A program made the translations under genes and the position numbers. The notes beneath the pieces are model-generated. The model had not been told where the DNA came from. It searched no databases and saw nothing but the letters and a program-made list of their open reading frames with translations. Shown here one piece after another: positions 1 through 43,515 of a stretch of DNA of 43,515 nucleotides; within the stretch, counting starts at the first letter, position 1; each line of letters opens with the position of its first letter. The stretch comes from Candidatus Iainarchaeum sp. (GTDB lineage: Archaea > Iainarchaeota > Iainarchaeia > Iainarchaeales > Iainarchaeaceae): the NCBI GenBank assembly GCA_016202305.1, contig JACQPB010000035.1:1-43515 (forward strand). Reading direction: 5' to 3'.

Positions 1-118
1 CGCTTCCGCGGAATCCTAATCCGCTGGACAAAAAAAGCAACACACTACACAGCAATGCTACACTTAGCGTGCGGAATAATCACATGGAGGACAACAGGCC
101 TATTGGGATAGGCTCTTA

Positions 119-478
119 ATGCGAAACAACGAGCATGCACGCACGAAGGCGGAAGAGCTGAAAAATGAAAAGCTGGCCACAACTTCCATAAACCTGTTCG
201 AAGCGCTTGTAGGCCTGTACGCCGCTAAGGAAAGGCCGGAAAAGGAGGAAGCCGCCCTCAGGGGGCTTCTTGGCGCCATTGATGTGATTGAATTTGACTC
301 CGCTTCCTCTTTCGAGGCTGCACACCTGATGGCAAAACTAATGAAGAGCGGCAGGATGGTGAAAGTTTCCGACTGCCTTGTCATTGGCGTGATGCTCTCA
401 ATGGATTGCACCACAATAGTGACACGCGACAGGAAGCACTTTGGAAAAGTCGAGAGAATAAAAGTGGAAACCTACTGA
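119..478 (+). pseudogene. VapC-like PIN-domain protein, N-terminally truncated
   Basis: TTSINLFEALVGLY...VIEFDSASSFEAAHLMAKLMKSGRMVKVSDCLVIGVML...TIVTRDRKHFGKVERIKVETY resembles the middle and C-terminus of VapC/PIN toxins. The N-terminal L-D-T strand is absent; the frame is closed by a stop at about 77-79. Confidence 0.6.
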
Positions 479-603
479 AAACACGCCGCAAAAGCAACAA
501 GTAAAGTTCGCTGATTGCCGAAAACCGTTTTTTTGTGTGCGCGGGATTTAAATATAACCTCACACTTACTGTCCTACAAGCAGTTCTTTTGGAGGGGCTT
601 TTG

Positions 604-3600
604 ATGAGGTTTGCTGTATTGGGAATTTTGCTCGCTTTAGCATTGGTGCTTTCAGGGTGCGGTGGATTAGGCCAGGACATCACATCCAAAGTGGACATCT
701 CGGTCTACGACAGCGACGGCAACCCCATACAAGGAGCGGCAGTCAAGGCATACTCCAACTACAGGCTCGGCACAGGAGCAAACGACAAATGGCTGAACAT
801 CGAAGGCACAATATCCGCAACAGACACAACCGACGCAAAAGGAAACGGCGACGTACAAATAGCGCCACTGCTAATATACGCAATCACCGCGGCCAAGGAC
901 GGATACGAAACAAACGGCATAGAAAAACAAATCATAACAGGCACAAACAACATAAGCATAACACTGAAGAAAACTTCTGAAACGCCTTCCCCGCCCGGAG
1001 GAGGCGGAAGCGGCCCGCAGACACTCACGCTTTATGATGGCAAAGGATACCCTTATGACCCGACATCCACAGCGAATAGCTTCCCGTACAAGGTGACTAT
1101 AACCACTTCGGGCAACTTCCTGCAGAAGATAAGGATAGCCAACGATACCGACAAGTGGACAACGGACACGACTTCCTTGGGTCCCCTGTACCCACAGCTC
1201 ACTGGCCAGTCCTTGACAGGGCACGCGGCCACTAAAGCGGTTTTCGGCCAGAGCCTGCCTGACGGCACGCCAGGAAAAGGGTACGCGAGCGTCACTTTCG
1301 AAGGATTCACGGGAAAGGAAGCCAGAACTAACATACTAATAGGAAAAGCGCCCGACATACTCAATGGCCTTGATGGCTCGGCAAGACAGCACGGGGGAAT
1401 AAAATTCTATGGCAAGGATGACGCGTTGCATTACCTGCCTTTCGCGATAAAGGAGAGTTCGACCACCCCAACAGGAAGCGCCACGCCTTCAAGGAACAGC
1501 GGAAGCTTCACCTTTGATGGCAAGACCATCTATTGGAACCAGAGCTTCGGTTCAACGGGCTCGGGAAAGGGAGATTTGCAATTCACTGTTAACAGCGGGG
1601 ATTATGTGAATGGCAGGGTATGGAATGTAGCGTCAAACCAAGTTAGTGGACAGGCATATCTTGAAGTTGTAGGCGTTGACACATTCCCGCTTGCATCAAG
1701 CAACAGCGGCATACAAAGACGCATTACGATTGATGGCGTCACTTACGACGTCATGTTAGATTCGGCCACTGCATTCAAACTAAGGGTTTCGGTCGACGGC
1801 GAGATAATCTTGACCAAAATCGCACCATACAACGCATCACAGAGCATGGCCACGCAAAACGCGAGCCTAATATACAACAAGGCAGGGGACATAACTGACG
1901 ATTCGTACGGCAAGCTGTACTTCACGCAGGACTCGGTAGTGACAGCGCCTGTCGGCCTCTCGGGCACATCAGACAACAGGAAGTTTTACTATGCGGTGGC
2001 GCCCAGGACCTCGCTCAATAGTCTATGGTTCCTGATGGCTGCAGACACCTTGGGAAGTAGCGAGGGTGACCAGATACAGTACGGCAAAACACTCAAGTTC
2101 TTCGGAACAGATGTTACAGAAAACAAAACAATTGACATGGGATATTATGTGCCGCAAAGCTCCGACTTCGCGACAGGGCCTGAATATTCGAGTAGCAACG
2201 CGTACTTTGTTGCGCAGTTCGGGTTCGACGACGAAATAGACATAATAGAAAGAGGATACACCAGGAGATCATCATTAATGAATTTCTATATTGACACGCG
2301 CGACGGCGGCAACATCGGGCCGTTCCAGAACGTAAATCTGGAAGGCTATTCAACAGATGGGGTTGATGAACACTTGGAACTCATATCCGGCACAAACAAA
2401 GCAAACCTACAGGCAGCATACAAAGATGTAGGCACGAAATTCTCGTTGCTTGGCAACGACAACGGCATTTCAATAAGTTCGCCGGAGAATGCCGAGAATG
2501 TAGAACTGTATGTCAAGGACGCGGGAGGCAACGTGAAGGTGTTCGAGACAGCCCTCAAATCGTTTTCCGGCTACAACCCCGAAATTTTTACCGCAAATGA
2601 CAGCGACGTAATGACGAATACGCAACTGCCGAACCTGTTCAGCGCCACCGTGAACGAGAAGGTCAACGGCAAATCCACTACACCTATAATACAGGAAAAG
2701 CTCGGCGTGACCGCGGATGCAGGGTTCTACATTGCTAAAGACGTGAAGGATCTCGCCGCGACGATTGATGGAGGTAACTTCTATTACGAGTCAATAATAA
2801 ACGGCAGTACCGGCCTCGACCTCGGCACAACGAATTATACCGCATCAGGTGACGACGATGCAAGGATAGTCCTCTTCGGAGAGCAATACAGGATAAAGTC
2901 AGCGCAGCTCAGCGGCACAAGGAGCATCGTGCTTGAGAAGGTTGCCTCCTCGCCAACCTTGCCAAAACCGGCGATACCGGAACCCACAAACATACAGGAC
3001 AAGCCGCCATCCGTCACGGCTTCGGCAAACATCTCCGCAACTACGGATGACAGAGCCGGAACTGCGGGAGTTTTCGCCGCCAACAACAGCCCGGACTCGA
3101 AAATCAATGTGACGATGCAAATAGAAGGCGCGCCAGTGACCATCAAGAGCATAGGGCTTGAGAAGACAAACTCTACAGCAAAATGGTCAACAGCGAACCC
3201 CGCCAACTGGCCCATCATAGTAGATGACGGAAAGAACCCGCTGAACACTGAATACGGCAAGACCTTTGGGCCTTATGGAGTGGGCACGCAAAGGCTCTCG
3301 CTCTACATCAACAACATTCCGGGAGAAACATTCATTGAAGGCAAGGTCACGATAGAATTCATGGACGGAAAAATCGTGACGGCAACAGCCGTACCAGCAC
3401 AGGCAAACACGCCAGGCGACAAAGTGTGCGCGCAGGTGGTAACATATGCCACAGCGCCAAACGGAACATGCAAATCATACCCGACGCCATGCGACGTGCC
3501 AACAGGCCACACAAAAGTTGACAAGTGCCCATCCCCTGCGGCACAGGAAACCTACATCGGCACCTATACAAAAAAGAAGGGGGACACGCTAGGTTCGAGC

Positions 3601-4104
3601 CTGCCAGATATTGAGGACACCGTTGTGTTCGGGGACATCACAGCCACAACCGTGCAGGTGACAAAGAACGGCACGGCAACCATATACAAGTCAAACGAGA
3701 GCTTTACGGTGAAAAGGAAGAGCGGCAAAACCTACAAGGCCACGGTTACAACCAATATCAAAATAGGTTCCGAGCAGGCTGCTTCAGTAAGGGTGGTTGA
3801 ACTGGCACAGCAGACAGATGCAAGCGATTACACAGCGCCTCCGGCGACCACGACAGTGGAAAGCAGGGTATTCAATAAAGGGACAGGCTCTGGCACATTC
3901 AGCATACAACTAAAGGACACGTTCACCGCGGAAGAGATAACAGGCTCTACAGTCACCATAAAAATGAACGGCACAAGCACAACATACAAAGTGAACGACA
4001 GATTCACTGTGGAGGGAACGGACGGCACGACCTACACAGTGCAGGTATTCTTCTTTGGGACGAACAGCGTCGGAAACTCGGTAGCAATGCAACTCATGAA
4101 GTAG
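604..4104 (+). CDS. large secreted lipoprotein with N-terminal carboxypeptidase-regulatory-like/Ig-like domain
   Basis: Signal peptide MRFAVLGILLALALVLSGC with lipobox LSGC; DISVYDSDGNPIQGAAVKAY domain; preceded by GGAGG. The supplied ORF starts at 535, but 604 is the better start. Confidence 0.75.
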   Translation: MRFAVLGILLALALVLSGCGGLGQDITSKVDISVYDSDGNPIQGAAVKAYSNYRLGTGANDKWLNIEGTISATDTTDAKGNGDVQIAPLLIYAITAAKDGYETNGIEKQIITGTNNISITLKKTSETPSPPGGGGSGPQTLTLYDGKGYPYDPTSTANSFPYKVTITTSGNFLQKIRIANDTDKWTTDTTSLGPLYPQLTGQSLTGHAATKAVFGQSLPDGTPGKGYASVTFEGFTGKEARTNILIGKAPDILNGLDGSARQHGGIKFYGKDDALHYLPFAIKESSTTPTGSATPSRNSGSFTFDGKTIYWNQSFGSTGSGKGDLQFTVNSGDYVNGRVWNVASNQVSGQAYLEVVGVDTFPLASSNSGIQRRITIDGVTYDVMLDSATAFKLRVSVDGEIILTKIAPYNASQSMATQNASLIYNKAGDITDDSYGKLYFTQDSVVTAPVGLSGTSDNRKFYYAVAPRTSLNSLWFLMAADTLGSSEGDQIQYGKTLKFFGTDVTENKTIDMGYYVPQSSDFATGPEYSSSNAYFVAQFGFDDEIDIIERGYTRRSSLMNFYIDTRDGGNIGPFQNVNLEGYSTDGVDEHLELISGTNKANLQAAYKDVGTKFSLLGNDNGISISSPENAENVELYVKDAGGNVKVFETALKSFSGYNPEIFTANDSDVMTNTQLPNLFSATVNEKVNGKSTTPIIQEKLGVTADAGFYIAKDVKDLAATIDGGNFYYESIINGSTGLDLGTTNYTASGDDDARIVLFGEQYRIKSAQLSGTRSIVLEKVASSPTLPKPAIPEPTNIQDKPPSVTASANISATTDDRAGTAGVFAANNSPDSKINVTMQIEGAPVTIKSIGLEKTNSTAKWSTANPANWPIIVDDGKNPLNTEYGKTFGPYGVGTQRLSLYINNIPGETFIEGKVTIEFMDGKIVTATAVPAQANTPGDKVCAQVVTYATAPNGTCKSYPTPCDVPTGHTKVDKCPSPAAQETYIGTYTKKKGDTLGSSLPDIEDTVVFGDITATTVQVTKNGTATIYKSNESFTVKRKSGKTYKATVTTNIKIGSEQAASVRVVELAQQTDASDYTAPPATTTVESRVFNKGTGSGTFSIQLKDTFTAEEITGSTVTIKMNGTSTTYKVNDRFTVEGTDGTTYTVQVFFFGTNSVGNSVAMQLMK

Positions 4105-4153
4105 CACCCGCAAAAAAACGCTACATTGCTACATAACCCGCGCCTGTGTAACC

Positions 4154-4162
4154 CTTAAATAC
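4154..4162 (+). promoter_or_regulatory. candidate TATA box for the rpo/str operon
   Basis: acccTTAAATAcc in the intergenic region upstream of rpoH, about 130 nt before the GTG start. Confidence 0.5.
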
Positions 4163-4287
4163 CTTTCTATGATTTATTACGTATTATTTCAATTATCCGT
4201 CTTTTTGGTGGGCCCCGGAAAAAGCTGTTTTGGCTGCAATTCTTTTGCCGCCACGTCAGCGTGCCTGCCTCCGGAATGGTTTAGGGC

Positions 4288-4530
4288 GTGGGTTGCTTGG
4301 GATTGGACAGGGTTGCACAGCACTTTTTGGTTCCCAAGCACGAAATAGTGCCTGACGAAAGAGCCAAGGAAGTCTTTGCAAAGTTCGGCTCCACAAACGA
4401 CCAGTTCCCACAGATTCTCTCGGACGACCCAGCAATAGTCGAAATAGGGGCCAAGAGGGGCGACCTCATAAAAGTCACGAGAAACAGCCCCACGGCCGGA
4501 AAATCAGTGTTTTACAGGGTGGTCATGTGA
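4288..4530 (+). CDS. rpoH: DNA-directed RNA polymerase subunit H (RPB5 homologue)
   Basis: HFLVPKHEIVPDERAKEVFAKF...ILSDDPAIVEIGAKRGDLIKVTRNSPTAGKSVFYRVV; overlaps rpoB'' by GTGA; first gene of the canonical archaeal rpo operon. Confidence 0.93.
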   Translation: MGCLGLDRVAQHFLVPKHEIVPDERAKEVFAKFGSTNDQFPQILSDDPAIVEIGAKRGDLIKVTRNSPTAGKSVFYRVVM

Positions 4531-7500
4531 CTGCCAGCACCCATATAGACGGCTGGACAGTGGTCAACTCCTACTTCAGGGACAGGACACTGGCCAAAAT
4601 GGAGATTGACTCATTCAACCAGTTCATTGAGAAGAAACTCCCGGAAATAATACACGAAAACAACGAAGTGACCCCGAAAATAGAGGAAGTGAGGGTGGAA
4701 TTTGACAAGATTAACGTGCTCAAGCCCCGGATTGTCGAGGCCGATGGCTCTCCCCGGAACAGGTTTACCCCTGCCGAGGCCCGCCTGAGGAACCGCACCT
4801 ATTCGAGCCCCATTTACCTCACCATGAAGCTCCTGAGGCGCGACGTCGAGCAGGACCGCAAGGAAACCTACATCGGCGAACTGCCCGTAATGCTCAAAAG
4901 CAACCTCTGCTGGCTCAACGGCAAAACAAGCGAGGAACTCGTAGAAATGGGCGAAGACGCCATGGATTTCGGCGGCTACTTCATAATCAACGGCTCCGAA
5001 AAGGCACTAATGACACAGGAAGTGCTCGCGTCCGACCGCGTGATAGTCTCGGAACAGACAGATAAGATTGTCGCGGAAGTCATAAGCACGCGCGGCGCCT
5101 TCAAGGGAAGGGTAAGGATAATAAGGAACCCCGACGGCATACTGAACGTCACTTTCCCGGCCTCGCCAAGGAAGCTCAAGCTTTTCGTCCTGCTCAAGGC
5201 CCTAGGCCTCAAAACCACACAGACAATACAGGAAGCGTTCATTGACGAGAGGGAAATACAGAACGACGTCCTCATAAACAACGAGAACCTGCTCGTGAAG
5301 AGCGAAAAGGAAGCCCTCGACAAGATAGGCAAGTTCGTCGCGCCGGGACAGGTCGAGGAATACAGGCTGAGGAGGGCACAGGAAGTCATAGACGCGTTCC
5401 TGCTCCCCCACATAGGCCAGGACCAGAAGAACAGGCTTGCAAAGGCATACTACCTCGTGATGATGGCTACGAAGGCAGTAGAGAGGGCATACAACCTCAG
5501 GGAGCAGGACGACAAGGACCACTACTCCAACAAGAGGCTTGAGCTCTCAGGAAAGCTCATGGAGCACCTCTTCAGGTACAGCTTCAAGTATTTCATAAAG
5601 GACCTCAAGTTCCAGATTGACCGCACCGTAACAAGGAGAAGGAAGCTCAACATATCCACAATCGTGAGGCCCGGCGCCGTCTCGGAGCGCATAAGGTTCG
5701 CCATGAGCACGGGCAACTGGATTGGCCGCGCCACGGGCGTCTCGAAGTTCATGGACCGCGTCAATTACCTCTCGCCGCTCACAGACCTAAGGAAAGTCAA
5801 GAGCCCCCTGGACAAGAACCGCGAACTATATGAAGCGCGCGATGTGCACGGAACCCACTGGGGCCGCCTGTGCGTTGACAAGGATACAAGCGTACTGATG
5901 GGGGATGGGGTCACCCAAGAGCCAATCAAAAACCTTACGAACAGCTGGAAAGAAAATGTGGTTATGACTGTGGACAAAATAACCAAGCAGTTCGTCCCCT
6001 CAACCCTCAAGGCATATCAGATGTTTAACCCGCCAATGGAAACAATAAAAATCGAAACCGAGGCAGGAAGAAGCCTGATTGCAACGGTGGATCACCCAAT
6101 ACTCAATGAAAAAAACCAGTGGGTTGAAGGCGGGAAGCTAACTGTAGGGGATAAGGTTGTAATATACCCGACAATCGAAAATATGGAAAATGAGATGGTG
6201 GAAAAAACAATTGTTGACGAAGCTGCAGTGAAAAGGTTTTACCCGCATAACGCCGTCAAAATAATCAAAAAACTAAAGGCAAAAGGGTTGTTCCCGCTCA
6301 CGACAAAGCACAAAGACCTGCCCGTAATCGCGCGCCTTTTTGGCTTCATGTTGACAGATGGCTATTTGGGGAAAAGTTGCACTGAGTTTTATTTAGGCGA
6401 CACAAGGGACATGGAAACAATAAGGGCGGATATACGGTCACTCGGAATAGAACCGGGAGTAGAAGAATTGATGGACGGGGAAATAGAAATTAACAACAGA
6501 AAAACACACAGGAAAGTTTATGCACTTTTGCACAGGGCTGAACTAAGACCACTGGTGCTTTTGCTTGGAATGCCATGCGGAAGAAAAACAGATATTGGAT
6601 TCACACTCCCCACATGGATTAAGGAGTCATCGCTGTTAGTGAAAAGGGAGTTCCTTGGGGGCCTGCTTGGGGGCGACGGCCCAAAACCAAGAATCGTGGT
6701 AAGGAAAGGAAGAAAAAACTCTTCAAAAGTGCATTTGGATGGCTTTGTGTTCCACAAAAAATCTGACCTGAGAGCCCATGGGGAAAAATATGCCGAGGAG
6801 CTTAAAGAATTATTCAGTTTGTTCGGGGTTTCGGTAAAGCCCATCAAAATCAATGATGCTTACACCAGAAAAGATGGCGTGAAAACCATCAGGTTTTTGA
6901 TGAAATTCGCAAATTCAAGAAAAACAATAGCGAATTTGACCAAAAAAATAGGTTACCGGTACTGCATCCAGAAGGGGGCTCCAAGCGCCATAATATCAGA
7001 GTATCTGCGGATAAGGGACGTTTCCATAAAAAACAGAAAAGAGCTTAAAAGCAAAATAATAAAACTTTCCGCGAACCGTACCCCAAAACAGATTTCTGTA
7101 ATGCTTGGGGTTAAAAGGAAATTCGTGCAAACGGTTCTTGAAAGGAAAGACAAGTTTAAGGAAACAGTTGGCTCGAGAACGCTCATCCCACCAGTTCACG
7201 AATGGCTTGGAAAACAAGTTTTTTCGGCGAGCGGACTCGTAACGGAAAAAATTGTAAGCATTGAAAAAGTAGATTGCAAGGACGTGCGGGATTTCACTAC
7301 AAGGGAAGACACGCATTCATTCATTGCGAACGGGTTTGTTACACACAACTGCGCCATAGAAACACCTGACGGCCCGCAGTGCGTTGCTCCGCAGACAGAA
7401 ATGATTTTGTCAAGCGGGGAGAAGGTCACGATTGCGCAGTACGAAGCGATGTGGAGAGAGCAGAAAGTCGCTTCCCTTGATTGGGAGAGCAAGGTGGAAG

Positions 7501-8999
7501 CGGAAGCAAACACCGCGAGATTCCTGAGGATGGAGCCACAAAAGAAAGTGGTGGAGCTCACCACAAAGGAAACAGGAAGGAAAATAACCGCGACGATTGA
7601 CCACCCGTTCTACTCGGAGCGCTGCGGAAAAACAGAGCTTGCAAACCTCAAGGCGGGGGACAGGGTTGCGGTAATGCCAACTAATCCTATTGAGTTCGAA
7701 AAGCCGGAAGGCACTGAAATACTCTCTGCACAGGACATCGCAACAGCGTGCCCGCCAAAAACCGATGTTAAAATGACAATTGACGCCCTTACGAAAATGG
7801 GATTAGTGCCATTGAAGGACAATGACCAGAGGCTGCTTGCGCTCACAAGGCTGCTTGGGCACGCGTTCGGCGACGGCTCACTCACAATTTCAATGAAAAA
7901 GCACAAATCAGCATGTGCCATAGTGTTCAGCGGCACCGAGCCTGACCTTGAGGAAATACGCAAAGACCTAGCCGCAATAGGTTTTGGCGCGTCAAAGCAG
8001 AGTGTTTACAGGAAAGAGTCGGTGCTCAGCAACGGCAGGAAAATATCCGGTTTCAGCAGGAGAATGGACTGCTATTCGAAGCCCCTCTGGGTGCTTCTGC
8101 ATGCACTGGGCGCCCCCGCAGGGGACAAGGCAGCCAGGGAAACGCATGTGCCGCAGTGGCTGAATAAGCAGAGGAAAATCGTTGTAAAGGAATTCCTCGC
8201 AGCATACTTCGGGAGCGAAATGACAACGCCGAAAGCCGACAAGAGAGATGGAAAGACATTCCTGCAACCGGTATTTTCACTGAACAAGGTTGCGGACCTT
8301 ACAGAGAATGGCATTGCATTTGTGGAGGAAATAAAGGGGTTGCTTTCAAAATTCGGCGTTGAAATGGCAAGCACGAAAATAGTGTATGGCACCACGAGAA
8401 AAAACGGCACCGAAACAAGGAAAATCAAGGCAAAGCTCAAAGGCAACCTTGAGAACCTCCTGAAACTGTATGGAACAATATCCTTCAACTACTGCGCCAA
8501 GAGAAAGAGCCTCGCAAGGATTGCCTATTCTTACCTCCAGCACAGGGAATTCATGATTCGAAACAGGGCAAGGATGATGGAACAGGTCATTTCACTGTAC
8601 AACAGCGGGGCCAGCACGGCCAAGATAGCAGGAAAGTTCGCAGGTGAACTAAGGAATCACGATGTCGCAAACTGGGTGAAGGCGCACAGGAAAGGCATGC
8701 CTGTGAGCGCAAGGGTTTCAGAGAAGGACTTCCCCGAATTCAATGACTGGATAAGAGAACATGCAATCAGCGAGAATGGCATGGTATGGGAAACAATAGG
8801 CAGCACAAATGAAGCAATAGCCACAGAAGTCATGGACATAACTACACTTGAGGGCTACCACAACTTCTTTGCAAACGGATTTCTCACAGGAAATTGCGGC
8901 CTGGTCAAAAATCTCGCGATGCTCGCGCAAGTGACTACAGAGAGCGAGGAAGAGCCGATAGAAAAACTCCTCAGGGACATGGGAGTGAAACTGAAATGA
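4527..8999 (+). CDS. rpoB2: DNA-directed RNA polymerase subunit B'' containing two inteins
   Basis: N-extein 448 aa ([10 protein letters not shown]...HWGRL), middle extein [10 protein letters not shown] (10 aa), C-extein [34 protein letters not shown] (34 aa). Joined: [22 protein letters not shown], the universal RpoB motif. Confidence 0.97.
   Translation: [1490 protein letters not shown]
5871..7349 (+). mobile_element. intein 1 of RpoB'' (493 aa, LAGLIDADG homing endonuclease type)
   Basis: Starts [13 protein letters not shown]; block B [10 protein letters not shown]; DOD motifs [11 protein letters not shown] and [10 protein letters not shown]; ends [14 protein letters not shown] followed by Cys+1. 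Confidence 0.95.
7350..7379 (+). other. 10-codon extein ([10 protein letters not shown]) between the two RpoB'' inteins
   Basis: Bounded by the intein 1 C-terminal Asn (7347-7349) and the intein 2 Cys1 (7380-7382); matches the conserved RpoB C-x-x-E-T-P-(D/E)-G-P motif. Confidence 0.95.
7380..8894 (+). mobile_element. intein 2 of RpoB'' (505 aa, LAGLIDADG homing endonuclease type)
   Basis: Starts [16 protein letters not shown]; block B [10 protein letters not shown]; DOD motifs [11 protein letters not shown] and FLAAYFGSE; ends [14 protein letters not shown] followed by Cys+1. Confidence 0.95.
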
Positions 9000-9109
9000 A
9001 CAGCGATATACAGGCGGAGAGATGGCAAGCCCAAGCGAGCCACTGCCAATCTCCAGAGCGGCAATCCGTTCTCCCGAAGCGGAATTCTGGGGTGACAGTT
9101 GATGGCTGA
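8996..9109 (+). CDS. putative 37-aa small ORF at the rpoB''/rpoB' junction
   Basis: ATGA overlap with the rpoB'' stop; MNSDIQAERWQAQASHCQSPERQSVLPKRNSGVTVDG; ends within the first codons of rpoB'. No recognised family. Confidence 0.3.
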   Translation: MNSDIQAERWQAQASHCQSPERQSVLPKRNSGVTVDG

Positions 9110-10922
9110 CGCCGCAAAGAGCGCAAAGGTCTACATCAACGGAAGGCTCATCGGGTTCCACAACGACCCCGTGAAGCTGACACGCGAAATAATCGGGAGA
9201 AGGCGCGAGAACAAGCTCACCGAGCAGATAAACGTCGCTTTCCACGAGGACACTAACGAAGTGTACGTGAACACCGACGCGGGCCGCGTGCAGAGGCCGC
9301 TGCTTGTTGTGGAGAACGGCAGGCCGAGGCTCACGGAAGAGCTGGTGAAGCAGCTCAAGGACGGCGCAATAACATGGAATGACCTCGTGGAGCAGGGCTA
9401 TCTTGAGTACCTTGACGCCGAGGAAGAGGAGAACGCATTCATAGCTGAAAAACAGGAAGAGCTGACGAAGGAGCACACACACCTCGAAATCGACGGCGCA
9501 ACCATCCTGAGCATAATAAGCTCCATGGTGCCATACCTCGAGCACAACATGGCGGGAAAGGTCCTGCACGGGGCGAAGATGTTCAAGCAGGCACAGGGAT
9601 TCGGCGCGGCAAACATGAACCTCAGGACAGACACCGAGGGATTCCTGCTTTACTATCCACAGAAGTCGCTTGTGAAGACGAAGACAATGGACATGGTCGG
9701 CCTGAACAAGAGGCCCAACATACAGAACTTCGTGGTCGCGATAATGCCATACGGATTCAACATCCTCGATGCAGTGGTCCTGAACAAGGGCGCGGTGGAC
9801 AGGGGCCTCGGCCGGAGCAGCTACTACAGGACTTATGAGAGCTCCGAGAACCGTTATCCGGGAGGGCAGATTGACAAGTTCGAGATTCCCCCAGAGGACA
9901 CTGTCGGAAGGATGGAGCCTGACTCCTACAAGCAGCTCGGCGAGGACGGAATAGTGCATCTTGAGGCATGGGCAGGGGAGAACGACGCCATAATAGGAAG
10001 GACATCGCCCCCAAGGTTCCTCGAGGAAATAAACGAGTTCGGCGTAGTGCAGGAGAAGAGGCGCGAAGCCTCGGTCACCATAAGGAAAGGGAAAGAAGGA
10101 TTCGTGGACAAGGTCTTCGTGACAGAATCGGAAGCAGGAAACAAGCTCATCAAGGTAAAAATAAGGAGCGAAAGGATTCCAGCGCTTGGAGACAAGTTCA
10201 GCTCCACGCACGGGCAGAAGGGAGTCGTCGGCCTCATAGTGCCAGAAGAAGACATGCCATTCACGCCAGACGGCATAAAGCCTGATTTGATACTCAACCC
10301 CCACTCCGTGCCTTCCAGGATGACAATAGGCCACCTGCTCGAGATGCTCGGCGGAAAGGCCGCGGCAATAAGGGCCATGCAGATTGACGGCACGCCATTC
10401 ACGGGAACACCGCAGGAAGAAATCGAGGAAATGCTTGCAAAGGCCGGATTCAGGAAGAACGGGAAGGAAATCTTCTACGACGGAACCACCGGAAAAAGGA
10501 TTGAAGGCGAGATTTTCACCGGGATAGTCGCTTACAGGAGGCTTTTCCACATGACCGCGCACAAGATACAGTCAAGGGCGCGCGGCCCGGTGCAGATACT
10601 CACAAGACAGCCTACCGAAGGAAAGGAGAAGGAAGGCGGCCTGCGCTTCGGTGAGATGGAAGGCGAAACCCTTGTCGGCCACGGCGCAGCAATGCTCCTG
10701 CAGGAAAAGTTCATTGACGATTCGGACAAGGTCACCATGTGGGTTTCAGAAACGGCCGGAGTGATAGGCTTCGAGGACCAGATAAGGCGCACAAAGAGGG
10801 TGCTGGAGGCGAATGACAGCAAGATATACCCGGTAGAGATGAGCTACGGGTTCAAGCTGCTGCTCGACGAACTAAAGGCGCTGGGCGTTTACCCCAAGCT
10901 CATACTTACGGACAAGGTTTGA
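9102..10922 (+). CDS. rpoB1: DNA-directed RNA polymerase subunit B'
   Basis: KVYINGRLIGFHNDP..., RIPALGDKFSSTHGQKGVVG, FTPDGIKPDLILNPHSVPSRMTIGHLLEMLGGK, SYGFKLLLDELKALG. Start at ATG 9102 rather than TTG 9099. Confidence 0.97.
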   Translation: MADAAKSAKVYINGRLIGFHNDPVKLTREIIGRRRENKLTEQINVAFHEDTNEVYVNTDAGRVQRPLLVVENGRPRLTEELVKQLKDGAITWNDLVEQGYLEYLDAEEEENAFIAEKQEELTKEHTHLEIDGATILSIISSMVPYLEHNMAGKVLHGAKMFKQAQGFGAANMNLRTDTEGFLLYYPQKSLVKTKTMDMVGLNKRPNIQNFVVAIMPYGFNILDAVVLNKGAVDRGLGRSSYYRTYESSENRYPGGQIDKFEIPPEDTVGRMEPDSYKQLGEDGIVHLEAWAGENDAIIGRTSPPRFLEEINEFGVVQEKRREASVTIRKGKEGFVDKVFVTESEAGNKLIKVKIRSERIPALGDKFSSTHGQKGVVGLIVPEEDMPFTPDGIKPDLILNPHSVPSRMTIGHLLEMLGGKAAAIRAMQIDGTPFTGTPQEEIEEMLAKAGFRKNGKEIFYDGTTGKRIEGEIFTGIVAYRRLFHMTAHKIQSRARGPVQILTRQPTEGKEKEGGLRFGEMEGETLVGHGAAMLLQEKFIDDSDKVTMWVSETAGVIGFEDQIRRTKRVLEANDSKIYPVEMSYGFKLLLDELKALGVYPKLILTDKV

Positions 10923-10929
10923 AGGTGGA

Positions 10930-11142
10930 ATGATGCAGGAAGCCCGTTGCGAAGTTGTTGCTGTGCAGAGCCGGACATGCCAAGGCGAAGGCCGGGACAG
11001 CTCACCTAGCCCGCATCGCGGAGCCAGCTTCCCGGAATGGGATACGCTCTATTCCAAAGAGCAACTCAATGCGCTCCCTTCCAAAGAGCAACTCAATATG
11101 CTCCCTTCCGAGGAGCAGCTCGGACTGAGGTGCCAGCCATGA
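10930..11142 (+). CDS. putative 70-aa small ORF with three 9-aa tandem repeats, between rpoB' and rpoA'
   Basis: Preceded by GGTGG; stop overlaps the rpoA' start (ATGA); ...LYSKEQLNA LPSKEQLNM LPSEEQLGL... Confidence 0.4.
   Translation: MMQEARCEVVAVQSRTCQGEGRDSSPSPHRGASFPEWDTLYSKEQLNALPSKEQLNMLPSEEQLGLRCQP
11047..11127 (+). repeat. 27-nt tandem repeat, 3 copies
   Basis: ctctattccaaagagcaactcaatgcg / ctcccttccaaagagcaactcaatatg / ctcccttccgaggagcagctcggactg. Confidence 0.9.
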
Positions 11143-13757
11143 TGATGAAAAGGATAAAGGCAATCGAATTCAGGATTCTTTCCCCGGAGCAGATAAGGAA
11201 AATGTCCGCGATTGAAATAAAGAGCCCGGAAACCTATGACAAGGACGGTTTCCCGATGGAAGGCGGCTTCATGGACAACCACCTCGGCGTAATCAACCCC
11301 GGCCTGCGGTGCAAGACCTGCGGGAACACCATGAAGAGATGCCCCGGCCACTTCGGCCACATAGAACTCGTGAGGCCGGTGGCGCACAGCGAGTTCGGCA
11401 AGAGGCTCGAGACACTTATGCAGGCAACATGCCAGGCATGCGGAAGGATAGCAATTCCCGACGACAAACTCGAACAGCTCAGGGTATACATAGGCGACGA
11501 CACCATCGACATACCGAAGAAGATCCTCGCGAGAACCAAGAAGGCCAAGAAATGCCCCCACTGCTCCTTGGCCGAGAGGAAGCTCGTGCTGCTCGACAAG
11601 CCGACCAACTTTTACATTGACAAGGACAGGATTTACCCCACCCAGATAAGGGAATGGATGGAAAAGGTGCCGGACAACGACCTCGAATTCTTCGGCTACG
11701 AGAAGGGCAAGCTCAGGCCGGAGTGGTTCGTCCTCACCGTGCTGCAGGTTCCGCCAATAAACCTGAGGCCGAGCATAACCCTCGACTCCGGCATAAAGAG
11801 CGAGGACGACCTCACGCACAAGCTCGTGGACATAATCAGGATAAACATGCGCCTCAAGGACAACATAGACGCCGGCGCACCGCAACTCATCATAGAGGAC
11901 CTCTGGGACCTCCTCCAGTACCACGTGACCACTTACTTCAACAACAACACCGCGGGAGTCCCCCCGGCAAAGCACAGGAGTGGCAGGGCCCTCAGGACGC
12001 TCGTGCAGAGGCTCCAGGGAAAGAAAGGAAGGTTCAGGTACAACCTTACAGGAAAGAGAGTCAACTTCGCGGCCCGCTCCATAATAACGCCGGACCCGCT
12101 CATTTCAATCAACGAACTCGGAGTGCCGCGCGAGATTGCCGAGAACATGACAGTGCCGGAAATGGTGACAAGCAACAGCGTTGAAGAGGGAAAGGCCCTC
12201 GTGAAGGACGGCAAGGCCATTTACGTGATGAGAGCGGATGGCATAAGGAAGAAGGTCACTGACCAGAACGTCGAGGAACTGATTAAGGAAATCGACGTCG
12301 GATACAAGATAGAGAGAAAGCTCCATAACGGCGACATAGTGCTGTTCAACAGGCAGCCATCCCTCCACAGGCTTTCAATGATGGCCCACAGGGCACGCAT
12401 CATGGATGGCAAGACATTCAGGCTCAACCCAATCTGCTGCAAACCTTACAACGCCGATTTCGACGGCGACGAGATGAACATGCACGTCCCGCAGACGCCC
12501 GAAGGCATCGCGGAGGCATCCGAACTCATGCTCGTGGAAAAGCAGATAATCTCCCCGAGATACGGCGCCCCCGTGATAATTTTCGACGAAGACGGCGTTT
12601 CCGGATGCTTCATACTCACTATGAAGCAGACCAAGTTCTCGAAGGACCGCGCATTCAGGTTCTTCCAGATGATGGGCCTCGACGAAGCGCCGAAGCCGGA
12701 CGCCGGAAAGGACATGTACAGCGGAAAACTCATATTCTCGCAACTGCTCCCGAAGGACCTGAACATGGAGTACAAGACACGGTTCTACAACCATGTGAAG
12801 AACCTTGACCCGAACCACCCCGCGCTCAAGGAGCCATACGAGAACGACCTCATAGTGAAAATAGAGAACGGCATTCTGAAGAGCGGCGTCATAGACTCCA
12901 TGAGCCTGGGAGAAGGAAAAGGAAAGCTTGTCGACGCCATCGCGAGGGACTACCCGCCGCACGTGCTCACCAACTTTTATGACAAGATTTCGAGGATTGT
13001 CACCTCGCTCATCTCCGAAGTCGGCATGACAGTGAGCCTCGAGGAATACGGCGCCAGCCACAAGACAGTGAAGGTCAGGGAGAAGGCAGTGGAGGAAATG
13101 AGGGCGCACGCGCAGGAAATAGTGAAGAAGTTCCACAAGGGAAACCTTGAGATACTGCCGGGCAGGACATACAAGGAGAGCTTCGAGATACAGATGATGC
13201 GGACAGCCGCGGCGGCCAAGGAAAAAGTGCAGAAGCAGATAATGAAGGAAACCGTGGAAAGCGTGATGACTGAAACGCCGAAATTCCACAGCAACATCAT
13301 GATACTCTCAGGATCAAGGGGCTCGGTACTGAACCTCACGAACCTCTCCGGAATGTGGGGACAGGCCTCCGTGAGGGAAGGAAGGCCGAAACGCGGCTTC
13401 AGGAACAGGCTCATAGGCCTCAACAGGCGCGGCGACGTCGGCATTGACGCTGGCGGGTTCATTTACCACAACTTCATGGAAGGCATGGGCCCGAAGGAAT
13501 ACTTTTACCACACCATGGGAGGAAGGCAGGGAGAAGTAGACACAGGCGTTTCCACAAAGGTGTCTGGATATCTTTACAGAAGGCTGGCGAATTCCCTCAA
13601 GGACCTCGTCGTGAACAACGACGGCACAGTGAGGACGGCGAACAAGAACATCGTCCAGTACAAGTACGGCGAGGACGGAGTGTTCCCGCAGAAGACATTC
13701 AAGGGAAGGAGCATATCCGTCAAGAGGGAACTTGAAAAGCTCAAGAGCGGAAAGTGA
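11139..13757 (+). CDS. rpoA1: DNA-directed RNA polymerase subunit A'
   Basis: KTCGNTMKRCPGHFGHIELVRPV zinc motif; YNADFDGDEMNMHVPQ active-site motif; LFNRQPSLHRLSMMAHR. Confidence 0.97.
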   Translation: MMMKRIKAIEFRILSPEQIRKMSAIEIKSPETYDKDGFPMEGGFMDNHLGVINPGLRCKTCGNTMKRCPGHFGHIELVRPVAHSEFGKRLETLMQATCQACGRIAIPDDKLEQLRVYIGDDTIDIPKKILARTKKAKKCPHCSLAERKLVLLDKPTNFYIDKDRIYPTQIREWMEKVPDNDLEFFGYEKGKLRPEWFVLTVLQVPPINLRPSITLDSGIKSEDDLTHKLVDIIRINMRLKDNIDAGAPQLIIEDLWDLLQYHVTTYFNNNTAGVPPAKHRSGRALRTLVQRLQGKKGRFRYNLTGKRVNFAARSIITPDPLISINELGVPREIAENMTVPEMVTSNSVEEGKALVKDGKAIYVMRADGIRKKVTDQNVEELIKEIDVGYKIERKLHNGDIVLFNRQPSLHRLSMMAHRARIMDGKTFRLNPICCKPYNADFDGDEMNMHVPQTPEGIAEASELMLVEKQIISPRYGAPVIIFDEDGVSGCFILTMKQTKFSKDRAFRFFQMMGLDEAPKPDAGKDMYSGKLIFSQLLPKDLNMEYKTRFYNHVKNLDPNHPALKEPYENDLIVKIENGILKSGVIDSMSLGEGKGKLVDAIARDYPPHVLTNFYDKISRIVTSLISEVGMTVSLEEYGASHKTVKVREKAVEEMRAHAQEIVKKFHKGNLEILPGRTYKESFEIQMMRTAAAAKEKVQKQIMKETVESVMTETPKFHSNIMILSGSRGSVLNLTNLSGMWGQASVREGRPKRGFRNRLIGLNRRGDVGIDAGGFIYHNFMEGMGPKEYFYHTMGGRQGEVDTGVSTKVSGYLYRRLANSLKDLVVNNDGTVRTANKNIVQYKYGEDGVFPQKTFKGRSISVKRELEKLKSGK

Positions 13758-15011
<1,254 letters not shown>

Positions 15012-15091
15012 TTCCCGGCTATTCATACAGGCAATGAGGTTTTTGCTGCAAGGTCAGGTATATTAGCTTTTTCATGGAAGTTGGTTTGTGC

Positions 15092-15391
15092 ATGGCAGGC
15101 ATTGATTCAGGAAAGGAAATAAGGAGGGCCGTGGACACGGGAAAAGTGCTATTCGGCACGAAAGGGGCCGAGAAAAGCCTTAAAAATGGTTCAGCAAAGC
15201 TAATAATAATCGCAGGCAACTGCCCGAAGACAGTAAGGGAAAAGCTTGTTTCCTTGGCCGAAATCGGCAAAACACCGCATTTTGAGTTCGCGGGAACAGG
15301 GCTCGACCTAGGCAGCGTCTGCGGCAAGCCTTTCACCATCACAGTAATGTCGGTGCAGGACGAAGGCAAGAGCAAAGTTCTCGGGATATAA
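15092..15391 (+). CDS. rpl30e: ribosomal protein L30e
   Basis: DSGKEIRRAVDTGKVLFGTKGAEKSLKNGSAKLIIIAGNCPK; conserved position after rpoA''. Confidence 0.92.
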   Translation: MAGIDSGKEIRRAVDTGKVLFGTKGAEKSLKNGSAKLIIIAGNCPKTVREKLVSLAEIGKTPHFEFAGTGLDLGSVCGKPFTITVMSVQDEGKSKVLGI

Positions 15392-15426
15392 AAGCAGGTT
15401 AAGCGTGGTCAGGGTTGAAGCTTGGA

Positions 15427-15828
15427 ATGGCACAAATTCAGCTCATGAACGCGCTTGACAGCGTGGCAAGGGTCAACGCAAAGGACTGCTTCGTCGAAGG
15501 CAACAGCGTTGTTTTCGTCGTGCCGGAAAAGGACATGCGGCAGGCCATCGGGAAGAATGGCTCGACAGTGGAAAGGATGGAAAAGCTCCTCGGAAGGAAG
15601 GTGGAACTCTTCGAATTCTCCCAGGAGCCTGAGAAGTTCTTCGGAAAGGCTTTCTTCAAGGCAAAGGTCGAAAAGGCGGAAATAAGGCAGTTGAAGGACA
15701 GGAAGATTGCCGTCGTGAACGTGGACGCAGAAAACAAGAAATTGATTCTGAGGAACATGATGAGGCTGAAAAAGGTCAAGGAGATTGCGAAAAGGAATTA
15801 CGGGATTGACGAAGTGAGGATAAGGTAA
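15427..15828 (+). CDS. nusA: NusA-like KH-domain transcription termination factor
   Basis: VPEKDMRQAIGKNGSTVERMEKLLGRKVELFEF; position between L30e and S12. The supplied ORF uses TTG at 15415; ATG at 15427 is equally possible. Confidence 0.9.
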   Translation: MAQIQLMNALDSVARVNAKDCFVEGNSVVFVVPEKDMRQAIGKNGSTVERMEKLLGRKVELFEFSQEPEKFFGKAFFKAKVEKAEIRQLKDRKIAVVNVDAENKKLILRNMMRLKKVKEIAKRNYGIDEVRIR

Positions 15829-15876
15829 GGCATAATTGTCTGGAAAATGTTTTTGCTTGGTTTTGGCGGAGATTTG

Positions 15877-17832
15877 ATGGCAGGGGAATTCGCGGCAAGG
15901 GCGCTTGAGAAGAAGAGGAAGAAATGGCGCAAGAAGGACAGGCGCTGGCGCAAGAAGATGATGAGCAGGATGCACGACGACGGCGCCGACCTTTTGGAAG
16001 GCTCGCCGCAGGCAAAAGGAATCGTGCTGGAAAAGAGAGGCGTGACCGCAAAGCAACCGCACTCAGGGATCAGAAAATGCGTTGCCCCTGATACAAAAGT
16101 GCAGCTGTTTGACGGGTGCTATGCAACCATTGAAAACCTTGGAAACTCATGGAAAGATTCTGTTGTAAGCACCTACAACACCGAAAGCAACACTGTGGAA
16201 CCTACAAGGCTTGTTGACTGGTTCGGCATGGAAGAGACGCACGGAAAATCCTTTGAAATAATGACAAGGGAAAACGGAAGAAAACTCATTGCATCGGCAG
16301 ACCACCCGATTTATACGCAAAGGGGAAAAATCGATTTTGCGGAACTGAAAGCAGGCGACAAGGTGGCTGTGCTCCCCGGAAATCCGGTAGAATATGAAAA
16401 GTCCAACAAGACGATTTTGACGGAACCGAAACTTGCCAGCAACGCCCCGGAAAAAACCAGAAAAGAAAAAATAGTGGCCTCCTTGATGGAAAAAGGATTA
16501 CTGCCCCTCAGGCTGGACAACCCGAAACTTCCGAAGCTTGCAAGAATTGCTGGGCACATGTTCGGAGATGGATGCCTGAGCTATGGAAAATCCGGGGCTG
16601 GAATGGGCGGCAAGGCAGTGTTCAGCGGAAAACCTGAAGATTTTGGGGAAATGAAAAAGGATTTGCACGACTTGGGATTCAAAACTTCGCCAATCCAAAG
16701 GCAAGTCAGGAAAAGCACAGTAAGAACTTCCTCGGGCGAGAGGGTCATTGAAGGCACGAGCCACATGATGAGCTGCTCGTCGATTTCACTTTATACTCTG
16801 TTAAAGGCGCTTGGAGTGCCTTCCGGCGACAAGGCAAATTCCTCTTACAGCGTGCCTGAATGGATTAAGAAAGGTCCACTATGGGTAAAGGAGGAGTTCC
16901 TTTCAGCGTATTTCGGAAGCGAACTTGAAAGGCCCAGGATTAGCGGCAAAACCTTCCAGCCACCGTGCCTATGCCAAAACAAGACAGAAGAACATGTGAA
17001 GAGCGGAAGAAAGTTTTTGGAGGAAGTAAGTGAAATCCTTAGAGAATTCGGAATAACAACCAGCAGCACCATAAAAAGCAAGTTCTGTTGTTACAGGAAA
17101 GACGGGACAAAAACATACAGGGGGTTGCTCTACATCGACTCCAACCATGAGAATCTTATCAGGCTCTTTGGCAAGATTGGGTACAAGTATTGCAAAGAAA
17201 GGGCTACGCTTGCAAGGCATTGTGTTGCTTATCTCGGGTACAGGAAAAAAATGTTCGAAGATGGGCGGAATGCCTTTGATGAAGCAATGAAACTCAGAAA
17301 GAGCGGGCTTACAATCGCTAAAATAACAAAGGAACTCGGCAGTATGGGATTCGGTACAATCAAAAAAGGAAGGGTGAACTACTGGGTTTCGGCAGGAGTA
17401 AAGGAAAAACAAAAAATAGGCACCACCGCAGCAGTAGAATCTTTCCACGAATGGAGGCAAAAGGCGGCCAAGGATCTTGGGGACGGCCTTGTGTGGGAAA
17501 CAATAAACACTGTAAAGGAAAGCCCAAAAAGGATGCTGATGGATGTCACGACCGCAAGCGAAAACCACAATTTTTTCGCAAACGGGTTCCTGACAGGGAA
17601 CTGCGTACGCGTGCAACTGATCAAGAACGGCAAGCAGCTCACGGCCCTCGCACCAAGGGACGGCGCAATCAAGTACATTGATGAGCATGACGAAGTAACA
17701 GTCGAGGGCATAGGCGGCGCACAGGGCGGACCCAAAGGCGACCTCTGGGGAGTGAAGTTCAGGGTCACGCACGTGAACGGCATTGCGCTGGAAATGCTCA
17801 GGACAGGCAGGAAGGAGAAGGTGAAGAGGTAA
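15877..17832 (+). CDS. rps12: ribosomal protein S12 (uS12) containing an intein
   Basis: [24 protein letters not shown]...KQPHSGIRK | intein | [60 protein letters not shown]. Start placed at ATG 15877. Confidence 0.97.
16078..17601 (+). mobile_element. intein of ribosomal protein S12 (508 aa, LAGLIDADG type)
   Basis: Starts [14 protein letters not shown]; block [14 protein letters not shown] motifs [11 protein letters not shown] and FLSAYFGSE; ends [14 protein letters not shown] followed by Cys+1; splices to RKCVRVQL. Confidence 0.95.
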
Positions 17833-17837
17833 TCCCA

Positions 17838-18461
17838 ATGGAAAAGGCCAACCAGGAATCGTTCCTCGTTTTCGGGAAATGGGACCCTTCGGAAGTGGTT
17901 ATAAGGGACCCCAGCCTTACGCGCTACGTCAGCCTGCGGAGCAAGAAAATCCCGCATACATTCGGCAAGGTCACGAGACACAGGTTCGAGAAAGGGACGC
18001 TCAGCATAGTGGAAAGGCTAATCAACAAGGTAATGAGGAGCGGCCAGGGAAAAAGAAAGCTGTCAGGGAAGTACATCAGGGGAAGGGGCGGATGCGGGAA
18101 GAAGATAATGGCAATGCACATAATCGAGGACGCATTCATGATTGTGGAAAAAAGGGCAAACAAGAACCCCCTCCAGGTGCTTGTCGACGCGATACAGAAT
18201 GCTGGGCCAAGGGAAGACGTCACGAGGATTTCGAAAGGCGGGGTATCGTACACGGTATCCGTGGACGTTGCGCCCCTCAAGAAGGTTGACGAGTCCCTCA
18301 AGAATCTTGCGCTCGCCGCGTTTTCAGGCTCGTTCAACAGCAAGACCAGCGCAGCGGAGGCGCTCGCAAAAGAACTCATAGCGACCGCGGCAGAAGACAA
18401 CACAAGCATGAGCGTGAGAAGGCGCGACGAGGTCGAAAGGATAGCGAAGGCCTCAAGGTGA
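17838..18461 (+). CDS. rps7: ribosomal protein S7 (uS7)
   Basis: FGKVTRHRFEKGTLSIVERLINKVMRSG...NPLQVLVDAIQNAGPREDVTRISKGGVSYTVSVDVAP. Confidence 0.96.
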   Translation: MEKANQESFLVFGKWDPSEVVIRDPSLTRYVSLRSKKIPHTFGKVTRHRFEKGTLSIVERLINKVMRSGQGKRKLSGKYIRGRGGCGKKIMAMHIIEDAFMIVEKRANKNPLQVLVDAIQNAGPREDVTRISKGGVSYTVSVDVAPLKKVDESLKNLALAAFSGSFNSKTSAAEALAKELIATAAEDNTSMSVRRRDEVERIAKASR

Positions 18462-18515
18462 AACGGGGCATTGCACGGGCAAAAACCGGGCTCGCTTGTT
18501 TTTAGTGGTGAAAAT

Positions 18516-21500
18516 ATGGCCAAGAAGGAAGACATCGTAAAGCTCGCGGAAAAGCTGATGAACCGGCGCGAAAATATCAGGAACATGGGAATAGTCGCGC
18601 ATATTGACCACGGGAAATGCGTGGCGCCATCAACAAGGCTACAATTGGCAGACGGATCTTTTGTCACCGCGAAAGAACTTTTTGAAAGGGCGTCGCTTAC
18701 CGGGACAAAGGCCAAGGAAAACGAATCTGAAATTGTTTATGCGCTCAGCAGCCCCGTGAATGTTTTTTCAGTTGACCGGGAAACAGGAAGATTAGTTGCA
18801 AAGGAAATTTCACATGCTTGGAAACTTAAAGGCGGGAAAGTCCTCGAAGTGAGGACAAGAAACGGGGCCAAGGTAACTACCACACCAGAGCACAAATACC
18901 TTGTATTTGACGGAAATGAATTTTCGTATACCGAAGCAAAAGACCTCACCATAGGGAAAAGAATAGTTACTGTAAGAAAAGCCGAAACTGTTTCTGACAG
19001 TGATATTGGCTTTGAAGCACTAAAGCTGCTTGCACAAAAAGGGTTTTACGCAAAAGTGAACGAAAGCGCCAGAAAAGCGATATTGGCAAAAACAGGCAAG
19101 AAAGAAATCCCGGAAATTTGCAGAAAAATAAGGACTCCGCTCACGCAACAGTCATTTTACTTTGGAGTTTGCAAGGGAAGGTACCGGCTTGACGACCTCC
19201 TAATGCTCGCAGAAACAGTAGGCTGCCGCAAAGAGGACGTTTTGGAATGGGTAGAAGGGATTGCGGTTAAGGGAAGCTGTTACATCAAATGGAAGCCTAA
19301 GTTCAGTGACATATTCTATGCAGCAGGACTCATGGTTGGAGATGGCTCCGACAACAAGCTTGTTGCCGGAAAAAAACTGCTTGGAGATGAATTCAGGAGA
19401 ATATGCAAGGACCACGGCATCAAAACGTATGACAGGTATTATCCGCAATGGGGGCAGACCAGGGAAATAGGCGCAAGCAAGAGTTTCAAATTGCTTCTGA
19501 ATGCGCTCTTTGATTACCCTATGAAAAATAAGGCACACAATGTAAAGATTTCGGCATTCCTGCAGAAGTCACCCGCAGAGTTGGGAGCACAGTTTTTGAA
19601 GGGATATTTTGACACTGACGGATGCGTGGAAAAAGGAAGAAACGCGATAACAATTACCAGCGTAAGCGACCAGATGATAAGCGAACTTCCGCTTTTCCTG
19701 AGCAGGTTCGGGTGCGTTGCCATAGTGGAGAAGGATAACACTATTTCCATTAGCGGAGAATCGGTAAAAGAGTTCATGGAAAAAATAGGGTTTTTGCTTC
19801 CTGAAAAAATGGAAAAGGCAAGAGAAATGGCAAGGAAAAGCACCGGCAGCACAGTGTGCGACCTTGTCCCGATGTCAGGACTTAAGATTGCAAGAGAACA
19901 ACTCGGAATCTCGAAAAATGAAGTAAGCAAGCATTACTACAAATACGAGAATGAATTTTATGTCCCGACAAAATCAACTTACCAAAATCTTCTGCAAAAG
20001 ATGAGGCAAAAAGGCATTACAAATAAAATTGATGTTTCGCAACTCTGCTTTATGGAAGTGGCCTCAATTAAAGAGGGCTTTGAGGAAACGGTTTATGATT
20101 TCAGCGTTCCCGGAACAAGAAATTTTGTGGCGGAAACAATTGTGGTGCACAACTCAACGCTGGCAGATTCCTTGATTGCCGCCTCCGGCCTCATGAGCGA
20201 GGAGCTCGCGGGGCAGCAGCGCGTAATGGATTACGAGGACCAGGAGCAGGAGCGCGGCATAACCATAAACGCGGCCAACATTTCGCTCCTGCACACTCAG
20301 GGCGGCCAGGAATACCTGATAAACCTGATTGACACGCCGGGCCATGTAGACTTCGGAGGCGAAGTGATAAGGGCAATGCGGGCGGTTGACGGCGTCATAC
20401 TCGTCGTGGACGCAGTGGAGGGCGTGATGCCGCAGACGGAAACAGTGGTTAGGCAGGCATTGCGCGAGTACGTGAGGCCCGTGCTGTTCATCAACAAGGT
20501 AGACAGGCTGATTAACGAGCTGCAGCTGAACGAGCAGCAGATGCAGGAACGCTTCCTGAAAGTGATTTCACAGGTCAACGGGCTCATCAGCAAGAACGTG
20601 CCGAAGGGCTTTGAGGACGAGTGGAGCGTGAAGGTGCAGAACGGCTCGGTGACCTTCGGAAGCGCGTACAACAAGTGGGCCATTTCCGTGCCGAGGATGG
20701 CCACGACAGGCATTTCGTTCAAGCAGGTTTACGAGTGCCTCAAGTCGGACAACCAGAAGGAGCTTGCCAAGATGTCAAAGCTTTCCGAAGCAATACTTGA
20801 GATGGTGGTCACGCACCTGCCCAACCCCCTCAAGGCGCAGAAGTACAGGATGCCAGTAATCTGGAAGGGTGAAGCCGAGTCCGCCATAGGCAAGGCGATG
20901 ACCGCATGCGATGAGAAAGGCCAGTTCGCGATGATGGTCACTGATGTTAGTGTTGACAAGCACTCCGGGGACATAGCAACCGGGAGGGTTTACTCCGGCA
21001 CCATAAGCAAGGGTGTCAAGGTAAACCTGATAGGCAGCCAGAAAGAGGTCATGACGCAGAAAATAGGCCTCTTTATGGGCCCTGATTTCGTGGAGGCCGG
21101 CACGGTCCCTGCCGGAAACATAGTGGCACTGGTGGGACTCAAGGACGTTTATGCAGGAGAGACAATCAGCGACGGCGAGATACCGCCATTCGAGAGCTTC
21201 ATGACGGAAGTGGAACCCGTCATGACGGTTTCCATAGAGGCGAAGAGCACCAAGGACCTGCCAAAGCTCATAGAGGTAATAAGGCAGCTCACGAAGGAAG
21301 ACCCCAATCTGCGCGCCACAATAAACCAGGAAACGGGCGAGCACCTCCTTTCCGGAATGGGGGAACTGCACCTCGAAATAAACCAGTACAGGATTGAAAA
21401 GCACCACAACGTCGCAATAACGGTTTCTACGCCCATTGTTGTTTACCACGAAACCATAAACCGGGAATCCCCGACGCTCGAGTCCAAGAGCCCGAACAAG

Positions 21501-22244
21501 CACAACAAGCTCAAGATGTACGCCGAGCCTATTCCGCACGAAACGCTTGACAAGCTGATAAAGAGCCACTTCGAGGGCAAGGTCAAGCCGAAGGACAAGG
21601 AAAAAATCGCGATGTTCCAGGAGATGGGCTTCGACATTGACACGTCAAAGAAGATATGGGCAGTGCACAACCAATGCGTGCTCGCGGACGGAACCAAGGG
21701 AATAGAGGCCCTGCACGAGATACGTGAACTCGTGATACAAGGATTCAACGACGCCATGGATGCCGGGCCGCTCGCGAAGGAAAAGTGCTTCGGCACCATG
21801 ATTGTGCTCAAGGACGCCACACTGCACGAGGACGCTATACATCGCGGCCCGGCACAGATGCTGCCCACGGTCACGAAAGGCTGCTACGCATGCATGCTCT
21901 CTGCCGACCCAGTGTTCTACGAGCCTAAGCAGACGCTCACGATAACGGTCCCGGAAGCATACCTCGGTGCGGTATCGAAGGAGCTTGGCGCGAGGCGCAC
22001 GCAGATAACCGAGATGAGGCAGGAAGGCGATTCCTCAATCATAATAGGAAAGGCCCCGGTGAAGGAGCTCATAGGGTTCTCGAGCAGCATACGCGGCTCG
22101 ACGCAGGGAAGGGCCCTGTGGACCGCAGAATATGCAGGCTACGAAATGCTCCCGCGAGAGCTCCAGAACCCCACCATAAGGTCAGTGAGAAAGAGGAAGG
22201 GCATGGACGAAGAAGTCAAGCCCGCGAGCCACTTCCTTGAATGA
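18516..22244 (+). CDS. fusA: translation elongation factor 2 (aEF-2) containing an intein
   Basis: NMGIVAHIDHGK | intein | STLADSLIAASGLMSEELAGQQRVMDYEDQEQERGITINAANISL...DTPGHVDFGGEV; LHEDAIHRGPAQ diphthamide loop. Spliced length about 730 aa. Confidence 0.97.
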   Translation: MAKKEDIVKLAEKLMNRRENIRNMGIVAHIDHGKCVAPSTRLQLADGSFVTAKELFERASLTGTKAKENESEIVYALSSPVNVFSVDRETGRLVAKEISHAWKLKGGKVLEVRTRNGAKVTTTPEHKYLVFDGNEFSYTEAKDLTIGKRIVTVRKAETVSDSDIGFEALKLLAQKGFYAKVNESARKAILAKTGKKEIPEICRKIRTPLTQQSFYFGVCKGRYRLDDLLMLAETVGCRKEDVLEWVEGIAVKGSCYIKWKPKFSDIFYAAGLMVGDGSDNKLVAGKKLLGDEFRRICKDHGIKTYDRYYPQWGQTREIGASKSFKLLLNALFDYPMKNKAHNVKISAFLQKSPAELGAQFLKGYFDTDGCVEKGRNAITITSVSDQMISELPLFLSRFGCVAIVEKDNTISISGESVKEFMEKIGFLLPEKMEKAREMARKSTGSTVCDLVPMSGLKIAREQLGISKNEVSKHYYKYENEFYVPTKSTYQNLLQKMRQKGITNKIDVSQLCFMEVASIKEGFEETVYDFSVPGTRNFVAETIVVHNSTLADSLIAASGLMSEELAGQQRVMDYEDQEQERGITINAANISLLHTQGGQEYLINLIDTPGHVDFGGEVIRAMRAVDGVILVVDAVEGVMPQTETVVRQALREYVRPVLFINKVDRLINELQLNEQQMQERFLKVISQVNGLISKNVPKGFEDEWSVKVQNGSVTFGSAYNKWAISVPRMATTGISFKQVYECLKSDNQKELAKMSKLSEAILEMVVTHLPNPLKAQKYRMPVIWKGEAESAIGKAMTACDEKGQFAMMVTDVSVDKHSGDIATGRVYSGTISKGVKVNLIGSQKEVMTQKIGLFMGPDFVEAGTVPAGNIVALVGLKDVYAGETISDGEIPPFESFMTEVEPVMTVSIEAKSTKDLPKLIEVIRQLTKEDPNLRATINQETGEHLLSGMGELHLEINQYRIEKHHNVAITVSTPIVVYHETINRESPTLESKSPNKHNKLKMYAEPIPHETLDKLIKSHFEGKVKPKDKEKIAMFQEMGFDIDTSKKIWAVHNQCVLADGTKGIEALHEIRELVIQGFNDAMDAGPLAKEKCFGTMIVLKDATLHEDAIHRGPAQMLPTVTKGCYACMLSADPVFYEPKQTLTITVPEAYLGAVSKELGARRTQITEMRQEGDSSIIIGKAPVKELIGFSSSIRGSTQGRALWTAEYAGYEMLPRELQNPTIRSVRKRKGMDEEVKPASHFLE
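18618..20153 (+). mobile_element. intein of EF-2 in the P-loop (512 aa, LAGLIDADG type)
   Basis: Starts CVAPSTRLQLADGS; block B VTTTPEHKYL; DOD motifs AAGLMVGDGSD and LKGYFDTDGCV; ends YDFSVPGTRNFVAETIVVHN followed by Ser+1. Confidence 0.95.
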
Positions 22245-22292
22245 AAAACCCTTGGAAAAACATCCCGCCGGAATCTTATACATAAAAAAAGG

Positions 22293-22300
22293 TTAATATA
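22293..22300 (+). promoter_or_regulatory. TATA box of a leaderless lipoprotein gene
   Basis: TTAATATA centred about 26 nt upstream of ATG 22323; the same sequence and spacing recur at 36438-36445. Confidence 0.6.
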
Positions 22301-22322
22301 CCACCTCGCACTTACTCTTTTC

Positions 22323-23618
22323 ATGAAGTTCAAGGCAATTGCAGTACTGCTTGTCCTTTCAGTTCTCCTGCTCAGCGGATGCAGCGGGTTATTCCAAGCC
22401 AAATGGGAACCAAATGACGGCACATGCGATGCGACGGCAGGCGAAAACGAGGAAAACTCGCCCGACGACTGCGTCCCGGCGAGCGAGAACAGGCAACTCG
22501 GAAAAGCAGGACTGCCAGAAGGCGGAACCCCTATTGTCCCACCCGGAAACCAGAATCCGGGAGGCTCCGCAGGCAATGGCACGCAAACCGGCAACTTAAG
22601 AAACCAAGTTGACGTTTTTGTCAAGGACCAGTCAGGGAATCCTGTCGAGGGGGCAACCGTAGCGGTATACAGGCCTTATATTTTCGGTTCCGGTCCGGAC
22701 AACAAGTGGTCAGGAATAACCGGGAGCAAGTATGTTGAGGTCAAAACAGATGCCGCCGGAAAAGCCCCGCCGCTGTATATGGTGACAGGCGCAAAGTACG
22801 CATTTGTAGCATCCAAGGACGGGATTTACGGCGGAGAAGAGAAAGAAATAGACACGACCCCCGGAACCAAGACAGTGAACATCATACTCCGAAAAACGGT
22901 GAAGAACCCCTGGGCCTTCTTCGATTTCGAGGGCGCTAAGCCTTTCACGGCCACGAATAATAGCAGCATTATCGCGGTTGTTGGAGGAAAGGCCGGCACG
23001 GCTTATGATGACAAACTGAAATCCAATGTTGCCGAGTTCATGCAGAAAGGTTACAGCAACGACAAGCTCGCCATAAAGGATGCAGCACTCGAAAGCTATG
23101 TCAAGAAATTTAAGGAGTATAATGCAAATTATCAGAACCGAGGATACACCATAACCCTGTGGGTGAACCCGAAAAGGACAACAACCAACCAGAGCATAAT
23201 AGCGTTCACCAACGACGAAGGGCCAGAAAAGAAACTGTCACAGCAACTCAGGATAACCAACGGCGTATTCCAGCACTACACATTCGACACAGCCCCAAAA
23301 ACAGTCACAGGAACAACCAAAATAGCTCCAGAAACATGGCACTTCGTCGCAATAACAGCAGGCCAAAACAAAACCCCAGGCCCATCCGGAACAACCACGG
23401 ACCAAGCAAGGCTGTTCGTGAACGGGCAGGAAGACGGAACACCAGCAAGCATAGGAAAACTATGGAACGACGGGTACACATACGAAGTAGCTGCAAAAAC
23501 AGCATACGGCTTCAACAGCTTCTACGGAACAATAGACAAGCTAACAATATACAATGAAGAACTCACAGCACAGGAAATAGCCGAAATATACAACACACAA
23601 AAAAGCACGCTCGGATGA
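22323..23618 (+). CDS. LamG/concanavalin-A-like lipoprotein (copy A)
   Basis: MKFKAIAVLLVLSVLLLSGC lipobox; DVFVKDQSGNPVEGATVAVY domain; NPWAFFDFEG...YTITLWVNPKR...ARLFVNGQEDG...FYGTIDKLTIYNEELTAQEIAEIYN (LamG pattern). Confidence 0.85.
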   Translation: MKFKAIAVLLVLSVLLLSGCSGLFQAKWEPNDGTCDATAGENEENSPDDCVPASENRQLGKAGLPEGGTPIVPPGNQNPGGSAGNGTQTGNLRNQVDVFVKDQSGNPVEGATVAVYRPYIFGSGPDNKWSGITGSKYVEVKTDAAGKAPPLYMVTGAKYAFVASKDGIYGGEEKEIDTTPGTKTVNIILRKTVKNPWAFFDFEGAKPFTATNNSSIIAVVGGKAGTAYDDKLKSNVAEFMQKGYSNDKLAIKDAALESYVKKFKEYNANYQNRGYTITLWVNPKRTTTNQSIIAFTNDEGPEKKLSQQLRITNGVFQHYTFDTAPKTVTGTTKIAPETWHFVAITAGQNKTPGPSGTTTDQARLFVNGQEDGTPASIGKLWNDGYTYEVAAKTAYGFNSFYGTIDKLTIYNEELTAQEIAEIYNTQKSTLG

Positions 23619-23633
23619 ACATTGGAGCGAGCC

Positions 23634-23771
23634 ATGCCCTTTGAATGCGAGAGCAACACCTGCTCAACCGATGTGTGCATGAACCTGCAGAAGCAGTTCC
23701 GTGAGCAGGGCAACATAGCCCGGCAGATACTCGACTGGCTCTCAGGCATTTTCGGCTTCGCGGCCAAGTGA
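23634..23771 (+). CDS. putative 45-aa small ORF, in frame downstream of the copy A stop
   Basis: MPFECESNTCSTDVCMNLQKQFREQGNIARQILDWLSGIFGFAAK; the frame stays open from the TGA at 23616-23618. Confidence 0.4.
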   Translation: MPFECESNTCSTDVCMNLQKQFREQGNIARQILDWLSGIFGFAAK

Positions 23772-23818
23772 ACACGAAACACAAGTATTATTACCCGGTT
23801 CGCCGCAATCCTTAATTT

Positions 23819-24376
23819 ATGAAAAAAGCCATTGCCCTGCTTCTTCTCTTTGGCCTGCTTGCAGGGTGCGGCGGCAGCGGCGATGACAGGAACCAGTCGG
23901 CAACCGTGAAACCGCCTGCAGACCTGAACGCACCACAGGACCAGAACGTCCCGAAGGCCGATGCCAACGCAGCCACGCGGAGCCCGGCTGACAGGAATGC
24001 GACACCTGAGCAATTGGCGGATGAATTCTTCTCCGCTGTCAGGGCCAAGGACTTCGATGCGGCTGTAACTCTTGCCGGAAAAAGCTTTTTCGACGGCTAT
24101 ACAAAAGAGCAGTTCCGCGGCCTCTTCGATGCCATCAGCACCGGATTCGGGGAGCTTGAGAGCTACGAGCTCGTCAGCTCGGCCAAAATAGGCGGCAAAG
24201 AAGGCATGGAGCGCACCAAGATTGTGTACCATGTGACCTATTCGCGCGCGGACGCCAATGAAACGCTTATTATTGCAAAGGCCGAAGGCAAAGAAGGATT
24301 TGAGCTGGCAGGCATTTCCGTTTTGCCAGGCAATCAGAAGCCGCCTGCAGGCCCGCCGCTGGCACCGCCAAAATGA
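23819..24376 (+). CDS. small lipoprotein with NTF2/DUF4878-like domain
   Basis: MKKAIALLLLFGLLAGCGG lipobox; ATPEQLADEFFSAVRAKDFDAAVTLAGKSF... Confidence 0.7.
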   Translation: MKKAIALLLLFGLLAGCGGSGDDRNQSATVKPPADLNAPQDQNVPKADANAATRSPADRNATPEQLADEFFSAVRAKDFDAAVTLAGKSFFDGYTKEQFRGLFDAISTGFGELESYELVSSAKIGGKEGMERTKIVYHVTYSRADANETLIIAKAEGKEGFELAGISVLPGNQKPPAGPPLAPPK

Positions 24377-24434
24377 CGCGGTTTTGGTTATAGCTGGCAG
24401 GCATCATGGCTAAGTTGCCCATAAAGGCGATACA

Positions 24435-25856
24435 ATGAATCCAAGGAATTCCGCACTCATCCTCGGCGCAGGGCCATCAGGAATGGCATGTGCAATGGAG
24501 CTTTACAAGGCGGGCAGGAGATTCACGATTGTCGAAAAGGACAGCCAGGTAGGAGGGCTTTCAAAAACCTACGTGTTCGGGAAGTTCAGGACCGACATAG
24601 GCGGCCACAGGTTTTTCAGCCAGAACAAATACCTGTATGATTTTATCGAAGACCTTCTCAAAGAGAAATGGATTAAAGTCAAGAGGTCCTCGCGATTCTA
24701 CATCGGCGGCAAGTTCTACAATTATCCAGTGGACCTCAGGACAGCTCTTCCAACAATGGGGCCAATCAAGGCCGCTATGGCCCTCAAGGACTACGTGTAT
24801 GAGAAAACTTTTGGAAGAGACAACAGCGGGAATAATTTTGAAGACTACACGGTTTCGCGGTTTGGAAGGACGCTCGCCGAATTCAACATCCTCAATTACA
24901 CCGAAAAAATTTGGGGCATACCATGCAAGAACCTGTCTTCCCAGTGGGCAAAACAGAGAATAAAAGACCTCTCCGTGAGTTCTATCCTCAAGAAGGCCCT
25001 GTTCAACAGCGCAGGGCCAAAGACGCTTGTTGAAGAATTCTACTATCCGGAATACGGCACCGGCACGATTTATGGAAAAATACACGAAAAGGCCGGGAAG
25101 CGAAACGAAGTGCTGCTTGGCGCAATGCCGGCGGAAATTTTGCACAAGAACGGGAAAATAACCATGGTGAGCCTGAATGATGGCAGGCGCTTCAGGAGGC
25201 CGCATTATGTTGTTTCCTCCATACCAATCACTGCTTTCTGCCGCCTCCTGAAGCCAAGCCCTCCAAAGCACGTGATGGACGCACTGTCAGGCCTCAGGTT
25301 CAGGTCACAAGTGTACCTGTTTATCACAATCAACAAACCATGTGTCGGCATGGACCAGTGGATTTATTTCCCTGACAAGGAAGTGCCATTCGCGAGGATA
25401 GCTGAGATGAAGAACTTTTCCAAAAGCATGGCTCCGCATGGCAAGACATCGCTTTTCATCGAATTCTTCTGCTGGGAAGGGGATGAAACATGGAAAAAAA
25501 GCAAGGACGAGCTCCTCGAAATGTCCGTCCACTGGCTAGAAAAGCTGGGGTTCCTGAGGAACGAGGAAATAATGGATGCGTGGCGCATAAGCGGATTGAA
25601 CGCCTATCCGGTGTACGATATTGGTTACGAAGATAAGCTCAAGGAGGTAAAGGAATACCTCGATGGGTTCGCGAACCTGCTTTACATCGGAAGGCCTGGA
25701 AGGTTCAGGTACACAAACCAGGACCACTCGCTTGAAATGGGCATGCTGGCCGCAAGAGCGATAATAAGCGGGAAAAAACCTGATTTTGACAGCGTTGGCG
25801 GCAAAAATGAGTACTTTGAGAGCGGGAATCTGAATGCGGCTGGCAAGGCCACATAG
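24435..25856 (+). CDS. FAD-dependent amine-oxidase/UDP-galactopyranose-mutase-like oxidoreductase
   Basis: ALILGAGPSGMACAMELYKAGRRFTIVEKDSQVGGLSKT dinucleotide-binding motif; GGHRFF; YIGRPGRFRYTNQDHSLEMGMLAARAI. Confidence 0.85.
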   Translation: MNPRNSALILGAGPSGMACAMELYKAGRRFTIVEKDSQVGGLSKTYVFGKFRTDIGGHRFFSQNKYLYDFIEDLLKEKWIKVKRSSRFYIGGKFYNYPVDLRTALPTMGPIKAAMALKDYVYEKTFGRDNSGNNFEDYTVSRFGRTLAEFNILNYTEKIWGIPCKNLSSQWAKQRIKDLSVSSILKKALFNSAGPKTLVEEFYYPEYGTGTIYGKIHEKAGKRNEVLLGAMPAEILHKNGKITMVSLNDGRRFRRPHYVVSSIPITAFCRLLKPSPPKHVMDALSGLRFRSQVYLFITINKPCVGMDQWIYFPDKEVPFARIAEMKNFSKSMAPHGKTSLFIEFFCWEGDETWKKSKDELLEMSVHWLEKLGFLRNEEIMDAWRISGLNAYPVYDIGYEDKLKEVKEYLDGFANLLYIGRPGRFRYTNQDHSLEMGMLAARAIISGKKPDFDSVGGKNEYFESGNLNAAGKAT

Positions 25857-25874
25857 AGCGCTTTGCACGACATT

Positions 25875-27893
25875 TCATGCAGGCATCCCGAAGAATGGCC
25901 GCTTTCGATTCAACAGTATGAATGCCACAACGGCAATGCCAACTGCCGAGAGCGCATAGCCTGCCGTGTCAGCCAAGGCGTTCACATAGCGCAGCTCGAA
26001 TTCCCCCTTGGCGTACACGAGCATGAAGTAAGGGGAGGCGCGGTAGATGCGCAGTTCCGTGCCGTCGCTGTACGCGCGCCAGTTGGGGAAATGGGAAATT
26101 TTTATTAGCACCGGCACAGGATTTGCAGAATTCACCCTGAACTTCATTCGCTCCATTGTAGAACTCTGCTCAATGACATCAACGGTTTCGCCGCCAGCCC
26201 CGGCGAAGCCCGGCACAGGCTCGCTGACCAGTATTGTGTCCTTCACGGCATTGGACATGAACCAGCCCTTCACCGCATCATCCCAGTTTCCCTCCGCAAC
26301 TTCCGGCCTCGCCTTAAGCACCTCGGCAATGGGGCTGCCGCCGACTTTATAGAGTTTGTAGTTGTGCAGGCTGGTTTCCCCGGTGTTTTCATCCCTCAGG
26401 TAAATGGCGAACAGATCCTGCACCTCTTCCCATTCCTCGAACCTTTTTTCCGCGGAAACAACATGAGTGATGCCAAAGAGCCTCATCTGGAAAGGCACGA
26501 GAGCCCTCGCGTCTTCCCCCATGGACGACACAAGGTTCAAGTCGAGTGGAACTCCCCATTGGGAATGGTTGCCGTCGAGAGCCTGCTCCATGTAAAATAT
26601 ATACCTGGAGTTCCTGGAAGAATGGACCTGCTGCCCCTTCACCGAGTTCGCAGAGTACTGCATCGGAATCAGGTGCTGGAGCTCCTCGAACTGGGACTCG
26701 GCATTGAGCGGAGCGTCAATGTAAAGCCGCCCATGGATTTTTTCATCTGTGCCCTGAACACTTTTTAGTATAGATACCCCGCCGGGGTTGATTCCGGGGG
26801 AAAAAACCGCCACAAGAAGGCACGCCGCTATGAAAGGCACCCACAGGGCCTTCTGCCTGCCCAAAGCACGCAAAACGAAAAAAATTATCACAGGGGCCAT
26901 GAGGACGAGGAACATGAAAAGGCGCTGGAAGTGGAAAGGCACATTCGCGATTTTGCCTAGAAAAGAGAATCCTGATAGAAGGGCCACGAATGCGAGCGGC
27001 TCGGCGGCGCCGCTTTCCTTCCTCGAGCCGAGGTAAAATGCCAGGACCACGGCAATTGTCAGCACCAGGAAGTCGAAAGGCACCGTGCCGGAAGTGCTCA
27101 CATCACTGTAGCCGATTTTCGCAATGGCCGGAACAAGCCAGAATGCCGAGAGGAGGAAGGCGAGTGAAAAATGCCTTGCAATGAAAACAAGCCTCTGTCT
27201 TTGCCAGCCAGAAATTGCGAAAGCCACCCCCGCAATGAATGCCGCGACGCCGGAGAATGTGTGTGCAAGCAATGTGAGAGAAAGGAGCACAGCCGGAAGC
27301 ACGAACAGGCCGTTTGCCGCGCCGCGCTTCAGGGAGCCGAAGTAAAAGAAGAAAACCGGCAGCGCCACGGAATTTGCCACAAAACCCGACTCGAAGAGCG
27401 AGCTTAGGTTCCCGCCAACCAATTCATCCGGGCGGACAAACAGGAGCGAGAACATTGCAAGCATCGCGAGCGCCGAATCTTTTCCGGAAAGGCCGAAGGA
27501 GCGCGCAAAGTAATAGAAGGAAAGCGGCGTGAGCAATAGCGCCGCTGCTACCAGAAGCTTGAAAGCCGATTCAAGCGGCATAAACAGCGACAGCAATGAA
27601 GAGGCGTAAGGAACAAGGGGGCCATAAAAATGGTTTTCGGGATACCCGAAGAAAAAGAAAGGGTCCCAGCCGGTTATGCGCGGAAAAAGGTATTCCTTCG
27701 TGTACCACGAGGAAAAATAAATCCCAGGTGTATCGCCATTGAGGAGGTTATTCTGCAGAAAGAAGGGCTGCACAAGGAAAACAGCGATGTAAGCAAGTAC
27801 CAAAAGCATGGCCAACAAAGGAAAGGCCTTGGCACTTGCGAGTGGCACACCCATCATTTTTTCCGCGAGGCCGTGCAACTTTCCGGTGTCCAA
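25875..27893 (-). CDS. large polytopic membrane protein, possibly GT-C/oligosaccharyl-related
   Basis: Many hydrophobic helices; NGDTPGIYFSSWYTKEYLFPRITGWDPFFFFGYPENHFYGPLVPYASSLLS luminal-loop pattern; C-terminal soluble domain followed by a terminal TM helix. Confidence 0.75.
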   Translation of the reverse strand: MDTGKLHGLAEKMMGVPLASAKAFPLLAMLLVLAYIAVFLVQPFFLQNNLLNGDTPGIYFSSWYTKEYLFPRITGWDPFFFFGYPENHFYGPLVPYASSLLSLFMPLESAFKLLVAAALLLTPLSFYYFARSFGLSGKDSALAMLAMFSLLFVRPDELVGGNLSSLFESGFVANSVALPVFFFYFGSLKRGAANGLFVLPAVLLSLTLLAHTFSGVAAFIAGVAFAISGWQRQRLVFIARHFSLAFLLSAFWLVPAIAKIGYSDVSTSGTVPFDFLVLTIAVVLAFYLGSRKESGAAEPLAFVALLSGFSFLGKIANVPFHFQRLFMFLVLMAPVIIFFVLRALGRQKALWVPFIAACLLVAVFSPGINPGGVSILKSVQGTDEKIHGRLYIDAPLNAESQFEELQHLIPMQYSANSVKGQQVHSSRNSRYIFYMEQALDGNHSQWGVPLDLNLVSSMGEDARALVPFQMRLFGITHVVSAEKRFEEWEEVQDLFAIYLRDENTGETSLHNYKLYKVGGSPIAEVLKARPEVAEGNWDDAVKGWFMSNAVKDTILVSEPVPGFAGAGGETVDVIEQSSTMERMKFRVNSANPVPVLIKISHFPNWRAYSDGTELRIYRASPYFMLVYAKGEFELRYVNALADTAGYALSAVGIAVVAFILLNRKRPFFGMPA

Positions 27894-27984
27894 AGATTAT
27901 TCCCCCAAAAGCACAGTCCGCACTAATATGCGGTTAATATGCATTAACAGCTTTTTTATTAAAAAGAATGCCCTTTTTCCTTTC

Positions 27985-30900
27985 ATGCAAATAAACCCAG
28001 TAAAGGCCACGTTGCCCATTATTGCACTTATTGCACTTGTCATGATTGCAGGGCCTGCCTATTCTAATGGTTCCGGCTCTGGAGGAGGAGGAGGAACACC
28101 GGCACCGGTATGCGGAAACGGACTTTGGGAAACCGGGGAGCAATGCGACTTTTCTGCCAGCCCTACTGGCTGTGCTGCAGACCTCACGTGCCGCAACCTC
28201 ACGTTCAATGACCCATGCACATGCTACAACAGGTTGCCGTCCAGCAGCGTGAGCACCCCCCAGACAAATTATGGCTTGTCGGCGAGCGTCTCAGTGACAG
28301 GCACCGGCACCGACCCGGAAGGATATGTAAAAAGAGTTGAATTATACTGGAGAAAAGGTGCAGGCAGCTGGACCAATTTTGAAACTTGCACTCCGTCCCC
28401 CGCCACAAGCCCTGTCACCTGCACGGATTCATTCAGCACGGATTCGTCCGGAGGCACTTATACTGTTGCGGCAAATGTTTATGACACCCCAGGAGCTGGC
28501 GCGCAGGACACCAAGACCATATATAGTTATAGCTGCTACAACGTAACCGGCCAGACATGCAACACGGCCAGCAGCTGTGCGGCTGCGGGGAAGCTTTCAG
28601 GCTCCGGCTCATGCGGCACTGGAGAACTCTGCTGCGCCCCCGCACCCCCAATCAGCGTCGACGCGGGAGGCCCTTATTCCGGCACGACAGGCTCTGGCAT
28701 AGGGCTCAATGGCACGGTGAGCGGCGGAGTGGGAGGATACAGTTACTCGTGGAGCGGGCCGGGAGTTTGCTCGTTCAGCGGCAGCAGCAGTACTATTGAA
28801 GACCCGACAATTACATGCAGCAGCACTGTTTCCTCTGGCAGCGTGAGCATAACTGGCACGGACAGCTACGGGAACAATGCCTCGGACAGCGCGACGCTGG
28901 ATGTCAGCCCCCCGTCAAATGCGTCACCGAGCGTCAGCATCACAGGGCCCGTGACAGGAGGAAATACATTCACGACAACAGCACCAGCAAACATTACCCT
29001 AAGCGCAAACGCCAGCGACAGCGACGGCAGCATAACCCAAGTAGAATTCTTCCGCAACGGCACATCCATCACGGAAGACACAACAAGCCCATACTCCATA
29101 CCGTGGAACAACGTCGGCGCAGGAACATACACCATAACCGCAGTAGCCACCGATGACGATGGAGCAACAACCACAAGCTCGTCAATAACAGTAGTGGTGA
29201 ACCACCCGCCAATAAGCGCCACCATATCACAGCCGACAGCCGGCACTTATAATGTGGGGGCCGGAACCATAAACCTGAGCGGAAGCGCAAGCGGCGGCAC
29301 GGGAACAGGATACACATACCTCTGGACCGCCACAGGATGCACCATTGCCTCCGCAACCAGTGCCAGCACCACCATGAGTTCCTGCTCCACCGGGAACAAG
29401 ACCGTATCCCTAAGAGTGAGGGACAGCAGATGCACCGCAGCGCAGACAACATGCGCATCAGAAGCAACCACAAGCGTCACAATAACAATCAACTACCCCC
29501 CGACAGCAAGCCTTACATCCCCCACACCAGGCACGACAACGAACCTGCACATGCCAAGCGGCCTCACGCTGCAGGCAACCGCGAGCGACTCGGACGGCGA
29601 CGTCACAAAAGTGGAATTCTATGGCGGCACCACAAAACTCGGAGAAGACACCACAAGCCCATACAGCTTCACATGGACACCCGACACAGCAGGCACCTAT
29701 ACAGTTACTGCAAAAGCAACAGACAACCAAGGCGCCACAGGAACATCCACAGGAGCAACCGTAGAGGTGTACACGGCAGTGGCCGCAAATGCCGGACCTG
29801 ACATCACCATCAACCCCGGAACCGCGACGAATGTCACGGGAAGCGCATCCGGCGGAAGCGGAGGCTGGTCATACTCGTGGACACTCCCCAACCCAAACAA
29901 GGCGGACTGCACAATCAACAGCGGGGCAAACTCGCAGACAGTGAACATCACATGCACCTCGCAAGGAGACCACTCCACGCTCAGGCTCAGGGCAACGGAC
30001 AGCACGAGCGGCACGGACACCGATGACGCCACAATAAACGTCAACATCGCGCCAGCTTCTAGCATCACCAGCCCAGCGGCCAATTCAAACTTCATGCCGG
30101 GAAGCAACATCACGATACAGGCCAACGCCACGGATGGCGATGGCACAGTGTCGAAAGTTGAGTTCTACAACGGCGCCACATTGCTCGGAGAAGACACCAC
30201 AAGCCCATACACATACACATGGAGCAGCGTGGCCGCAGGAACATACACGCTCACGGCAAAAGCAACAGACAACCTCGGCGCTACAACAACTTCCGCAGGA
30301 GTCAGCATAACAGTGAGCAACTCGGCCCCAGTAGTTGATGCACCGGCAGTGACAAGCAACAACTCATTCACCGCCCCGACAACGCTCACGATGAGCACGA
30401 CGGCAACCGACAGCGATGGAAGCGTTGCAAGCGTGCAGTTCCTCAAGGACGGGACAGTGATAACCGGCACCGTGACAAAGAGCGGAAACACATACACGCA
30501 GACATTGGCAGGAGTGGCCACTGGCACTTACTCAATCACGGCAAGGGCAACGGACAACGCAGGGACAGTGACAGGCTCCGCAGCCACAAGCGTGACTGTT
30601 TATGCGCCACTCACCGTTTCCATAAAATATGGCGGAAGCGCAATCACGAGCAGGACAGTGAACAAAGGAGTGGCCAACACATTCACGGCGGAAGCAGCTG
30701 GCGGAAACGGCACTTACTCCGGCTGGGCGTGGGCAATAAAGCCCGGAACCACGAACAGCGCAAGCTGCAGCTTCGCAACCCCAAATGCGCAATCAACGGA
30801 AATAACCTGCACTTCCGAAGGCCAGACATCAACCATAAGGGCAAGCGTGCAGGACGGGAGAGGCATCACGGCAACGGCTGACGCGGCCATAACCGTCAAC

Positions 30901-33900
30901 AACAGCCCATACGCAAACATAACCGCGCCAGTGTCCCCGAACAACGTGTTCACGACACAAGGCACAACAAGCATACCTATAACCGCGAGCGCGGGAGATG
31001 CCGATGACGACCTGAGCTCCGTGACATTCTACCACGACGAGATAATAGCGGCGAATATCATAGGCACGGACAGCACTAGCCCGTACAATGCCACATGGAG
31101 CGGCGTCGGGATAGGAACATACACAATAATCGCAAGGGCGGCAGACAGCCTCGGTGCAGTAGGGGATTCTGCGCCACAGCAAGTGATAGTGCGGTACCCG
31201 GCACTCACAGCCTCGGCAAACGGCCCTTACAGCGGCACCAAGGGAACGCAGACAGAGCTCACGAGCGGCGCGGGAGGGGGAACAGGAACAGCGTACAAGT
31301 ACAGATGGGTATCGAGCGACGCAAGCTGCGACTTCGCGAACGGCGAAGCGTTTTCCGCGCTTGCCGATGACTATGTCGAGTGCACCACGAAAGGCACAAA
31401 GGACCTCACGCTGACCGTGAGGGACAGCAGGTGCACAGCGACACAGGCGGCATGCGATTATGAAGAGTCCGCGAGCACGACAATAGCAGTCAATGACACG
31501 CCGACCCTCAGCATCACGAGCCCTGCCACGAACTCGGTGTTTACCACAGGCTCGACGATAACCATAGAGGCGACGGCATCAGACTCGGATGGCACAATAC
31601 AGAAAGTGGAGTTCATATACGCTGGTACAGCGTTCAGCACTGACACAAGCGCGCCCTACAGCGCAACATGGACAGTGCCTTCGAGCACCGGCAGCTATGT
31701 GATAGCGGCACGGGCCACGGATGACAAGGGAGCGTTTGCCACCAAAAACATCACGATAATCGCCAACGCCCCGCCGAGCATTTCCATCACGAATCCCGCG
31801 GCAGGGGCCAGCTATAACACTCCTGCAAGCACCCTGCTTTCCGCGAACGCCTCCGATGGCGACGACGGTCTCTCGAAAGTCGAGTTCCTCGAAGGGGCAA
31901 CGAGCATAGGGAAAAGCTGTGACACGGCTGCAGGAAGCGACTGCAGCGGAAGCCCCTACACATTCCAATGGAGCAACATCTCGCCAGGAAATCACACAAT
32001 AAAGGCCGTGGCCACGGACAGCAGGGGCGCTAGCACGAACTCGGCAGAAGTGAGCTTCACCGTGACCAACGCCGCACCCACCGTTTCTGTCACCATTCCG
32101 GCGAACAACAGCATTTTCGACACGCCCGCAAGCATAACATTGACGGCCAGCGCATCTGACACGGACGGCATAGGCAAGGCGGAGTTCTACGATGGCGCCG
32201 CAAAGCTCGGCGACGGAACCCTGAAGTCTGGCACCACGGACATCTACGAGTACGCATGGGCACCGGGAGCAGGAGCATATGCAATAACGGCAAAAGCTTA
32301 TGATAGCTGGGATTTGGCTGCGCAGTCATCCCCCGCAATCAACGTGACAATAAACCAGCCGCCAATCCCAACCCTTGCCGCAAGCGGCGCGCCGTTCGTG
32401 GCGCCAGCAGACATCACACTGACGGCAAATGCGAGCGACCCTGACACGGCAGGCAAAATAACGAAAATAGAGTTCTGGAACTACACCAACCCAAACAGCC
32501 CGCTGCTGCTCAGCACTTCAAACATTGACCCGCCAGCGCAGGCCGCGACCGCCATATATACGTGGCCAGGGCTTGCGGCAGGCACGTACACGACGAAGGC
32601 AAAGGCATATGACGACAAGGGCTCCTCGGCCATCTCATCCGAAGTGACTATGACAGTGGCGCCGACGCCTACATGCGCCATTTCCCCGGCAAACCCCACA
32701 ATCACGCAAGGAGAAAACGCAACAGAAACCGTGACAACACAACACTTCAAAAACCCGCTCAGCCTCACTAACACAGACATAGCATGCAACGGAGCCGCAC
32801 AAAAAAGCGTCACATGCAGCAGCGGAACATGCACAATAACATGCACAAACTATACCACAAGCGGAACAATAACCGCAACAACAACAGATAGTGGAAAAAC
32901 AGTAACATGCACAGCAACAGCAACAGTAGTCGCGCAAAACCTCTGCACGAACAGCGGAACATGCACGCTGGCATCACAAGGATGCGCAGCAGGAACATTC
33001 AACAACACAGCAGACACATGCAACATCAGCGGCGGAACAATATGCTGCACACCAAACCTAACAGCAAACGCGGGAGCGGACAAAAGCACGGACAAGGACG
33101 TTTTCAAGACATTGACAGGCTCATACGGCGGCGGAATCACCCCGCATACAGTGCAATGGTCGGCGCCGGCAGTGGCCAACTGCGTATTCTTCTTCGGCAA
33201 CACGCTCAATCCATGGGTGTCATGCAGCACCAACGGGAACAAGACAATAACCCTCACAGTAACAGACGACCGCGGAGTGAGCGCATCTGACGACATGGTG
33301 CTGAGCGTCAACGAGCCGCCGACAGCGAGCATAACCAGCCCCGCGGACGGCGCCAATCCCCAATTGCCCACCACGGTCACGATAACCGTGAGCGCCGGCG
33401 ACGCCGACGGAACGGTGCAGGAAGTAAAAATATTCGACGGCGCCACGGAACTCCGGAGGCTCACCGCAGCACCATACACCTACTCGTGGGTCAATCCCAC
33501 TACCGGAGCGCATTCCCTGACAGCCAAGGCCACTGATGACAAAGGAGCAACCACGACATCAGCGGCAATTAACATCACAATAAGGGCCGCCAACGTGGCG
33601 CCCTCGGCAAGTATAACCAGCCCGCAGGGCGGCGACTCATTCGCCACGCTCACGGCAACGACCCTTACCGCGAACGCCTCTGACAGCGACGGAACCGTCA
33701 GCAGCGTAAAGTTCTACGTGGGAGGCACAACGCTAATCGGCGAAGACACTTCAAGCCCGTATGATACCACATGGACGACGCCCACGACGCCCGGCACTTA
33801 CAGCCTCACAGCAGTAGCGACAGACAACCAAGGGGCTACAACGACATCGGCCACAGTCAACATCAGCGTCACTAACAGGAGCCCGGAAGCGAGCATTACC

Positions 33901-36405
33901 TCGCCTGCAACCGGCACTATATATAACCCGCCAGTGAACATAACCCTCAATGCAACCGCAAGCGACCTTGACGGCACAGTGTCAAAAGTGGAATTCTACA
34001 ATGGCGACACAAAACTCGGAGAAGACACCACAAGCCCATACGCATACACGTGGAACAGCGTGGCCGCAGGAACATACACGCTCACGGCAAAAGCCACTGA
34101 CAACCTCGGCGCGCAAACGGTTTCCACGGCCATAAGCGTGACTGTGAACCAGCCACCGGCAATCAGCATCACCAGCCCGGCAGACGGCGACACAGCAGTG
34201 GCCCCTGCAGACATAGGAATTTCAGCCGACGCAAGCGACACTGACGGCACCATAAGCAGCATAGACTTCTACAACTACACGGCCCTCATCGGGAGCGCGA
34301 GCATACCGGCAAACCACAGCAGCGTCACAGGCACATTCACATGGAGCAGCATAGCTCCCGGCACTTACTCCCTTACAGCAGTGGCGAAGGACAACCACGA
34401 CGCGCAAACGACTTCCGCCGCGGCAACCATAACAGTGACGCCGACGCCTACATGCGCCATTTCCCCGGCAAACCCCACAATCACAGAAGGAGAAAACGGA
34501 ATCGAAACCGTGACAACACAACACTTTGCAAACCCGCTCAACCTCACAAACGCGGACATAGCATGCAACGGAGCAGCACAAAAAAGCGTCACATGCAGCA
34601 GCGGAACATGCACAATAACATGCACAAACTACACCACAAGCGGAACAATAACAGCAACAACAACAGATAGTGGAAAAACAGTCACATGCAAGGCAACGGC
34701 AACAGTGGTATCACAAGACCTGTGCGGAAACAGCGGAACATGCACACCAGCATCACAAGGATGCGCAACAGGAACATTCAACAACACAGCAGACACATGC
34801 AACATCGCCGGCGGAACAATATGCTGCACGCCAAACCTCGCAGCAAACGCGGGAGCGGACAAAAGCACGGACACCGACACGCTCGTGCAACTTACTGGCA
34901 CGCACAGCGGCGGCATTTCACCCTACACGGTTGAATGGTCAGCGCCGACACCGGCGAACTGCATATTCACAGCGCCGAACTCCACCACCACAATGATAGC
35001 ATGCAGCACCAACGGGGACAAAACAATAACCTTCACGGCGACAGACGACCGCGGAATAAGCGCACCTGATGACATGGTGCTTTCAGTGAACTCGCCGCCC
35101 GTGATAAGCATAACCGGCCCGGCAAGCGGGACATCAGTTCAGTCACCCGCGCCCATAACCATAACCGTTTCCGCCACTGACAATGACGGCTCCATCGCAA
35201 AGGTGGAGATACTCGACGGCGCATCCGTCATTGCAACCCTGACAGCAACGCCATTCACATACACATGGACCGATGCGTCTGTAGGCCAGCACTCGCTCTC
35301 GGCGCGCGCGACAGACAACAGCGGCGCCGCCACGACCTCCGCGCCAGTGGAAGTGACAGTCACGCCGCCCAATGTACCGCCGAGCATAACACTGGCTTTG
35401 CCAGCGAATGGCAGCAGCTTCAAGGCCGGAAGCAATGTGACGATTGCCGCTTCCGCTTCAGACAGCGACGGAAGCGTCGCAAACGTGCAGTTCTTCGACG
35501 GCGCAACAGCCATAGGCACGGACGACTCTGCGCCATACTCCGTCACATGGATTGCCTCCGGACTCGGCCAGCACAGCATTACCGCCATGGCAACGGACAA
35601 CCAGGGCGCGAGCACGACAACGGCGCCTGTCTCGATAACTGTCACGCCGGCAAACAGGCTCCCTAATGTTTCCCTCACGCAACCACCTGACGGCGCAGTT
35701 TACCCCTCGGCGCCGGCCAGCTTCACGGCCACGGCAGAGGCAAGCGACCCAGACGGCACCATTGCGAAAGTGGAATTCTTCCTCAACGGCACGCTCGTGC
35801 CGGGAACGGTCACGCAAAGCGGCAGCGCTTACAGCATTGAGGTCAGCAGCCTCACGCAAGGGGCATACGCGCTCGTGGCAAAGGCCACGGACGACGACGG
35901 CGCCGCAGGCAGCTCGAGCCCAGTGAGCATCTACGTGAACGTGCCGCCCACATCCGCAAAGAATAACATCGTGAGCGCGAAGATTTCGGCGGACAAGGAT
36001 GAGTACACCATAGACCCCGCTGACCCGGCCAAGGCAATAACCCTCACAATCACGGCCACATGGCTCAAGGGCACGCCGCCAGCAGGAATAGCTTTCTCGG
36101 TGACGCAGACAAAGGACGGCCTCGAAACCACGGGCGTGCCAAGCGGAGGAAGCATAACCCTCACAGGCGCTCCGGCATCAGGCTCGGCACAAGCAACCGT
36201 GCAACTCGCCGACCTCGAGCCCGGCGCGTACACGTTCACAGCAATCATAGATGGCCAGCCCGGAGAAACAGACCTCGCGGACAACAGCGACAACGTAACC
36301 GTCACCGTCAACGGCGAGAGGAAAGCGGCAGTGCCGGAACTGCCAGAAATACTTGCCTTCCTCGCGGCCCTGGCAGTGATGGGCATACTGATGAGGGCAA
36401 AGTGA
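27985..36405 (+). CDS. giant (about 2,800 aa) surface protein: DUF4215-like Cys-rich N-terminus, PKD-like and about 16 bacterial Ig-like (Big_7-type) repeats, CARDB-like domain, C-terminal TM anchor
   Basis: Signal peptide MQINPVKATLPIIALIALVMIAGPAYS; CGNGLWETGEQCD; repeated SITSPA...ASDSDGTVSKVEFYNG...GEDTTSPYTYTW...AGTYTLTAKATDNLGATTTSA; C-terminus VPELPEILAFLAALAVMGILMRAK. The upstream ORF start at 27808 is less likely. Confidence 0.9.
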   Translation: MQINPVKATLPIIALIALVMIAGPAYSNGSGSGGGGGTPAPVCGNGLWETGEQCDFSASPTGCAADLTCRNLTFNDPCTCYNRLPSSSVSTPQTNYGLSASVSVTGTGTDPEGYVKRVELYWRKGAGSWTNFETCTPSPATSPVTCTDSFSTDSSGGTYTVAANVYDTPGAGAQDTKTIYSYSCYNVTGQTCNTASSCAAAGKLSGSGSCGTGELCCAPAPPISVDAGGPYSGTTGSGIGLNGTVSGGVGGYSYSWSGPGVCSFSGSSSTIEDPTITCSSTVSSGSVSITGTDSYGNNASDSATLDVSPPSNASPSVSITGPVTGGNTFTTTAPANITLSANASDSDGSITQVEFFRNGTSITEDTTSPYSIPWNNVGAGTYTITAVATDDDGATTTSSSITVVVNHPPISATISQPTAGTYNVGAGTINLSGSASGGTGTGYTYLWTATGCTIASATSASTTMSSCSTGNKTVSLRVRDSRCTAAQTTCASEATTSVTITINYPPTASLTSPTPGTTTNLHMPSGLTLQATASDSDGDVTKVEFYGGTTKLGEDTTSPYSFTWTPDTAGTYTVTAKATDNQGATGTSTGATVEVYTAVAANAGPDITINPGTATNVTGSASGGSGGWSYSWTLPNPNKADCTINSGANSQTVNITCTSQGDHSTLRLRATDSTSGTDTDDATINVNIAPASSITSPAANSNFMPGSNITIQANATDGDGTVSKVEFYNGATLLGEDTTSPYTYTWSSVAAGTYTLTAKATDNLGATTTSAGVSITVSNSAPVVDAPAVTSNNSFTAPTTLTMSTTATDSDGSVASVQFLKDGTVITGTVTKSGNTYTQTLAGVATGTYSITARATDNAGTVTGSAATSVTVYAPLTVSIKYGGSAITSRTVNKGVANTFTAEAAGGNGTYSGWAWAIKPGTTNSASCSFATPNAQSTEITCTSEGQTSTIRASVQDGRGITATADAAITVNNSPYANITAPVSPNNVFTTQGTTSIPITASAGDADDDLSSVTFYHDEIIAANIIGTDSTSPYNATWSGVGIGTYTIIARAADSLGAVGDSAPQQVIVRYPALTASANGPYSGTKGTQTELTSGAGGGTGTAYKYRWVSSDASCDFANGEAFSALADDYVECTTKGTKDLTLTVRDSRCTATQAACDYEESASTTIAVNDTPTLSITSPATNSVFTTGSTITIEATASDSDGTIQKVEFIYAGTAFSTDTSAPYSATWTVPSSTGSYVIAARATDDKGAFATKNITIIANAPPSISITNPAAGASYNTPASTLLSANASDGDDGLSKVEFLEGATSIGKSCDTAAGSDCSGSPYTFQWSNISPGNHTIKAVATDSRGASTNSAEVSFTVTNAAPTVSVTIPANNSIFDTPASITLTASASDTDGIGKAEFYDGAAKLGDGTLKSGTTDIYEYAWAPGAGAYAITAKAYDSWDLAAQSSPAINVTINQPPIPTLAASGAPFVAPADITLTANASDPDTAGKITKIEFWNYTNPNSPLLLSTSNIDPPAQAATAIYTWPGLAAGTYTTKAKAYDDKGSSAISSEVTMTVAPTPTCAISPANPTITQGENATETVTTQHFKNPLSLTNTDIACNGAAQKSVTCSSGTCTITCTNYTTSGTITATTTDSGKTVTCTATATVVAQNLCTNSGTCTLASQGCAAGTFNNTADTCNISGGTICCTPNLTANAGADKSTDKDVFKTLTGSYGGGITPHTVQWSAPAVANCVFFFGNTLNPWVSCSTNGNKTITLTVTDDRGVSASDDMVLSVNEPPTASITSPADGANPQLPTTVTITVSAGDADGTVQEVKIFDGATELRRLTAAPYTYSWVNPTTGAHSLTAKATDDKGATTTSAAINITIRAANVAPSASITSPQGGDSFATLTATTLTANASDSDGTVSSVKFYVGGTTLIGEDTSSPYDTTWTTPTTPGTYSLTAVATDNQGATTTSATVNISVTNRSPEASITSPATGTIYNPPVNITLNATASDLDGTVSKVEFYNGDTKLGEDTTSPYAYTWNSVAAGTYTLTAKATDNLGAQTVSTAISVTVNQPPAISITSPADGDTAVAPADIGISADASDTDGTISSIDFYNYTALIGSASIPANHSSVTGTFTWSSIAPGTYSLTAVAKDNHDAQTTSAAATITVTPTPTCAISPANPTITEGENGIETVTTQHFANPLNLTNADIACNGAAQKSVTCSSGTCTITCTNYTTSGTITATTTDSGKTVTCKATATVVSQDLCGNSGTCTPASQGCATGTFNNTADTCNIAGGTICCTPNLAANAGADKSTDTDTLVQLTGTHSGGISPYTVEWSAPTPANCIFTAPNSTTTMIACSTNGDKTITFTATDDRGISAPDDMVLSVNSPPVISITGPASGTSVQSPAPITITVSATDNDGSIAKVEILDGASVIATLTATPFTYTWTDASVGQHSLSARATDNSGAATTSAPVEVTVTPPNVPPSITLALPANGSSFKAGSNVTIAASASDSDGSVANVQFFDGATAIGTDDSAPYSVTWIASGLGQHSITAMATDNQGASTTTAPVSITVTPANRLPNVSLTQPPDGAVYPSAPASFTATAEASDPDGTIAKVEFFLNGTLVPGTVTQSGSAYSIEVSSLTQGAYALVAKATDDDGAAGSSSPVSIYVNVPPTSAKNNIVSAKISADKDEYTIDPADPAKAITLTITATWLKGTPPAGIAFSVTQTKDGLETTGVPSGGSITLTGAPASGSAQATVQLADLEPGAYTFTAIIDGQPGETDLADNSDNVTVTVNGERKAAVPELPEILAFLAALAVMGILMRAK
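32662..33096 (+). repeat. Cys-rich internal duplication, copy 1
   Basis: PTPTCAISPANPTIT...CNGAAQKSVTCSSGTCTITCTNYTTSGTITATTTDSGKTVTC...GGTICCTPNL; collinear with copy 2 at a constant offset of 1779 nt. Confidence 0.9.
34441..34875 (+). repeat. Cys-rich internal duplication, copy 2
   Basis: Near-identical at DNA level to 32662-33096. Confidence 0.9.
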
Positions 36406-36437
36406 GGAACGGCAGAATTCTACATAAAAAAAAAAGA

Positions 36438-36445
36438 TTAATATA
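36438..36445 (+). promoter_or_regulatory. TATA box of copy B lipoprotein gene
   Basis: TTAATATAccacctcgcacttactcttttcATG, same as upstream of 22323. Confidence 0.6.
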
Positions 36446-36467
36446 CCACCTCGCACTTACTCTTTTC

Positions 36468-38381
36468 ATGAAGTTCAAGGCAATTGCAGTACTGCTTGCC
36501 CTTTCAGTGCTCCTGCTCAGCGGATGCAGCGGGCTATTTCCCGCCAAGCCGACACAAAACGATGGCATATGCGATGCGACGGCAGGCGAAAACGTGGAAA
36601 ACTCACCAGACGACTGCGTCCCGGCAGGCGAGAACAGGCAACTCGGAAAAGCAGGACTGCCAGTAGACCCACCGGCAGACCAAGTTTCAGTTGCTGACAT
36701 GGAAATCTACGTTAAAGATCAAACAGGAAATCCGGTTGAGGGGGCGACTGTATTCATATACAGGCCTTACATTTTTGGCACCGACCCGAACAACAAATGG
36801 GCAGGAATAACCGGAACTAAGCATGGAGAGATTAAAACTGACGCTGCAGGAAAAGTCGGACGACCTATCTATTTAACTATAGACGTAAAGTTCGCATTCG
36901 TCGCAACCAAAAATGGACAATCCAGCGGAGTGGAAAAAACCACGGTAGGCGGAAAAAACATAGTAAACATCATTCTTGAACTCCGAAAACCAGTGAAGAA
37001 CCCCTGGGCCTTCTTCGATTTCGAGGGCGCGAAGCCTTTCACGGCCACGAACAATAGCAGCATTACCGCGGTTGTTGGAGGAAAGGCCGGCACGGCTTAT
37101 GATGACAAGCTGAAATCCAATGTTGCCGAGTTCATGCAGAAGGGCATCAGCAATAACGACAAGCTCACCATAAAGGACGCGGCACTCGAAAACTACGTCA
37201 AGAAATTAAGGGATTATAATGCAATTTATCAGAACCGAGGATACACCATAACCATGTGGGTGAACCCGAAAAGGACAACAACCAACCAGAGCATAATAGC
37301 GTTCACCAACGACGAAGGGCCAGAAAAGAAACTGTCACAGCAGCTCAGGATAAGCAACGGCGTATTCCAGCACTACACATTTGACACAGCCCCAAAAACA
37401 GTCACAGGAACAACCAAAATAGCTCCAGAAACATGGTACTTCGTCGCAATAACAGCAGGCCAAAACAAAACCCCAAGTCTATCCGGAACAACCACGGGCC
37501 AAGCAAGGCTATTCGTGAACGGACAGGAAGACGGAACACCGGTAACACTCGGCAAGCTATGGGATGAAGGCTACACCTATGAAGTAGCTGCAAAAACAGC
37601 GCTAGGATACGACAGCCTCTATGGGACGATAGACAATCTGAGGATATACAATGAGGAACTCACACCACAAGAAATAGCCGGGATATACAGAAGTGAAATT
37701 GTTAATGATGGAATAGAGGGAGCATTGCACACCCAGAGCGTCAGTGTGAGTGGCGTGGAAATCAGCAATCGTATGTCGTTCAGGGAAAGCCTCGACCCAT
37801 CGGCACCCGGCGGCATAATGTACTATGGGTTGGATGGCGTCAAGCACAAAATCCCGTTTTACCTTAAGCTGGTCTTTACGGCGAGCGGCACTTTCCTGTA
37901 TGATGGGGAGACTATACATTACGAGGTCAGCAATGACGGCTCCAGCGTTACTTTCAGGAAAAACGACAGCACGGGAACCTTTATTGGAAGGGTGGCCAAT
38001 GATTCGGAAATCCGCCTGCCGGGAGCAAGCGGCAGGACAAACGAATACAGGGTTTTCATCACGCCATCGTCCAAAAAGGTGTGGCTGCTGCTCGCGGCGG
38101 GAACCCTTAACCCTGATGAAGACGGCAAAATCCAAAGAGACGATGTGAGAAATTGGAACAGCATAATATTCAGGCAAACAGCCATAATAAATAGGCCGCA
38201 GCCAATACAAATAAAAGAATATTATAACCCGAAAGACACTGACTTCGCAACTGGCAGTGAATACACGAGCAGTTCCAGCGAATTCGTTGCCCAGTTCTCA
38301 ATAACCTACGTAGGTGGCCCGAATGGATTCACAGAAGTGTGGGTGGACATCCATGACAGGCACAACCCGAGAAACCCGTAG
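36468..38381 (+). CDS. LamG-like lipoprotein (copy B) with extra C-terminal domain shared with the 604-4104 lipoprotein
   Basis: MKFKAIAVLLALSVLLLSGC lipobox; LamG region nearly identical to 22323-23618; C-terminal DFATGSEYTSSSSEFVAQFSI matches DFATGPEYSSSNAYFVAQFGF of the first lipoprotein. The supplied ORF start at 36060 is too far upstream. Confidence 0.87.
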   Translation: MKFKAIAVLLALSVLLLSGCSGLFPAKPTQNDGICDATAGENVENSPDDCVPAGENRQLGKAGLPVDPPADQVSVADMEIYVKDQTGNPVEGATVFIYRPYIFGTDPNNKWAGITGTKHGEIKTDAAGKVGRPIYLTIDVKFAFVATKNGQSSGVEKTTVGGKNIVNIILELRKPVKNPWAFFDFEGAKPFTATNNSSITAVVGGKAGTAYDDKLKSNVAEFMQKGISNNDKLTIKDAALENYVKKLRDYNAIYQNRGYTITMWVNPKRTTTNQSIIAFTNDEGPEKKLSQQLRISNGVFQHYTFDTAPKTVTGTTKIAPETWYFVAITAGQNKTPSLSGTTTGQARLFVNGQEDGTPVTLGKLWDEGYTYEVAAKTALGYDSLYGTIDNLRIYNEELTPQEIAGIYRSEIVNDGIEGALHTQSVSVSGVEISNRMSFRESLDPSAPGGIMYYGLDGVKHKIPFYLKLVFTASGTFLYDGETIHYEVSNDGSSVTFRKNDSTGTFIGRVANDSEIRLPGASGRTNEYRVFITPSSKKVWLLLAAGTLNPDEDGKIQRDDVRNWNSIIFRQTAIINRPQPIQIKEYYNPKDTDFATGSEYTSSSSEFVAQFSITYVGGPNGFTEVWVDIHDRHNPRNP

Positions 38382-38793
38382 CAAATATGGTTAGCCTGCA
38401 AACTCCAAGAATGGCCGTTGTGAAGCTTTGTGAACTGCCAGCCACTGAAGCAGCTGGCGCCCCTTGTAACGGCGGGCCGCTACAATTGCATGACTTTTTG
38501 CTTCGTCGAACCGCATTGCCAGACAAAATGGTAGCGGGCGATTCTCTTGCAATGGCCGAGTTCTGGCCCATGAAACTATTTGGAATGCGCCCGTTTATAA
38601 GCCCTATGAGGCAGTCCATTGCCAGTGGCAAGGCCCAAAACCACCAAAAAAATAGTGGATTCATCAGCGGCCCAAAGCAATCGGATTCCCCTCAGCAACC
38701 CTTTTAAATGTTTATCAATAGTACTATTTAGCCCATAAAACGGTAAATAACGTGTTTTTGGCATTTATTTTGGTGTATTTGGAGGTGTAGGAA

Positions 38794-40077
38794 ATGGCAG
38801 TCAAGCCGCATATTAACCTGGTATTCATAGGGCACGTCGACAACGGCAAGTCAACTACAGTAGGAAGGCTCCTGTATGACACCGGAGCGCTCTCCGAGCA
38901 GGATTACAGGAAGCTCAAGGCCGAAGCCGATGCCAAGGGCAAGGGCACTTTCGCATTCGCATACGCAATGGACAACCTCAAGGAAGAGAGGGAAAGGGGC
39001 GTCACTATAGATGTCGCCTACAAGAAGTTCATGGGCCAGAAGAACAACTTCACGATAATTGACGCCCCTGGGCACAGGGACTTCGTAAAGAACATGATAA
39101 CAGGCACGTCACAGGCCGATGCCGCAGTCCTCGTGGTGGCGGCAAAAGCGGACGCTGGCGTCATAATAACCGAGCAGCCGCAGGTCAAGGAGCACGCATT
39201 CCTCGCAAAAGTGCTCGGCCTCAACCAGCTCATTGTCGCGGTAAACAAGATGGACGAGGTAAAGTATGAGGAAGCGAAGTTCAAGGGAATCGTTGACACG
39301 ATGAAGAAGCTCCTCAGCGGGATAGGGTACAAGGACGAGCAGGTCAAGTACATACCGATATCCGCATGGGAAGGCGAGAACGTGGCGAAGACATCAGGAA
39401 AGATGGCATGGAATAAGGGCCCCACGCTCGTGCAGGCACTTGATGAGCTCAAGGCACCGGAAATGCCCACGGACAAGCCGCTCAGGCTCCCGATACAGGA
39501 CGTTTACAACATAAAAGGAGTAGGATGCGTGCCGGTAGGCAGGGTCGAGACCGGGATATTGAAGCCGGGCGACAAGATAGTGGTGATGCCTTCAGGCAAG
39601 ACAGGAGAAGTCAAGACCGTCGAGGCGCACCACGAGCAGCTGCCGCAGGCAGTGCCGGGCGACAATGTAGGATTCAACGTGCGCGGCCTCGAGAAGAAGG
39701 ACATCAACAGGGGCGACGTAGTCGGCCATGTCAACAATCCCCCAACGGTTGCGAAGGACTTCACTGCGCAAATAGTCGTGCTCTCGCACCCGACAGCGAT
39801 ACCCGTAGGGTACACGCCGGTGTTCCACATGCACACCGCGCAACTCAGCTGCACGCTCACGGAAATACAGAAGTCGCTTGACCCCAAGACGGGACAGGTG
39901 AAAGAGGAGAACCCCAAGTTCCTCAAGACAGGCGACGCGGCAATAGTCAAGATAACGCCGCTCAAGCCCCTCTGCGTAGAGGAATACAAGAAGTTCCCCC
40001 AGCTCGGAAGGTTCGCAATCAGGGACATGGGCCAGACGGTTGCGGCAGGGATAATACTCTCCGTGACGCCTAAGTAG
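38794..40077 (+). CDS. tuf: translation elongation factor 1-alpha (aEF-1A)
   Basis: [41 protein letters not shown]; preceded by GGAGGTG. Confidence 0.97.
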
Positions 40078-40090
40078 TGATTCCAAGAAA

Positions 40091-40106
40091 GCCGGGATTG
40101 CCCGGC
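40091..40106 (+). terminator. hairpin after EF-1A
   Basis: GCCGGG-attg-CCCGGC followed by cacatttt. Confidence 0.45.
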
Positions 40107-40157
40107 CACATTTTACCATTATATAGCAAAGAACAAAGACAAGTCATTTGCTACCTT

Positions 40158-40244
40158 GTCCACTTCGTGGACGAGGCCTCGCCCCAAAAGGGGCAAGGTC
40201 TATCAGACGACCGTAAAATGTTCAAAAAATAATGTCGTCTGATA
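40158..40244. other. cluster of three consecutive hairpins (possible structured RNA or small mobile remnant)
   Basis: GTCCAC-ttc-GTGGAC (40158-40172); GGCCTcGCCCC-aaaa-GGGGCaAGGTC (40175-40200); TATCAGACGAC-22 nt-GTCGTCTGATA (40201-40244). Confidence 0.5.
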
Positions 40245-40336
40245 TAGCAAGCAATACAACAGTAAGCTTGGTTTGAAGCACTGCCTTTCCGCGAATGCGG
40301 AACAGGACAACTCTCCAAACCGCGAGCGTGATTGGC

Positions 40337-40651
40337 ATGCAGAAGGCAAGGATAAAGCTCACATCCCCGGATTACGCCAGGCTTACGGACATCTGCGCGA
40401 AAATACAGGACGTGGCCGTCCGCACGGGCGCAAAGCACTCCGGCACAATACCGCTCCCCACAAGGAAGCTCGTGGTGCCCACGAGGAAAAGCCCCGCAGG
40501 CGGAGGCACTGAAAGCTACGAGCACTGGCAGATGCGCGTCCACAAACGCATAATAGACATACAGGCGGACGAAACCACGCTGCGAAGGATAATGCGCGTC
40601 GAAATACCGGAAAACGTGCACGTGGAAATAGAGCTAAAGGACGCGAAGTGA
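40337..40651 (+). CDS. rps10: ribosomal protein S10 (uS10)
   Basis: MQKARIKLTSPDYARLTDICAKIQDVAVRTGAKHSGTIPLPTRKLVVPTRKSPAGGGTESYEHWQMRVHKRIIDI. Confidence 0.95.
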   Translation: MQKARIKLTSPDYARLTDICAKIQDVAVRTGAKHSGTIPLPTRKLVVPTRKSPAGGGTESYEHWQMRVHKRIIDIQADETTLRRIMRVEIPENVHVEIELKDAK

Positions 40652-40726
40652 AGCGCGGGATTTTTTGGCAAAACTTATTTTCAAGAGACTGCAAACCGAT
40701 TAAAGCGCATTCCACACAACACCCTT

Positions 40727-41146
40727 ATGAAATTCTCATTCCTCAAGGACGTCGCCATTGCCGACATAGCTTTCCGCGCAGAAGGGAAGACAAAAGAGGA
40801 GCTTTTTGCCAACTGCGCCATGGCGCTGACCTCCGCGATGGCAGACACCCGAAAAATGGGGGCCCAGGAAAAGAGGAAAATAAGCATTGCCGGGAAGGAT
40901 GACAACGAGCTGCTGTACAGCTTCCTCAGCGAACTCGTCTACATAAAAGACGTGGACGGGCTGCTGTTCAAGGACTTTAAAATAAGTCTTGCCGAAGGCG
41001 GGCTTGACGCGGAATGCGGCGGCGACAAGCTCGAAAGCATAGGCAGGGAAAACCTGAACAACGACGTGAAGGCAATAACGATGTATTTGTTCGGGATAAA
41101 AAAGGGGAAGGGGAAGTTTGCGGCAACCGTAGTGGTCGACATATAA
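40727..41146 (+). CDS. archease (RtcB activator), divergent
   Basis: DVAIADIAFRAEGKTKEELFANCAMALTSAMAD...LLYSFLSELVYIKDVDGLLFKDFKI...DVKAITMYLFGI...ATVVVDI; genomic context with rtcB. Confidence 0.8.
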   Translation: MKFSFLKDVAIADIAFRAEGKTKEELFANCAMALTSAMADTRKMGAQEKRKISIAGKDDNELLYSFLSELVYIKDVDGLLFKDFKISLAEGGLDAECGGDKLESIGRENLNNDVKAITMYLFGIKKGKGKFAATVVVDI

Positions 41147-41171
41147 GTATATAAATAGGTTACACTTATAT
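41141..41171. promoter_or_regulatory. inverted repeat overlapping the TA-operon promoter (candidate autoregulatory operator)
   Basis: ATATAAGT-15 nt-ACTTATAT flanking the TATA-like tatataaata. Confidence 0.45.
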
Positions 41172-41185
41172 AATTAGGTGATGCG

Positions 41186-41425
41186 ATGGGCACCATAACC
41201 ATGAGTTTTGAGGAGAAGGATGAAGAAAGGTTGAGGAGACTGGCGCACGAAAAATATGGCAGCAGGAAAGGGTCGCTCTCAAAGGTCGTCCTTGAAGGCA
41301 TAACCAAACTCGAGGGAGAGTCGGTCAAAGAGAGGGCAAGGCAGAACCTTCTCAAAAAGCTACGAACAGGATTTGACATGGGCAAAATACTTTATAAAAC
41401 GAGGGCGGAATTGCATGAACGATGA
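41186..41425 (+). CDS. VapB-type antitoxin
   Basis: MGTITMSFEEKDEERLRRLAHEKYGSRKGSLSKVVLEGI (RHH-like); overlaps the downstream PIN gene. Confidence 0.65.
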   Translation: MGTITMSFEEKDEERLRRLAHEKYGSRKGSLSKVVLEGITKLEGESVKERARQNLLKKLRTGFDMGKILYKTRAELHER

Positions 41426-41837
41426 GTTCCTCGTCGACTCTAACATACTAGTATATGCCTTTGATGCTTCGGAAAGTGGCAAATACACCACGGCAGCCGC
41501 TTTCCTGGAAAACGCGGTCAAGCTCAGAACTGGCTTCTTGAGCGTGCAGAACCTGTCCGAATTCCACACAGCGGTCACGACAAAGATTGAAAAAAAACTG
41601 AACAAGGAGGAATCACTTGCAACGGTCAGGGGCTTTGCCGAAAGTTTCGGCATAATAAAATATGACGAAAAGACAATTTTTGAGGCCGTGAACCTCGAAC
41701 TCCTCTACAAAATACCATATTGGGATGCACTGATAGCAGCAACAATGATTGAGAACAATATCAAAGTCATTTACACCGAAAACGAGAAGGGTTTCAGGAG
41801 AATCCCGTGGCTGAAGGTAATCAACCCGCTGAAGTGA
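41415..41837 (+). CDS. VapC-like PIN-domain toxin
   Basis: FLVDSNILVYAFDASE...TGFLSVQNLSEFHTAV...IPYWDALIAATMIENNIKVIYTENEKGFRRI; start overlaps the antitoxin. Confidence 0.85.
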   Translation: MNDEFLVDSNILVYAFDASESGKYTTAAAFLENAVKLRTGFLSVQNLSEFHTAVTTKIEKKLNKEESLATVRGFAESFGIIKYDEKTIFEAVNLELLYKIPYWDALIAATMIENNIKVIYTENEKGFRRIPWLKVINPLK

Positions 41838-41866
41838 CCGGGCAGAAACAAGAAAAGGGGAATTCT

Positions 41867-43339
41867 GTGGCGATAAAACTCCAGAGCACCAGCATGAGGG
41901 TAGAGCCCGTATCAAAGAACATCTGGGAAATACCCGCGACAGAGAAGAAGGGCATGAACGTGCCCGCGAGAATTTATGCCACGGAGAACCTCCTGCACGG
42001 AATGGACTCGGCGGTGTTCGAGCAAATCACGAATGTCGCCTGCATGCCGGGAATCGTCAAATACGCACTGGCCATGCCTGATGCCCACAGCGGCTACGGG
42101 AGCCCGGTTGGAGGGGTTGCCGCGTTCGACCCCGAAACCGGCGTGATAAGCCCCGGCGTGATAGGCTTTGACATCCTGTGCGGGATGCGCCTGATAAAAA
42201 CAAACCTCAACTACAAGGAAGTGAAGCCGAAGATAAAGCAGCTAGTGAACGAGCTGTTCGAAACCGTGCCTGCCGGCGTCGGGGTGAAAGGAAGCATCAG
42301 GCTGCAGAGGAAAGAGGTCATCGAGGTCATGGAAAACGGCGCAAAGTGGTGCCATGAGAACGGCTATGCATGGAAGCAGGACCTTGAGCGCATAGAAGAG
42401 AAAGGATGCCTCAAGGGCGCCGATGCGAGGAATGTTTCAGACAAGGCGATAGGCAGGAGCATGAACCAGCTCGGCACACTCGGATCGGGCAACCATTACC
42501 TCGAAGTGCAGGTCATACACGCCAGCGAAATATACAACAGCGAAATAGCCAACAAGTTCGGCGTGTTCGACGATGGGCAGGCAATGATAATGATACACTG
42601 CGGGTCACGCGGCACGGGACACCAGATTGCAACTGATTACATGCAGAGCTTCGGCCCGGCAATGGAAAAATACGGGCTGAAAGTCAAGGATCGGGAGCTT
42701 GCGTGCGCACCTTTCAGCAGCGAGGAAGGAAGGAAATACTATTCCGCAATGGCGTGCGCCGCAAACAACGCATTCGCAAACAGGCAGGTGATTACACACA
42801 ACGTGAGGAAGGCTTTCGGGAAAGTATTCGGCAAAAGCCCGGAGGACATGGAAATGGACCTGATTTATGATGTCGCGCACAACATAGCAAAAGTCGAAAG
42901 GCACAATGTTGACGGCATGATGAAGGACTTAGTGGTGCACAGGAAAGGCAGCACGCGCAGCTTCGGACCGGAAAGCGAGGAGCTGGCGCCAGTTTTCAGG
43001 AAGACAGGCCAGCCGGTGATTGTGGGCGGAAGCATGGAGACAGGGAGCTATGTCTGCGCCGGAACCGAGAAGGCGATGCTTGAAACGTTCGGGAGCACTA
43101 TGCACGGCTCCGGCAGGACAATGTCGCGCACGAAGGCGAAAGAACTCGTGAAGGGAGAGAAGCTTCAGCGCGATATGGAAGAACGCGGAATTTACGTGAA
43201 AAGCGCATCGTATGCGGGCCTTGCCGAGGAAGCGGGCATCGCATATAAGGACATAAGCGAAGTGGTGCGCACTATGGATGAAATCGGGATTTCCAAAAAA
43301 GTATTTTCGTTAAAGCCCATTGGAAATGTAAAAGGATGA
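41867..43339 (+). CDS. rtcB: RNA-splicing ligase RtcB
   Basis: ISPGVIGFDILCGMRLI; GTLGSGNHYLEVQ; YDVAHNIAKVERH; STMHGSGRTMSR (guanylylated His motif). Start GTG 41867 likely; the supplied ORF starts at 41807. Confidence 0.95.
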   Translation: MAIKLQSTSMRVEPVSKNIWEIPATEKKGMNVPARIYATENLLHGMDSAVFEQITNVACMPGIVKYALAMPDAHSGYGSPVGGVAAFDPETGVISPGVIGFDILCGMRLIKTNLNYKEVKPKIKQLVNELFETVPAGVGVKGSIRLQRKEVIEVMENGAKWCHENGYAWKQDLERIEEKGCLKGADARNVSDKAIGRSMNQLGTLGSGNHYLEVQVIHASEIYNSEIANKFGVFDDGQAMIMIHCGSRGTGHQIATDYMQSFGPAMEKYGLKVKDRELACAPFSSEEGRKYYSAMACAANNAFANRQVITHNVRKAFGKVFGKSPEDMEMDLIYDVAHNIAKVERHNVDGMMKDLVVHRKGSTRSFGPESEELAPVFRKTGQPVIVGGSMETGSYVCAGTEKAMLETFGSTMHGSGRTMSRTKAKELVKGEKLQRDMEERGIYVKSASYAGLAEEAGIAYKDISEVVRTMDEIGISKKVFSLKPIGNVKG

Positions 43340-43344
43340 TGAGG

Positions 43345-43374
43345 AACCGGCAAACCAAATGGCCTTGGCCGGTT
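43345..43374 (+). terminator. hairpin downstream of rtcB
   Basis: AACCGGC ... GCCGGTT, 7-bp stem just after the stop. Confidence 0.35.
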
Positions 43375-43515
43375 AAACCCATTTCCAGTGAATTGGACCA
43401 GGCATATGCAACAAAACATTTGAAATTCTAATAATATATTAGTATTTCTAATAAATTTTTAGATTATCACTAAAAATAGCTGAAAATTCGTCAATCGCCT
43501 AATAATATTAATAAC

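Follow-up and report, generated by a model that had tools for sequence, protein, structure and literature searches.

The cluster of hairpins between the EF-1A and S10 genes of this Candidatus Iainarchaeum contig is best explained, at a probability that we put near 0.88, by two non-autonomous palindromic mobile elements, one nested in the other, that inserted there in this lineage. The window (the whole stretch of DNA that was analysed) is the entire 43,515-bp contig C18 of the MAG G000, which amounts to 1.04 Mb and is incomplete (79.7%). The outer element, A, and the inner element, B, have no sequence in common but follow a common plan, in which two adjacent hairpins, the second approximately the inverted complement of the first, combine fixed short framework motifs with variable self-complementary stems. 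Comparison of their copies suggests that A and B are themselves mobile.

The EF-1A/S10 spacer and its hairpins

The spacer extends from the EF-1A stop codon at 40077 to the S10 start at 40337, and both genes are read in the same direction. A preliminary description of the window had placed four hairpins here, an 11-bp inverted repeat among them, and all four are present where it put them. The cluster is far beyond chance, with a folding energy of -52.8 kcal/mol for 40115-40255 against -25.0 +/- 3.2 kcal/mol for shuffled sequences (z -8.7, 0/200). The first hairpin, GCCGGG-attg-CCCGGC (40091-40106, forward strand), directly follows the EF-1A stop codon and lies outside both elements. Most related genomes carry a short hairpin of unrelated sequence at this position, such as GCAGCCC-GGGCTGC in the genus-mate (G001), GGCCC-GGGCC in G006 and CCGGCC-GGCCGG in G022, and the hairpin in the window probably serves as a 3'-end or terminator-type structure of EF-1A. 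The second, reported earlier as GTCCAC-ttc-GTGGAC, has a longer stem, CCTTGTCCAC-TTC-GTGGACGAGG (40154-40176), with one T.G pair, and is followed by CCTCGCCCC-AAAA-GGGGCAAGG (40177-40198), which contains one C.A mismatch. The arms of the 11-bp perfect inverted repeat, TATCAGACGAC and GTCGTCTGATA, occupy 40201-40211 and 40234-40244 around a 22-nt loop. An additional hairpin, TAGCAAA/TTTGCTA (40124-40130 and 40147-40153), had been overlooked.

The 11-bp inverted repeat is not decisive by itself, since it is the sole perfect arm of at least 10 bp with a loop of 3-30 nt in the window, whereas dinucleotide shuffles of the window contain between 0 and 5 such arms (mean 1.4). The 9-mer ATATAGCAA does occur on both sides of the block, at 40121-40129 and 40242-40250, as had been pointed out, but a target duplication can be rejected: the copy on the left coincides with the left terminus of A, and the one on the right begins within the TATA at the right terminus of A. 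A tRNA scan of the window found no tRNA. The earlier suggestion of a dedicated structured ncRNA gained nothing from an Rfam scan of the window and the spacer, in which no family exceeded its threshold (best E = 0.024, 19.3 of 44 bits). Immediately 5' of S10, at 40270-40321, GGTTTG...CAAACC forms an imperfect hairpin that encloses a CCGC/GCGG stem, and for this hairpin the search of the own genome and relatives returned no strong repeat copies. Elsewhere in the window, inteins are found in RNA polymerase Rpb2, ribosomal protein S12 and EF-2 (4527-8996, 15847-17829 and 18510-22241). Rpb2 has two, seen as two splicing-domain stretches; the intein of EF-2 includes a LAGLIDADG domain, and that of S12, an intein location that looks unusual, has a splicing domain slightly below the Pfam cut-off. 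The gene at 27808-36402 encodes a 2865-aa protein, probably located at the cell surface, in which at least 15 Ig-like domains (PF17957) were recognised.

A highly stable fold between two translation genes of the same direction could be taken for a cis-regulatory leader or attenuator RNA of an EF-1A/S10 transcript, and autoregulation of this kind had been proposed for the spacer. The distant genome G070 likewise has a hairpin-rich EF-1A/S10 spacer (252 nt; L264). However, in each of the seven other family members the spacer measures 39-110 nt and contains neither A nor B, and the same elements recur at many unrelated loci. In the genus-mate, the spacer is 64 nt long and devoid of both, which refutes a conserved S10 leader, while an A-B-A composite lies on the opposite side of S10. 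The B-type mosaic in the spacer of G070 is a different one, which fits a separate invasion of that spacer, and nothing in Rfam matched above threshold. We therefore regard a leader RNA as extremely improbable. If the region is transcribed, the block would add about five hairpins to the EF-1A/S10 readthrough RNA, and this would be a side effect of its presence rather than its purpose. In the G070 spacer, a third type of hairpin pair, CGTTG...TGACACGTCG...CAACG, interrupts a B stem.

Elements A and B and their nesting

When the spacer was used as a query against the own genome and relatives, two distinct sets of matches were obtained. The first covers 40200-40247, recurs in G000, AR10 (archaeon GW2011_AR10, a complete genome of the same order) and G039, and represents half of element A; the second covers 40153-40198, recurs in G000, G003, G006 and others, and represents element B. 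The further copies that a genome-wide search was expected to reveal, if the block were an insertion, are thus present both in the own genome and in relatives.

The window copy of A consists of 40122-40153 plus 40199-40246 (about 80 bp), a hairpin pair bounded by TATAGC...GCTATA. Its left half (40122..40153, forward strand) forms the hairpin TATAGCAAA...TTTGCTA and lacks 14 nt found in other copies, for which reason the window copy is probably dead. Its right half (40199..40246, forward strand) forms the hairpin TCTATCAGACGAC...(TGTTCAAA)...GTCGTCTGATATA, is 88% identical to a sequence in contig C22 of the same genome, and resembles in architecture sequences in AR10, G039 and G003. The loop motif TGTTCAAA (40219..40226, forward strand) is the complement of TTTGAACA, a motif that other A copies carry in their left hairpin; in the window the left motif is shortened to GAACA, and TTGAAC/GTTCAA is almost invariant among the 25 copies of alignment A2. 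An intact A, of which the same genome has a copy at C22:55341-55435, reads TATAGCAAATGAC-(TTTGAACA)-GTCATTTGCTAT C TATCAGGCGAC-(TGTTCAAA)-GTCGCCTGCTATA and is about 92 bp long. A pattern search recovered 37 full copies, mostly of 91-99 bp (one of 86 bp), with the ends TATAGC/GCTATA, ends which make a TA target duplication indistinguishable from the terminal bases.

The model of A matches 21 of 93 related genomes, in 15 genera, and none of the 18 among them that lie outside the order (Diapherotrites type); the A pattern had no match in viral contigs. Element A occupies about 9 loci in G000. The complete genome AR10 has about 41 copies, 35 of them intergenic (less than 10% overlap with predicted ORFs), a state reached by 8% of random 93-bp segments. 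In the two-hairpin fold of A, 90.8% of positions are paired, with a covariation of 0.380 against 0.147 after shuffling (0/500). A single long hairpin was rejected as the conserved fold of A, since its covariation was only 0.120 against 0.101 (pair counts). Several further repeats accompany A in AR10. Three A copies, at 613, 784 and 898 kb, share an insert of about 160 bp (TGTCAAGAACCACC...) in the second loop that is itself another palindromic repeat, and several A-like families form mosaics, both in tandem and nested, at 97740-98070, 861250-861650, 1176500-1176900 and 1195960-1196300 (CP010424.1), where another, 45-bp hairpin type with the loops GGTAA/TTACC is inserted in A-like loops.

Element B (40154..40198, no strand assigned) is a GC-rich hairpin pair of 45 bp at the centre of A. 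Its plan is CCTTG-stem-CGAGG|CCTCG-stem-CAAGG, and copies of 43-57 bp end in CCTTG/CAAGG. The exact framework was found in 13 of 93 relatives and its reversed-pattern control in none, in a search that fixes the framework by construction and hence does not gauge its invariance. A covariance model extended these results to 29 of 193 genomes in 19 genera, all within the order among the matches listed, gave about 15 loci in AR10, and recovered framework variants there and elsewhere. The stems are far more variable: the 64 hairpins of 32 B copies comprise 54 distinct sequences, and almost every inner stem is fully complementary (for example TGAAGC/GCTTCA, CAAACC/GGTTTG, TCCAC/GTGGA and CAGAGC/GCTCTG). 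In 17 hairpins of equal length, 100% of positions were paired and 31 double changes were counted, against 9.8 +/- 3.3 after shuffling (0/500). In the framework as searched, the fourth pair of the stem base is T.G, which reads as C.A on the opposite strand. The framework also gave 10 matches in viral contigs, all of them chance-like, with stems that were mostly unpaired, which indicates that the pairing of B stems is no artefact of the pattern. B appears to spread through the order while its stems change in sequence and keep their pairing. The covariation that had been looked for in homologous spacers is strong, although it resides among dispersed copies of mobile hairpins and not in orthologous spacers.

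The locations of B are as varied as its stems. Besides A, it lies within quite different palindromes (CTTTTCTT...AAGAAAAG), and four of 34 full-length copies fall in tRNA introns of 173-240 nt predicted by ARAGORN, one of which has Rfam support: Ser GCT (L104:1284-1594), an uncertain Phe AAA (L107:1553-1822), Ser GGA (L239:337-651) and Arg TCT (L311:1426-1675). Half-B hairpins occur in three further intron-bearing tRNA predictions (L016, L112 and L188). One more B copy (L316:1501-1554; G074:C10:20391-20444) was found within the gene for an archaeal RNase P RNA (1422-1742, Rfam RF00373), which lies downstream of the 23S rRNA.

In the window, B is located between the two hairpins of A, and comparison with empty forms shows the insertion to be clean. 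Within the own genome, a variant of A provides the empty site CTATCTATCA^AACCGC at C7:30607 (L301; uninterrupted CTGCTATCTATCAAACCGCTGG), and the filled form, CTATCTATCA[B]AACCGC, is present on contigs C44 and C53; the only difference between the filled sites and the empty one is B itself, with 0 bp duplicated. The window B splits GTCATTTGCTA^TCTATCAG (GCTA^TCTATCAG), which is uninterrupted in AR10, and here too there is no duplication, the empty form being that of another genome. As B sits at different positions in the A linker in the window and in C44/C53, separate insertion events are indicated. A-B-A composites exist at five places in all (the window, C44, C53, G001:C102 and G003:C42), and the same composite at unrelated loci in C44 and C53 suggests that a composite may itself have moved. 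These composites could be read as a single unit of which B is the native core instead of a later insertion. Such a reading is very unlikely, given that most A copies lack B, that B is also found away from A, in predicted tRNA introns, in an RNase P RNA gene and in palindromes of other kinds, and that its placement within A varies and an empty site exists; nevertheless, some composites may still move together. The small MITE-like insertion envisaged in the preliminary description was accordingly right in kind, except that there are two insertions, one nested in the other, and that the hairpin at 40091-40106 belongs to neither.

Possible routes of spread

In the order of events that we favour, A would have arrived in the EF-1A/S10 spacer first, and B would then have inserted between the hairpins of A with no base duplicated or deleted. 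Folded as single-stranded DNA, framework and hairpin would serve as the recognition signal for an enzyme presumably supplied in trans; recognition of folded DNA is suggested by covariation around a fixed framework, the palindromic layout and the duplication-free joins. The stems could drift by changes on one arm that are compensated on, or copied to, the other arm, with pairing kept. We tentatively consider such trans-mobilised single-stranded DNA hairpins the likeliest route.

Among the genomes examined (most of those compared being incomplete MAGs), neither A nor B could be linked to a transposase or a recombinase. Comparison of AR10 with itself by BLAST revealed no multi-copy IS and no parent autonomous transposon for either element, and the ORFs between neighbouring A hairpins of AR10 were host-gene-like, with no parent transposon. 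A long AR10 repeat of about 97% identity, near 213.6 and 1035.7 kb, was considered as an IS and set aside, as it encodes a TPEQRSE-repeat protein that is not transposase-like; this duplicated gene (213555-214292 and 1035633-1036616, about 97% identical) differs between its copies in the number of TPEQRSE repeats.

A more specific version of the trans route is that A and B are REPIN-type elements moved by a RAYT-like Y1 (HUH) transposase acting on single-stranded DNA hairpins. The inverted hairpin pair, the extragenic bias of A, the compensatory changes and the insertion of B without target duplication all fit this idea, REPINs have the same layout and compensatory changes (PMC3116915), and Y1_Tnp proteins are present in several relatives. 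Yet PF01797 (Y1_Tnp) had no match in G000, in the complete AR10 despite its abundance of A and B loci, or in the B-rich G065 and G070, and the Y1 genes examined in relatives were not flanked by B-type motifs or hairpins, so that no link between Y1_Tnp and the elements emerged. Inspection of the flanks of 32 B copies also disclosed no constant tetranucleotide tag of the GTAG/CGTC type, and a RAYT-like enzyme seems somewhat unlikely. The main alternative to the single-stranded DNA route would be spread at the RNA level, by ligation and reverse transcription of hairpin RNA, a route that has been suggested for the GC clusters of mitochondria. It would account for the presence of B in certain predicted tRNA introns and, once, in an RNase P RNA gene, and it would suit duplication-free joins beside hairpins. 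On the other hand, 30 of the 34 full-length B copies are outside any predicted tRNA, and the framework of B is palindromic and therefore favours neither strand as RNA, which makes this route quite improbable. Finally, B could be a class of mobile DNA of its own, with a fixed short stem base (CCTTG/CGAGG|CCTCG/CAAGG) and stems rewritten as matched pairs in almost every copy, inserting without target duplication, with a preference for tRNA introns, genes of structured RNAs and palindromes other than itself, by means of an enzyme not yet known. We think this unlikely.

Implications and comparison with known systems

DPANN archaea have small genomes, and a search of the literature found no paper on mobile repeats of this short kind in Diapherotrites/Iainarchaeota. 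Being abundant, with covarying stems, clean insertion and nesting, A and B make it possible to test hairpin-recognised mobility. In this group, the two elements may also account for hypervariable spacers, long tRNA introns and the RNase P RNA gene that contains a B. For annotation, fold stability and covariation do not by themselves justify calling such a hairpin cluster a riboregulator.

Rickettsia palindromic elements resemble A and B in being palindromic and dispersed in many places, but they belong to another domain of life and consist of a single long palindrome instead of a hairpin pair. Closer in host are the archaeal MITEs of Sulfolobus, Halobacterium and Haloquadratum (review PMC10969869), and both A and B are, like these, short, non-coding, dispersed and bounded by terminal inverted repeats, with mobilisation presumed to occur in trans. 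As a rule, the copies of a MITE are nearly identical and come with a target duplication and a parent transposon, whereas B has hypervariable stems, 0 bp of duplication between filled and empty sites and no parent that we could find in the complete AR10; A, with its possible TA target, is nearer to an ordinary MITE than B is.

The REPINs or REP doublets (BIMEs) mobilised by RAYTs, for example in Pseudomonas fluorescens, are built of inverted hairpin units with compensatory changes on both sides of each hairpin (PMC3116915). They are also dispersed, extragenic and non-autonomous. A and B likewise pair two conserved hairpin units in inverted orientation, and an intergenic bias is seen for A (35 of 41 copies in AR10). 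The differences are that in REPINs the REP is conserved and the spacer varies, while in B the stem interior varies and the stem base alone is fixed; that REPINs have a RAYT, which the complete AR10 does not; that REPINs carry a GTAG/CGTC-type tag, none of which was seen at the flanks of B; and that B, in an archaeal host, nests inside other palindromes. A further parallel is provided by the double-hairpin elements, GC clusters and repetitive hairpin-forming elements of the mitochondria of Allomyces, yeast and sponges, whose enzyme is likewise not known (PMC2800124, PMC4478555). These are small units of one or two hairpins, optional between relatives, that merge and nest and sometimes reside in structured RNA genes. 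Although they inhabit organelle genomes and are likened to A and B by layout, not by sequence, A and B share with the double-hairpin elements two stem-loops per unit, optional presence and nesting, a likeness that supports a similar way of working rather than common descent.
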